Source: a virus. Taken from it: 53,199 bases of DNA. The stretch spans positions 1 through 53,199 of the IMG/VR virus record IMGVR_UViG_3300025668_000008; one strand, written 5' to 3'. The translations under genes and the position numbers were made by a program. Below, one piece after another: positions 1-53,199 of this stretch. The notes under the pieces are model-generated. The model saw nothing but the letters and a program-made list of their open reading frames with translations, was not told the DNA's origin and searched no databases. Within the stretch, counting starts at the first letter, position 1; each line of letters opens with the position of its first letter.

Positions 1-7
1 TAGCAGA

Positions 8-232
8 ATGAGTCAACTAGTCGTCAACCTACCAGCACAAAAAGTATGGGTTCGTAGGGTGAATAAATATAAAGAGTTCTATTCTATACTAATTTGGAGT
101 AAAATGGCAAATCAACCCGTGCCTGATCAAAGTGAAGAATTTAAAAAATCTGGTATGGTATTAATTACCGATCCAAAATCAGATTATTACTTAAAAAAAT
201 CAGCAGAAACCAAAAAAGACAAGAAAAAGTAG
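8..232 (+). CDS. Small basic protein of unknown function, upstream of gp25
   Basis: A 74-residue reading frame that ends 26 bases before gp25. I do not recognise it. The protein has a hydrophobic, aromatic centre (around residues 17-35, with YKEFYSILIW) and a strongly Lys-rich end (KKDKKK). It has no signal peptide or clear transmembrane helix. There is no in-frame stop between the window edge and the ATG, so the gene could start further upstream and this may be only its C-terminal part. No good Shine-Dalgarno sequence is visible in the seven bases before the ATG. Its place next to gp25 suggests a late structural or assembly role, but that is inference from position only. Confidence 0.5.
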   Translation: MSQLVVNLPAQKVWVRRVNKYKEFYSILIWSKMANQPVPDQSEEFKKSGMVLITDPKSDYYLKKSAETKKDKKK

Positions 233-258
233 ATATATAAAGTATAACGGGCGTTAAA

Positions 259-651
259 ATGCGTAAGGTATCCAAAAAATTTGTTGATATTAATCCCAGT
301 TTTGAACCTCACCCTATTACGGGTGATATTAATCTGTTAACAAATGAGGATGCCATCAAACAAGCAGTAAAAAGTGTTGTAATGACCATGAGGGGCGAAA
401 AACTCTTTCGTCCTCTTTTTGGAACTGAAGCACAAGTTATATTGTTTGAAAATTTTGACCCTATTTTGGCAGATGATATCACACTTTCAATTGAAGACGC
501 ATTAAAAGTTTTTGAACCTCGCGTTAAAGTTATTAATATTGATTATCTTGATAATATGGACGATAATTCAGTAAATATTACAATTAATTATGAAATTATA
601 GGATTACCTCTGAATCAGCAGTCACTTAACCTTATTTTAGAACGAGTATAA
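259..651 (+). CDS. 25: gp25-like baseplate wedge subunit
   Basis: The 130-residue product matches T4 gp25 (132 residues) in length and carries the gp25/TssE-type signature. Its N-terminus is F-x-D-I-N-P-S-F, residues 47-53 read EKLFRPL, and the conserved E-P-R motif is at residues 86-88 followed by V-K-V. In T4-like phages and type VI secretion systems this small protein binds the gp6 wedge core and contacts the first sheath ring, so it links the baseplate to sheath contraction. The stop codon shares one base with the gp6 start, which points to translational coupling. The order gp25-gp6 is the usual one for this family. Confidence 0.95.
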   Translation: MRKVSKKFVDINPSFEPHPITGDINLLTNEDAIKQAVKSVVMTMRGEKLFRPLFGTEAQVILFENFDPILADDITLSIEDALKVFEPRVKVINIDYLDNMDDNSVNITINYEIIGLPLNQQSLNLILERV

Positions 652-2495
652 TGGCGTTTAACACGGTCACTAATTTAGATTTTGACAATATCAAACAAAG
701 TTTGAAAGCGTATTTGCGTGCGTCGGATACTTTTAGTGATTATAATTTTGAAGGGTCTGTCTTATCACAATTAATTGACGTACTATCATATAACACTTAT
801 TATTCAGCGTTAAATGCTAACCTGATTGCCAATGAAGTATTTTTTGATAGTGCCTCTATTAGAGAGAATGTTGTTTCTCTTGCGAGTTTGATTGGATATA
901 CACCAAGATCATCAAAGTCATCGCTGGCAACGATCTCTATGGATGTGCCAGTATCTCCTCAGATTGGTTCATTTACTTTAAAGAAGGGCGAATCGTTTAT
1001 TGGTAGTAATCAAAATGGTTCTTATGTATTTTCAACATTAGATGATGTTACGAGAGAAGCATTTGTAGATGTTGATGGGATTAGGAAGGTACGGTTTTCT
1101 GATATCAACATCTATCAAGGAAATTTATTAAGTATTGTGTATCCTATTGATACATCAACCAGACAAAGTATTATTATTCCAAGTGCTAATGCAGATGTTG
1201 ACTTACTCACAGTCATTGTTAATGAAGATAACGTTAATGTTCCATTAACTTATAAGAAAGCAGAAAGTATTACTGGGTTAACTTCTACCGATAAAATTTA
1301 TTGGATTCAGGAAAATAAAAACGAACAGTTTGAACTTTTCTTTGGTGATGACACATTTGGGCGTAAATTAAAAAATAATGATATAGTCACTATTGAGTAT
1401 ATTGTCAATAATCAAGACGAAGCAAATAAATGTTCACTTTTTGAATTTACTGGAGTTTTTACATTTAATGGTCAAAATTTTGAAAATGTAACTCCAACAA
1501 TTACAGTCACAAACCCCTCTTCAGGCGGTGCATTACCTCAGAGTATCACTTCCATTAAATACCTTGCTCCTAGGTCATATTCTGCCCAACAGAGAGCAGT
1601 TACAGTCAGAGATTATGAGACACTAGTCACACAACTATATCCTAATCTTGAAGCATTGTCAATTTATGGTGGAGAAGATGCTAGTCCTCCACAATATGGA
1701 AAAGTATTCATTGCAGCAAAACCATTTGGTGCTGATAAAATGACTACGACTGCGAAAATGAATTTAACCAAGGCAATTAGAGAATATACTATTCTTTCCG
1801 TTATTCCTGAGGTTATCGACCCATCATATATTTTCTTAGAAGTTGATTCTTACGTTTATTACAATAATAATAAATCGAGAAGAACACCACAACAAATTGC
1901 TGAAGTTTCTAGAATTGTTATTCAAAAATTTGGCGAAGAAAATGATTTAGATAGATTTAATGGTAAATTTAAGTATAGTAAACTTGTATCAGAGATTGAT
2001 TCTACTGATCCTGGTATTACTTCTAATATTACTAAAATTAGAATAAAGAAAAATATGCCAGTTTTGTCAAATGTGTTTGCTTCATATGAAATTTGTTATG
2101 GAAATAGAATTTCTGATGGTACAGATTTGATTTCTAGTGGATTTAAAATTACTGGTGAAGATACTACTAATGTTTACTATTTTGAAAAATATGGTGTTTC
2201 TGGATTAGCAATTTTTAAAATTTTAGGAGGTGAAAAGATTTACTGGTCTAAAAATGCCGGTACAATTGACTATGAGAAGGGTGAAATAAATATTAATGCT
2301 ATCAATATTAATTCTGTTGTAGGTAATCTTGAAAATATATCTTTTTCTGTAATACCGAAATCAAATGACATCATTGCATTGCGAGATCTTTATATTTCTA
2401 TTAAACCAGAAGATGTAAAGGTAACCACAATCCTTGATACAATTTCATCTGCTAACAGAACATCCGGCGTAGGACAAATTCCAGTATCTAGTTAA
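651..2495 (+). CDS. 6: gp6-like baseplate wedge protein
   Basis: The 614-residue product is close to T4 gp6 (660 residues), whose dimers form the inner ring of the baseplate wedge. Visible family features are the N-terminal region with F-E-G-S-V-L-S-Q-L and a J-like core at roughly residues 290-360. That core contains SAQQRAVTVRDYE followed by GGEDASPPQYGKVFI, a block typical of gp6/baseplate-J proteins. The C-terminus is a beta-rich region. The start overlaps the gp25 stop by one base, and the next gene begins 2 bases after this stop. gp25, gp6 and the following giant gene therefore look like one translation-coupled unit. Confidence 0.93.
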   Translation: MAFNTVTNLDFDNIKQSLKAYLRASDTFSDYNFEGSVLSQLIDVLSYNTYYSALNANLIANEVFFDSASIRENVVSLASLIGYTPRSSKSSLATISMDVPVSPQIGSFTLKKGESFIGSNQNGSYVFSTLDDVTREAFVDVDGIRKVRFSDINIYQGNLLSIVYPIDTSTRQSIIIPSANADVDLLTVIVNEDNVNVPLTYKKAESITGLTSTDKIYWIQENKNEQFELFFGDDTFGRKLKNNDIVTIEYIVNNQDEANKCSLFEFTGVFTFNGQNFENVTPTITVTNPSSGGALPQSITSIKYLAPRSYSAQQRAVTVRDYETLVTQLYPNLEALSIYGGEDASPPQYGKVFIAAKPFGADKMTTTAKMNLTKAIREYTILSVIPEVIDPSYIFLEVDSYVYYNNNKSRRTPQQIAEVSRIVIQKFGEENDLDRFNGKFKYSKLVSEIDSTDPGITSNITKIRIKKNMPVLSNVFASYEICYGNRISDGTDLISSGFKITGEDTTNVYYFEKYGVSGLAIFKILGGEKIYWSKNAGTIDYEKGEININAININSVVGNLENISFSVIPKSNDIIALRDLYISIKPEDVKVTTILDTISSANRTSGVGQIPVSS

Positions 2496-2497
2496 AT

Positions 2498-5400
2498 ATG
2501 TTTAACGATCTAAAAGTATCGAGTTCCATTGACAGTCAAGTATCTAATTACTTTTCTTCGGAATATCCAACATTTGTATCTTTCCTTAAGGAGTACTATG
2601 CGTTCTTAGAAACGAATAGTAATCCTTTAGATATTTTAGGAAATATTGAAAAACTTATTAATATTGACACTTACACGTCGGTAACTCCATATGCAATTTT
2701 ATCAGTATCTATCGATGCTAATGATACTGAAATTGAAGTTTATGAAGATGTAAATTTTCCTCCAATTGATGGATTGCTTAAAATTGAAGACGAAGTTATT
2801 TTATATAAAACTAGATCAGTAAAAACTGTTAACGGACAGAAGCGTACAGTTTTTTCAGGATGTACTAGAGGTTATACTTATAATGATCTTGATGTTGAAG
2901 GCGTATTGACACCAAATATTGTTACAGTAGCAGTTGCTCATGATGTTAATAACAATATTAAAGTATATAATCAAGCATTTGTATATATTCTCTATATTTT
3001 AGAAAAAATTAGAGAACAGTATCTTGTAGATTTTCCAAAGCAAGCATTAGAGAAAAATCTTGAAAATGTTAATGTAGATACCATTATTAAAAGGATTAGA
3101 GATTTTTATATCTCTAAAGGTACTCCAAAAGCAATTTCATTCTACTTTAAATTCTTATATCAAGAAAATGCTGATATTATAAACTATAGAGATCTTTTAA
3201 TGGCATCTTCTGATGCCACATATCAAAATAAAGAAATTGTAAGAATTGAAACATTAGATAATTACCCTTTAAGTTTATTAGCAGATAGGGGATGCATTTT
3301 AGTACAAGGAACAGAGCAGTTTCCAGTTCAAACAGTTGAAAATGTATTTTCTTTCGCAAGTCAAGTATTTGAACTTGAAATTACTAATGGAAGAAATTTA
3401 ATTCCAACTCTCTTTACAAAAATTACTACAGCATTTCGTATAGTAGATGATATTGCATACGTTTATGTAGATTCAACTTATAGTTTTAGTCGTGAAGGAA
3501 CTATAAGAATTGGTGATAAAATTTACACTTATTTTGATAAAGAGTTTAATTATTTTATATTAAGAGTTTCTGAAAATCCTACTTTATTGATTAATACCAA
3601 TGACTATGTTTATGATGTTGCTACTTTAGCAAGAGTAAAAGAATTAAACTCAGAAGTTATTGAAGGTTCATATTTTATCATCTATGCAGGTGTTAAAAGT
3701 TTTGAAATTATTGAAAATAGTACATATTACCAAGAAGGTGATTTAGGATTTGTTACTAATTTAATTGATGAAAATAATTTAGCGGTTAGTAATTGGACGT
3801 TTAATGATAAAACACCAATTTATTTAAACCAAGATATTGTTGCTGGAATTACTCAAATATACACTGATCCTGAGTCAATTTATGTTTATAGTTCTAGTAT
3901 TCCATTTTATGACATCAATCCAAATGGAAATTTCTTAGCAAACAACAATCTTAAGATTGTTGATTCTAGTTTGTTTAAAAAAATTCCTAAAGAATTTAAC
4001 AAAGCAGTAGATACTCTTCAGGAAGACACTGTTCCTAATAGTGTTGTTGGAATTCTTAGAGATGGAACTTATATTCACAATTGGAAGAGTGAAGAACGTA
4101 TTATTAATGGAAAAATAATAAATATTGATATTGTTAATAGTGGGGATAATTTTTCAATTAACAATCCTCCTGTACTAAAAATTGAATCCCCGTTTATAGA
4201 TTCAATTGGAGATATAAGTGTTACTTCATCAACAACTATTCCAAGTCAAGCAAATCAAGAATATCTTGTAGATGGTTCTTCTATAGTTGGTACTGAAGCA
4301 AGATTTAAAATTGTTAGAAATGCTTCTGGATCTCTACTGTCTGTAAAAGTAGTTGATACCTTATCGGGAAATAATTATGAAGTTGGTTCTAGTATTACTA
4401 TTGATGGTTCCGATGTAGGTGGTGTAAGTGAAGATGATGATATTGTATTAGAGGTTATTGCTATATGGTCTGGCACACAAGCAGAAGCAGAAATGGTCGT
4501 TTCTGGTCGTGTAACTGAAGTTTACATTAAAGACGGTGGGCAAGGATATCCATCAAATACAACTTTTATAAACGTTGTTAAACAACCTACTGATACTGTA
4601 TTTTCTGGAGATAATTTTAGAGATGCTGTTTTAGCACCTATTGTAGTTGATGGAACAATTACCAAAGTACGAATTATTGATGCCGGTGTAGGATATACAG
4701 AACAACCAACTATTGAAGTTACACCTTCTGTCAATACTAATCTTGCTACAGGTGATAAAACTGCAGATATTGAACTTCAGATTGGTGGTCCAGTAACTGA
4801 TGTTGCAATTACTAATTCAGGTGAGGGATATAGGAATAATCCATCTATTGATATTGTCAGAGGATTAGGTGCTTCTGGTATTCTTTCGGTTGATGAAGGA
4901 GTTATTACGTCTGCTTCTATTATTACTGGAGGATCTGAATATAATTCTCGTCCTATTGTAAGAGTTGTTGATCTTTCACCAACTCCAGGATTTGGAGCAA
5001 TTCTCCTTGCAGAATGGGATAGTAGTAGTAAACAAGTACAAGGAATTAAAATTTTAAATGGTGGTATCGGTTATGATGAAATTAATACAAGTATTGAAAT
5101 TTTTGAACCTGGTGAGGACCTTATATTAAACACTGTTGCTAAATTTTATACAAAGGTTAATAATACTAATCCCAATTTAAGTAATTTGATTAAACTTGAT
5201 AGTGGGGCATACTATTCACAAAAAGGTATTACTATTGATGACCAGGGAAATGAAATTGTTTTAAGTGAATATTCAATTCTTACTGCTCCTTTAAAACTTC
5301 AACTTACGAATCAAGTAACACAACAAATAGAAAATACAAACCTTTCGGATGCTAATGTACATTCTCCACTCATTGGATGGGCATTAGATGGTGCTCCAAT

Positions 5401-8400
5401 TTATGGTCCTTACGGATATAGTAATCCTCTAGACGATAAATCTGATCCTGCTAAGATGAGGAGTGGATATAAATTATTATCTCAAAATAATCTTGAACCT
5501 GAGAGAAAAGCAAATCGTAATAATGGTGGATTAAACACTGACTATTCTTATGGAGAATTTGAGCAAGATTTTGAATGGACTGCTAGAAATGCAGATCTAG
5601 ATAAAAATAATGGTAGATTTTGTAAAACTCCTGAGTACCCTAACGGTGTTTATGCCTATTTTATGACTGCAAAGACCAATCCAAATGTAAGTCAACCAGA
5701 AGAAGGATTTCCATATTTTATTGGTCCTAAATTTGCAGGTAATGTTTATACAGAATTTAACAATCAACAATTTGTTAATATTGAATCAATTCCTAATTTA
5801 AGGAGATATTTAGATTTTAGATCTACTATTGCACCAAAACCAATTGATCCTGGTTTCTTTGAGGTATCATCTATTCCATCTTCAGCAGAAGCATCTTTAG
5901 ATTTTATTGATATCATTACTCCAGGGTCTGGGTATAAATTTGGTGATGTTCTTAATTTTAACAATGAAGGAACTGATGGTTCTGATGCAGCAGGTTTTGT
6001 AAGTGTTCTAAGTGGAAAATTAATTACTTCAGTAACAAAAGCAACATATGATTACTTAGAATATAAAACTGAATTAGGAACTTTTAATGTTGGAGATCAA
6101 ATTAAAAGTTTAGAGGGATTTACTGCTACAATTTATTCAGTTGATTCTGCAAATCAAAATTTATATCTTTCCAATGTTTCGGGAGACATTCCAAATCCAG
6201 AAAATAGAGATAGTTTTTATAATACTTCACTCACATTTGATACTCAATCAGTATCAGAATTAGTAGGACCAGATATCACACAACCTGTAGTTCCTGCCAC
6301 ATTAAAACTTGCTTTATTGAATGAAACTTCTGGGATTAAGATTAATCAAACTACTTTCTTAATTGATAATTTTAATAGTTCAACAACTATTAATGATTTT
6401 GCCCCATCTTCAGGAAATCCTGTTTATATTCAAATTAATTCTGAAATTATGAAAGTAATTGCCGTTCAAGGCACTAATAGATTACTTGTAAGTAGAGGTA
6501 TTAATTCTGTTCCTAGTGTTCATATTAATAATTCAAATGTAACAATTTTATCTTCAGTAGAAGTATACGACAGTTCAAAATATTCAATTGGTGATTATAT
6601 TCAAATTAATTCTGAAAAAATGAGAGTAATTGATACTGTCATTGAAAAAAATGTTGATAATGAAGTAGTTGCGGTAAGAATTGATGATACTACAGGCACC
6701 CAAGGTGGAATACAGTATTATTTGTATTTTAATGGATATATTCAAAATAATGCTGGAGATACTGCAACAGTAGTATCACTTAATGGTGATGGTGATATTG
6801 AAGATATTACATTTACTCCAGGTGCTGAAAATTATATTTCAAATCCAATTGTATACTTATCTACTAATAGTTCATATAGTGGTACAAGTGTTAATGATGC
6901 ACCTCCTAATATTGTAAATAGCGTAAGTTTAATTGCTACAACATATAAACATACTTTGATTGTTGAAAGAGCAGCACTAGCAACTGTTTTAGCAGATCAT
7001 AACCCTAGAACTGAAGTTCAAAGATTATTTTTTAGTGCAGCAGAGACACTGAAGTATGAAGAAAATAGAATTGTAACTAAATTAAATTCTTCAGATAATG
7101 GATTAGTTATTAATGATTTTGTAAGTATTTCTGCATCTACGGAAAATGAAGAATCTTTTGAGGTATATCAACCATTAAATCAACAGTTAAGATTATCGAC
7201 TAATGTTGCATTTAATGGTGAGTACCCCAACGGTCTTACTTTATATGAAAATTCAAAGTATATATTTAATGTATTATACACTAATGCTAATTATCAAAAT
7301 ATTGAAGTAAGATTTTTTACACCAGGAATTGCTACTAGAAAAGAATATTTTGATATTAAAATAGAAAAAGAATTTAACACATCAGGTAAATTAACCAAAT
7401 TTGTATTAATACCTGATGATTCTGATTTATCTAAAATTAATATGGAAGTTAAGAATATTGCAAATGATAGTATTACTGTTATTTCATTAACTATTCTATC
7501 TGAACCAATTAACGGTTCATATAATGTAATTAACTCTGGATCTTCATTTTTTGAAGTTTACAGTGAACAGGATCCAGATCCTGAAAATGTTCTTCTCGGT
7601 CAATATAATTCAAGTAAAATTTCGTATACAACTACATCAAAAACTGCATCTGGACCTATTGAAAGAGTTACATTAACCAATAATGGGGTAAACTATCAGC
7701 AAGTTCCTGAAATTAATTCTATTATTACTGTAGATGGTGAAGGTGCTATTTTAGAAGCAGTTTCTGAAAAAGTTGGCACAATTAGATCTGTAAAAGCAAT
7801 TAATTCTGGGTATGGATATAATCCAGACCCAACTCAAAAACCAACATTAATTTTTCCAGTAATTGCTAAATTAAAAAACAATTTTACTGTAGATAGTGTA
7901 GTAATTAATGATCCTGGAGAAGGTTACTTATTTTCACCTAGAATGAAAGTTGTCGGTGGCGGTCTTCAAGATGATAGTGTAAATCATGCAAGATTTTCTT
8001 CAGATATCAATTCTAGAATTATTTCAAATGTTAATGTACTTAATCGAGGAACTAGGTACAGTTCTGCTCCAACACTAACAGCAGAAAAATATTATTATAT
8101 TAGTAATATTTCTGGAAGTGATATTAACTTTAATATTAACTTTAAACAATTTTTTCAAGAAGGAGACCCTTTTAGAGTTAGGGCATACTATTTTGCAGAT
8201 GCAAACGATCAAGCAAATCAAGTTTACAGTTTCATAGAAAGTACAACTTTCTATGCATTCCTTGGAAATGTTTCACTCAAAGCAAGAGAGCAAGGTGGAA
8301 ATGTTAACTTAAGTGTATTAGATCCAACCTATTGGTTAGGTGAAGATATCGCAACTATTATTACAACAACTGGAGTATATTATGAAGCAGTTAATTTTGC

Positions 8401-11400
8401 AAGAAATGCACAGTTTAATATTTTAATTAAAAAATCTCCATATTCTGCAGGTGAAAAAGTTAATATTATTAGAAATCTTGGTGGCATTACAACATCTATT
8501 GGTTCTGGAGAAATTTCTAATATCAATGGATGGCAAGAAAATAATTCTATTTTGAGAATTACTGGAATTACTACTAAAATTCAAACTGAGGATGAAATTA
8601 TTGGAGTAAACACTTTAGCAGTCGGTGTTGTTGATCAAATTTTCTCTGTAGAAACTTCAGCAGTATTAGATTCTATCGTTCAGACACAAAAACAGTTTAT
8701 TGATGATGGATCATTCCTCGGATCTAATGCACTTAAAATTCAAGATAGTAAGCGTTATCAAAAATTTGCTTATCAAGTTGGAGTTCAAACCCCATTTGTA
8801 AACTGGAAAGAAAATTATGAAAATGCTTTACATCCAGCAGGGTATAAGATATTTTCTAAAACAGAAGTTATAAGTCCAGATTTGGGTCAAATTACTAAAT
8901 CTCAAGACACAATTGGTACTGTTGGTACAACTTCTGCCGAATTAGCACAATTAAGAAGAAAATATAATTTTTTAGTTGCTAAGAATGAAAATATATTTGA
9001 TTCTGTTATTGTTGAAAATAAATTGCTCACCGATGTTTTAAATATAAAAACATCAATTGTTGGCGTATTTGAAGATATTTCTGATCAATTTGATGGTGTT
9101 GAAACTTTATTTGAACTTAAAGTAATTGATCCAGTAACTCCACGTAAAAATGGAAATCCAAATTATATTAATGACTATCAAGTTAACCAAATGGTTGTTC
9201 TTCTGGATAATATTATCCAAACATATGGAACGTCTTGGGAAATTATTGATGCTGATAAAGTAATTGATTTTAACGCACAACAACTGTCCGGCGATCCAAT
9301 GCCAGATGGAGAAGTTTTGAGATATAGACAATTTAATGAATCAAATTCAATTTACACTATGAATCAAACATCAATTGCTAATAATAGTGTATTTAATCTT
9401 AATCAGACAGACGGATCTGTTTGGCCAGCAGGAGTATTTGCATCAATTGATAAAGATGAATACCTGGTATTTGTTGATGGTATTGTTCAGAGAAATGATA
9501 ACTTTGCAGTTAGTGCTGGAGGTGGAACTCCTACAATTACATTTACTGATGATGATGTTTCTAATACTCCAATTGTTTTACCAGTTGGTACACAAATTTC
9601 AGTAAGGCAATCCAATTCATTTATAAAAAATGAATTATACACAGGATCTGGTGGTGTATTCACTCCTGGAAGTGTTAGTGTTGGAACTCCAGTTGTATTG
9701 TCAAATAAAACATCCGGTCCTGCATCAAAACAAGATTACTTTGTATTTGTAGATGGTGTTCTAATTTCACCAGATGATTATTCATTGGATGGAAATAAAG
9801 ATATTTTATTTGACTATGGATTTAACTATGATACTTTAATAGTTCTTATTGATACAAATGGAGTATCATTGTCTGAATTGTATCATGGCATTTCTGCTAC
9901 AAAATATGTTTATAAAATTGAAGATGGTCAATTAGAAGTTCCAATTGGATTTGTAATTAAACCAGAGCAGTATATAATTGACATTTCAGGTGTAGTTCAA
10001 ACTCCTCATATTGTTTACAATACCAGAAGTAGTGGTGTTAGAAAGATTCGTTTCTTTGAACCTCCAACTAGATATATTATACCAGATGTTGCTTCTGATA
10101 GGACAGAAATTGGAAGACAGTTTATTGGTTTCTTGTATGAAAGGTTAGATCCACAAGGTGATACAACTACACCTAACTATCAATTTGATGATGTAAGTAT
10201 TAGTAGAATACATGTTAAAGAAGGATACGATAATTTTATTACTGGTGATTATATTAATACATCAACATCATCAGCAGTCATCAAACGTAAAGAAGAAAAC
10301 GTTATTATAAAATCTGTCAGTTTAGGTTCGTCTGGATCTCTAGCATCGGGTGCAACAGCAGATATAACAATTTCATCAACACTTAAGGTTTATGTTGGTG
10401 ACCGAGTATTCTTTAATTCTGCTTTTGGGTTAACATCTGAAAATAACGATGAATTAGAAATTACTGCTATTAATGGTAATGTAATTACTTTAACAAATAT
10501 TAGTAGTTCTGCATTACCTTTGTATAATGTTCCTACCAGTGGAACAATTAGATTTATTCATAGAGAACTTGTTGTTATTGATATAGCAACAACTGAAGCA
10601 GACAGAGATGATGCATTTGTTGATACTGACGTTCTTGAAAGTGGTATTGTTTCTTCACTTAGAACTGGAGTCCAAACATTAACTAATGAACCTTTTGCAG
10701 CACTTGTTGCTGATACTGAAATTACTGTAGATGATGCTTCTGGATTTACTACAAATGATTACTTACTGATTAATGAAGTTGAAATTGTAAAAATTACTAA
10801 TATCTCAACAAATACTTTAACTGTTGATCGTTCTCAACTGAGTACATCTGCAGTTTTGCATCCTGATGGTGTAGTGGTGGAAAAAATCACTCCGTATACT
10901 TTAACAGTTAAATCTTTTGTTAGAGGATTTGATAATGATAAAACAATTTTCAAACTTTTAGAAAATGGAGCTCCAGTTAATATTGGAACCGATAAAGATA
11001 TTTTTGTCATCGTCAATGGTATTTTACAGAAGAAAGGTGGAAACAACTCATATGTTATTAACATACTTGGAACTGCACCTAATCAATACTCTGTCTTATC
11101 ATTTACAGAAGCACCTCCAGAAGGCGCTCCATTAAATGTTTTCTACCTGGGTGAGGTAAAACCATTAAAAGATATGTCTGTTCTGTTCAACGGCACTGAC
11201 CGAGCATTTAACTTGATTAATCCTACTAATGATGAGGTATTCTCATTAATTGCTAAATCTAGACCTGCAGCAAATATCTCTGCAAACTTGATTATTTTTA
11301 TTGACGGATCTTTACAAATACCATCAACCGAGGAAGCAGGTAGGGTTCCAGCATATCCAAATTCATTAGTTTCTTACAAATTATTTGGTAGTATTGTTGA

Positions 11401-13099
11401 ATATTCTGCACCTCCACAACAGGGTGCTACATTTGAAGGATATATTTACGTTGGTTCTAATGATGACTTTGAAGAAATTGACGTTGATCCTCCAGTAGAA
11501 AGAGGAGATATTATCCTACAAGGGAATGAAAGAAGACCTAGAGAAGTAAACTTAATCGTTAGTGCTGATAAACTTTCAGTAGGATCTTCTTTTGGGCAGA
11601 TTAATAACGTTCCTAATGCATCTAAACCTCAACTTAATGATGGCACTCAAGGATATTGGTTTACTGATCTGGTTCAATCTGCTGATGTACGAGAAACTTT
11701 ACGAGTAAGAAGATCATTACGATCTAAAATTTTAAGAATTGATGAATCTCAATATCCTATTACGCAATCAACTTTATTAACTGCACCAATTGATGAAATA
11801 GATATTTCAAATATTTCAGATAGTTTGCCTGTAAGTACGGATTTAAACTCATTTATGTCAGTGATGCTTGCTGCAAATGATAAATTTCCAATCCGTAAAT
11901 TAAATTGTATATATTCTGACTTTGGTGCTAGACAACCCACGGAAACAACTGATTATGATTTTACACCATCACAAATTGATCTTTCTGATGATACTTTCCA
12001 ATTAACGACTAATACTGGAGTTTATGATAGTCATTCTTTAGTTACAGGAACTACTGTCACTTACAGTAATCAAACAAACACTTCTCACCCTCCATTAGTT
12101 AATGGAAATACTTATTATGTTTATGTTGTAGATCAGCATAAAATTAAATTAGCAACAAATAAATCTAATTTAAATAATGGAACTTATGTAAATATTACGT
12201 CAACTGAGACAGGCACTCATAGATTTTCAGGTAAAGATGTTGATACCATCACCAATTTGACTGTTGGTTTTGATTTAAAATTTGATCAAATTATTAGATT
12301 AGATTCATCCGCATCTACAGATAGTTATGAAACACTTGTCACCGCTCCTACTGGTAAAATGGGTTCTTTATCTATTACTGAACAAGGAACTGGATTTCCA
12401 AATGGAACTACAAATGCCGTAAATATTATTTCATTACAAAATCTTAGCAGTTTTGTATTTGCGGGTGGTAATAATTATACTGATGGCGTATATACCAACG
12501 TTCAATTAACTGGCGGAAGCGGTACTGGTGCCAAAGCAGATATTGAAGTCACTAACAATTCTGTTACTAAAGTAAATATTACTTCTACTGGATCTAATAG
12601 TTACAGTGATGGTGATGTTTTAAGTGCCATTATTCCTAATGGTAGTGGTTTTTCATATACATTGGGAACTGATATTGATGGTTCTGGTACGGATGGCACT
12701 GTTAATGTTACAGTATCTTCTGGTGTTGTAACGTCTATAACTGTTGTAAATAGAGGATCTGATTATATTGATGGTCAAATTGTTGGCATTAGTGGATTTT
12801 TCAATGTAAAATTAAAAATTAGTCAAATTGATAATGTAATTTATTATGATAATGCTAGTAAAACAGCACAAATAATTAACTATGTTGCCGACGAAACTCT
12901 TCCCGGTTCGTCTTCTACGACTAGATACTTATATGTAAAACTTGATGATCCACAATTTCCAATCACAACCTATGCATCTAATAATGCTATGGGTACTGTT
13001 ACTAATGTGAAAAATACTAGTTACCAAGTACTGGATGACGATTTGATGATTGATTATCAAAAATTATCATATAATGATGATTTTATATATGATTTCTAA
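2498..13099 (+). CDS. Giant gp7-position baseplate wedge/structural protein (3533 aa)
   Basis: This is the longest frame of the window and takes the place of T4 gp7 (1032 residues), the wedge initiator, between gp6 and gp8. The first 300 residues look like a T4-type baseplate N-terminus, including FY-x-SKGT-x-K at about residues 203-209 and a following aromatic helix. The rest is modular: GxGY repeats (from about residue 668 and again near 1150, 1430, 1720-1860 and 3290-3430), a YHYH-like domain (955-1075), short 'INxEx(M/I)xV...RG' segments, and six VDGxxQ-type repeats (about 2190-3000). No transmembrane or signal segment is seen. Homology to gp7 itself rests on the N-terminus and gene order, so 'gp7-like' is an inference. 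It could instead be a fibre-network protein fused to a wedge-binding N-terminus. The frame is uninterrupted and codon use looks even, so a sequencing fusion is unlikely. Confidence 0.75.
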   Translation: MFNDLKVSSSIDSQVSNYFSSEYPTFVSFLKEYYAFLETNSNPLDILGNIEKLINIDTYTSVTPYAILSVSIDANDTEIEVYEDVNFPPIDGLLKIEDEVILYKTRSVKTVNGQKRTVFSGCTRGYTYNDLDVEGVLTPNIVTVAVAHDVNNNIKVYNQAFVYILYILEKIREQYLVDFPKQALEKNLENVNVDTIIKRIRDFYISKGTPKAISFYFKFLYQENADIINYRDLLMASSDATYQNKEIVRIETLDNYPLSLLADRGCILVQGTEQFPVQTVENVFSFASQVFELEITNGRNLIPTLFTKITTAFRIVDDIAYVYVDSTYSFSREGTIRIGDKIYTYFDKEFNYFILRVSENPTLLINTNDYVYDVATLARVKELNSEVIEGSYFIIYAGVKSFEIIENSTYYQEGDLGFVTNLIDENNLAVSNWTFNDKTPIYLNQDIVAGITQIYTDPESIYVYSSSIPFYDINPNGNFLANNNLKIVDSSLFKKIPKEFNKAVDTLQEDTVPNSVVGILRDGTYIHNWKSEERIINGKIINIDIVNSGDNFSINNPPVLKIESPFIDSIGDISVTSSTTIPSQANQEYLVDGSSIVGTEARFKIVRNASGSLLSVKVVDTLSGNNYEVGSSITIDGSDVGGVSEDDDIVLEVIAIWSGTQAEAEMVVSGRVTEVYIKDGGQGYPSNTTFINVVKQPTDTVFSGDNFRDAVLAPIVVDGTITKVRIIDAGVGYTEQPTIEVTPSVNTNLATGDKTADIELQIGGPVTDVAITNSGEGYRNNPSIDIVRGLGASGILSVDEGVITSASIITGGSEYNSRPIVRVVDLSPTPGFGAILLAEWDSSSKQVQGIKILNGGIGYDEINTSIEIFEPGEDLILNTVAKFYTKVNNTNPNLSNLIKLDSGAYYSQKGITIDDQGNEIVLSEYSILTAPLKLQLTNQVTQQIENTNLSDANVHSPLIGWALDGAPIYGPYGYSNPLDDKSDPAKMRSGYKLLSQNNLEPERKANRNNGGLNTDYSYGEFEQDFEWTARNADLDKNNGRFCKTPEYPNGVYAYFMTAKTNPNVSQPEEGFPYFIGPKFAGNVYTEFNNQQFVNIESIPNLRRYLDFRSTIAPKPIDPGFFEVSSIPSSAEASLDFIDIITPGSGYKFGDVLNFNNEGTDGSDAAGFVSVLSGKLITSVTKATYDYLEYKTELGTFNVGDQIKSLEGFTATIYSVDSANQNLYLSNVSGDIPNPENRDSFYNTSLTFDTQSVSELVGPDITQPVVPATLKLALLNETSGIKINQTTFLIDNFNSSTTINDFAPSSGNPVYIQINSEIMKVIAVQGTNRLLVSRGINSVPSVHINNSNVTILSSVEVYDSSKYSIGDYIQINSEKMRVIDTVIEKNVDNEVVAVRIDDTTGTQGGIQYYLYFNGYIQNNAGDTATVVSLNGDGDIEDITFTPGAENYISNPIVYLSTNSSYSGTSVNDAPPNIVNSVSLIATTYKHTLIVERAALATVLADHNPRTEVQRLFFSAAETLKYEENRIVTKLNSSDNGLVINDFVSISASTENEESFEVYQPLNQQLRLSTNVAFNGEYPNGLTLYENSKYIFNVLYTNANYQNIEVRFFTPGIATRKEYFDIKIEKEFNTSGKLTKFVLIPDDSDLSKINMEVKNIANDSITVISLTILSEPINGSYNVINSGSSFFEVYSEQDPDPENVLLGQYNSSKISYTTTSKTASGPIERVTLTNNGVNYQQVPEINSIITVDGEGAILEAVSEKVGTIRSVKAINSGYGYNPDPTQKPTLIFPVIAKLKNNFTVDSVVINDPGEGYLFSPRMKVVGGGLQDDSVNHARFSSDINSRIISNVNVLNRGTRYSSAPTLTAEKYYYISNISGSDINFNINFKQFFQEGDPFRVRAYYFADANDQANQVYSFIESTTFYAFLGNVSLKAREQGGNVNLSVLDPTYWLGEDIATIITTTGVYYEAVNFARNAQFNILIKKSPYSAGEKVNIIRNLGGITTSIGSGEISNINGWQENNSILRITGITTKIQTEDEIIGVNTLAVGVVDQIFSVETSAVLDSIVQTQKQFIDDGSFLGSNALKIQDSKRYQKFAYQVGVQTPFVNWKENYENALHPAGYKIFSKTEVISPDLGQITKSQDTIGTVGTTSAELAQLRRKYNFLVAKNENIFDSVIVENKLLTDVLNIKTSIVGVFEDISDQFDGVETLFELKVIDPVTPRKNGNPNYINDYQVNQMVVLLDNIIQTYGTSWEIIDADKVIDFNAQQLSGDPMPDGEVLRYRQFNESNSIYTMNQTSIANNSVFNLNQTDGSVWPAGVFASIDKDEYLVFVDGIVQRNDNFAVSAGGGTPTITFTDDDVSNTPIVLPVGTQISVRQSNSFIKNELYTGSGGVFTPGSVSVGTPVVLSNKTSGPASKQDYFVFVDGVLISPDDYSLDGNKDILFDYGFNYDTLIVLIDTNGVSLSELYHGISATKYVYKIEDGQLEVPIGFVIKPEQYIIDISGVVQTPHIVYNTRSSGVRKIRFFEPPTRYIIPDVASDRTEIGRQFIGFLYERLDPQGDTTTPNYQFDDVSISRIHVKEGYDNFITGDYINTSTSSAVIKRKEENVIIKSVSLGSSGSLASGATADITISSTLKVYVGDRVFFNSAFGLTSENNDELEITAINGNVITLTNISSSALPLYNVPTSGTIRFIHRELVVIDIATTEADRDDAFVDTDVLESGIVSSLRTGVQTLTNEPFAALVADTEITVDDASGFTTNDYLLINEVEIVKITNISTNTLTVDRSQLSTSAVLHPDGVVVEKITPYTLTVKSFVRGFDNDKTIFKLLENGAPVNIGTDKDIFVIVNGILQKKGGNNSYVINILGTAPNQYSVLSFTEAPPEGAPLNVFYLGEVKPLKDMSVLFNGTDRAFNLINPTNDEVFSLIAKSRPAANISANLIIFIDGSLQIPSTEEAGRVPAYPNSLVSYKLFGSIVEYSAPPQQGATFEGYIYVGSNDDFEEIDVDPPVERGDIILQGNERRPREVNLIVSADKLSVGSSFGQINNVPNASKPQLNDGTQGYWFTDLVQSADVRETLRVRRSLRSKILRIDESQYPITQSTLLTAPIDEIDISNISDSLPVSTDLNSFMSVMLAANDKFPIRKLNCIYSDFGARQPTETTDYDFTPSQIDLSDDTFQLTTNTGVYDSHSLVTGTTVTYSNQTNTSHPPLVNGNTYYVYVVDQHKIKLATNKSNLNNGTYVNITSTETGTHRFSGKDVDTITNLTVGFDLKFDQIIRLDSSASTDSYETLVTAPTGKMGSLSITEQGTGFPNGTTNAVNIISLQNLSSFVFAGGNNYTDGVYTNVQLTGGSGTGAKADIEVTNNSVTKVNITSTGSNSYSDGDVLSAIIPNGSGFSYTLGTDIDGSGTDGTVNVTVSSGVVTSITVVNRGSDYIDGQIVGISGFFNVKLKISQIDNVIYYDNASKTAQIINYVADETLPGSSSTTRYLYVKLDDPQFPITTYASNNAMGTVTNVKNTSYQVLDDDLMIDYQKLSYNDDFIYDF
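5360..5740 (+). other. YHYH-like domain inside the gp7-position protein
   Basis: Residues 955-1075 contain the core signature of the YHYH protein family. It begins with H-S-P-L-I-G-W-A-L-D-G-A-P-I-Y-G-P-Y-G-Y (residues 955-974). Further on come N-G-R-F-C (C1042), T-P-E-Y-P-N-G (1044-1050), V-Y-A-Y-F and P-Y-F-I-G-P. The family has no agreed biochemical function that I know of. The eponymous Y-H-Y-H tetrapeptide, normally just upstream of the L-I-G-x-A-x-D-G block, is absent; only H955 remains. It lies between two GxGY-repeat blocks, as an inserted module would. Confidence 0.75.
9060..11490 (+). repeat. Six VDGxxQ-type beta repeats in the gp7-position protein
   Basis: Residues about 2190-3000 contain six divergent copies of a unit of roughly 80-150 residues. 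Each unit has a start like 'G-x-x-x-x-F-x-L', a strand with '(V/I)-(V/D/N)-(D/N/S)-G-x-(V/L)-Q', then 'I-x-F-x-x-(A/P)-P' and a closing strand. Clear copies are VFVDGIVQ (near 9470), VFVDGVLI (near 9750), IDISGVVQ (near 9990), VIVNGILQ (near 11010) and IFIDGSLQ (near 11300), with LLDNIIQ (near 9205) as the most diverged. Such repeats are widespread in phage fibre and baseplate proteins. Their exact function is unknown. Confidence 0.7.
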
Positions 13100-13103
13100 C
13101 CCC

Positions 13104-13111
13104 TATAAATA
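13104..13111 (+). promoter_or_regulatory. T4-type late promoter motif TATAAATA before gp8
   Basis: A perfect TATAAATA lies in the 31-base gap between the gp7-position gene and gp8, ending 19 bases before the gp8 ATG. In T4 the late promoter is essentially this -10 element, read by sigma gp55 with gp33 and the sliding clamp. An AAAGGA ribosome site follows directly. Confidence 0.7.
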
Positions 13112-13130
13112 AAAGGAAACCGTTCAAGCG

Positions 13131-14606
13131 ATGGCAGCGATACTTACTGATAAATTTAGGGTTCTACTTGCCGAAAGGTTTAAAGAACGTGTCACTCTGG
13201 ATGAAAGCAATTCTAGTAAAACTGGATTGTGGTTATTTTTTGCACGACCTAGAGAATGGACAGATTATCTTGGTAATCCAGTAAACCAACCAGAAAGTCC
13301 TGTAGATAATCAGGAAACTGAATTTGAAATTTTTGATTATATCATTGGATTAAAAAAAGTTCCACCTTCCGAAGTGAGGCAGGTAATTAGAAATAATAAG
13401 TGGACTAGTGGTCAAGTATATGATTACTTTAGACATGATTATGGTTCTGTTGTAGATAGAACTCAAAATAACGGAAACACTATTGTATACCAGACAGGTG
13501 TTTCTAATGAAGCAAAACTTTATGAAACCAATCATTATGTAGTTACTTCTGAATATAAAGTTTATAAGTGTTTAGATAACTCCAGTGATTCTGCATCGAC
13601 TGTAGAACCTTCATCTACTTCACAATCTCCATTTATACTTGGTGATGGATATACTTGGAAGTATATGTTTACTGTTAATGCAAGTGATTTTGAAAAATTT
13701 AAAAGTGATGAATATATTCCTGTTCCAGAAATTTCAGAAGTTACTAATAGGATTAATGCTAGTAGTAACTATGGTGGAGCAATTTATAAAGTAAATATTA
13801 AAACACCTGGAAGTGGTTATAGTACTGGAGATGTATTTAATATCATTGGTGATGGTACAAATGGTCAGGTAAGAGTAACTACAGTAAGTTCTTCTGGTGG
13901 AATTACTGGATTAAAAATTGTTAATCCAGGAACTGGTTATACTTATGGACAAATTGATTCTACTCTTATTGTAAACAGTCAAAATACTGAGCAATCAGGA
14001 ACTGGAACTGGTGCAGCATTAACCCCAATTATTTCATCAAAAGAAGGTGTTGCGGTAGATTTTGCAAAAGAACTTGGTGCAAACCGAATTGTTCTTCATG
14101 CTAGATTAGAACCAGACGATTTTGTATTTAAGAATGACTTTACTGTTGTTGGAATAATTATGAACCCCCAATTTACGGGGAGTCCAACAAGTACAGCAAT
14201 TGGTACTCACGTACTAACATTAGATGCTGAACTTCCTGGTGTAAATGATCCTACTAGTTTAGAAGATGACCAAATTAGAGTTACCGGTGGAGCAGTTGGT
14301 GATCCAGTAGCAACTGGTTCTGTTGTTCATTATGAAGATGATGGTGTTGTTAGGAAAATTTATTTCATACAAGAAAATGTATTAAATTATGGATTAGATT
14401 CAAGAGGTGTGAGAACATCTTTTGAGAGAAATAATCCTATTGCTATTGGTTCAAGTATAACTGGATTAATCGCAGATCAAGTGGATGCAGTATCTGCCCC
14501 TCAACTAGTTAGAGGGTCTGGAGATATCATCTACATAGATAATAGGAATAAAATTTCCAGAGCAGACGATCAGACCGAAGATTTCAAAATTATTTTAGAG
14601 TTCTAA
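13131..14606 (+). CDS. 8: gp8-like baseplate wedge subunit
   Basis: This 491-residue protein aligns by eye with T4 gp8 (334 residues) at both ends. The N-terminal part has L-W-L-F-F-A-R-P-R-E-W, where T4 has a similar F-G-R-S-x-P-W. The middle has G-D-G-Y-T-W-K-Y-M-F, where T4 has GDGYVWEYLF. The C-terminus ends with GDIIYIDNR...DQTEDFKI, where T4 has GEMIYMENR...DQTEEINI. gp8 dimers join the wedge by binding the gp7/gp10 scaffold. The extra length comes largely from an insertion at about residues 220-300 that carries two GxGY repeats, the same module seen in the flanking giant proteins. A TATAAATA late promoter motif and an AGGA ribosome site precede the gene. Confidence 0.92.
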   Translation: MAAILTDKFRVLLAERFKERVTLDESNSSKTGLWLFFARPREWTDYLGNPVNQPESPVDNQETEFEIFDYIIGLKKVPPSEVRQVIRNNKWTSGQVYDYFRHDYGSVVDRTQNNGNTIVYQTGVSNEAKLYETNHYVVTSEYKVYKCLDNSSDSASTVEPSSTSQSPFILGDGYTWKYMFTVNASDFEKFKSDEYIPVPEISEVTNRINASSNYGGAIYKVNIKTPGSGYSTGDVFNIIGDGTNGQVRVTTVSSSGGITGLKIVNPGTGYTYGQIDSTLIVNSQNTEQSGTGTGAALTPIISSKEGVAVDFAKELGANRIVLHARLEPDDFVFKNDFTVVGIIMNPQFTGSPTSTAIGTHVLTLDAELPGVNDPTSLEDDQIRVTGGAVGDPVATGSVVHYEDDGVVRKIYFIQENVLNYGLDSRGVRTSFERNNPIAIGSSITGLIADQVDAVSAPQLVRGSGDIIYIDNRNKISRADDQTEDFKIILEF

Positions 14607-14609
14607 AAG

Positions 14610-17600
14610 ATGCCCCAGTCAACTAATCTGAATACTCCTCCATACTTTGAGGATTTCAATTCTGACGATAATTTTCATAAAGTACTTTTTCGTCCTGGGT
14701 TTCCTCTTCAGGCGAGAGAATTAACGTCATTGCAATCTATTTTACAGGATCAGATTGAAAAATTTGGTTCTAGTATTTACAAGGATGGCGCAATGGTCAT
14801 TCCTGGACAGGTTGGATATGACTTAAAATACAATGCAATTTTAATTGAAGATGAATACTTTGGTATTCAATCAAACACTTTAGTTTCCAATAAAAATGCA
14901 GACGGAACTCCTGTTGTTGTTGGTAAAACTATTAGAGGAAATACTTCTGGAGTAAAAGCAAAAATTGTTAACGCTTTATCTTCAGACCAATCTGAAAAAG
15001 GTAAAGCAACTCTTTATATTAAATATATCAATGCTGGTAATACTCCTGTAGATGGTGTTCAATATACCACATTTCAAGATGATGAAATTCTTCTGACGGA
15101 AGAAACTTTTTCTTTAGGAACAACTGTAATTCAGGAAAATACTGACTTTGCTAAATGTGTTACTTCACAAGCAACTTTTGTAGGATCTTCAGCAAAAATT
15201 ACTGCAGGTATTTATTTCATTAAAGGTAATTTTGTAACTGTACCTGGGCAAGAAGTCATTCTGGATCAATTTGGTGTAACACCATCATATAGAGTTGGAC
15301 TACAAGTTTTAGAAGAAATTATCACTCCAGAAATTGATAATTCTTTAAATGATCCCTCACAGGGATACTCTAACTATTCTGCTCCTGGAGCACATAGATT
15401 AAAATTTAGAACAATATTAACTAAAAAAGCATTAGATGATACTACTGTTATCAATTTTATTGAACTGCTTAAACTTGAAGAAGGTAAGTGTCAAGAAATT
15501 GTAAGTACTTCTAAAGCACAAATTGCTGCTACTTTAGAAGATACCCTTGCTAGGAGAACTTTTGATGAATCTGGAGATTATGAAGTAACTCCATATGAGT
15601 TCTCTACTCAAGAATGTTTAGACAATGGTAGAAATAATGGGGTATTTGAAATTAATCAGCAAACTGATAATGATGTATTGGCGTCGGATGATCTATTTGA
15701 AATTGTTGCTTCTCCTGGCAAATCTTATGTTCGTGGATATGAAATTGAAACTATTGCAAACACCTATGTAGATATTGAAAAACCAAGAACTACAGAGGAA
15801 CAAAATAATAGAACTATTTCTACAGATGGTAGAGGTGTTAGATTTAATTTGGAACCTAATCTGAAGGTTTCACAACCAGATCTTTCATCAGTTCTTGGTG
15901 ATGTCAATAGAACAATATATTTAAAAGAAGATGTATCTACTGTTATTGGATATGCAAGTTTAATTAATTATGTCCAAAATAGTAGTGACAATTATATTAG
16001 TTTGTCAAATATTGTCATTACTACAGCAAGTAAGAAAATAAAAGATGTAACTATTTTAGGAGTTGGTGCAGCAACAGGCAATGATTATAATTTAACTGTT
16101 CAGGCAGGTGCTAGCAAAATTACTGGTCAATTTAGTCCATCATTCTTTGAGGTATATGGAGATAATGATATTAAGGCAATTACTGATCTTAAAGTACAAG
16201 ATGTACTGACTCATTACACCGGCACTACTACTGGAAATGATATTTCAGTTGATGGGGAATATTATTCAACATCTGCCGGTGATTATACTATCAGATTGTC
16301 TGGTGAAAATACGGAAACATTAGCACTAACAATTAATTCTGTTACTGCCGGTACTTTAACTGCTACTGTTACTGGAAGATCTGGTAGTGGTAATGTAGCA
16401 TTTACTTTAATTGGTCCTCAAAAAATTAGTGAACCTAATGTTACTTTATCTTCTTTACAGAAGATGAGAATTCTTAAATTAGAAAATCTTTCTGGCAGCA
16501 AGTATGATGTTGATGCTGAAATTCTTCGTCTAGGTTTAACCCGTGTACGTAAAGTTCATGCAATTTATAATACAGACACTATAGAAGAGGCAATTCCAGA
16601 ACTCACTTTAGAAAGTGGTAGCGGAACATTTGAGGTTGGTGCTATTATTGAAGGTGTAAGTAGTGGTGCTAAAGCACGTATTTTAAGGCAAAATGGAACT
16701 GCTGTTAATTTTACTTACATTGGAAAAATTAGATTTGTAGTAACGGAAGAGATTAAATCAAAAGAAACAGGTCTTGTTAGAAGAATTAATTCTATTGATA
16801 ATAATGGTGCCATTAACATTAAAAAAAGATATAAGTTTAGAGATGGTCAAAGTGCCCAGTCATTTAATTGGTCATACTTAAAGAAAAGATCTTCTGCCAG
16901 TAAAATAAATGGCACCCTATGGGTTGTATTAGATTGGTTCAAAGATGAAGTGCCGGGTAAATTTTATACAGTCAATTCTTATTATGATGCAGATTATAAA
17001 GAAATTCCTTACTACCCTATTAGAGGGGAGAGAATTTATCTCAGTAACTTGATTGATTGGAGAACTAATCAATCAAATATTCTTTCTAATGATGGATCCT
17101 ACGATAGTCCATTCGCTATCAATGCATCTGATATTGCAGCATCTACAACTTTAGAAGATTTTGAAAATAGAAACTATAATTTTAATTCATATCTCACACC
17201 ATCGGGAACTACTGATGGAGACATTGAATATTACTTAGGTAGAATTGACGATCTTTACCTAGACAAAAATGGTAAATTTATTAATAAGCAAGGTATTCCA
17301 TCATTAGTGCCCGAAGAACCTGAAGAATCTTTAGCAAATGCTATGAAGGTTGGTCAAATTACCATGCCTGCATATGTCAGAAATCTTAATAAGGTAACGT
17401 TTAAAAGGTCTACTAATAGACGTTATACCATGAAAGATATTGGTAAACTAGAGGATAGAATTGATAACGTTGAATATTATACTCAATTAAGTTTACTTGA
17501 GAGTGATACTGCTAATTTGTTTATTAGTGATGCTAACGGATTAAACCGTTTAAAGAATGGATTCCTTGTTGACAATTTCACATCACATGATATTGGCGAT

Positions 17601-20600
17601 CCATTACATCCAAACTATAATTGTGCTATTGATTCTGCATTTGGTGAACTTAGACCTCAACATTATACAACTAATGTATCTTTAGTTTATAAGGAAGAAC
17701 CAACTAATTACATTAAGGGTGATCTCTTAATGCTTGATTATACTGACAAATTGTTAGTTGAACAACCTTATGCTGCAGTTTCTGAAAATGTAAACCCATT
17801 TGCTGTTGTGTCTTGGGTAGGGTTAATGAATATATTTCCAGCATCTGATGACTGGATTGATGAGAAAAGATTGCCTGAAACTCTTACACCAGTTGAAGGT
17901 GATTTCACAGCAACATTAATGCAAATGGGTGCTGATCCAAATAGTGGATTTGCTCCAGTACAATGGAATGCATGGAGAACTCAATGGTCTAGCACTAGTA
18001 GTTCATCTAGCACTCGTAGGGAAAGTAGAAATCAAGCTCCATGGGTTAGAAATGTCACTAGAACTAGTTCTTCTACTACAACTGCTCAATCTAGAACTGG
18101 AATTAGAACGAGAGTTACACCAAGACAAGATAGAAGAGTTCTTGGCGATAGAGTCGTAGACACTACGTTCTCCAGATGGAAGAGATCTAGAAACTTCTCA
18201 GCAACTGCATATAGATTAAAACCAAATGTAAGAGTATATGCATTTATGGAAGGTAGAAATATTTCTACTTATACCACTCCAAAAATTATTGAAATTCAAA
18301 TGCGTAGTAGCACTGCTTTTGATAAAAATGAAGATATTGCACTTTCAGGAAGAAGAAGAGGTAGAAAATTTAGATGTAAGTTAGGTGGACCGAAAGGTGG
18401 AATTGCTAAACTTAACAAACCTTATAGTGTAGATCCATATACAGGAAATCCTATTACTATTAACGATTATAATACCTCTTCAACATTCCTGAATTTAAAT
18501 ATTGCATCTATGCAACAATTATCAGGATCAAACTATGGTGGTTACCTAATTGAAGGTGATATCATTATTGGTCTTACATCTGGTGCAACTGCAAAGGTCA
18601 CTAAAAAACACTTTATTGCAGATGAAAAAGGCAATTTACGTACTAGCACTTTTATTCCAGATCCCTCAGGCGATGGCAATCCTAGGTGGAAGACAGGAGA
18701 TTCTGTAGTTAGATTTACAGATAGTCCTACCAACTCTATGATTCCTGGCGTTGTTGATAGTTCTGCTGAAAATACTTATAGTGCAAGAGGAACAATTCTT
18801 ACAAAGCAGCAAGATACGCTTCTCGTTAGAAATGCAGATGTTACTAGGGATGTTGTAACTGATAGTAGAATTATTTCTTCTAGTAGAACTAGTACTAGGG
18901 CAGGTGGTTGGTTTGACCCTCTTGCACAATCATTCTTAGTTGAAGAGCAAGGTGGATGTTTTATTTCTAAAATTGACGTATATTTTAGAACCAAAGATTC
19001 CAATCTTCCAGTAACAATGCAAATTCGCGAAATGGTGAATGGTTATCCATCTCCAACAGTTCTTGCTACCGAAAACAAAGATCCTTCTGATGTCAATCTA
19101 TCTGATGATGCTAAAACAAATACCACTTTTGTATTTGAAACTCCTGTGTATTTGGCAGAAAGAAAAGAGTATTGTTTTGTACTCTTAACATCTTCAGTTG
19201 AATATAATGTTTGGTTGTCTGAAATGGGTAAAGATGATTTGAATGGTGAAAGAATCTCCAAACAACCCTATGCAGGTGTTTTGTTTAAATCTCAAAATGC
19301 ATCTACTTGGACTACTGCTGAATATCAGGATATGAAGTTCAAGATCTTTAGATGTAAATTTAAAACAAATGAAACTCCAACAATTGATTTTGTTGCTGAT
19401 AATAGTGGAAACCTTTTCTATAGAGAACTTAGAGAAGATCCTATCGAACTTACCGTTAATGAGAGTGGCACATCACGCGGATATCTAAAAGTCAATCATA
19501 AAAATCATGGTCTTCATGACGAGTCCTCTTTTGTAGAACTTAGAGGTGTTTCTAGTGGTATTCAAACATCACTTGCTGCGAATTGGAGTGGTTCAACTGC
19601 TCAGGCAATTTCATTAACAGATACGTCTGGAACTGATGCAGTTAGAACCCTATTTACTGCGGGATCACCAGAAATGATCTTTGACTCTGGTTCTAGTCCT
19701 ACTAGAAATGGTATTCTTGGAGCAACTCCAAGTGCTGTAAATCCAGGTTATATTTCTATTGGAGGATATGTCTATTCTTACGATCCTAATGCAGTTGGTA
19801 CTGTAACTTCAGGTGAATTTGACATTCCATTACTTTCAAAAATTACTGAAGATAATGTACCTTCAGGTGGATTCAAAAGTAATGATGAGTGGGAAGTAGA
19901 ATTGTATGTTAAAAATGGTATCCCACTTACTTTGATTAACAAAATTCATCAAAATTTAAAATTTATTACTCTTGATAGTTATCAACTTGATTTTAATTCT
20001 TATAGAAGAAATATTGATGCTGATAATGTAACTTTTGGTGGGGATGAAGTAACTGCAAGTACTAACTTACAGTACACATCATTTATGCCTACAATTGCAT
20101 TTAAAGAACTTCCAGGAACATCTGTTGTTAGTAATTTTAAAGGAACTTCAGGAACTTCAATCGGAGATGGTGAATATTCTTTACCCACTCCAAATGTAAA
20201 AAATTGGTATAGAGATTCATATAAGAAAGATTCAAATTACAAGCAAGTTCGTATTAATGAAAATAATTACGTAAATCGACCAAAAGTTATTGCATCTTTG
20301 ATTAATGAGCAGAGGCAAATGTCTAATGCTAATTCGTTTGATTTTAGAATTAAATTAAGTAGTGAATCCGACAATTTGAGTCCTGTAATTGATACAGATA
20401 GAGTTAGTTTAATTACTACAAATAATAGAATTGATAATTTTGATGGATCCACTCGAAGTGCATTTTTTGCAGATAACTTAAGTGCCAATTATACTATTGG
20501 TGAATCTGCAGAAGAAGATTTTAATTCTGCAATTTATATTACTAAACTTGTTACTCTTGCTCAAGAGTGTACTTCTTTGAAAGTTATTCTTTCTGCATTT

Positions 20601-20867
20601 AATAACTCTAACACAAACTTTGATGTTTATGTTAAATTACTTACAGGTGATGAGGAAGATCCAAATAAAATTGAATGGGATCAAATTCCAAATCCATCAA
20701 CATATGCTAATAGAAAATCTGAAGTTGATTTTGCTGACTATGAATATGAAACTAGTTTGACAAACAATAATACTTTCACACAGTATTCACTTAAAATTAG
20801 AATGAGATCTAATAATTCCTGTGATATTCCAATTATTAAAGATTTAAGATGCATAGCACTAGCCTAA
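14610..20867 (+). CDS. Large DUF4815-type baseplate/fibre-network protein (2085 aa)
   Basis: The product follows gp8, where T4 has gp9 and gp10 (fibre socket and outer wedge). The N-terminus (Y-F-E-D-F, then F-R-P-G-F-P-L-Q-A-R-E-L at residues 28-39) is the hallmark of DUF4815 virion proteins. Around residues 940-970 it has R-R-Y-T-M-K-D-I-G-K-L-E and I-D-N-V-E-Y-Y-T-Q-L-S-L-L-E, and near 1435-1480 W-F-D-P-L-A-Q-S-F and I-R-E-M-V-N-G-Y-P, all conserved in the marine T4-like family. Three 'SGAxAxV' repeats (near residues 105, 680 and 1320) and a Ser/Arg-rich patch (about 1125-1195) are inserted. A structural role at the baseplate periphery is likely. Equating it with gp10 is a guess from position. 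The end overlaps the next gene by 19 bases. Confidence 0.75.
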   Translation: MPQSTNLNTPPYFEDFNSDDNFHKVLFRPGFPLQARELTSLQSILQDQIEKFGSSIYKDGAMVIPGQVGYDLKYNAILIEDEYFGIQSNTLVSNKNADGTPVVVGKTIRGNTSGVKAKIVNALSSDQSEKGKATLYIKYINAGNTPVDGVQYTTFQDDEILLTEETFSLGTTVIQENTDFAKCVTSQATFVGSSAKITAGIYFIKGNFVTVPGQEVILDQFGVTPSYRVGLQVLEEIITPEIDNSLNDPSQGYSNYSAPGAHRLKFRTILTKKALDDTTVINFIELLKLEEGKCQEIVSTSKAQIAATLEDTLARRTFDESGDYEVTPYEFSTQECLDNGRNNGVFEINQQTDNDVLASDDLFEIVASPGKSYVRGYEIETIANTYVDIEKPRTTEEQNNRTISTDGRGVRFNLEPNLKVSQPDLSSVLGDVNRTIYLKEDVSTVIGYASLINYVQNSSDNYISLSNIVITTASKKIKDVTILGVGAATGNDYNLTVQAGASKITGQFSPSFFEVYGDNDIKAITDLKVQDVLTHYTGTTTGNDISVDGEYYSTSAGDYTIRLSGENTETLALTINSVTAGTLTATVTGRSGSGNVAFTLIGPQKISEPNVTLSSLQKMRILKLENLSGSKYDVDAEILRLGLTRVRKVHAIYNTDTIEEAIPELTLESGSGTFEVGAIIEGVSSGAKARILRQNGTAVNFTYIGKIRFVVTEEIKSKETGLVRRINSIDNNGAINIKKRYKFRDGQSAQSFNWSYLKKRSSASKINGTLWVVLDWFKDEVPGKFYTVNSYYDADYKEIPYYPIRGERIYLSNLIDWRTNQSNILSNDGSYDSPFAINASDIAASTTLEDFENRNYNFNSYLTPSGTTDGDIEYYLGRIDDLYLDKNGKFINKQGIPSLVPEEPEESLANAMKVGQITMPAYVRNLNKVTFKRSTNRRYTMKDIGKLEDRIDNVEYYTQLSLLESDTANLFISDANGLNRLKNGFLVDNFTSHDIGDPLHPNYNCAIDSAFGELRPQHYTTNVSLVYKEEPTNYIKGDLLMLDYTDKLLVEQPYAAVSENVNPFAVVSWVGLMNIFPASDDWIDEKRLPETLTPVEGDFTATLMQMGADPNSGFAPVQWNAWRTQWSSTSSSSSTRRESRNQAPWVRNVTRTSSSTTTAQSRTGIRTRVTPRQDRRVLGDRVVDTTFSRWKRSRNFSATAYRLKPNVRVYAFMEGRNISTYTTPKIIEIQMRSSTAFDKNEDIALSGRRRGRKFRCKLGGPKGGIAKLNKPYSVDPYTGNPITINDYNTSSTFLNLNIASMQQLSGSNYGGYLIEGDIIIGLTSGATAKVTKKHFIADEKGNLRTSTFIPDPSGDGNPRWKTGDSVVRFTDSPTNSMIPGVVDSSAENTYSARGTILTKQQDTLLVRNADVTRDVVTDSRIISSSRTSTRAGGWFDPLAQSFLVEEQGGCFISKIDVYFRTKDSNLPVTMQIREMVNGYPSPTVLATENKDPSDVNLSDDAKTNTTFVFETPVYLAERKEYCFVLLTSSVEYNVWLSEMGKDDLNGERISKQPYAGVLFKSQNASTWTTAEYQDMKFKIFRCKFKTNETPTIDFVADNSGNLFYRELREDPIELTVNESGTSRGYLKVNHKNHGLHDESSFVELRGVSSGIQTSLAANWSGSTAQAISLTDTSGTDAVRTLFTAGSPEMIFDSGSSPTRNGILGATPSAVNPGYISIGGYVYSYDPNAVGTVTSGEFDIPLLSKITEDNVPSGGFKSNDEWEVELYVKNGIPLTLINKIHQNLKFITLDSYQLDFNSYRRNIDADNVTFGGDEVTASTNLQYTSFMPTIAFKELPGTSVVSNFKGTSGTSIGDGEYSLPTPNVKNWYRDSYKKDSNYKQVRINENNYVNRPKVIASLINEQRQMSNANSFDFRIKLSSESDNLSPVIDTDRVSLITTNNRIDNFDGSTRSAFFADNLSANYTIGESAEEDFNSAIYITKLVTLAQECTSLKVILSAFNNSNTNFDVYVKLLTGDEEDPNKIEWDQIPNPSTYANRKSEVDFADYEYETSLTNNNTFTQYSLKIRMRSNNSCDIPIIKDLRCIALA

Positions 20868-21088
20868 TTCCAGTAGAGGGTCATAACAATTTTGCTAGAG
20901 ACCCTAAAACTGGTGCAATTATTAATGTAAACCAAACAGAATTTGAAAAATATATTGCAATTAGAAATAAATTGCAAATTGATAGAGATAAATTAAATTC
21001 TACTAATGAAGAAGTGCGAAAATTAAAAGAAGATGTTCAAGAAATTAAAAACCTATTACTCAAACTAGTAAGTGGTATAAATACTTGA
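20849..21088 (+). CDS. Small coiled-coil structural protein (79 aa)
   Basis: It begins inside the last 19 bases of the DUF4815 gene in another frame, so its translation is probably coupled to that gene. The N-terminal half has the block VEGHNNFARDPKTGAIIN (residues 9-26), which I recognise from small proteins in other marine T4-like phages (usually VEGH-x-x-x-x-R-D-x-x-T-G-A-I-I-N). The C-terminal half (about 42-75) is a predicted coiled coil, with heptad-spaced Leu and Ile and many Lys, Glu and Asp. No function is known. The conserved position next to baseplate and fibre genes suggests a trimerisation, spacer or chaperone role for a fibre, which is inference. Confidence 0.75.
   Translation: MHSTSLIPVEGHNNFARDPKTGAIINVNQTEFEKYIAIRNKLQIDRDKLNSTNEEVRKLKEDVQEIKNLLLKLVSGINT
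21076..21083 (+). promoter_or_regulatory. T4-type late promoter motif TATAAATA
   Basis: A perfect TATAAATA overlaps the last codons of the 79-residue coiled-coil gene and ends 23 bases before the ATG at 21107. That is the same spacing as the motif before the 1167-residue fibre gene. An AGGA ribosome site lies between the motif and the start codon. Confidence 0.65.
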
Positions 21089-21106
21089 TGAAGTAGGAAC
21101 ACAGTA

Positions 21107-21445
21107 ATGTTATCTGCGGTAACTAACCTAATTGTATATCAAGGCGCTGATTTTCAAACCACATTTTTTGTGTCGAATGATAATGGGTCAAGTTTTGACT
21201 TGACTGGATATACTGGGGCATCTTTAATTAAGAAGCATTATGAAAGTTCAACATCAACTGCAATTGTAGTTGAAATAACCCCTCCTGCAACTGTAGGAGC
21301 AGTAACACTTTCATTATCAAATGCAGTAACTGCGGCGATGCATCCTGGCAAATATGTATATGACGTGGTTTTAACTTCTGGTGTAGGTGTCAAATCTCGC
21401 GTCTTAGAAGGTGTATTAACAGTAGTAGAAGGAGTAACTATCTAA
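21107..21445 (+). CDS. BppU-N-like small beta-sandwich protein (112 aa)
   Basis: The sequence has the pattern of the N-terminal beta-sandwich of phage baseplate upper (BppU-like) proteins. It has 'Q-G-A-D-F' (residues 14-18), then F-D-L-T-G-Y-T-G-A-S-L-I-K (31-43), a central A-V-T-L-S-L-S, then G-K-Y-V-Y-D-V-V and a final strand G-V-L-T-V-V-E-G-V. In baseplate proteins this fold is an attachment domain; here it stands alone. The stop codon is directly followed by the next ATG, so the three genes 21107-23877 are likely co-translated. A role as adaptor between baseplate and the following fibre protein is inferred. Confidence 0.7.
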   Translation: MLSAVTNLIVYQGADFQTTFFVSNDNGSSFDLTGYTGASLIKKHYESSTSTAIVVEITPPATVGAVTLSLSNAVTAAMHPGKYVYDVVLTSGVGVKSRVLEGVLTVVEGVTI

Positions 21446-21655
21446 ATGGCTAGAGTAAGATTCGGAGAACAAAGTTTTCCGCAAGTTTCTAGAGTTGCTG
21501 TTGGAGGTGCTGCGACAATTCAAAATCTCGCAGATGTTGACACCAATACTGTGGGACTAGGTGAAGGATATGTTATGGTATATAATGCAGCAACAGAAAA
21601 GTTTCAAACAACAAATATATTAAATAACGTAACAGTAAACGGAGGATCATTCTGA
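21446..21655 (+). CDS. Short fibre-tip-like protein (69 aa)
   Basis: The gene starts on the base after the previous stop, and its stop shares one base with the next start. The product has the motif L-A-D-V-D-T-N-T-V followed by G-x-x-x-V-M-V-Y-N-A-A-T-E-K-F, a form of the 'LxDVDTxxxxxGxxLxYxxxTxKF' segment common in marine phage fibre proteins. It ends with N-G-G-S-F, which resembles the end of the adjacent 740-residue fibre protein (D-G-G-T-F-T). The gene may encode a separated tip segment or a small subunit that co-assembles with that fibre. The real role is unknown. Confidence 0.65.
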   Translation: MARVRFGEQSFPQVSRVAVGGAATIQNLADVDTNTVGLGEGYVMVYNAATEKFQTTNILNNVTVNGGSF

Positions 21656-23877
21656 TGGCATCAACCATCCTAATTAAAAGAAGTACAGGTACAGTTGTAC
21701 CTGCTTCACTAGAATTTGGCGAACTTGCCCTTACGGTTGGTGCTGGTACACAAGTCAACCGTGGCGATAGAGTTTTCGTCGGAGACAATAACACAGCAGT
21801 TCAAATCATCGGTGGTAAGTATTTCACCGATATGCTAGATCACGTACATGGTACGTTGACTGCAGATTCAGGAATTATTGTAGATAATAATTCTAAAATT
21901 GATCGCTTCAGAGTAGACGATATTAATCTTGATGCAAACGTCATTGAAACTGACACGACAGATACTGATCTGATCTTCAGGGCAAATGGTACGGGCAAAC
22001 TTGTCATAGAGGATAGTCAGGAACTTGAATTTGGTACTACTGGAGATATTGAGTTTAAATTTGATGAAGTAGCAAACGTTCTTCGCTTAGATCGTGTTGG
22101 CGCAAACGTACCTGAGTTTCGTTTAGACGATGACCTTAAACTTCAGTTTGGTACTGATGGTGATGGTAGTATTCGTTATGATGAAACTATTCTAGATTCT
22201 ATTAGAGTAGAAGGTGCAAATTGGCAATACGATAATGGTGTTGCCGTTAAGTTTGCAGACACTACCGTATCCTCTGGCGTATCAACTGGTGCTGTAGTCA
22301 TTGACGGCGGTCTAGGGGTTGGTGGTACTGCATGGATCGACAACTTAAAGGTTGATGATGATGTAACTTTAGGTACTGCTAACACAGATATCTTAACTGT
22401 TAATTCCGAAACAACTTTTAATGCTGGGGTTACTTTTAATGGAACCCAAACAATTACTGGTATTATTAACCAGACAGGTCAATTAAATCTGGATAACCTT
22501 CGTTTGGATGGTAATACCATTTCAACTAATGCTGGAAGTCAAATTATTCTTGACCCAGATCCTAGAAATGGAGATGCTGCTGGTGATCTTGTAATTCGTG
22601 GAAACCTTCAAGTTGCAGGTACAACCACGACAGTAAACTCGACCCAGATGACGGTCAATGATCCTGTATTTAATCTTGGAGATGATGTAAGTGAAAAAAC
22701 TCTTAAGAGTGAGGCACTTGCAGGTTCAACTTCTCTTTCTATTGATAATCCATCTGGTCTGGTAATTGGATCTACTGTTTCTGGTACTGGTATTGGTGTT
22801 GGTGGTAGAACTATTAATTCTATTTCCGTAACATTTAGCACTGCTTCTGGATTTACTTCTGCACCTGCAGTTGGAACTGCAATCTTTACTTATGATGGTG
22901 CCAATTATGAGCGTATTGGTACGTTTATTTCACAATCTGGAACAACTGTTGCAGTTCAATTGGATGCAAATGTATCATTAAGAGAATCTCAGTACTACAT
23001 TGATTATCAACTTACTGATGGTAATTCTGGAAGTCCTCAATCTGTAGAGATTGATCCTGCACCTTCAACAACCACGGTATTTATTAATACTCTTATTCTT
23101 TTAAATACCGGCATTTCTTTAACTATTGCAGAAGGAGATGCTGTAACCATTACTCAAGGTAGTGATGATGGTATGGATCGTGGTATTTCATATACCTTCG
23201 TTGATGGTTCTACAACTAAGATTGGTTTCTTTGGTTATGATAGAACTGGTTCTTCTGGTGGTACTGGAGCATTTACATTTATTGAGGATGCAACTAATAC
23301 CAATAACGTCTTTACTCACTCAGTAGGTGCTATTGGTGGCATTAGTATTGAGAAAGGAGATCTTGACTATAATAGCGGAACTACTCTACCTTCTGAAGCA
23401 AGCAATACATACACTGCTGTTGCTGCTAGTGGGGGTAGTGGTTCTGGTGCTACTATTACTTTAACTAGAGATGCTAATGGTGATCCAGATACAGTTTCAT
23501 TAGTATCTGCTGGTAATTATTATCAAGAAGGTGATTTACTTACCATTTCTGGTGCTAATATTGGTGGCAACACTCCTGCAGATAACGTAGAAGTACGTGT
23601 AACTTCGGTATCTGTTACTAGAGGTACAGTTGTTATTGGCGATCTTGAATTAGACGTTGATCTTGCTACTAAATATGGTGGTACTGGAAGATCTGAATTC
23701 AATAGCAAAGGTATCCTTTACGGAAACGGTGCTGGTGAATTGTTAGAAACCGCTGCTGCAAATATGGCAAATCCAGGAGTTGGTCCTGATATTGCCACTT
23801 CATTCCAGATCCTGACAGTTACTGCTGCTGGGGTCCCCGTCTGGACTGATACGATTGATGGGGGTACATTTACTTAA
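21655..23877 (+). CDS. Tail fibre-like virion protein (740 aa)
   Basis: The N-terminus, MASTILIKRSTGTVVPASL then F-G-E-L-A-L, R-G-D-R-V-F-V-G-D, is the 'IKRS...GELA...LFVGD' head found at the start of many phage fibre proteins; a diverged copy starts the 3092-residue protein. Residues 60-350 are beta-rich strands with repeated D-L-x-F-x-x-x-G-x-G and 'LEFGTxGDI' patterns, as in beta-helical shafts. A later part has 'G-S-G-S-G-A-T-I-T-L' and a GxYYQEGD segment related to the GxGY repeats. Near 690 comes K-Y-G-G-T-G-R-S-E-F-N-S-K-G-I-L-Y-G, a motif also common in fibre shafts. The end is D-G-G-T-F-T. A strong GGAGG ribosome site lies at 21640. It is probably a baseplate-attached fibre; its receptor is unknown. 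Confidence 0.85.
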   Translation: MASTILIKRSTGTVVPASLEFGELALTVGAGTQVNRGDRVFVGDNNTAVQIIGGKYFTDMLDHVHGTLTADSGIIVDNNSKIDRFRVDDINLDANVIETDTTDTDLIFRANGTGKLVIEDSQELEFGTTGDIEFKFDEVANVLRLDRVGANVPEFRLDDDLKLQFGTDGDGSIRYDETILDSIRVEGANWQYDNGVAVKFADTTVSSGVSTGAVVIDGGLGVGGTAWIDNLKVDDDVTLGTANTDILTVNSETTFNAGVTFNGTQTITGIINQTGQLNLDNLRLDGNTISTNAGSQIILDPDPRNGDAAGDLVIRGNLQVAGTTTTVNSTQMTVNDPVFNLGDDVSEKTLKSEALAGSTSLSIDNPSGLVIGSTVSGTGIGVGGRTINSISVTFSTASGFTSAPAVGTAIFTYDGANYERIGTFISQSGTTVAVQLDANVSLRESQYYIDYQLTDGNSGSPQSVEIDPAPSTTTVFINTLILLNTGISLTIAEGDAVTITQGSDDGMDRGISYTFVDGSTTKIGFFGYDRTGSSGGTGAFTFIEDATNTNNVFTHSVGAIGGISIEKGDLDYNSGTTLPSEASNTYTAVAASGGSGSGATITLTRDANGDPDTVSLVSAGNYYQEGDLLTISGANIGGNTPADNVEVRVTSVSVTRGTVVIGDLELDVDLATKYGGTGRSEFNSKGILYGNGAGELLETAAANMANPGVGPDIATSFQILTVTAAGVPVWTDTIDGGTFT

Positions 23878-23886
23878 ATTTAAACT

Positions 23887-24075
23887 ATGAATAATGAAAT
23901 AGATATTAATATCTTAGTTGCTACTCTTCAAAAGAAGATCACTGACTTGACACTTACTAATGTTGTGTTAGAAGCAAAAATACAGGATTTATCAAAACGG
24001 TTAAATAGTATTATAGAAACAGAGAATGCTATAAATGGCAAGCAGAATCAAACTCAAGAGTTCGACAACTCCTAA
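23887..24075 (+). CDS. Small coiled-coil protein overlapping the next fibre gene (62 aa)
   Basis: The predicted product is almost wholly helical: residues 8-46 show a heptad pattern of Leu, Ile and Val between charged residues (for example L-Q-K-K-I-T-D-L and V-L-E-A-K-I-Q-D-L). Its last 41 bases overlap the start of the 3092-residue fibre gene in another frame. This resembles the 79-residue coiled-coil gene at 20849. No ribosome site stands out, so translation may be coupled to the fibre gene before it, 9 bases upstream. The coding call rests on the clean heptad pattern and the tight packing. Function unknown. Confidence 0.6.
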   Translation: MNNEIDINILVATLQKKITDLTLTNVVLEAKIQDLSKRLNSIIETENAINGKQNQTQEFDNS

Positions 24076-27000
24076 TTCAGTACCATTAGTAAGTGATCTC
24101 TCAGATAGAGAGGTTGCTGTTAATATTAATGATAGATCACTGTTTATCAATGACAGTGGAACTATCAAAGAAGTTCTGAATGCCGATCCAAATGATGAAA
24201 CCATCGTTCCATCTATGTTTTCAAGTGCCATCACTGATGGTGTTGGAAACACATGGTTTGTTACAGAAAATGGAACAGACAAAGCAACGATTGGTTCTGT
24301 AAATCCACGTCATGGGGATACCACAGGTAGTAATGCCTGGGGTAAAACCACAATGACGGCGTTTGCTTCACTTAGATATGTTCTTGATAATTATGCTCAA
24401 GCGGGTGATACTATTGTAGTTGAGGGTGGTACATATACTGAAACCTTCCCATTAACCGTCCCAGTTGATGTTTCTATTAAGGGACGTGGAATTAAATCTG
24501 TTTTTATTCAACCATCTGTTGCCACTCAAGACCTAGATGCTTTTCGTATTCTTGGTAATGCTAATATTGAAGATCTTACTGTTAAGAATTTTTATTATAA
24601 CAGTACTAATGATACTGGATATGGATTTAGATGTGCATCAAACTTTTCTATTACTGAACGAAGACCTTATGTTCAAAGAGTAAGTGTACTTACAAAAGGT
24701 TCGGTAACCAGTGCAAATGACCCTAGAGGTTATGATCAAGGGGATGCAGGTAGAGGTGCATTAGTAGATGGTTCTGTAGCAAATGCATCGACAGTAGAAG
24801 CATCAATTTTGTTCAATGAGTGTACATTTGTTGTACCAAATTCAATTGGTTTATACCTTAAAAATGGTGCTCGTTGTGAATGGTTAAATTCATTTACATA
24901 TTATGCACAAATTGGTATTTTTGGAGAAAATCCATCAGGAGGAACAGGTCTTGCTGGAACTGCAAGAACTCGACTAAATCTACAGGGAGACACAGGTAAT
25001 TTTACTGCTGGATCTGTAAACCAAATTGGTTTGATTGAAGCAGGTACATCACAGGTCACTGGTGCATACACAACTAGTGGTGCTGATGATAACTTGACAA
25101 TGACCCTTACTTCCTCCAGTCATGGACTGTCACAAGGGGATCTTGTCTACATTAATACTACTTCTGGTGGTCAAACAGGACTAACACAATTCCGCAAAAT
25201 TGTATCTGCTACCACTAATAGTTTTGTAATTGATGGTATTTTTGCTGGTCTTGCAAGTGCTGGTAATGTAAACTATTTAAAGACCAGTGGTTATGGAATC
25301 ATTGACGAGAATGATGGTACTTATATCTATTTGGATGGACAAGGTGAAGGTCGTATTATTGCGACTGATGAAACTACAGGAAAAAATGTCAATGCTATTG
25401 ATAATGTAGTTACTAGCACTTCTCAAGTAAAACTTGGAACATCTTCAGCATCATTTGATGGCACTGATGATAGATTAACTGTTCCTACAGATGCAGATTT
25501 TAATTTTAGTACTGGTGAGTATACTTTAGAGGCATTTGTTTACCTCAACAATACTTCTGGTTCTAAAACTATTTTTGATTTTAGATCAAATTCTCCAACT
25601 GAAATTTCACCAGTTGTTAATATTGATGGTTCTGATATTAGATATTATGTTAATGGTGTAGCAGAAATTACAGGTGCTGCTGCATTAACTGCAACAACAT
25701 GGCATCATATTGCAATTTCAAGAACTGCAGGTGTATCTAAACTGTTTGTTGATGGTGCTCAAGTCGGTTCTAGTTATACTGATGGTAATGACTTCCCGAC
25801 TAGGGGTATTACTATTGGCGCAGCATTTGATGGAAATTCTGAAATCAATGGATTTATTGATGAGGTAAGAGTATCAAAAGGTACTTCAAGATACAATGCA
25901 GGATTTACTCCTACTACAGTACAATTCTTAGCAGATGAGTTCACCTCATTACTCCTTCACATGGAAGGTGCTAATGGTGCTTCTGTATTTGCTGATGACA
26001 GTATAGTTGCACAAGATGTTAGAACAACTGCTGGCGGTACTGCAACATTTATAACTCTTGCTGATTATACCAAGTTTGGTGCAGAACTTCGTTCTATCTC
26101 ATCTGCTAACGTTTATGGTCTGAAGGGTGTTTCGGCAGATGGTCAAGGCGTAAGTATGCGTCTTATTAGTCATAATTTTGGATATATTGGAGTTGGTAAG
26201 GATGATAATAATGATACAAGTTTAGTTGTACAATCAAATGAAGTCATTGAACAAAATAATGGTCGTGTGTTCTTTACTTCGACTGACCAAAGTGGTGACT
26301 TCCGTGTAGGTGATCTATTCTTAGTTGACCAAGAGAAAGGTACTCTTTCGTTTGCAGGCGGCGGAGCAGGCGCTGGAGCAGGCGCTGGAACTAGTTTTGA
26401 CCAATTGCTCGTATCTGCTGGTGCAGACACCACCACGGTCCTTCCAACGTCCATTGAGGTCGGTGCATTTACTTTCTTCGGTAACACAATCTCTACAACT
26501 TCAGGTAATATTAACCTGACTCCATTTACTGGAGAAGAAATTAACTTTAATCAAAGAGTTAATTTAGAAACTTTTGTTTCTGGAAGTTCACGTCTTTCAT
26601 TAGCATTTGATGGCGATCAAGATACTGGTATTAGAAAGGCAGTTGATCTTGGAGATGGTTTCTTCGATTTAGTATCTAATGGTGGATCAGTAGTTAGAGT
26701 TGCTCCAGGAGAATTTAGATCTCTCACTGATATTAATATTTCATCTTCTATCCCAGAAACTGTTTCTGTAGGTTCTCCAGGTACTGGTTATCTTGTAGGC
26801 ACATATACAGATATTCCTGTATCGGGTGGAACTGGAACTGGTCTTAAAGTTGATGTTACAGTTTTAGCATTTGCAGGAACAATAACAAATGAAGGATCTG
26901 GATATGTACCTGGTGTATACGATAATCTATCCTTTACTAATATTCAAGGGCAAAATAACCAAACTGGAACTGGAACTGGCGGTACGGGTACAGTAACAGT

Positions 27001-30000
27001 TAAAGGTATTGATGACGGTACAATTGTTGCTGGTAGTGGTTATACAGATAATTCTTATTCTGATGTACCTTTAAATGGTGGTAATGGTAGTGGTGCATTA
27101 GCAACCATTACTGTTGAAGGTAATGGTGTTTCTGAAATTTCTATTACAAATAATGGAGACAATTCATACCAATCTGGTGATACATTAACCATCAATACAT
27201 CAGATCTCACGTATGTTGATGAAGAGGGTGCTACTCAAACAAGTGGTGGTTCTGGATTTTCATATACAGTTCCTTCGGATTTATATACAGTAACTAATGT
27301 TGTCCCATCTGCTACTTGGAGTGGTACTGGGTATGACATTGCAGATGCAGTTACTGCAACAGTTCCAGGTGGTGGTAGTGGATTTGAATTTGAATTTAAC
27401 AATATTCAATTCCTTTCTTCGGCAAGTATTGTAAACGAAGATTCTGAAACTGAAGAACCGGTAGCTGGCGAAGGTTATGTTGACGGAGAACAATTATCAC
27501 CTGGATTTGAACTTCTTTCCAATGATACTCTTTCTGGTATTGGTAATACTGTAACTTACAGTGTACAAGTAAGACCTAAATCTGGGGGAGGGGGAAATGC
27601 ATTCTGGATTGATCTTGGTTCTGGTTATGTTGAAGCACCTGCATTAGATTTAAATAAAAATACTCTTTATAAATTTGTATTTGCACCAGACGGAACTTAT
27701 ACTGGTACATTTACAGAACATCCATTTGCAGTATCAGAAACTTTAGATGGAACACTATCAGGAGGTACACAATACACAACTCTTGCTGGTGATTTAAATG
27801 GTGGGAATGGTGCTTATATTATTATAACCGCAACTACACCTGCATTATATTACTACTGTGCCCAGCACCAGGGTATGGGAAATACTTTAGTATCTACAGA
27901 TACTGAGTATGGACAAAATGGCACCATTGCAATTGGTAGTTCAACGTTAGAGAATTTTATCTCTTTAAGTAAAACAGGTGCTATTGGTGCAGAGAGTGCT
28001 ATTTTTGAAGATTTTGTTACCATTAATGGTAACTTAAGTGCAACTGCAGGAACAGTAAACCTTGGAGCAACAACAGCACAAAGTTTAACTGTTAGTGGCG
28101 TATTAAGTACTACTGGGGGTATTTCTACTTCTGGTAATTTAACTATCCAAGGCGATCTTGGTACAAGTGGTAGATTGACCGTTGCTGGATCACCAAATGA
28201 TCCAACCACAATCAATGGTAGTGTTGCATTTGACACTGACCTTATACAGGTAGATTCTACTAATAATAAAATTAGCGTATTTGGACCAACTGATCCAAAT
28301 ACTATTGAAGATTACACTGTAGAAATTAATAGCACTGCTAAAGTTTATAACCACACTTTCTTAGCAACAGATGCTGGATCTATTGTAAGTATTGGTAATG
28401 ATCCTGGACCTACAAATATTGCATCTACATTTGATGAGAAATTTACCGTAGTTGGTGATAGTAAATTTGATGGTAGAATTCTTGTTTCTGATGGTACAGA
28501 AATTGCACCATCAATTACTTTTGATACTGATGAAAAACTTGGTTTATTTAAAAGTGCAAACAATGAAATTACTACGGTAGGATATAATGGTCCTATCATG
28601 AAGACAACTACTCAACAGATTAGTTTCTTCAAACCTGTTGATCTTATCAACAAAGCAATTGATCAATTCACAGTTACGCCAGGAAGAGGGTACGTAATTG
28701 GTACTACTAATAACGTTATTTTCACTGGAGGAACTGGTGCTGATTTTACTGCAAATATAACAGTTGCATTTACGGGCAGTATTACTCAACCTGGATCTGG
28801 ATACTACAACGAAACATTCCTTGATATTCCTGTACAATATATTAGCGTTGCTTCTGGAGCAATTACAGTATTTGGAACATTAACGCCTGGTAGTGGATAT
28901 GTAGATGGAACTTACTCAAATGTCTCACTTACAGGTGGTACAGGAACGCTTGCAACGGGTGATTTTACAATTTCTGGTGGAAGTGTAACCTCGATAGTCA
29001 TTAACGCCAGAGGTTCTGCATATAGTATATCTGATAATTTAGGTGTTGACACTGCAAATATTGGTGGATCAAAACTTTCTGGATCTCTTACTGTCAGTCA
29101 AGCAGGATCTGGATATGATGATGGCAATTATACCAGTATTGCATTGGTTAATGCTACCGGAACAGGATCTGGTGCTACTGCAGACCTAACAGTTTCTAGT
29201 GGATCAATTACTGCAGCAACTGTAAATGTAGGTGGAGGTGGATACACTGCATCAGATACATTTACCGTTGCAGGATCAGATCTTTATGCCAATGGTACAT
29301 ATTCATTTACAGTTACTAATAATGGATCTAGTAATTATGTAATTAGTGGAACTGATAGATCTACTACACATTCATCTGCATCTAACCCATCACTTAATGT
29401 TGATTTTGGTGATACTTTATCATTCACTGTTAATAATACAGGACATCCATTCTATCTTGTTACACAATTAGATCCATCTACTAATGGATATTCCGCAGAA
29501 TATGAACTTCCTGCTACTAATAATGGTGCCGAAGTAGGAACAGTTACTTTTGATACTACATTAACAGTCCCAAGTACAATTTATTATGTCTGTGGAAACC
29601 ATCCAGCAATGGTTGGAACTATTAATATTAATTCAGTAGCGTATGGTAGTGGTGGATCTCTTTCGGCAGCAACAGTATCTACAGGATCTGGATTTGCAAT
29701 TCGTGTAAACAACATTGGATCTAGTGGATCAGGATCTGGTGCTTCAGCAAGAATCAAAACTGAAGGTGGAGTTGTAACTGAATTTAATATTACTACTCCA
29801 GGTTCTGGATACCAAATTGGTGACGTATTGTCAGTCGCCTATAGTAATATGCAATATGCTGATGATACTGGCACTTTAGTAACAATTGACCCACCAACTA
29901 CTACTCTAGAATATACGGTACAAAGATTAAATTCAGTATCATTTATTGACATTGTAAATCTTGGCGCTGGTTACTCAGTACTAGATGTTCTTGATCTTCC

Positions 30001-33000
30001 AGCATCTTTCTATGATGCTACAGCACTTGGATTTAGTTTATTCCCATTAGAGACAGCAGTCACAGTTGGACAAGAGTTTTATTCAGGAGAATACACATAC
30101 GAAGTAACCTCTCCTGGTACTACAGGAACTACTGTTCCTTCATTTGGACAAGACGGTGTATCTGGTATTACTACAAACAATACAGGTTCTGGATATCCTT
30201 CTAGTACAACTATTGAAAGAGTAGAGTGTGAGGCAATAACCGGGATCGGCACTGGTTTACTCGTAGATATTTCCACCAATGCTTCTGGTTCAATTACATC
30301 TATTGCCCCAAGTGGAAATCTTTCTGGTGATTTATTCCAAATTGGAGATCAATTTACATTAGATAATGATTTTATTAATACTGGTGTGGCAACAATTAGT
30401 ATCGCAGGTGGTGGAGATAATGGATCTTATGGAGATACTGAAACATATGATCTAAATCAATCTTCAACTTCAGGAACTGGTTCAAATATTCAGGTAAGAT
30501 TTAGTAGTGATTCTAGTGGAAATATTACTTCTGTATCTATTCTTCAAAATGGTATTGGATATGAAGTCGGAGAAGTTATTGAATTTGATGGTTCACTATT
30601 TGGTTCTGGTGGTGGTGGTGGTGATGGAGAAGACGGTGAAGGTGGGGAACCAGTAGATGACCCAATTACTATTTTAATTTCGGTCGATACTCTTACTAAT
30701 GGTTCTGGTGCAGCATTTACAGTAAATTCAATTTCTAGTTCTGTCTCTAATGGCACGGCAACAATTTCACATAGTGGATACTTCCCTGCAGGATTCTCCA
30801 TTTTAGTTGATTCTCTTGCAGAATATAATAACATTCAGTTTGATGCTGTAGATGGTGTTGTTACTGCTAAAAAACTCGTAGCATCTCCCGATGGAATTGA
30901 AGTTTCAACAACTTTACTTCTTAATAATAATACAGTTTCAACAACTAGTGGTAATTTAACTCTTAATGCAGAAGCAAATTCACAAGTTATAATTGGTGGA
31001 AGTGGTGCATTGGGATTACCCGTGGGTGACGATTCTAATCGTCCCGGTGGACCAGCACAAGGTTCAGTAAGATATAATACTGATAGAAATCAGTTTGAAG
31101 GTTATAATGGTTCATACTTTGTATCTCTTGGTGGCGTAAGAGATGTTGATGGTAATACTTTTGTTATTGGTGAACAGTTCCCTGGTGCAGATGATAATAA
31201 CATCTGGTTCTATAATGATGGAACTCAGACATTAAGAATTAGTCAAACCGATCTAAATCTTGATACACTCAATAATATTAATTCTAACACATATGGAACT
31301 GCAATTGAATGGGTATCCGAATCTGCAGTAACTCAATATATTGTTGATGATGAAGGAACTAATATTCAACAATATGTATATTTTGGAGACAATGTTTATA
31401 GTGTTGACAATGATGGAACATATGGAACTGTATCTCCATCCCATACAACAGGAAATGCAGTTAATGGTGATGTAACTTTAACCTGGTTAGATTATCGTTA
31501 TGATGATTTAAATGTTAATGTCGATAATATTAACATTAACGTTAATGATAAATTTACACTTAGCACCAATGCTTTAGAAATTTCTTCAAGTGCAACTGAT
31601 GAAATTATCAAAACAGACAGAGATGCCTTAACTTTTGGATTTGAACCAGCATCTTCTGATTCTTATCAACTTCTTAAGTTAACTAATAGTGGTGCTCTGC
31701 AAATTAATAGAGGATTCTCTTCCACTGCAGACAACTATCTGACTGTTCTAGATGCAGGTCTTCAAAAGTTAGAACTTGCAAATACTAAGATCTTCACTCA
31801 AACATCCACCCTAGATGCCTCTAGTGGTAATATTGTTTCTGCAAATATGTTCCCATGGGCAGAAGCATGGTCTGGTAAATTTATGGTTGAGGTTGAAGAA
31901 CAGTTCCCAATTCCAGATGCATATCCAAGAAAGCAATATTCTGAACTTTCTTATCTAGTAAGGGGTAATGGTGAAGATATTTTATATACTGAAAATAGTA
32001 AACTTTATACAGATGTACCTCTCGCAGATATTGAAGCGGATCTTTCTGGCATAAGTGTTCAAGTGAGAGTTACTGAACTTGGAAGTGCTCAAAATACTTT
32101 TATTCCTGTTGCTTCTGAAAGATCTGGAGACCTTATTTCTTCAACTTTCTTTACTCAAAATGTTGCATCAGTTATCGATACTGACGCAGACAGAGTTGTA
32201 ATTTATGCCAATGATGCGACAAATAGATCAGTTGGTGGATTTAGAGTTGGTAATGTATCTCATAATGGAATTATATTTGGCACTCAACTTCCTCTGACTG
32301 CAGGTGGAAATGCAGATTCTGCTTCAATTACATTTGATTCTGCAACCAACAGAATTGTATGGGCAGCAGAAAGCGGTGAATATATTGTTGGTGATGTAGA
32401 TCCTAACAATAGTAACGTTACATTTGGCACTCTTGCATCATTTACATCTGACACTGTTGCAGCATATGATCCAACTTCTACTAGAAGTGGAAGAACATGT
32501 AGAATTCTCTCGGCAAATGGTAAGGTTGTTATCGTATATGAAAAAGATACAGGTGGAGTTTATGGAGTTCTGGGTACAGTAACTGGTGGTAATACAAATA
32601 GTATTACTTGGTCATCACCATTTGAGTTTATTGGTGGAATTGGTCTTCAGGATGCATTCACTGATGGAACTTACGTGTACATTAATTATTCTACTGATAT
32701 AGTTGGTAAGTGGGAAGTTGATACTGGTACTACATTTACTAACACGAATGTAGTTGCTTCTATAGGTGATGGTACTAATGCTCAATGGAACGTTGTTGGA
32801 ACCACTAGAGTTATGAAGATGTATCATAATACTGCAACTTCAGAAATTCAGGCAAGATATTATGATCTTAGCGATCTTTCTGAAGTTGGATTCACAGTTT
32901 CTACTGGAATTGATAGTGAATTCTTTAGCGTAGCAAGCAATAATGCTGATAGTCAATTCTTCTTCACTGCTTCTCTTGATTACTCTTCAGCAAATGATGG

Positions 33001-33313
33001 TGAACAAAACATTCAAGGTGTTATTACTGCAAATGGAGATGATTTAGATTACACTTCTAGATCTAGAACTTATGCCGCACTCGATCAACCAGTCGATAGT
33101 GATGGAACTCTTACAAACACTGGTGATTTAGATGTAATTTTTGTTGGATCTAGAGCAGATGGCAATGGTGATCTTCATGATATCTTCGTAACTTCAGCAT
33201 CAACAACCAGCAATATTTCTGCCAATTCGGATGAAACTGTAAGTTTTGCTTCTGCAATTGAAAACAGAACTACATACAATATTAAGATCGTTTCCCACAC
33301 TGTTAAGAGATAA
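24035..33313 (+). CDS. Giant modular tail fibre protein with two cupredoxin-like domains (3092 aa)
   Basis: The N-terminus (IKLKSST, then D-L-S-D-R-E-V-A-V-N and S-L-F-I-N-D) is the fibre head shared with the 740-residue protein. Domains in order: a pectin-lyase-type beta-helix (about 95-325, with V-V-E-G-G-T-Y-T-E-T-F-P-L); 'HGLSQGDLVYIN' near 366; a LamG-like domain (465-635); the fibre motif NNGRVFFTSTDQSGDFRVG (about 742-760); a Gly/Ala linker (775-787); GxGY repeats (910-1130); a first cupredoxin-like domain (1190-1295); more GxGY repeats (1550-1745); a second cupredoxin-like domain (1750-1870); a third GxGY block (to about 2190); an acidic Gly linker (2190-2208); and a C-terminal propeller-like repeat region (about 2690-3056). 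It is likely a host-binding fibre on the baseplate. Enzymatic activity of the beta-helix cannot be judged. Confidence 0.85.
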   Translation: MASRIKLKSSTTPNSVPLVSDLSDREVAVNINDRSLFINDSGTIKEVLNADPNDETIVPSMFSSAITDGVGNTWFVTENGTDKATIGSVNPRHGDTTGSNAWGKTTMTAFASLRYVLDNYAQAGDTIVVEGGTYTETFPLTVPVDVSIKGRGIKSVFIQPSVATQDLDAFRILGNANIEDLTVKNFYYNSTNDTGYGFRCASNFSITERRPYVQRVSVLTKGSVTSANDPRGYDQGDAGRGALVDGSVANASTVEASILFNECTFVVPNSIGLYLKNGARCEWLNSFTYYAQIGIFGENPSGGTGLAGTARTRLNLQGDTGNFTAGSVNQIGLIEAGTSQVTGAYTTSGADDNLTMTLTSSSHGLSQGDLVYINTTSGGQTGLTQFRKIVSATTNSFVIDGIFAGLASAGNVNYLKTSGYGIIDENDGTYIYLDGQGEGRIIATDETTGKNVNAIDNVVTSTSQVKLGTSSASFDGTDDRLTVPTDADFNFSTGEYTLEAFVYLNNTSGSKTIFDFRSNSPTEISPVVNIDGSDIRYYVNGVAEITGAAALTATTWHHIAISRTAGVSKLFVDGAQVGSSYTDGNDFPTRGITIGAAFDGNSEINGFIDEVRVSKGTSRYNAGFTPTTVQFLADEFTSLLLHMEGANGASVFADDSIVAQDVRTTAGGTATFITLADYTKFGAELRSISSANVYGLKGVSADGQGVSMRLISHNFGYIGVGKDDNNDTSLVVQSNEVIEQNNGRVFFTSTDQSGDFRVGDLFLVDQEKGTLSFAGGGAGAGAGAGTSFDQLLVSAGADTTTVLPTSIEVGAFTFFGNTISTTSGNINLTPFTGEEINFNQRVNLETFVSGSSRLSLAFDGDQDTGIRKAVDLGDGFFDLVSNGGSVVRVAPGEFRSLTDINISSSIPETVSVGSPGTGYLVGTYTDIPVSGGTGTGLKVDVTVLAFAGTITNEGSGYVPGVYDNLSFTNIQGQNNQTGTGTGGTGTVTVKGIDDGTIVAGSGYTDNSYSDVPLNGGNGSGALATITVEGNGVSEISITNNGDNSYQSGDTLTINTSDLTYVDEEGATQTSGGSGFSYTVPSDLYTVTNVVPSATWSGTGYDIADAVTATVPGGGSGFEFEFNNIQFLSSASIVNEDSETEEPVAGEGYVDGEQLSPGFELLSNDTLSGIGNTVTYSVQVRPKSGGGGNAFWIDLGSGYVEAPALDLNKNTLYKFVFAPDGTYTGTFTEHPFAVSETLDGTLSGGTQYTTLAGDLNGGNGAYIIITATTPALYYYCAQHQGMGNTLVSTDTEYGQNGTIAIGSSTLENFISLSKTGAIGAESAIFEDFVTINGNLSATAGTVNLGATTAQSLTVSGVLSTTGGISTSGNLTIQGDLGTSGRLTVAGSPNDPTTINGSVAFDTDLIQVDSTNNKISVFGPTDPNTIEDYTVEINSTAKVYNHTFLATDAGSIVSIGNDPGPTNIASTFDEKFTVVGDSKFDGRILVSDGTEIAPSITFDTDEKLGLFKSANNEITTVGYNGPIMKTTTQQISFFKPVDLINKAIDQFTVTPGRGYVIGTTNNVIFTGGTGADFTANITVAFTGSITQPGSGYYNETFLDIPVQYISVASGAITVFGTLTPGSGYVDGTYSNVSLTGGTGTLATGDFTISGGSVTSIVINARGSAYSISDNLGVDTANIGGSKLSGSLTVSQAGSGYDDGNYTSIALVNATGTGSGATADLTVSSGSITAATVNVGGGGYTASDTFTVAGSDLYANGTYSFTVTNNGSSNYVISGTDRSTTHSSASNPSLNVDFGDTLSFTVNNTGHPFYLVTQLDPSTNGYSAEYELPATNNGAEVGTVTFDTTLTVPSTIYYVCGNHPAMVGTININSVAYGSGGSLSAATVSTGSGFAIRVNNIGSSGSGSGASARIKTEGGVVTEFNITTPGSGYQIGDVLSVAYSNMQYADDTGTLVTIDPPTTTLEYTVQRLNSVSFIDIVNLGAGYSVLDVLDLPASFYDATALGFSLFPLETAVTVGQEFYSGEYTYEVTSPGTTGTTVPSFGQDGVSGITTNNTGSGYPSSTTIERVECEAITGIGTGLLVDISTNASGSITSIAPSGNLSGDLFQIGDQFTLDNDFINTGVATISIAGGGDNGSYGDTETYDLNQSSTSGTGSNIQVRFSSDSSGNITSVSILQNGIGYEVGEVIEFDGSLFGSGGGGGDGEDGEGGEPVDDPITILISVDTLTNGSGAAFTVNSISSSVSNGTATISHSGYFPAGFSILVDSLAEYNNIQFDAVDGVVTAKKLVASPDGIEVSTTLLLNNNTVSTTSGNLTLNAEANSQVIIGGSGALGLPVGDDSNRPGGPAQGSVRYNTDRNQFEGYNGSYFVSLGGVRDVDGNTFVIGEQFPGADDNNIWFYNDGTQTLRISQTDLNLDTLNNINSNTYGTAIEWVSESAVTQYIVDDEGTNIQQYVYFGDNVYSVDNDGTYGTVSPSHTTGNAVNGDVTLTWLDYRYDDLNVNVDNININVNDKFTLSTNALEISSSATDEIIKTDRDALTFGFEPASSDSYQLLKLTNSGALQINRGFSSTADNYLTVLDAGLQKLELANTKIFTQTSTLDASSGNIVSANMFPWAEAWSGKFMVEVEEQFPIPDAYPRKQYSELSYLVRGNGEDILYTENSKLYTDVPLADIEADLSGISVQVRVTELGSAQNTFIPVASERSGDLISSTFFTQNVASVIDTDADRVVIYANDATNRSVGGFRVGNVSHNGIIFGTQLPLTAGGNADSASITFDSATNRIVWAAESGEYIVGDVDPNNSNVTFGTLASFTSDTVAAYDPTSTRSGRTCRILSANGKVVIVYEKDTGGVYGVLGTVTGGNTNSITWSSPFEFIGGIGLQDAFTDGTYVYINYSTDIVGKWEVDTGTTFTNTNVVASIGDGTNAQWNVVGTTRVMKMYHNTATSEIQARYYDLSDLSEVGFTVSTGIDSEFFSVASNNADSQFFFTASLDYSSANDGEQNIQGVITANGDDLDYTSRSRTYAALDQPVDSDGTLTNTGDLDVIFVGSRADGNGDLHDIFVTSASTTSNISANSDETVSFASAIENRTTYNIKIVSHTVKR
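25429..25935 (+). other. LamG/concanavalin-A-like domain in the 3092-residue fibre
   Basis: Residues 465-635 show the phage LamG order: S-S-A-S-F-D-G-T-D-D-R-L, then D-F-N-F-S-T-G-E-Y-T-L-E-A-F-V-Y, T-T-W-H-H-I-A-I-S-R, L-F-V-D-G-A-Q-V-G, I-T-I-G-A and G-F-I-D-E-V-R-V-S-K-G-T-S-R-Y. This jelly-roll fold commonly binds carbohydrate. The strand that normally opens such a domain, S-L-L-L-H-M-E-G-A-N-G, here comes after the RY end motif. Confidence 0.85.
27601..27900 (+). other. Cupredoxin-like domain 1 (H1229, C1275, H1278, M1281)
   Basis: Residues about 1190-1295 begin with strands F-W-I-D-L-G-S-G-Y and L-Y-K-F-V-F and reach H-P-F-A (H1229). They then give a Gly-rich stretch and the blue-copper loop Y-Y-Y-C-A-Q-H-Q-G-M-G (C1275, H1278, M1281). 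The C-x2-H-x2-M spacing is the short loop type seen in amicyanin. All four type 1 copper ligands are in the expected order. Copper binding is inferred from the ligands, not shown. Confidence 0.75.
29281..29640 (+). other. Cupredoxin-like domain 2 (H1804, C1853, H1856, M1859)
   Basis: Residues about 1750-1870 contain L-S-F-T-V-N-N-T-G-H-P-F-Y-L-V (H1804), a strand G-T-V-T-F-D and then I-Y-Y-V-C-G-N-H-P-A-M-V-G-T-I-N-I (C1853, H1856, M1859). The ligand set and loop length equal those of domain 1 although the rest of the sequence has diverged, so the ligands look to be under selection. The domain is flanked on both sides by GxGY repeats. Confidence 0.78.
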
Positions 33314-33315
33314 AG

Positions 33316-34086
33316 ATGGCAAAAATTTTAAAGTCATTACAATCTGAGGGTGGTTTCTCCGTAAAAGAAGCTACCGTCATTGATGCTAATCGGGATGTTA
33401 TTGATGTTAACTCAGTTAAACTCACTAATATTCTAAACACCACAGCGTTTAAAAAAGAATACGTTGCATTTGCGACAATTAATGACTCGGTAGGTTCCAC
33501 GTCTTTAGATCCTGCACACTTTATCGAAAAAAATAAAGTATCATTCTCTAGCATCTTTGCTATTGCAACATGGGATGGATATCCAATTGGATTGTATACT
33601 ATTAATGCAAATGAATCTATTGTATCAATATCTCTTGCCGATCATGGTCTAACTACGGGAGATACCATCAATGCTTCGTTTGATGTGTCTGCAGCATCTG
33701 CAAATGGATCATATCCAATTGTAGTTGTTAACAGCGATAACTTCACATTTGATATTGGAACACCGGTTAATGTGACAGATCCAACATTAGGTGATGTTGA
33801 ATTTATAAATTATGGTAGAAAATGGGAATTAGCACTTAAAATTGATACCGCAATTTTAACCGACAATATTACAGATCAGACACTTTCAATTGCAGCAGTA
33901 TCCTCTACTATTGTGAGAGACAATGTTCCACCTGGTCATACTTGGACTTTAGTTCCTAGTGTAAATCAAACAACAAAGGAGTTCTCGTTCCAAGCAACAG
34001 TTTCTTCCAATGGTACTTTAGAGAGTATAGGAACAGGAGTAAGATGGGTTGGAAATATAAGCATAGTACTTACCGAAAGAGATTGA
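33316..34086 (+). CDS. Hypothetical virion-associated protein (256 aa)
   Basis: The gene starts 2 bases after the 3092-residue fibre gene, with an AAGAGA ribosome site in the end of that gene. I do not recognise the protein as a whole. It is rich in beta-strand patterns and has a central segment D-H-G-L-T-T-G-D-T-I followed by 'GSYPIVVVNSDNFTFDI', which matches the HGLxxGDxV element that also occurs in the giant fibres. The C-terminal part alternates hydrophobic residues and ends with W-V-G-N-I-S-I-V-L-T-E-R-D. It is most likely a virion structural protein made with the upstream fibre. Confidence 0.65.
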   Translation: MAKILKSLQSEGGFSVKEATVIDANRDVIDVNSVKLTNILNTTAFKKEYVAFATINDSVGSTSLDPAHFIEKNKVSFSSIFAIATWDGYPIGLYTINANESIVSISLADHGLTTGDTINASFDVSAASANGSYPIVVVNSDNFTFDIGTPVNVTDPTLGDVEFINYGRKWELALKIDTAILTDNITDQTLSIAAVSSTIVRDNVPPGHTWTLVPSVNQTTKEFSFQATVSSNGTLESIGTGVRWVGNISIVLTERD

Positions 34087-34092
34087 TAAATA
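34085..34092 (+). promoter_or_regulatory. Possible late promoter (GATAAATA) before the 124-aa gene
   Basis: GATAAATA spans the stop codon of the 256-residue gene and ends 21 bases before the ATG at 34114. It differs from the T4 late consensus TATAAATA at the first base only, which is the least conserved position. The spacing fits the other candidates in the window. Confidence 0.45.
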
Positions 34093-34113
34093 AGTTATAT
34101 ACCAAAGATTAAT

Positions 34114-34488
34114 ATGGAACCAGCACAAGAGGGGCATGTATCTTCATCTCGTCCAATGCTTCATGATTTAGAAGCAGAGTATGTAGTAAAAAATGTTACC
34201 AAAGAAGAAGCACAAGCAATATTAGATGATTTGCCTGATAATTATTATGTAATTGATTTATATTATGATGCAAATAAAAAAAGAATGGAATTTATTATTA
34301 TGTTAGATGATGTTGAACCAGTTGAAATTAGTGATCATTATGATTTCATGGAACAAAATCATCCAGAATGTAAGAAAAAATTTGAACAACTACATGATTT
34401 TAGAACCTCGTTTGATGACAAAGAAACGGATGAGTACAATGAAAGTGCTATTGATTTGCTAGCATTAAATAATCGTATCATTCCATAA
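34114..34488 (+). CDS. Acidic protein of unknown function (124 aa)
   Basis: I do not recognise this product. It is strongly acidic and, unlike its neighbours, looks like a small globular mixed alpha/beta protein and not a fibre. A helix at about 29-42 (K-E-E-A-Q-A-I-L-D-D-L) is followed by strands Y-V-I-D-L-Y-Y-D and M-E-F-I-I-M-L-D-D-V, then a charged helical C-terminus. No Cys pair or metal site stands out (one Cys, two His-containing turns). It lies between two fibre genes with possible late promoters on each side. A fibre-assembly chaperone is one possibility, but nothing in the sequence proves it. Confidence 0.65.
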   Translation: MEPAQEGHVSSSRPMLHDLEAEYVVKNVTKEEAQAILDDLPDNYYVIDLYYDANKKRMEFIIMLDDVEPVEISDHYDFMEQNHPECKKKFEQLHDFRTSFDDKETDEYNESAIDLLALNNRIIP

Positions 34489-34497
34489 TAAATCGTA

Positions 34498-34504
34498 CTA
34501 AATA
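34498..34504 (+). promoter_or_regulatory. Possible late promoter (CTAAATA) before the 3502-aa fibre
   Basis: CTAAATA lies in the 39-base gap ahead of the giant fibre gene and ends 23 bases before the ATG at 34528. It shares the TAAATA core of the late motif, and the same CTAAATA occurs ahead of gp13. An AAGGA ribosome site follows at 34511. The match to TATAAATA is incomplete. Confidence 0.4.
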
Positions 34505-34527
34505 AAAAAGAAGGAATTTAGAAGAAC

Positions 34528-37500
34528 ATGGCGTTAGAATTTAATGCTGATAAGGAGATTCTTAAGTCGAATTCTCTTAAGATCAAAAACGATACAAGTT
34601 TGAATTTGAGATTGGGTGGTGGTGCTGATGAAAAATCAGCACTATTCTCTCAATTATCTAACGACGTTGATAAACTCGTTCGTGTTGGTATTAATACAAC
34701 AGCCCCACAATATGAATTGGATGTTGAGGGTCAGATTAGAACGACCACTTCTATTATTTCCGATACTGCAAAAATTAATAATCTTGATATTGACACTATT
34801 GTCAATGCAAAATTAAATTTAAAAGCACCTGTTCTTCAATCATTTGTTGATCCTGAAACTGGCGATACCTTCTTCCCAACTTCTGAAACTCCTGCCTTTG
34901 ATGATGATACTAACAAAGTTGCAACCACAAATTTTGTTTATAACATTGCAACTAATGACGTTGGTGGTCGTGTTTATGTTTCTGAACAAATTGGCAATGA
35001 CGACTTTGATGGTCGTTCTGCTACAAAACCAGTAAGAACTATTAAACGAGGAGCACAGATTGCTGGTACTACTCCTGAGAAGGAGACCCTTATTATTGCA
35101 GGTGGAGATTATTTAGAAGATAATCCAATCTCTATTCCTGATAAGTGTTCGGTTGTTGGCGATAATATTCGTCTCTGCATCATCAGACCGCAGAATCCGA
35201 ACAAGCACATGTTCAAGAATCAGAATGAAAACTATATGATTGGTGTCACATTCCGTGACAAGATCGAAGTAGTTGATGGGTTTGAACAAGCTATTGGTAC
35301 TTGGGATTATGCTTATGTGTTTGACGATAAGCAAAGAATGTATTATGACAAAACACTTGGTGGTCAATATGGAAGACAATTTCCAATTGGTTATCAAATT
35401 TTTGGTGAAGGTATTTTCCGAATTGAGTTTGACCGTGCAAGTATATCTGATCCTGATTTTCAAATAGGTGACGAAATTGTTGGTGTTGCAACTGGTGGTC
35501 GAGCACTTATTACAGAAATTAGTTATGGACTACCCGACAGTTTAAATGTTTCAGAGCAGACGAGTGTAGATAAAGGATTTATCACTGTCGATACTGTAAG
35601 GGGTGCATTAGAACAAGGTGATACATTTAAATATTCTCCAGTTCCTGCTGTAGGTGCAGTTCGTTGGGCACCAGAAACTGCTTATACATTAGGACAACAA
35701 GTATTTACTGATAATACACTTTATGATGTCTCTATTGCGGGTACTTCGGGTCTCAACGAACCATCACACCAATCTGGTGCTGATACTAATGGAACGTTAG
35801 AATTTAGTTTTAATTCTAGTATTCCTCAGTATATATTTACTGCGTCCAATGTTAAATCACTGAGACCAGAAGGTGAAGTTACTGAGCATGTAACTACTCA
35901 TCCAAACTATCTTATTGAAAGTTGCTGGTTTGATAGTGCAGATCCAGATTGGATGTATTTTAGGACACAACAATATCACACATTTGAAGAAGGTCAATGG
36001 GTAGAATTTACAGACCTTCCTAATTCTGGTGCTGGTGGCGATCTCAATAGATTCAACGGTCGTCAATATATCACAAAACGTGTAGAGCAGTTAGACGGTT
36101 TTAGTGATACATTTGCAGTATTTAAAGATACTCCTTCACAATTAGGTTCAGAATCTTCACAATTTTCTTTAACCGTTTTTGGTGCTGTTGTAACATCATC
36201 AGACGATTATGTTAAATTTAGTTTGCTAAACTCACCATTTAAATTTGAAGAATCTGAAAAAGTTGGTTCCAGATTTTTAGATGGTGCAGACCTGATTAGA
36301 AGGAATAAAGAGTTTATTGCAGACGAAGCAGTAATTAGAACTAAAGCAAAATACACTGGTCTACTTATTCCCGACGAAACTCAGTGTAAAACAGACATTA
36401 AGCATTTATTAAATGCTGTACAATATGATCTTTCTAATGGAGGCAATGCAGCAACATTAGAAGCAGCTAATTATTATAAAGAAGGTAACGCTCTTCTGCA
36501 CATTTCTCCTCAATTAGAAGAAACTAGATATGCATTTGAGCAAGCAAGAGAGATGGCAGTTCTTGCCATCAGAAACAGAATTAAGTATTTAAGTGGTTCA
36601 AATTTAACTGCTATCTCAAATACACTCGGTGGTAATATTAATTCAGTTCAGTGGATTAATACTCAATTTGTTGCTGTAGGTGATGGAGGTCTTCTTGCAA
36701 CTTCTCCAGATGGACAAACTTGGACTACACAAACAAATCCACTCCCAGGTGCTTCCTATAAGGATATTGTCTGGAATGGTACGACAACTATTGTTATTGG
36801 TGGTGATGGCGGTACGGGTGTAGTAATTACATCTAACAATGGAACTAATTGGGCAGTTGCAGAATCTACACTTGGAAGTGCTACCGTTGAAACCATTGCA
36901 TGGGATGATAACGAGCAATGGGTAGGGTTTGGTGGAACACAATGGTTCACTTCAAATAATGGGCAAGAATGGACTGCAAACGGATCATTCGTTCCAGTAA
37001 ATGGATCGGGCACTCATAGTATAGTTGATGTAATTTGGGACTACACAAATAGTCAGTTTGTAGCAGTTGGTAGTGGAGGTAGTGTATATACTTCTCCTAA
37101 TGGAACAACTTGGACTGAGAGATCTACTTCATCAACTACATTCTCTGCAATTACATCAAATGAGGATGTATTGATTGCTGCTGCTGGAGATGAAATTTTC
37201 AAATCTACAGATGGGATCAATTGGGAAATTGGAATTGCTGCTCCTCTAGTAGCAGATCGTTATGCAGATGCTGCAGATTTAATTCTTGCGAATCAAGAAA
37301 TTATTGCAGAAATTGCCGTCAACAAGATGTTGGCAAACAATACTGGATTTAATATTCCTTCAGGAAATCAGGCATGTAAAGATGATGTAATTGATTTCTT
37401 AAAATCAATGGTTATTGACCTCCAATATGGTGGTAATGATCAAACTTATGATGCAGCGAATCTTTATGTAACTGGTACTCATGTACAAGGTGAAGAAGAT

Positions 37501-40500
37501 GAGTCAGTAGAAGTATTTGGATATGCAGAAACTCTTGCCATTAGTGCAATGAGAAACGAAGCATTTGGTGTATCGGATGTCCAAAACTATGCTTCTGGTC
37601 TTCTTCAAAATTTTGACAATAGTATTACTATTGATAATAGTTCACCTTATTGTGCAAACGTAGCAAGTGCTATTAGTACTCTATTTGGTATTCTTACAAC
37701 TGCTATTGGTACTACTGCAACTCCTGGTAATCTTTCTGGGGTTACAAGAACTCCATCGGGCAGTAATAATAATAAACTGTATCATGATGGTTATCAGTTT
37801 TGGATTAGTACAGATGATGGAATTTTATATTCATATGACGGTCGTAAGTGGGGACTGACCGCAGGTACTGCAGGTCTAAACTTTACTGCATTAGGTTCTA
37901 GTTATGATGCATTTGTTGCATTTGAAACAGCAACTAATAAATTTTACTATTCTACTGAGTTAGTAAATGATGGTACATCTACTGAAGAGACCTTCAGAGA
38001 TACTACTATTTCTAATACATATGAAGCAAACAGAGATTATGTTTGTGCTAATGTACAATCTGCAATCTACACATACTTTGGTATTATTGATACTGTAATT
38101 TCTGGCGGAACTGCTCCAGATAGAATTCTTCCAGAAAAATCATTTACAGACAATGGAGTTAAATTTGTTACTTTTGCGAGAAACTTCTTAGATCTTCCTA
38201 TTATTGAAGCATCTCCATATATCTTTAACTCTTCTGTAATTTCATTCCTTGGTGGATCTGGTTGCGAAATTGATGGTGGTAAAGTTGCAGATCCAAACGT
38301 CATTAGACCAGGATTACCTCCTCAGGGTAAATCGATGGTTGCTGCAGCATTCACGATCATCTCATTTGGTGGTACTGGATATAGAGTTATTAATGATGGT
38401 TATACTCAACTGGTTTCGGTATTCTGTATCTTCACATTTGATGGTTGTATCGTCGAAACTGGTGGTTATGCATCACTGACTAACTCTGCATCAAACTTTG
38501 GTATCTATTCACTGAGATCATCTGGTTTTAGAGAAACTGCTTATACATTTGATATTGGTGTTGTTGATGACGTAACATTTGATTTAATTGGCACGCCCAC
38601 ATTTGATATCGTTCAACTGAACAGTGAACCAAGAGAACATTATGTCTTTAAAATTGATGGCATTAAATCAGTTTTAAAGGCAAGTGAAAATCCTGAATAT
38701 TTTATTGACGCAGTACTTCAAGCATCTGGATCTGAAGCATTGGTGCAAGCAGACCAGCAGATGTTCCTGATTGGTAATGAAAACAGATATACTGATGCTG
38801 CAGTACTAATTGAGAATAATAAAAAGTACATTGCAGAAGAAGCATTTTATACAGAACTGTATCAAAATACTTATTCATTCCAAGCAAATTATGCCAAGTG
38901 CATCAGAGATACTGAACTGATTATTCAAGCTATTGCTGATGATATCAGAGATGATGGTAACGCATTTACTTGGGATGCAGGTAAAACATATATTGAAAAC
39001 TCAGGTGTTGCTCACGTCACAGGATATACTGCAGCAACTAAAGCAGTATTTGATGAGGCAATTATTCTTTGTAAGAAAGCAATTAATAACCAACTCTTAG
39101 AGTTTGGAACTACGCCAACTACTGAACAAACCAATGCCTATTATCATGTTGCACAGTATACGACTGTAAAACCATATGTTGATACTACTGTAATTCATGA
39201 CGTATCATCTCCAGCAGGGGAAACTGGTCTGCCTACAGATCTTTATAGTAGTTCTGATTGTGCTAATGTACAAACAGCTATTGACACATTAAATACTCTC
39301 CTTGATGAAATTCTGGATAATCCATCAGTAACTACACCAATGCCTTCGGGTGCGGCGAGAAATGATGGTCAATTCACTCTTGACAACTCAACTCGTTATA
39401 AAGTATTAAACCATCCAATCAATTTACATAGACCATCTATTTGTAACTCTTCTTCACATACGTGGGAATTTTCTGGTTCGGGAATTGATTATAATGCCCT
39501 GCCACAAAATGGCGGTAAGAGAGGATCAGAAGATACAAAAGATTTTGAACAAGTATCTCAAAATAATGGTCGTGTTTATGCATCAGGTACTGATGAACTT
39601 GGTAACTTTAAAGTTGGTTACTTTGCTAACATTGAAAATAGAACGGGTAATATTACCTTTGGTGGTACTGTTGAAATTGAAGAAGTTGCATTCTTGAAAA
39701 TTAAAGGTGGAGATCTTGAAATTGTTGGTTTCTCCGGCAATGAAAAACTTGGTGACGTTACATTAGGTTCTACTGAACAGAGAAGTGCTAGAATTCTAGC
39801 AACTCAATCTTCTATCAGAGAATATATTACTAATAATTATGGTAATTATAAGAACAAACCATATGGTACAACTCCATCTCCTGGAAATCTTGTACAGTTA
39901 GGTTCTGATGGTAGAATTAATATTGATCAGATCCCAGCACTGAGACCATTTAATGTCTTTACTGTTGCAGATCTTAACGCACGTCTTGAACTAGAAGGAG
40001 CACTTGCAGGTGATATTGCAATTCAATTAGCACCAAATAATATTTCATATATTCTTAATAATGATACATATGCTCAGATTCTTGAGTTTACACCAGATAC
40101 CACATATACCTTTTCGGTAAATGATATTGTAAGTGGTTCACCAACAAATGCACAAGGTACTGTTTCTAGTTACATTCATGGTGAAGTATCTCCACTTGTA
40201 AATATTATTACAGGTGGTTCTGGTTATACCACAGCACCATCTGTCACGATTGGCATTCAATATGAAAACAGCACTGGTTATAGTTCTGGTGCCCAGGTTG
40301 CAGCAAATGGATATCTTTACACTGTAACTGCATCTGGTACAACCTCAGCATCTGGTACTGGTCCAAATCATACCACTGGATCTGCAACAGATGGAACAGT
40401 AACATTTGAACATGTAGGTGTATCTGCACAAGCAACTGCAAGTATTGATAGTAACCGAGTATCTAATGTTGAAATTATAACTAGGGGTTCTGGTTATACC

Positions 40501-43500
40501 TCAGTACCATCAATAACATTTGATAATACTGGAACAGGTGGTAGTGGAGCAAATGTATCAGTATCAATTAGGAGTAGATTAGAAGTTGTTCTGATTGGTA
40601 ATATTAAATTTGCATCTCAGGATACTATTCAAGATTCTAGTGGAACACCACAGACAGTTACAGTCGGTAATGTTGTCAATACTTCATCTCAATTAGAAAC
40701 AAATTGGGTTCAGTTAACTTCAACTAACATTGACGCTGGTTCTATTACTAGTGGTGTTATTAATCCAGGAAGATTAGCAAACATTACTTCTAATTATCCT
40801 GCAAATTCTAATACTTATCTTAGAGGTGATTCCACCTTTGTACCTGTTGTTTCTTCATTAAGAGTTAACAATAGCGACACTCCAATTATTATTAATTCTT
40901 CTAATCAGAGAGGTTCTTATATTGATTCGATAGAAATCGTAGATGGTGGTGAAAATTATGCAATCTCTGGTTTTGGTTCTGGCATAGGAACACTTCAATC
41001 TCAGATTGTATCTGGTGGTAATGGTGAAGGATTCCTTGCTGATTTTACAGTTAGTGATGGTGCAGTTAAGAGTATTGCAGTTACTAATGGTGGATCTGGT
41101 TATCGTCTTGTTATTGACGAAAACGTAACACCTGTACAATTTGCCGAAGAACCCCCTACTGTTATTTTCAGAGATTCTAATGGTAACGTTGTTGTAAACG
41201 TTGTAGCGAAAGCAATCACAACAAATGGTGTTGTCACTGAAATTAGAATTATTGATGGTGGTAGTGGATTCACAGTTGCTCCAACTATTGAATTTACAGG
41301 TGTTGGTAACAGTGCTGCTGCAACCTCATCAATTGCTGATGGTGTAATCTCAAGAATTGCTGTCGTTGAAGGTGGTCTTAACTTTACTGCAGATTTTACA
41401 ATTAATCCATTACCTGCAGCAATTACAAATCCTGGCGGAGATGATGATCTTGATGCTGAAGCAAAACTTGCAACAGTATCTAAGATCTTCAATGATATTA
41501 CAATTGAGATTAAGCGTGGTGATAACTTAACGATTGCAGGTGATGACTTCAGTAACCTTGGTGTTTGGAGATTTTATAAAGAGCAGTGGGACTTTGGACC
41601 TGATGGTGCATTGACACTTAAAGAAGGTCCTGGATCTGGTCTTAACGCTGATTTACTTGATAACCAAGAAAAAGAATTTTATACAAATGCAGACAATATT
41701 GACCAAGGTACTCTTGGTGTTGACTTCCTTTCGGGTGAGTACAACATTGGTATTACAGGTCAATCTGGTACTACACTTAACCTCTCAATTTCTGATGTTA
41801 GACAGCAAACTCTTGCTCCGTCTAACGCACCTCTAGGAACTGCTGGTGCATGGAAAAAGAACAGTGATGATGGATTGCTTGATGGTGGAACTGACCACAC
41901 CAAGTATACATCTAGAAGAGGTATTGGTACTGGAACTACATTTGATGGTTATGCAATTACTCAATTTGCATATACAGATAACAATAATCAGTGGATTCGT
42001 GGTAGTGGTGGAAACTTCGTTGGTTCTATTGCAATCTCACAGTCAGGTAATGGATATACTCCTGGACAATATAAGTCCGTTCCTCTTGGTGGCGGTGAAG
42101 GATATGGTTTAGAAGCAGATATTACTGTTGGATCTAACGGAAAAATTACTGATGTAGTTATTAGTAATACTGGTTATGGGTATAATGAATCAGATAATGC
42201 TCCACAGACATTCACCTGCGTATTACCTCAAAATATATTTGGTATTGATAATGGTCGTCAATATGACTCAGGTTATATTCAATGGAGTGCTGGTGCTAAT
42301 TATAATATTGGAGATAAAGTATTTGTTGCACAAACAATTGGATTTGGTAGATTATATAATGTCGTAACTCCAGGTACTGCAGGTACTCAAGAACCTACTC
42401 ACTCAAGTGGTTCTGCTCAAGCAACTAGTGGCACTGCCGTATTTGATTTTGCTGGATCTCTTGCTGCTGAACTTACTGCAACTCTTGCTACGGTCAATGC
42501 AAACCAATGGAGTTCTTGGTACAAATTGTGGTCTAGTGGTAATGATAGCAATTCTTCTGGATTAAATGCCACATTCTTAAAAGGTAAATCAGAAACATTT
42601 TTACAATCTGCTACTAACACCAATTTTGGATACTTAAGTAATAGTAGAATTGCAAATAATTTGGCACCTAAGTCAATTACTGATTCTTTAAAAGTTACAA
42701 GATTTAACCCTCAAGTACAAATTAATACTGGTGTTATTTATGAATTTACTGTAGATAATATCTTATTTAAATATAAAGATCTTCAGATGCTTGACACTGG
42801 TTCTTCTTCAGCAAATTTAAATGGAGATACATTCTTCTCAGTTAATTTGTATACTAAAACTAATGTTAACCAAGGCACTATTAATGTTATTGACGTTACT
42901 CCAATCTATGAAGCACAATATGTGTGGAATTTTGGATTTAGTGCTATACAAAATGCAGTTGATTTTGATCCAGAAACTGTATATCAAGTAGGCGATTTAG
43001 TATATGTTACTATTGCAGGAACTCTTGGTGAAGATGTATATTTGTATGAAGTAACTGTTGCTGGCGAATCTGGAACTACTTCACTAAACCATACAAGTGG
43101 TTCTCTATATAACGGCACCGCTGAATTTAAATTTGTATCTAATGGCATTCCACCCAGTAGAGAGATACAATATAATAATAACATTTATGAAACTGATGAG
43201 TTTATTAGAACTCCAACAATTTATAATAACAATTTAGTTCTTGGTGTTGGTACTTTATTAATCGCTAACCAAAATCTATATGAAGTGACCACTGCAGGTA
43301 CAACTTCAGCATCGGGTAATGGTCCATCTCATACAATAGGAGCAGCGACAGATGGTAGTGTTGGATTAACTTATGTAAGTGCAAGACCTAATATTATTCC
43401 AATTCATGGTCCAGATGATGGATCGGTAAGTGGCGTAACATGGAGTAGAGCATCTCAACTTTCACATACTAAAGTACAAGCAGAACTTATCTCTGGCGTT

Positions 43501-45036
43501 CTTAATGAAACCGTTGTTAAGTTTGGTACTGCAGTAGAACCTGCAACTTACTATCCTATTTCTGATTTTGGTATTACTTCACTTGATACGTATTCAATTG
43601 ATAAGCATAAATTATATGCTGATGGATCAGGAAATCCAGTTATATCACTTGGCAACGAATCTGAATCTACCAGTGGTCAGATTAGATTCTTTACTAGTGG
43701 CAATGCATTTACTTTAGCAAATGGTGATCCTAATCTTAATGGTTATGATGCACGAATTATTTCCTCTGGTGGTACTTCTACTGTTGGCACCGGTACTATT
43801 AATTTACAAGCAAATGCTGCTCAAGTTAATGGCAATAATATCTGGCACGCAGGTAACATTACATTCAATAATGGTATTGATACGGTCAATGCAGCATATG
43901 ATGCTCAAGCAAATGGACAAGGTGTAATTAGAGATAGCAACGGTGACATTGGATTTAGAAATGCCTATGGTGATCTAATTGGTATTGCTTCTGAAAACTT
44001 ACCACTATCTGGTGGTACTTTAACTGGTCAATTAAAACAGGAAGTTACAGATAGCACTGCATGGACTCCAGTAGATAATTCTACAATCTATAGATACACT
44101 CCATATCCACATGAACTTGCAATTCTGAATACTGAAGCAGGCAATGCATCGGCATTCTCCTCATTATACCTACAGGCAGGTAGGGCATCTGACGGTGCAA
44201 GATATTCTTCTGCAAGAATTACTGCAGTTAAGTCAGGTGATTATCGTACTGATCTTGTATTTGGTGTTCGTGATTCTGACTTCTTTGAGAGAATTAGAAT
44301 TCGTTACAATGGAAACGTAGGTATCGGAGTCACTGCTGCAAATATTAGTTCTAAACTAACTGTTAATGCAACTGGTGGTGGTGGTTGGAATCAAAATTCT
44401 AATACTGCAGGTATTCTCTTTAAAAACTTTGATAGCGATAATGGATATCCATCGTTCCTCACTATTGATAATGCCTTTGATAGAGACATTGGTATTGGTC
44501 TTGCACGTCAAGGAAATACCAAATGGGTTCTCTTTAATGATGGTGGATCATCACCAAATGATATCTTTAGAATTACTAATCTTCAAGGTGATTATGTATT
44601 CAGCATGTATCAGAGATCTGACGCTGCTGATGTTACCACCTCAAGAGTTGGTATGTACACGGGCACTTCAGTCCCAACACATACGCTGACAGTAAATGGT
44701 ACTTTCTCTGCTAAGAGTAAGTCCTTCCTTATCGATCACCCAACTAAGGAAAATTACAAACTTCAGCATGGTTCACTTGAGGGTCCTGAGCATGGTGTAT
44801 ACGTTCGTGGACGTGTCGCAGATGGTGTAATTACACTGCCAGATTACTGGTTACAACTTGTTGATGAAGACACCATTACAGTTCAACTCACTGGAATTGG
44901 TGACTCTGGCAATCGCTGGGTAGTTGATGTCGCTGACAATACAGTCACGACTGGTGGCGGGGCAGCGTTCTACTTTGTACAAGCAGAACGTAAGGATGTA
45001 CCTAAGATGGAAGTAGAAATGGAGGTTCAAGAATGA
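34528..45036 (+). CDS. Giant modular tail fibre protein (3502 aa)
   Basis: The order of recognisable parts is as follows. An N-terminal R-V-G-I-N-T-T-A-P segment with L-D-V-E-G-Q-I (fibre repeat, near 52-70). A pectin-lyase-type beta-helix start (about 147-260, with T-L-I-I-A-G-G-D-Y and S-V-V-G-D-N). A first CBM5/12-like repeat (378-430). Helical repeat 1 (582-689). An Asp-box propeller segment (691-905). Helical repeat 2 (911-1014). A second beta-helix part (about 1200-1350). Helical repeat 3 (1420-1526). The fibre motif NNGRVYASGTDELGNFKVG (near 1680). GxGY repeats from about 1890, more CBM-like repeats (1910-2950), and two 'LDG/LKG...NxxxGxLxxxR' shaft repeats. The C-terminal domain (about 3390-3502) starts with F-L-I-D-H-P-T-K-E-N and has H-G-S-L-E-G-P-E-H-G-V-Y-V-R-G. 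It is probably a long host-range fibre; which cell structure it binds cannot be read from sequence. Confidence 0.85.
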   Translation: MALEFNADKEILKSNSLKIKNDTSLNLRLGGGADEKSALFSQLSNDVDKLVRVGINTTAPQYELDVEGQIRTTTSIISDTAKINNLDIDTIVNAKLNLKAPVLQSFVDPETGDTFFPTSETPAFDDDTNKVATTNFVYNIATNDVGGRVYVSEQIGNDDFDGRSATKPVRTIKRGAQIAGTTPEKETLIIAGGDYLEDNPISIPDKCSVVGDNIRLCIIRPQNPNKHMFKNQNENYMIGVTFRDKIEVVDGFEQAIGTWDYAYVFDDKQRMYYDKTLGGQYGRQFPIGYQIFGEGIFRIEFDRASISDPDFQIGDEIVGVATGGRALITEISYGLPDSLNVSEQTSVDKGFITVDTVRGALEQGDTFKYSPVPAVGAVRWAPETAYTLGQQVFTDNTLYDVSIAGTSGLNEPSHQSGADTNGTLEFSFNSSIPQYIFTASNVKSLRPEGEVTEHVTTHPNYLIESCWFDSADPDWMYFRTQQYHTFEEGQWVEFTDLPNSGAGGDLNRFNGRQYITKRVEQLDGFSDTFAVFKDTPSQLGSESSQFSLTVFGAVVTSSDDYVKFSLLNSPFKFEESEKVGSRFLDGADLIRRNKEFIADEAVIRTKAKYTGLLIPDETQCKTDIKHLLNAVQYDLSNGGNAATLEAANYYKEGNALLHISPQLEETRYAFEQAREMAVLAIRNRIKYLSGSNLTAISNTLGGNINSVQWINTQFVAVGDGGLLATSPDGQTWTTQTNPLPGASYKDIVWNGTTTIVIGGDGGTGVVITSNNGTNWAVAESTLGSATVETIAWDDNEQWVGFGGTQWFTSNNGQEWTANGSFVPVNGSGTHSIVDVIWDYTNSQFVAVGSGGSVYTSPNGTTWTERSTSSTTFSAITSNEDVLIAAAGDEIFKSTDGINWEIGIAAPLVADRYADAADLILANQEIIAEIAVNKMLANNTGFNIPSGNQACKDDVIDFLKSMVIDLQYGGNDQTYDAANLYVTGTHVQGEEDESVEVFGYAETLAISAMRNEAFGVSDVQNYASGLLQNFDNSITIDNSSPYCANVASAISTLFGILTTAIGTTATPGNLSGVTRTPSGSNNNKLYHDGYQFWISTDDGILYSYDGRKWGLTAGTAGLNFTALGSSYDAFVAFETATNKFYYSTELVNDGTSTEETFRDTTISNTYEANRDYVCANVQSAIYTYFGIIDTVISGGTAPDRILPEKSFTDNGVKFVTFARNFLDLPIIEASPYIFNSSVISFLGGSGCEIDGGKVADPNVIRPGLPPQGKSMVAAAFTIISFGGTGYRVINDGYTQLVSVFCIFTFDGCIVETGGYASLTNSASNFGIYSLRSSGFRETAYTFDIGVVDDVTFDLIGTPTFDIVQLNSEPREHYVFKIDGIKSVLKASENPEYFIDAVLQASGSEALVQADQQMFLIGNENRYTDAAVLIENNKKYIAEEAFYTELYQNTYSFQANYAKCIRDTELIIQAIADDIRDDGNAFTWDAGKTYIENSGVAHVTGYTAATKAVFDEAIILCKKAINNQLLEFGTTPTTEQTNAYYHVAQYTTVKPYVDTTVIHDVSSPAGETGLPTDLYSSSDCANVQTAIDTLNTLLDEILDNPSVTTPMPSGAARNDGQFTLDNSTRYKVLNHPINLHRPSICNSSSHTWEFSGSGIDYNALPQNGGKRGSEDTKDFEQVSQNNGRVYASGTDELGNFKVGYFANIENRTGNITFGGTVEIEEVAFLKIKGGDLEIVGFSGNEKLGDVTLGSTEQRSARILATQSSIREYITNNYGNYKNKPYGTTPSPGNLVQLGSDGRINIDQIPALRPFNVFTVADLNARLELEGALAGDIAIQLAPNNISYILNNDTYAQILEFTPDTTYTFSVNDIVSGSPTNAQGTVSSYIHGEVSPLVNIITGGSGYTTAPSVTIGIQYENSTGYSSGAQVAANGYLYTVTASGTTSASGTGPNHTTGSATDGTVTFEHVGVSAQATASIDSNRVSNVEIITRGSGYTSVPSITFDNTGTGGSGANVSVSIRSRLEVVLIGNIKFASQDTIQDSSGTPQTVTVGNVVNTSSQLETNWVQLTSTNIDAGSITSGVINPGRLANITSNYPANSNTYLRGDSTFVPVVSSLRVNNSDTPIIINSSNQRGSYIDSIEIVDGGENYAISGFGSGIGTLQSQIVSGGNGEGFLADFTVSDGAVKSIAVTNGGSGYRLVIDENVTPVQFAEEPPTVIFRDSNGNVVVNVVAKAITTNGVVTEIRIIDGGSGFTVAPTIEFTGVGNSAAATSSIADGVISRIAVVEGGLNFTADFTINPLPAAITNPGGDDDLDAEAKLATVSKIFNDITIEIKRGDNLTIAGDDFSNLGVWRFYKEQWDFGPDGALTLKEGPGSGLNADLLDNQEKEFYTNADNIDQGTLGVDFLSGEYNIGITGQSGTTLNLSISDVRQQTLAPSNAPLGTAGAWKKNSDDGLLDGGTDHTKYTSRRGIGTGTTFDGYAITQFAYTDNNNQWIRGSGGNFVGSIAISQSGNGYTPGQYKSVPLGGGEGYGLEADITVGSNGKITDVVISNTGYGYNESDNAPQTFTCVLPQNIFGIDNGRQYDSGYIQWSAGANYNIGDKVFVAQTIGFGRLYNVVTPGTAGTQEPTHSSGSAQATSGTAVFDFAGSLAAELTATLATVNANQWSSWYKLWSSGNDSNSSGLNATFLKGKSETFLQSATNTNFGYLSNSRIANNLAPKSITDSLKVTRFNPQVQINTGVIYEFTVDNILFKYKDLQMLDTGSSSANLNGDTFFSVNLYTKTNVNQGTINVIDVTPIYEAQYVWNFGFSAIQNAVDFDPETVYQVGDLVYVTIAGTLGEDVYLYEVTVAGESGTTSLNHTSGSLYNGTAEFKFVSNGIPPSREIQYNNNIYETDEFIRTPTIYNNNLVLGVGTLLIANQNLYEVTTAGTTSASGNGPSHTIGAATDGSVGLTYVSARPNIIPIHGPDDGSVSGVTWSRASQLSHTKVQAELISGVLNETVVKFGTAVEPATYYPISDFGITSLDTYSIDKHKLYADGSGNPVISLGNESESTSGQIRFFTSGNAFTLANGDPNLNGYDARIISSGGTSTVGTGTINLQANAAQVNGNNIWHAGNITFNNGIDTVNAAYDAQANGQGVIRDSNGDIGFRNAYGDLIGIASENLPLSGGTLTGQLKQEVTDSTAWTPVDNSTIYRYTPYPHELAILNTEAGNASAFSSLYLQAGRASDGARYSSARITAVKSGDYRTDLVFGVRDSDFFERIRIRYNGNVGIGVTAANISSKLTVNATGGGGWNQNSNTAGILFKNFDSDNGYPSFLTIDNAFDRDIGIGLARQGNTKWVLFNDGGSSPNDIFRITNLQGDYVFSMYQRSDAADVTTSRVGMYTGTSVPTHTLTVNGTFSAKSKSFLIDHPTKENYKLQHGSLEGPEHGVYVRGRVADGVITLPDYWLQLVDEDTITVQLTGIGDSGNRWVVDVADNTVTTGGGAAFYFVQAERKDVPKMEVEMEVQE
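36271..39107 (+). repeat. Three helical repeats in the 3502-aa fibre
   Basis: Copies lie at 36271-36594 (residues 582-689), 37258-37569 (911-1014) and 38785-39107 (1420-1526). Each reads R-(F/Y)-x-D-(G/A)-A-x-L-I-x-x-N-x-x-(F/I/Y)-I-A-E/D, then a single Cys followed by an acidic residue (QCKTD, ACKDD, KCIRD), then D-(L/I)-x-x-(G/D)-G-N and a Tyr-rich helix. They are a helical island in an otherwise beta-rich protein. A second shorter repeat, C-A-N-V-x-x-A-I, follows copies 2 and 3 (starts near 37650, 38045 and 39259). Confidence 0.8.
36600..37240 (+). other. Asp-box (BNR-like) beta-propeller segment in the 3502-aa fibre
   Basis: Five Asp-box motifs of the S-x-(D/N)-G-x-x-W type occur at residues 726-732 (SPDGQTW), 769-775 (SNNGTNW), 809-815 (SNNGQEW), 856-862 (SPNGTTW) and 893-899 (STDGINW), 37-47 residues apart, the size of one propeller blade. 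A sixth (SYDGRKW, 1102-1108) lies beyond helical repeat 2. Between the boxes come strands such as F-V-A-V-G-D-G-G, as expected. No sialidase catalytic arginine triad is evident, so a binding role is more likely. Confidence 0.8.
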
Positions 45037-45779
45037 GTTCCATATATGGTCCAAGTATTCCAATGAGAGAATTAAAAATTCTACTCGATGCTAATAATAA
45101 TATCAGTTATCCTGGTACTGGGACTCAGATTTTTGATTTAAGTGGTAATCAAAATAACTATAATATTTTTGGAACTATCCCTATAATTGACGAAACTACT
45201 TATAAATACTGGGATTTTTCTGGTAATGACAATGGGGATGCAAATTCACGCTCATATAATGCACCTCTAGGTATTACTAGTGCTGTTGGTAATATGGATG
45301 CTATGGGTCTTACTAGAACTGGAAGTTTTACTATTTCTTTTTGGTATACTCATGATGGTTCTGGAGGTCAAATTAGTTTAGTTGCTAATGCTGGTGGTGG
45401 TGATGGATATAGATTCGGACCTTCTGGTGGAGGATATTATTGGTTAATGGGTCCAGGATATCGTGAAGGTATTTACTATAGCAGTGCTGGGGGTGGAGAC
45501 AGTAATTGGCATTTAGTCAGTGGGGTGTTTGACCGAGCAAATGAATATGGAAGATCAGGTGGTGCTAGTGTGCATCTGTATCATGATGGGGAATATTTAG
45601 GAGATGTTGGTAATTTTTCATCACAAACTACTATGACATCTGGTCCTCCAAATATTTCTAGAAATCCTTGCTGTCTTCGATTTGACGGTAAATTAAATTC
45701 TTTCTTTTGGCATGATACAGCATTAAATTCTGTAGAGTGTAAACAACTTTATGATGCATATTCACAACGTTTCTTATAA
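45033..45779 (+). CDS. LamG/concanavalin-A-like protein A (248 aa)
   Basis: The start overlaps the stop of the 3502-residue fibre by four bases (ATGA). The protein is a single jelly-roll domain of the type common in T4-like phages: L-K-I-L-L-D-A-N-N, S-Y-P-G-T-G, D-L-S-G-N-Q-N near the N-terminus; G-S-F-T-I-S-F-W-Y in the middle; W-H-L-V-S-G-V-F-D-R; and F-D-G-K-L-N-S-F-F-W near the C-terminus, ending in helix C-K-Q-L-Y-D-A-Y. Such domains often bind glycans. The coupling to the fibre gene suggests it forms a receptor-binding tip or a side subunit on that fibre. It is a paralogue of the next gene. Confidence 0.82.
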   Translation: MSSIYGPSIPMRELKILLDANNNISYPGTGTQIFDLSGNQNNYNIFGTIPIIDETTYKYWDFSGNDNGDANSRSYNAPLGITSAVGNMDAMGLTRTGSFTISFWYTHDGSGGQISLVANAGGGDGYRFGPSGGGYYWLMGPGYREGIYYSSAGGGDSNWHLVSGVFDRANEYGRSGGASVHLYHDGEYLGDVGNFSSQTTMTSGPPNISRNPCCLRFDGKLNSFFWHDTALNSVECKQLYDAYSQRFL

Positions 45780-45789
45780 GGTATAAATT

Positions 45790-46551
45790 ATGAGCGCATT
45801 TCATGGACCAAGAATAATATTAGACAATTTAGTACTATGCTTAGATGCAAGTAATCCTAGGAGTTACCCTGGAACTGGAGATAAATGGTATGACTTAAGT
45901 GGCAATGGAAACCATGCCACTCAGGGAGGATCTTCTACGTATTTGACATGGAATAATAATGGATATTTTGAACATCGCCCAACTAATTATTTTGGAGCAG
46001 CGAGTTCTAATGCAGGTGCTCCAGATTCTGGTGGTGCATTTTGGACAATTCAAGATTCTGCAGAGTTAAGACCAAGTGGTGCAGGTTGGACTGTAAATGG
46101 ATGGTTAAAAGTCATTGGAGATCAAACTGGAAATGGAACTGGTTGGTTTCATAAGCAAGGTGCTGGTGACGAAAGAGGAATTCATTTAGAAGCAATTAAT
46201 GGAGCGTTTCGTGCTAACGGAACTAATGGATGGTCTCAGATCAATCAAGATATTGATACCACTGGCATATGGCAGAATTTTTGTTTTACGTTTACTCAAA
46301 CTTCAGGAACATACGGTACTAATGTTGGAGTATTAATATTTTACGTAGATGGCGTCGAAATTACAAGAGATAGTGATTTTACTCCTCGCGTTGATGCGGG
46401 TGCAGTAATTCAACTTATGAGAAGAAATGGACATCTTAGACATTTTCTAAATGGTGATGTTTCAAATTATTATTACTATACAAAAACTTTAAGTGCTACT
46501 GAAGTAAAAATAAACTATGATGCATTAGCACCTAAGTTTTCTATTTTATGA
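45790..46551 (+). CDS. LamG/concanavalin-A-like protein B (253 aa)
   Basis: This is a tandem paralogue of the previous gene. Both begin with 'Y/H-G-P-x-I' and share L-D-A-(S/N)-N-(P/N), S-Y-P-G-T-G, D-L-S-G-N and the same strand order (here W-T-V-N-G-W-L-K, W-Q-N-F-C-F-T-F-T, I-F-Y-V-D-G-V-E-I, F-L-N-G-D-V-S-N-Y-Y-Y-Y). Overall identity by eye is low outside these blocks, so the duplication is old or the copies came in separately. The 10-base gap holds no promoter in a usable place. Together the pair gives two different candidate glycan-binding tips. Binding specificity cannot be predicted. Confidence 0.82.
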   Translation: MSAFHGPRIILDNLVLCLDASNPRSYPGTGDKWYDLSGNGNHATQGGSSTYLTWNNNGYFEHRPTNYFGAASSNAGAPDSGGAFWTIQDSAELRPSGAGWTVNGWLKVIGDQTGNGTGWFHKQGAGDERGIHLEAINGAFRANGTNGWSQINQDIDTTGIWQNFCFTFTQTSGTYGTNVGVLIFYVDGVEITRDSDFTPRVDAGAVIQLMRRNGHLRHFLNGDVSNYYYYTKTLSATEVKINYDALAPKFSIL

Positions 46552-46556
46552 TCAAT

Positions 46557-46564
46557 TATAAATA
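46557..46564 (+). promoter_or_regulatory. T4-type late promoter motif TATAAATA
   Basis: A perfect TATAAATA lies in the 37-base gap before the 1167-residue fibre gene and ends 24 bases before its ATG. A TAGGAAAAG ribosome site follows. This is the third exact match in the window, and it separates the LamG pair from the next fibre. Confidence 0.7.
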
Positions 46565-46588
46565 CACATATAGGAAAAGATCTGATCA

Positions 46589-49500
46589 ATGGCAAATACA
46601 GATAAGGATATTCTAATCACTCCTAATGTAGGAGAAGTAGATGATCCAAAAATTGAGTTTAAAGGATTTGATAACAATCCTATTACTCTTGGAGTAAAAG
46701 ACGATAACTCAGTTACGTTTACCGCAACTGGTGGTCAAATACTCACATTAGATACTAACACCACTACCGGTGATTCATTCTCTGCTAATGATATTTCTGG
46801 TATCCCAGTCATGTCTGCAGGATTAGATGGTGTTGCAAAATTGAGTCCTTTCGGAGGTAAAACTGCTGTTGGTGGGTCTTCTGCTGTTGCAAGATTACAC
46901 ATCCATCAAGATACTTTCAACACAGCATCACCAACATTAGCATTTCCAGACAGTAGCAATCCAAGATATTCTGCTGGATTTTCATCTATTAATGTATCTA
47001 ATGTTGGTCAAAGATTAGATATTTATGCCGGTGATTCTGGAAATAATGCAAATAATTTGACATCAGATTCTGTTGTCATGTCTGTTCGTGCAGACAAACG
47101 AGTTGGTATTAATACAACATCTCCAAACTCTCCTCTTGATATTGTAACTCTTGACAGTGGAGTAGATGCAAACCAAGCAGAAATAGGTCCAGAATTGAGA
47201 TCTAGCGGTGGCGAGTATCGCTGGAGATTTACAACCAATACTGATACCAGTCGTTGGTATTGGAAATTTAAAGTTCCTTCTAATACATCAGGTGGAACTA
47301 ATGATGCAATATGGATGAGATCCAGGACTGATAAAAATGGTCCTGAGCAACAGCGATTTAATGCATGGGGAAGAAACTACGATGATTCTACAGAACAATT
47401 AAGAACTATCATGTATCTTGATAGTTATCGAGTAGGCATTAATCTTACTAGTAGTTTTGATGGATTTGCTCAGTTAGATGTTAATGGTCCTACGAGATTT
47501 CGTGAAAATGTAGGTATAATGAGATGGGGTCCTTCTGCATCTCATATGATTAGAGGTTATCATCAGATTGATTACAATGACTCTGGTCATTCTTTAATGT
47601 ATCTGTTGGGTTATTATAATAATCGTCAACAGCACTCATGGCGTACTAATTATGTAACTAACAATACATCATATTACAGAAACTGGAGTACATATTTTGA
47701 GTCCAATACTGGTTCCACTCAAGGTGGTAGACCAAGATATCAAAACCCAATTAACTCTATTACAACTGCACAAGGCGTAAACACTAGTGATTCTAAAATT
47801 ATTTTTGCAGATGTAATGAAACAGTATGGTCCTATTGGATCAAACTACGAAGATGATGGATATAGAATTGTAAAAATTGAAATTACAAATTATAGTAGGA
47901 CTGCTACTGAAAATACAGATGCAAATGGAGTTGGGTTAGGTACATTTAGTTTAAATAACGTAACTAGAAACGTTTACGTTTATATTGAAAAGACCACTGC
48001 TAACTCCTTAACTGGAGCAGAGGAAGGTCATAAGTTTATGTATAACCAAGGTCTGACCTTAGTTAATACTGGACTTGGTACTGCTGCAGGTGGAACTAAT
48101 GGAGATATTTTAGATAGTGGTGGTAGTCAATCTGGTACATTTAATAGAAACATTAATTGCTATAGACCATCATCATCAGAAACAGATCCATATCCAGAAA
48201 GATTTCTTATTAGATTAACTAATCCTGGTTGGGATGAATTATTTACTGGTACAGTAAATGCTGCAGGAACATATACATTCACAAATGGTTCTACCGTTAA
48301 CCATGTTCCTGCAGCAAATGCTAGAGTAAAGGGACGTTGGAATAGAATGGGTCTCTTTAGCACTGGAACTGGTGCAAATACTGCGCTTGATGTTGGTTGG
48401 AACGATAGATTTACTTGCTACTACTTACCTCCACAGGGAACTTCCCTTCCTTATTCCACAACGGTTCCTGCTAATGGTGCAGGTTCGGGTGAACGTGGTA
48501 AAGCGATGTATATTGATACTACAAAGAATGCTTCTTACAATATAACGTCACAGACAGGTTACGGAACTGCGTATGGTGACTTCAGTAATAGTTGGCAGAA
48601 CATTCCTGCTCAAATGTATGTCGGGAATGGAAACCAACAAGATGCATATCTCGATAGTATATATGGAGGTCTTAATTATCTATATTCTAGAATTGGATAT
48701 ACTGACAAGAGAAACTATGCATCTGCATATATTGGATACGGTGAGGTAGTTCGTGGTCTTGCATATAACTTATATGGAGGACGTTTCGTTAATCCAAGAG
48801 GGTTTAGAGCATTCTGCAGAAACTACCGTAATGGTAGAATGGATAATGCATATGCATTTGAAGCTGATAGTTACAACGGACTTAGTTCATCTGCAGGTGG
48901 TCTTCCTGGATACACGGCAAACATGTATTCATATACAGGATATCAAGACACAAGACAAGGTTCTAGAACAAACAACATGAGAGGTTTGAACATCTCTCAA
49001 AGAATTGGTACTAGTATTGAGGATAGAGTGTATGGAACAACTGTAAACTCTTGCTATGGTGCCGTCATCTATACTAGAATGGATGGTGGTACAACTTCTA
49101 CCATGCGTGGTTTACAAATTAGTTTCAACCTACGTGGTCTGAACTGGAGAACTGCTGATAGAGATAGTGCAGGTAACATTCCTTCTAACGTTACTTCAGA
49201 ACATTATGGAATCTATGTAACCAATGAAGCAAGAAACTACTTCTCAGGTCGTGTAGGCATTGGTACAAACCCAGCATCTGGTATTCAACTTGATGTTACG
49301 GGTGAAATGCGTTGCCCAACAATTACCACTAACACTATTAGATTCCGTCAGACGGGTTATGGTACAAACTCTGACCCATATGGTTTCAGATTTGTAACTC
49401 CATCTAGTAACGTTTCTAGATTAGAACTTCACCTAAATGATGATAGTAACGAAGAATTTGCTATCTATGGTTACTCTTGTGCTGGATATAGTTGCGGTGA

Positions 49501-50092
49501 GTGGTCAGGTAATAAGTATCACTACTTCAGATCAAATGGTGATGCATTCCACTCTGGAACTCTGACCAAAGGATCTGGTACATTCCGCATTCCTCATCCA
49601 CTTCCAGCACTTACTGATACCAAAGATCTGGTTCACTCATTCGTTGAGGGTCCACGCCCTGATCTAATTTACAGAGATACAGTTGCACTAGTTAGTGGTG
49701 CTGCAACTGTAGATATTGATGTGGCAGTTGGAATGACACCAGGTACATGGGAACTTCTTTGCAGAGATCCTCAAGTATTTGTAGTCAATAATCAAGGATG
49801 GACCCCAGTTCGTGCTACGGTCACTGCAGCAGGTATTGTTACCATTGAGGCACAAGATCCTGCATGTACTGATACTATTGATTGGATGGTAATTGCAGAA
49901 CGTCAGGATGCTAAGATTAGAGAGGCAAATTGGACTGATGATGATGGTAGAACTATTCTTGAACCTGACAAGAAACGTCCAGAAGAGGATTATCCTACTT
50001 ATGAATCCTTCCTTGCTGAAGAACCAGAGAATAAGGCACGTTCATTTGAAGGTCAGGAAATCCTAGATCCTGAAGATGACATGCCTGAATAG
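46589..50092 (+). CDS. Tail fibre protein (1167 aa)
   Basis: The N-terminus D-I-L-I-T-P-N-V-G and the block F-S-A-N-D-I-S-G-I-P-V (near 66-75) are typical of fibre proteins in marine T4-like phages. Shaft repeats of the V-G-I-(G/N)-T-x-P-x-x-x-L-D-(V/I) type occur near residues 171 and 888. Residues about 690-885 are rich in Tyr, Arg, Asn and Gly and resemble a long beta-helical knob. The C-terminal domain starts with G-S-G-T-F-R-I-P-H-P-L-P and has D-L-V-H-S-F-V-E-G-P-R-P-D-L-I-Y-R; it is a relative of the end domain of the 3502-residue fibre. The last 50 residues are very acidic. No S74 self-cleaving endosialidase chaperone signature is present. The gene has its own late promoter motif. Confidence 0.87.
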   Translation: MANTDKDILITPNVGEVDDPKIEFKGFDNNPITLGVKDDNSVTFTATGGQILTLDTNTTTGDSFSANDISGIPVMSAGLDGVAKLSPFGGKTAVGGSSAVARLHIHQDTFNTASPTLAFPDSSNPRYSAGFSSINVSNVGQRLDIYAGDSGNNANNLTSDSVVMSVRADKRVGINTTSPNSPLDIVTLDSGVDANQAEIGPELRSSGGEYRWRFTTNTDTSRWYWKFKVPSNTSGGTNDAIWMRSRTDKNGPEQQRFNAWGRNYDDSTEQLRTIMYLDSYRVGINLTSSFDGFAQLDVNGPTRFRENVGIMRWGPSASHMIRGYHQIDYNDSGHSLMYLLGYYNNRQQHSWRTNYVTNNTSYYRNWSTYFESNTGSTQGGRPRYQNPINSITTAQGVNTSDSKIIFADVMKQYGPIGSNYEDDGYRIVKIEITNYSRTATENTDANGVGLGTFSLNNVTRNVYVYIEKTTANSLTGAEEGHKFMYNQGLTLVNTGLGTAAGGTNGDILDSGGSQSGTFNRNINCYRPSSSETDPYPERFLIRLTNPGWDELFTGTVNAAGTYTFTNGSTVNHVPAANARVKGRWNRMGLFSTGTGANTALDVGWNDRFTCYYLPPQGTSLPYSTTVPANGAGSGERGKAMYIDTTKNASYNITSQTGYGTAYGDFSNSWQNIPAQMYVGNGNQQDAYLDSIYGGLNYLYSRIGYTDKRNYASAYIGYGEVVRGLAYNLYGGRFVNPRGFRAFCRNYRNGRMDNAYAFEADSYNGLSSSAGGLPGYTANMYSYTGYQDTRQGSRTNNMRGLNISQRIGTSIEDRVYGTTVNSCYGAVIYTRMDGGTTSTMRGLQISFNLRGLNWRTADRDSAGNIPSNVTSEHYGIYVTNEARNYFSGRVGIGTNPASGIQLDVTGEMRCPTITTNTIRFRQTGYGTNSDPYGFRFVTPSSNVSRLELHLNDDSNEEFAIYGYSCAGYSCGEWSGNKYHYFRSNGDAFHSGTLTKGSGTFRIPHPLPALTDTKDLVHSFVEGPRPDLIYRDTVALVSGAATVDIDVAVGMTPGTWELLCRDPQVFVVNNQGWTPVRATVTAAGIVTIEAQDPACTDTIDWMVIAERQDAKIREANWTDDDGRTILEPDKKRPEEDYPTYESFLAEEPENKARSFEGQEILDPEDDMPE

Positions 50093-50142
50093 CGTTATAT
50101 ATAGTGTGTCATGATAATTACACCATTCTATAGGAGAAGCAA

Positions 50143-50364
50143 ATGACAGTTACTGAATTGATTACTCAATTTGAAAAAAATATCAAAGAACTCGTTGAAG
50201 AAATTCGCGAACTTGATACAACTCTTTCGACAAAGAAGGAAGAATTTTTTCGCCTACAAGGTGCCATCGAAGGTTTGAAGATGGCAAAGGAACAAGCAAG
50301 TGAAGGTGAGGTTGAATTAAATTCAGGTCAAGAAGAACTTATCACACAACATGTAGATAGTTAA
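50143..50364 (+). CDS. Small coiled-coil protein (73 aa)
   Basis: A strong ribosome site (TAGGAGAAG) stands 6 bases before the ATG, stronger than any other in the window. The product is an extended amphipathic helix from residue 2 to about 55, with heptad-spaced Leu, Ile and Phe and many Glu and Lys, followed by a polar tail. I do not recognise a family. It is the last gene before a rho-independent terminator, so it closes the fibre operon. The strong ribosome site suggests high-level expression, which would fit an assembly chaperone or a minor structural part; that is inference. Confidence 0.75.
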   Translation: MTVTELITQFEKNIKELVEEIRELDTTLSTKKEEFFRLQGAIEGLKMAKEQASEGEVELNSGQEELITQHVDS

Positions 50365-50371
50365 TGAATTG

Positions 50372-50402
50372 GTCCTCTGCTAAATAGTTAGAGGACTTTT
50401 TT
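50372..50402 (+). terminator. Rho-independent terminator after the fibre operon
   Basis: A perfect 7-bp inverted repeat (GTCCTCT at 50372-50378 and AGAGGAC at 50390-50396) encloses an 11-base loop and is followed directly by TTTTTT (50397-50402). It lies between the small coiled-coil gene and gp13. Confidence 0.88.
50380..50386 (+). promoter_or_regulatory. Possible late promoter (CTAAATA) inside the terminator loop
   Basis: CTAAATA fills most of the terminator loop and ends 27 bases before the gp13 ATG. The same heptamer lies ahead of the 3502-residue fibre gene. If active, transcription ends and restarts at the same spot. The match to TATAAATA is incomplete. Confidence 0.4.
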
Positions 50403-50413
50403 AATGCGTATAC

Positions 50414-51217
50414 ATGGCGCAACCAGCAAGTAAAATAGAACTAAAAGAATATTGTTTACGTAGATTAGGTAAACCAGTTCTAGAAATTAATGTAGATGAT
50501 GATCAAATTGATGATTTAATCGATGATGCTATTCAATTATTTAATGAGCGTCATTATAATGGCACTGAAAAAGTGTTTTTAAAACATCAGTTTACTGCTG
50601 ATGATGAAACACGTTTTACTACAAGTAATGAAACTCTTTCAATTGGAACTACCGATTGGGAAACGAGAAATAACTATATCCCTATCCCAGATCACATTAC
50701 TGGAATCAGTAAAGTATTTGGAATTAAGGGAAGCAATATAAGAAGTAGTATGTTTGGATTGGAATATCAGTTATTTTTAAATGATCTTTATCAGTTTGGA
50801 TCTGTTGATATTTTGAGTTATTATATGACCAAATCATATCTAGAAACACTAGATATGGTTTTAAATAATGGTAACTTTATTCCATATAGATTCAATCAAA
50901 GACAAGATCGTCTTTATATTGACACTACAACTAAATTTGTAAAGGAAGGTGCATATGTCATTATTGATTGTTGGAGAGCATTAGATCCTACATCATATAC
51001 TCAAGTATACAATGATCCATTTTTAAAAAGATATTGCACTTCTCTAATTAAAAGACAATGGGGACAGAACCTAATTAAATTTCAAGGAGCACAACTTCCG
51101 GGTGGCATTACTTTAAACGGTAGACAAATTTATGATGATGCGGTTGCAGAACTCAAAGAAATTGAAGCAGAGATTGCTTCCAAATATGAAATTCCACCTC
51201 TCGACATGATCGGATAA
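50414..51217 (+). CDS. 13: gp13-like neck (head completion) protein
   Basis: The 267-residue product (T4 gp13 has 309) begins with I-E-L-K-E-Y-C-L-R-R-L-G-K-P-V-L-E-I-N-V and then D-D-Q-I-D-D-L-I-D-D-A-I-Q-L-F, the N-terminal pattern of gp13 neck proteins in marine T4-like phages. The middle has I-P-I-P-D-H-I-T-G-I, and a later aromatic-rich region includes W-R-A-L-D-P. In T4, gp13 and gp14 form the neck that closes the filled head and gives the tail its docking site. It is the first gene after the terminator and begins the run gp13-gp14-gp15-gp16. The gap to gp14 is one base. Confidence 0.88.
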   Translation: MAQPASKIELKEYCLRRLGKPVLEINVDDDQIDDLIDDAIQLFNERHYNGTEKVFLKHQFTADDETRFTTSNETLSIGTTDWETRNNYIPIPDHITGISKVFGIKGSNIRSSMFGLEYQLFLNDLYQFGSVDILSYYMTKSYLETLDMVLNNGNFIPYRFNQRQDRLYIDTTTKFVKEGAYVIIDCWRALDPTSYTQVYNDPFLKRYCTSLIKRQWGQNLIKFQGAQLPGGITLNGRQIYDDAVAELKEIEAEIASKYEIPPLDMIG

Positions 51218-51218
51218 G

Positions 51219-52103
51219 ATGGCAAAAAATACTTATTTTAGACACGGAACAAGAAATGAACAAATGCTCCAGCAATCGCTGGTAGATGAGTTTGTCAAAA
51301 TGTTTGGTCTTGATATTTTGTATATTCCTAGAAAAGTTATTGCTCAAGATACTGTTTTAAATGAAGAAATTATTTCTGAATTTGATGATGCATATTTAAC
51401 ATATGCATACTTAGAAAATAATGAAGGATTTCAGGGTGCTGGTGATATATTAACAAAATTTGGAATCAGATCTACTGATGAGATTACTCTCACTTTGTCT
51501 AGACAAATGTTTACTGATTTTATTGCTGTCCAAATGGAAGCAGAATCTGACATTCTTGTTGGTTCTAGACCTCAAGAAGGAGATTTAATTTATTTCCCTC
51601 TTACATCTAATTTGTTTGAAGTTAAATTTGTAGAGCACGAAAAACAATTTTATCAATTTGGAGCATTATACACATACGAATTAAAATGTGAACTCTTTGA
51701 GTATGCAAATGAAACTGCAGGCGGTGATATTTTTGAAAGTCAGGACAATGAAGGATTCATTATTAAATACTATTATGATAGAGAATCTCTTAGCGGTGAA
51801 CCTACTCTTGGAGAAATGGTTACTGGTTCTGTGACTGGCGTCACTGCATTGATTAATAAATGGAATCCCGATAGTGCTTATGTTGAGTTAAGAACATTTA
51901 CGGTAACTGCTGATAGTAGTGAATTTCAGATCGGTGAAACTTTATTAGGAAGCGATTCTGGATTCTCTATAAATATTTCTAGCTTCGACGAACTAGATAT
52001 TAAAGATGCATATGCATCTAACATTGAATTGGAAGTAGAAGCAGACGGAATTTTGGACTTTACAGAAATCAATCCATTTGGAGAATTTGGAAATAGGAAC
52101 TAA
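51219..52103 (+). CDS. 14: gp14-like neck protein
   Basis: The 294-residue product (T4 gp14 has 256) has the gp14 N-terminus: T-Y-F-R-H-G-T-R-N-E-Q-M-L-Q-Q-S-L-V-D-E then F-G-L-D-I-L-Y-I-P-R. The following segment includes D-E-I-T-L-T-L-S-R and Y-F-P-L-T. The extra length lies at about residues 195-255, where G-E-M-V-T-G-S-V-T-G-V-T-A-L-I and F-Q-I-G-E-T-L-L-G-S-D-S-G form two copies of a short 'GExxxGxxSGA' repeat also seen in the baseplate proteins. It ends with E-I-N-P-F-G-E-F. With gp13 it builds the neck between head and tail. Confidence 0.9.
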   Translation: MAKNTYFRHGTRNEQMLQQSLVDEFVKMFGLDILYIPRKVIAQDTVLNEEIISEFDDAYLTYAYLENNEGFQGAGDILTKFGIRSTDEITLTLSRQMFTDFIAVQMEAESDILVGSRPQEGDLIYFPLTSNLFEVKFVEHEKQFYQFGALYTYELKCELFEYANETAGGDIFESQDNEGFIIKYYYDRESLSGEPTLGEMVTGSVTGVTALINKWNPDSAYVELRTFTVTADSSEFQIGETLLGSDSGFSINISSFDELDIKDAYASNIELEVEADGILDFTEINPFGEFGNRN

Positions 52104-52105
52104 TT

Positions 52106-52912
52106 ATGCTAGGAACATATCAATACAATCAAGTTATGAGAAAGAGTGTCGTTGGATTCGGCACTCTATTTAATAACATAGAAATTCGTAAGTATCATGA
52201 TGATGGAACAGTATATCAGAGAATGAAAGTTCCTCTAGCATATGGTCCTCGTCAAAAGTTTCTTGCCCGTTTAACGGAACAACCTGAACTTGGAAGAGCA
52301 AATGCAATTACTCTTCCCCGTCTTGCATTCGAGATGACTGGAATGACTTATGATCCGTCAAGAAAGCAGAGTCCGGTTCAGTATTGTTTAACTGAAGAAA
52401 ATAGCACTGGTCTAAAGAAAACATTTATACCTGTGCCATATAATCTCGAATTTGAATTAAACATTCTTAGTAAAACTCAAGATGATTGTTTGCAAATTGT
52501 AGAACAAATTGTTCCTTTCTTTCAACCTTCTTTCAATCTTAATATGAAATTAGTTGATGAAGCAAACATTAGAAAAGATATTCCAATTGTTCTCAACAGT
52601 ATCACGTTTGATGATGATTATGAAGGAGATTTTGCTGTTAGAAGATCTCTAGTATATACATTAAGATTTACTCTTAAGACATATATTTACGGTCCTACTT
52701 CAGATACAGGACTTATCAAGAAAGCAATTGTTAAAGATTATCCAACAACAGATCTTAACATTGCTAGCAGACATAGAAAATATGAAGTGCAACCAAAAGC
52801 ACTTGAAGACAAAAATAACGATACCGTTATTGATGCACTCGATGATGCACTCTTAGTATCTGGTGATGATTTTGGATTTAGTGAAACGTCAGGTTTCTTT
52901 GAGGATGTATGA
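52106..52912 (+). CDS. 15: gp15-like tail terminator / sheath stabiliser
   Basis: The 268-residue length is nearly that of T4 gp15 (272). Clear family signs are Y-N-Q-V-M-R-K near the N-terminus, then F-G-T-L-F-N-N-I, V-P-L-A-Y-G-P-R-Q-K-F-L-A-R (about 47-60), L-P-R-L-A-F-E-M-T-G, V-P-Y-N-L-E-F-E-L and I-V-P-F-F-Q-P. gp15 hexamers cap the finished tail tube and sheath and join the tail to the neck. It starts 2 bases after gp14, and its stop codon overlaps the gp16 start by four bases (ATGA). Confidence 0.94.
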   Translation: MLGTYQYNQVMRKSVVGFGTLFNNIEIRKYHDDGTVYQRMKVPLAYGPRQKFLARLTEQPELGRANAITLPRLAFEMTGMTYDPSRKQSPVQYCLTEENSTGLKKTFIPVPYNLEFELNILSKTQDDCLQIVEQIVPFFQPSFNLNMKLVDEANIRKDIPIVLNSITFDDDYEGDFAVRRSLVYTLRFTLKTYIYGPTSDTGLIKKAIVKDYPTTDLNIASRHRKYEVQPKALEDKNNDTVIDALDDALLVSGDDFGFSETSGFFEDV

Positions 52913-53199
52913 AGGAAACCTACGACGGAATAGGAGATGCGTTGAATGTAGAAACAGAAATTGTTCCTGCATCAAAACCAATACCAAAGAAGAAACCTGA
53001 GCGTCTTATTGATATTGATCATGATGTCAAAAAAGATTACGACTATACTAGGGGTCAACTATACGATGTCATCGAGAAGGGTCAGGAGGCGCTCTCAGGT
53101 ATCTTAGACGTGGCAAATAACACCGACCACCCTAGAGCATATGAAGTTGCTGGACAGTTAGTTAAGAGTGTTTCAGACGCTGCTGAGAAATTAATTGAA
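52909..53199 (+). CDS. 16: gp16-like small terminase subunit (partial, 5' end)
   Basis: The reading frame runs from an ATG that overlaps the gp15 stop to the window edge without a stop, giving 97 residues. A polar N-terminus with a Lys/Pro-rich stretch (K-P-I-P-K-K-K-P) is followed by V-K-K-D-Y-D-Y-T-R-G-Q-L-Y-D-V and then G-Q-E-A-L-S-G-I-L and H-P-R-A-Y-E-V-A-G-Q-L. This helical core is typical of gp16 in T4-like phages, which forms a ring that stimulates the gp17 packaging ATPase and nuclease. T4 gp16 has 164 residues, so over half of the gene is here. Confidence 0.88.
   Translation, partial: MKETYDGIGDALNVETEIVPASKPIPKKKPERLIDIDHDVKKDYDYTRGQLYDVIEKGQEALSGILDVANNTDHPRAYEVAGQLVKSVSDAAEKLIE

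What the first reader, a model, noticed from the sequence alone, without database searches (positions are those of the whole stretch)
27601..29640. Two complete blue-copper (cupredoxin) sites in one tail fibre
The 3092-residue fibre has two separate segments with the full type 1 copper ligand order: H1229, C1275, H1278, M1281 and H1804, C1853, H1856, M1859, both with the short C-x2-H-x2-M loop known from amicyanin. The two segments differ elsewhere but keep the ligands, which argues for selection on metal binding. I have seen similar motifs in predicted structural proteins of other marine T4-like phages but know of no experiment. A metal-loaded fibre could aid folding, stability, redox sensing or contact with host metal-uptake receptors; an iron-based version of the last idea exists as a published hypothesis for phage tails (the 'Ferrojan horse').
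Basis: partly seen in the sequence, partly recalled or inferred. Interest (0 to 1): 0.8.

Follow-up and report, generated by a model that had tools for sequence, protein, structure and literature searches.

The report
Blue-copper-type domains on phage tail protein
A giant tail protein of a marine T4-like virus of bacteria carries two domains folded like blue copper proteins, each with a complete copper-binding site; such domains turn out to be common, swappable parts of marine phage tails that appear not to have been described before, although nobody has yet shown that they hold copper.

Summary
Observation confirmed. The 3092-aa protein (24035-33313 +) has H1229/C1275/H1278/M1281 and H1804/C1853/H1856/M1859; no other window protein has such a motif. 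AlphaFold2 models are cupredoxin folds (pLDDT 93.8 and 80.5). For both, the best solved match is the N-terminal cupredoxin domain of a three-domain copper nitrite reductase (Z 11.6 and 10.1), then rusticyanin. Profiles of relatives match plastocyanin, rusticyanin and amicyanin in the PDB.

The domains belong to two subfamilies, each with more than 550 relatives in viral contigs, in tail fibres, gp9-like connectors and other structural proteins of cyanophages, pelagiphages and Methylophilales phages. In ligand-blind searches 71 of 72 (D1-type) and 53 of 63 (D2-type) unique domains keep all four ligands. Where the site is lost, at least two ligands go together, never exactly one. Orthologous fibres show intact sites, complete losses and copies at other positions.

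Best reading: an exchangeable accessory domain on the tail, with a type-1 copper site kept by selection in most lineages but dispensable for the fold. Copper binding and any role in host contact are untested. It is not an amicyanin: only the loop length matches. No paper found describes cupredoxins in phage tails.

The parts
24035..33313 (+). gene of the 3092-aa tail or baseplate-associated protein that carries both domains
   Evidence: PHROG tail families; relatives L417-L432
25457..25879 (+). Laminin_G_3 (ConA-like lectin) domain, aa 475-615, upstream of the copper-type domains
   Evidence: Pfam PF13385, E 3.9e-19
27542..27910 (+). cupredoxin domain D1, aa 1170-1292
   Evidence: AlphaFold2 pLDDT 80.5; PDB match Z 10.1; subfamily profile 101 bits (D1 is itself in that profile)
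27719..27721 (+). D1 ligand 1, H1229
   Evidence: invariant in A5
27857..27877 (+). D1 ligand loop C1275-x2-H1278-x2-M1281
   Evidence: invariant in A5
29282..29650 (+). cupredoxin domain D2, aa 1750-1872
   Evidence: AlphaFold2 pLDDT 93.8; PDB match Z 11.6; Pfam PF00127 at 21.2 bits
29444..29446 (+). D2 ligand 1, H1804
   Evidence: invariant in A4
29591..29611 (+). D2 ligand loop C1853-x2-H1856-x2-M1859
   Evidence: invariant in A4

Best explanation
D1 and D2 are cupredoxin domains with complete type-1 (blue) copper sites. They decorate the shaft of a giant tail or baseplate-attached protein of a T4-like marine phage. They belong to a family of exchangeable accessory domains that marine phages add to, move among and remove from tail fibres, gp9-like connectors and other structural proteins. 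Shown here: the sequence, the predicted fold, the ligand conservation, the modular distribution, and presence of the domain type in a virion protein. Inferred: the domain folds in the host cytoplasm, probably without metal, and takes up copper after release or at the host surface. The metal then locks the ligand loop and makes a compact, stable knob that contacts the host envelope or shields the shaft. Because the fold survives loss of the site in some lineages, copper is an added property and not the reason the domain folds.
For: Ligand residues verified. Models are nine-stranded beta folds whose best PDB matches are copper proteins: 2dv6 N-terminal domain and rusticyanin. A profile of 25 relatives hits almost only cupredoxins in the PDB, best E 2.6e-5; rusticyanin's GHSF aligns with the phage GHPF and its Cys, His and Met fall in the same columns. 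H, C, H and M are invariant in 25 sequences, 53 and 59. Ligand-blind tests: 71 of 72 and 53 of 63 unique domains keep all four. In all, 266 of 283 domains (window included) keep all four, and none of the 17 others lacks exactly one. In the closest fibre, L417, the two domains evolve faster than the whole (70% identity versus 78%), yet all 8 ligands are kept. Modular distribution. Virion presence: P-SS2 ORF080, a single-domain member without the metal site, was found in purified particles with an average of 9 peptides (PMC2784084 Table 2). Cellular relatives are often lipoproteins with the domain at the C-terminus, a setting outside the cytoplasm.
Against: No metal data of any kind. Model coordinates were not returned, so ligand distances were not measured. 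The Asn that normally follows the first His is Pro. The site has been lost about five times on the tree and in orthologues of this fibre, so it is not essential everywhere. The one member proven in virions lacks the site. Loop residues next to the exposed His vary, which argues against one conserved redox or receptor partner.
Confidence: 0.62

Rival explanations
1. The domains are purely structural beta-barrel decorations, like Ig-like domains on other phages. The ligand residues survive as fold-stabilising contacts or as a relic, and no copper is bound in nature.
For: The fold persists where the site is lost: the FCQM clade and YAQM, ISQM, HSTL and HQNT members; D2-equivalents in L420-L423 and L425 with no ligands left; P-SS2 ORF080 in virions without the site. 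Free copper in the ocean and in the cytoplasm is very low (general knowledge).
Against: The four ligands, far apart in sequence, are among the most conserved columns and are lost only in groups of two or more: 0 single losses against about 35 expected if ligands were lost independently (rates; events are few, so descriptive). A relic would decay one residue at a time.
Confidence: 0.22
2. Copper Trojan horse: the copper-loaded domain is recognised by host metal-uptake or redox proteins at the cell surface and helps adsorption, the copper counterpart of the iron Ferrojan horse hypothesis.
For: The domains sit on tail proteins; the same domain family decorates bacterial lipoproteins; the iron version exists as a published hypothesis (PMC11705849).
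Against: Loop positions flanking the exposed His are variable, so no conserved partner surface is visible. There is no host-receptor evidence, and the site is dispensable in sister fibres.
Confidence: 0.08
3. The site binds another metal (Zn, Cu(I) only, Ag), or the free Cys serves a redox or thiol function.
For: C-H-H-M sites can bind Zn or other soft metals when loaded in the cytoplasm (general knowledge).
Against: Met in the axial position and the short loop are the standard type-1 copper arrangement; Met is as conserved as the other ligands (98%); the Cys is lost only together with other ligands.
Confidence: 0.08

Closest known systems
N-terminal cupredoxin domain of three-domain copper nitrite reductase (Hyphomicrobium denitrificans, PDB 2dv6)
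   Same: Best structural match for both domains (Z 11.6 and 10.1, about 100 residues); a cupredoxin tethered inside a larger protein
   Different: 15-23% identity; part of an enzyme, not a virion protein
Rusticyanin
   Same: Z 10.8 for D2; aligned GHSF/GHPF motif and Cys, His, Met ligands
   Different: Longer C-to-H and H-to-M spacings; free-standing electron carrier
Amicyanin and plastocyanin
   Same: Ligand order; amicyanin's C-x2-H-x2-M loop length; profile hits
   Different: Far below the curated family cut-offs; Pro instead of Asn after the first His; the cyanophage PetE plastocyanin (PMC3037559) is a separate gene
PHROG 677, 'baseplate wedge tail fiber protein connector' (gp9-like)
   Same: Its C-terminal about 100 residues are this domain, E 1.4e-15 with D2 (L008, L010, L013, L019, L021, L022)
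   Different: The copper-type nature is not annotated; the carrier protein differs
HxH iron sites of T4 gp37 and phage R22Y (Ferrojan horse)
   Same: Metal site proposed on phage tail fibres (PMC11705849)
   Different: Octahedral His sites in trimeric fibres; no HxH in this protein
Accessory Ig-like and BACON domains of phages
   Same: Exchangeable beta domains scattered over structural proteins
   Different: Different folds, no metal site (general knowledge)

Membership tests
Cupredoxin fold superfamily | Greek-key beta-barrel similar to solved cupredoxins | tested here: met
   top matches are copper proteins, Z 11.6 and 10.1
Type-1 copper cupredoxin | Ligand order His ... Cys-x(n)-His-x(n)-Met, Met axial | tested here: met
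   aligned to rusticyanin and nitrite reductase
Type-1 copper cupredoxin | Ligands close together in space | not tested
   Model coordinates are not returned by the tools; only implied by the fold match
Type-1 copper cupredoxin | Bound copper, absorption near 600 nm | not testable with these tools
   Needs bench work
Pfam PF00127 Copper-bind (plastocyanin/azurin) | Score at or above the gathering cut-off (21.2 bits) | tested here: inconclusive
   D2 20.6 or 21.2 bits depending on the ends given; D1 no hit
Amicyanin (TIGR02657) | Score above the equivalog cut-off 110.2 | tested here: not met
   D2 13.7 bits
Plastocyanin (TIGR02656) | Score above the equivalog cut-off 87.85 | tested here: not met
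   D2 19.6 bits
Plastocyanin, azurin and amicyanin | Asn after the first His ligand | tested here: not met
   Invariant Pro in all 112 aligned sequences
Exchangeable phage accessory domain | Occurs in unrelated structural proteins and varies between orthologues | tested here: met
HxH iron fibre (Ferrojan) | HxH motifs | tested here: not met
   His positions: no two His are two residues apart

The most novel reading that the evidence does not exclude
Many marine phage particles carry blue copper centres on their tails, and the copper takes part in infection: it docks the particle to host surface metal-uptake or redox proteins, or switches the fibre by redox state.
Probability: 0.12. Interest if true: 0.92.

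Novelty: new variant of a known kind. Interest (0 to 1): 0.68.

Why it matters
If copper is bound, many marine T4-like phages, and some podo- and siphophages, would be copper proteins: the first blue copper centres known to me in phage particles. That would bear on host recognition, particle stability and the marine copper budget. Even without copper, the family explains a frequent 'hypothetical' or mis-named segment of phage tail proteins. It also offers natural controls, since orthologues that differ in the presence of the site are already in the databases.

Tried and rejected
Recent duplication of one domain into the other: rejected. D1 and D2 are 29% identical and each fits its own subfamily profile far better (101 versus 12.5 bits and 127 versus 22 bits; each domain is a member of its own profile, which inflates its score). 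Chance motif: rejected (one search counts; homologues). Amicyanin membership: rejected. A third copy elsewhere in the window: none. A single-sequence scan of viral contigs with D2 found nothing, because exact peptide patterns are too strict; alignments were needed. The first alignment was too diverse for a scan. Papers: searches with cupredoxin, plastocyanin-like, blue copper or copper together with phage, virion or tail terms gave nothing on cupredoxins in phage tails; the library holds open-licence papers only. The hope that the MS-proven P-SS2 protein would carry an intact site failed: its ligands are lost. Statistical test of coupled ligand loss on the tree: too few independent events (3-4 pairs), so the coupling argument is descriptive. 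The D1-type profile A5 found only one weak blue-copper match in the PDB (E 0.062), so D1's assignment rests on its relation to D2, the joint profile and the model.

Full report
What was claimed and what is there. Translation confirms every residue number. Seven Cys exist in the whole protein, and two of them are these ligands. From the residue counts, the chance expectation for C-x2-H-x2-M in this protein is about 1.8e-4; two are seen, each with an upstream His-Pro-Phe. None of the other 16 window proteins checked has one. Profiles of the family later found no third copy.

Fold. Sequence libraries give weak but specific hints: D2 scores 20.6 to 21.2 bits with Pfam PF00127 (cut-off 21.2), D1 nothing. 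A profile of 25 phage relatives finds almost only cupredoxins among solved structures: nitrite reductase 2.6e-5, plastocyanin, rusticyanin, amicyanin. A D2-type profile aligned to rusticyanin puts GHPF on GHSF and the Cys, His and Met in the same columns. The D1-type profile alone has only one weak blue-copper hit (E 0.062). AlphaFold2, with alignments of 53 and 59 sequences drawn from the window and viral contigs, gives pLDDT 93.8 (D2) and 80.5 (D1). Foldseek and VIA-align rank copper proteins on top for both; the best match is the N-terminal cupredoxin domain of three-domain nitrite reductase 2dv6, Z 11.6 (rmsd 2.8, 97 residues) and Z 10.1 (rmsd 2.6, 100 residues), then rusticyanin. I could not read out coordinates, so ligand distances are inferred from the fold match only.

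Two subfamilies. D1 and D2 are 29% identical. D2 fits profile A4 with 127 bits and D1 with 12.5; D1 fits A5 with 101 bits and D2 with 22. Each is a member of its own profile, so the gap is somewhat inflated, but this is not a recent internal duplication. Each subfamily has more than 550 relatives among the first 600 pattern matches in viral contigs.

Where the family occurs. Among named phages, D2-like domains are found in 159 records and relatives of an S-B68 D1-like domain in 176, almost all cyanophages, with Pelagibacter and Methylophilales phages. In Kyanoviridae the domain forms the very C-terminus of the gp9-like 'baseplate wedge tail fiber connector'. In P-SSM2 it sits inside a collagen-like tail fibre protein; in pelagiphages in tail fibres. 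In complete ORFs of the viral loci the domain lies at the C-terminus or inside proteins of 221 to 2115 residues. BFVD models give the same picture and also point to giant-virus beta-sandwich proteins. Relatives in cells are mostly marine Bacteroidetes proteins, many of them lipoproteins with the domain at the extreme C-terminus.

Is the metal site selected? Three controls were used because the loci had been fetched with patterns that include ligands. First, with the ligand columns masked from the profile and forced residues set aside, M is kept in 169 of 172 cases, H1 in 119 of 122, H2 in 107 of 111 and C in 33 of 37; the ligands rank among the top five conserved columns. Second, loci were fetched with patterns taken only from the stretch between H1 and C: D1-type 71 of 72 unique domains complete, D2-type 53 of 63. 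Third, over all viral loci plus the window 266 of 283 domains are complete; the 17 others all lack at least two ligands and none lacks exactly one. If the four ligands were lost independently at their observed rates, about 35 single losses would be expected. The losses fall into about five events on the tree, too few for a formal test. The FCQM clade replaces both His and keeps Cys and Met.

The same fibre in other phages. Sixteen contigs hold relatives of its N-terminal 400 residues. L417 (84% identical there) has both domains in place with all eight ligands, although the domains are among the fastest-evolving parts (70% identity against 78% overall; dN/dS about 0.17 and 0.25). D1-equivalents are complete in L418, L419 and L427 but degraded in L426. 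D2-equivalents are complete in L426 (with C-x2-H-x3-M) but have no ligands left in L420-L423 and L425. L420-L423 instead have a complete copy near residue 425-541. So the domain is swapped and moved, and its copper site is kept or lost as a unit.

Are these domains in particles? The P-SS2 siphovirus protein ORF080 consists of this domain alone and was detected in purified particles with an average of 9 peptides (PMC2784084 Table 2). Its own ligands are lost. Proteins annotated as virion structural in Syn1 and S-TIM5 carry complete sites, but the underlying proteomics could not be read here. Direct proof that a metal-competent copy is in virions is therefore still missing from what I could read.

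How it most likely works. Shown: fold, complete and mostly conserved site, modular use on tail proteins. Inferred: copper is bound after release, since cytoplasmic copper is scarce (general knowledge), and stabilises an accessory knob used in contact with the host envelope. The variable residues around the exposed His argue against one dedicated electron-transfer partner. The copper version of the Ferrojan horse remains possible but unsupported; the published iron version rests on HxH motifs (PMC11705849), absent here.

Membership and novelty. It is a cupredoxin by fold and ligand set. It is not amicyanin or plastocyanin by curated cut-offs, and it differs from them by Pro in place of the Asn after the first His. 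I found no paper on cupredoxin domains in phage tails, within an open-licence library. I rate it a new variant of a known kind: a known metal-protein family in a setting where it has not been described.

Noticed in passing
L433:2980-3318 (P-SS2 ORF080): A free-standing 113-aa member of the family, found in purified siphovirus particles in a published proteome, with its metal ligands lost and an insert shared with some gp10-like copies.
   Followed up: partly
L233-L235, L239, L240, L250, L257, L258, L260-L264: A D2-type clade in which both His ligands are replaced (F/Y/I and Q); habitat and host of this clade unknown and worth comparing with intact relatives.
   Followed up: partly
L352, L362, L365, L380 and others of L343-L416: Marine Bacteroidetes lipoproteins with one or two of the same domains at the C-terminus; possible cellular source or recipient.
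   Followed up: partly
L426, D2-equivalent at aa 1717-1830 of the ORF at 10001: Ligand loop with C-x2-H-x3-M instead of C-x2-H-x2-M.
   Followed up: no
window 24035-33313, aa about 880-1170 and 1570-2030: Degenerate GSGYxxGxY...GGTGxG beta repeats flank both copper-type domains; the domains appear inserted into this repeat shaft.
   Followed up: no
window 2498-13099, 14610-20867 and 34528-45036: Three further giant structural proteins (3533, 2085, 3502 aa); the last matches tail fibre PHROG 5342 in 14 stretches.
   Followed up: no
BFVD hits A0A481YVH3, A0A481Z6J5, A0A7D3QVK4: Giant-virus 'beta-sandwich' proteins and a Fadolivirus 'blue type 1 copper protein' resemble the D2 model.
   Followed up: no
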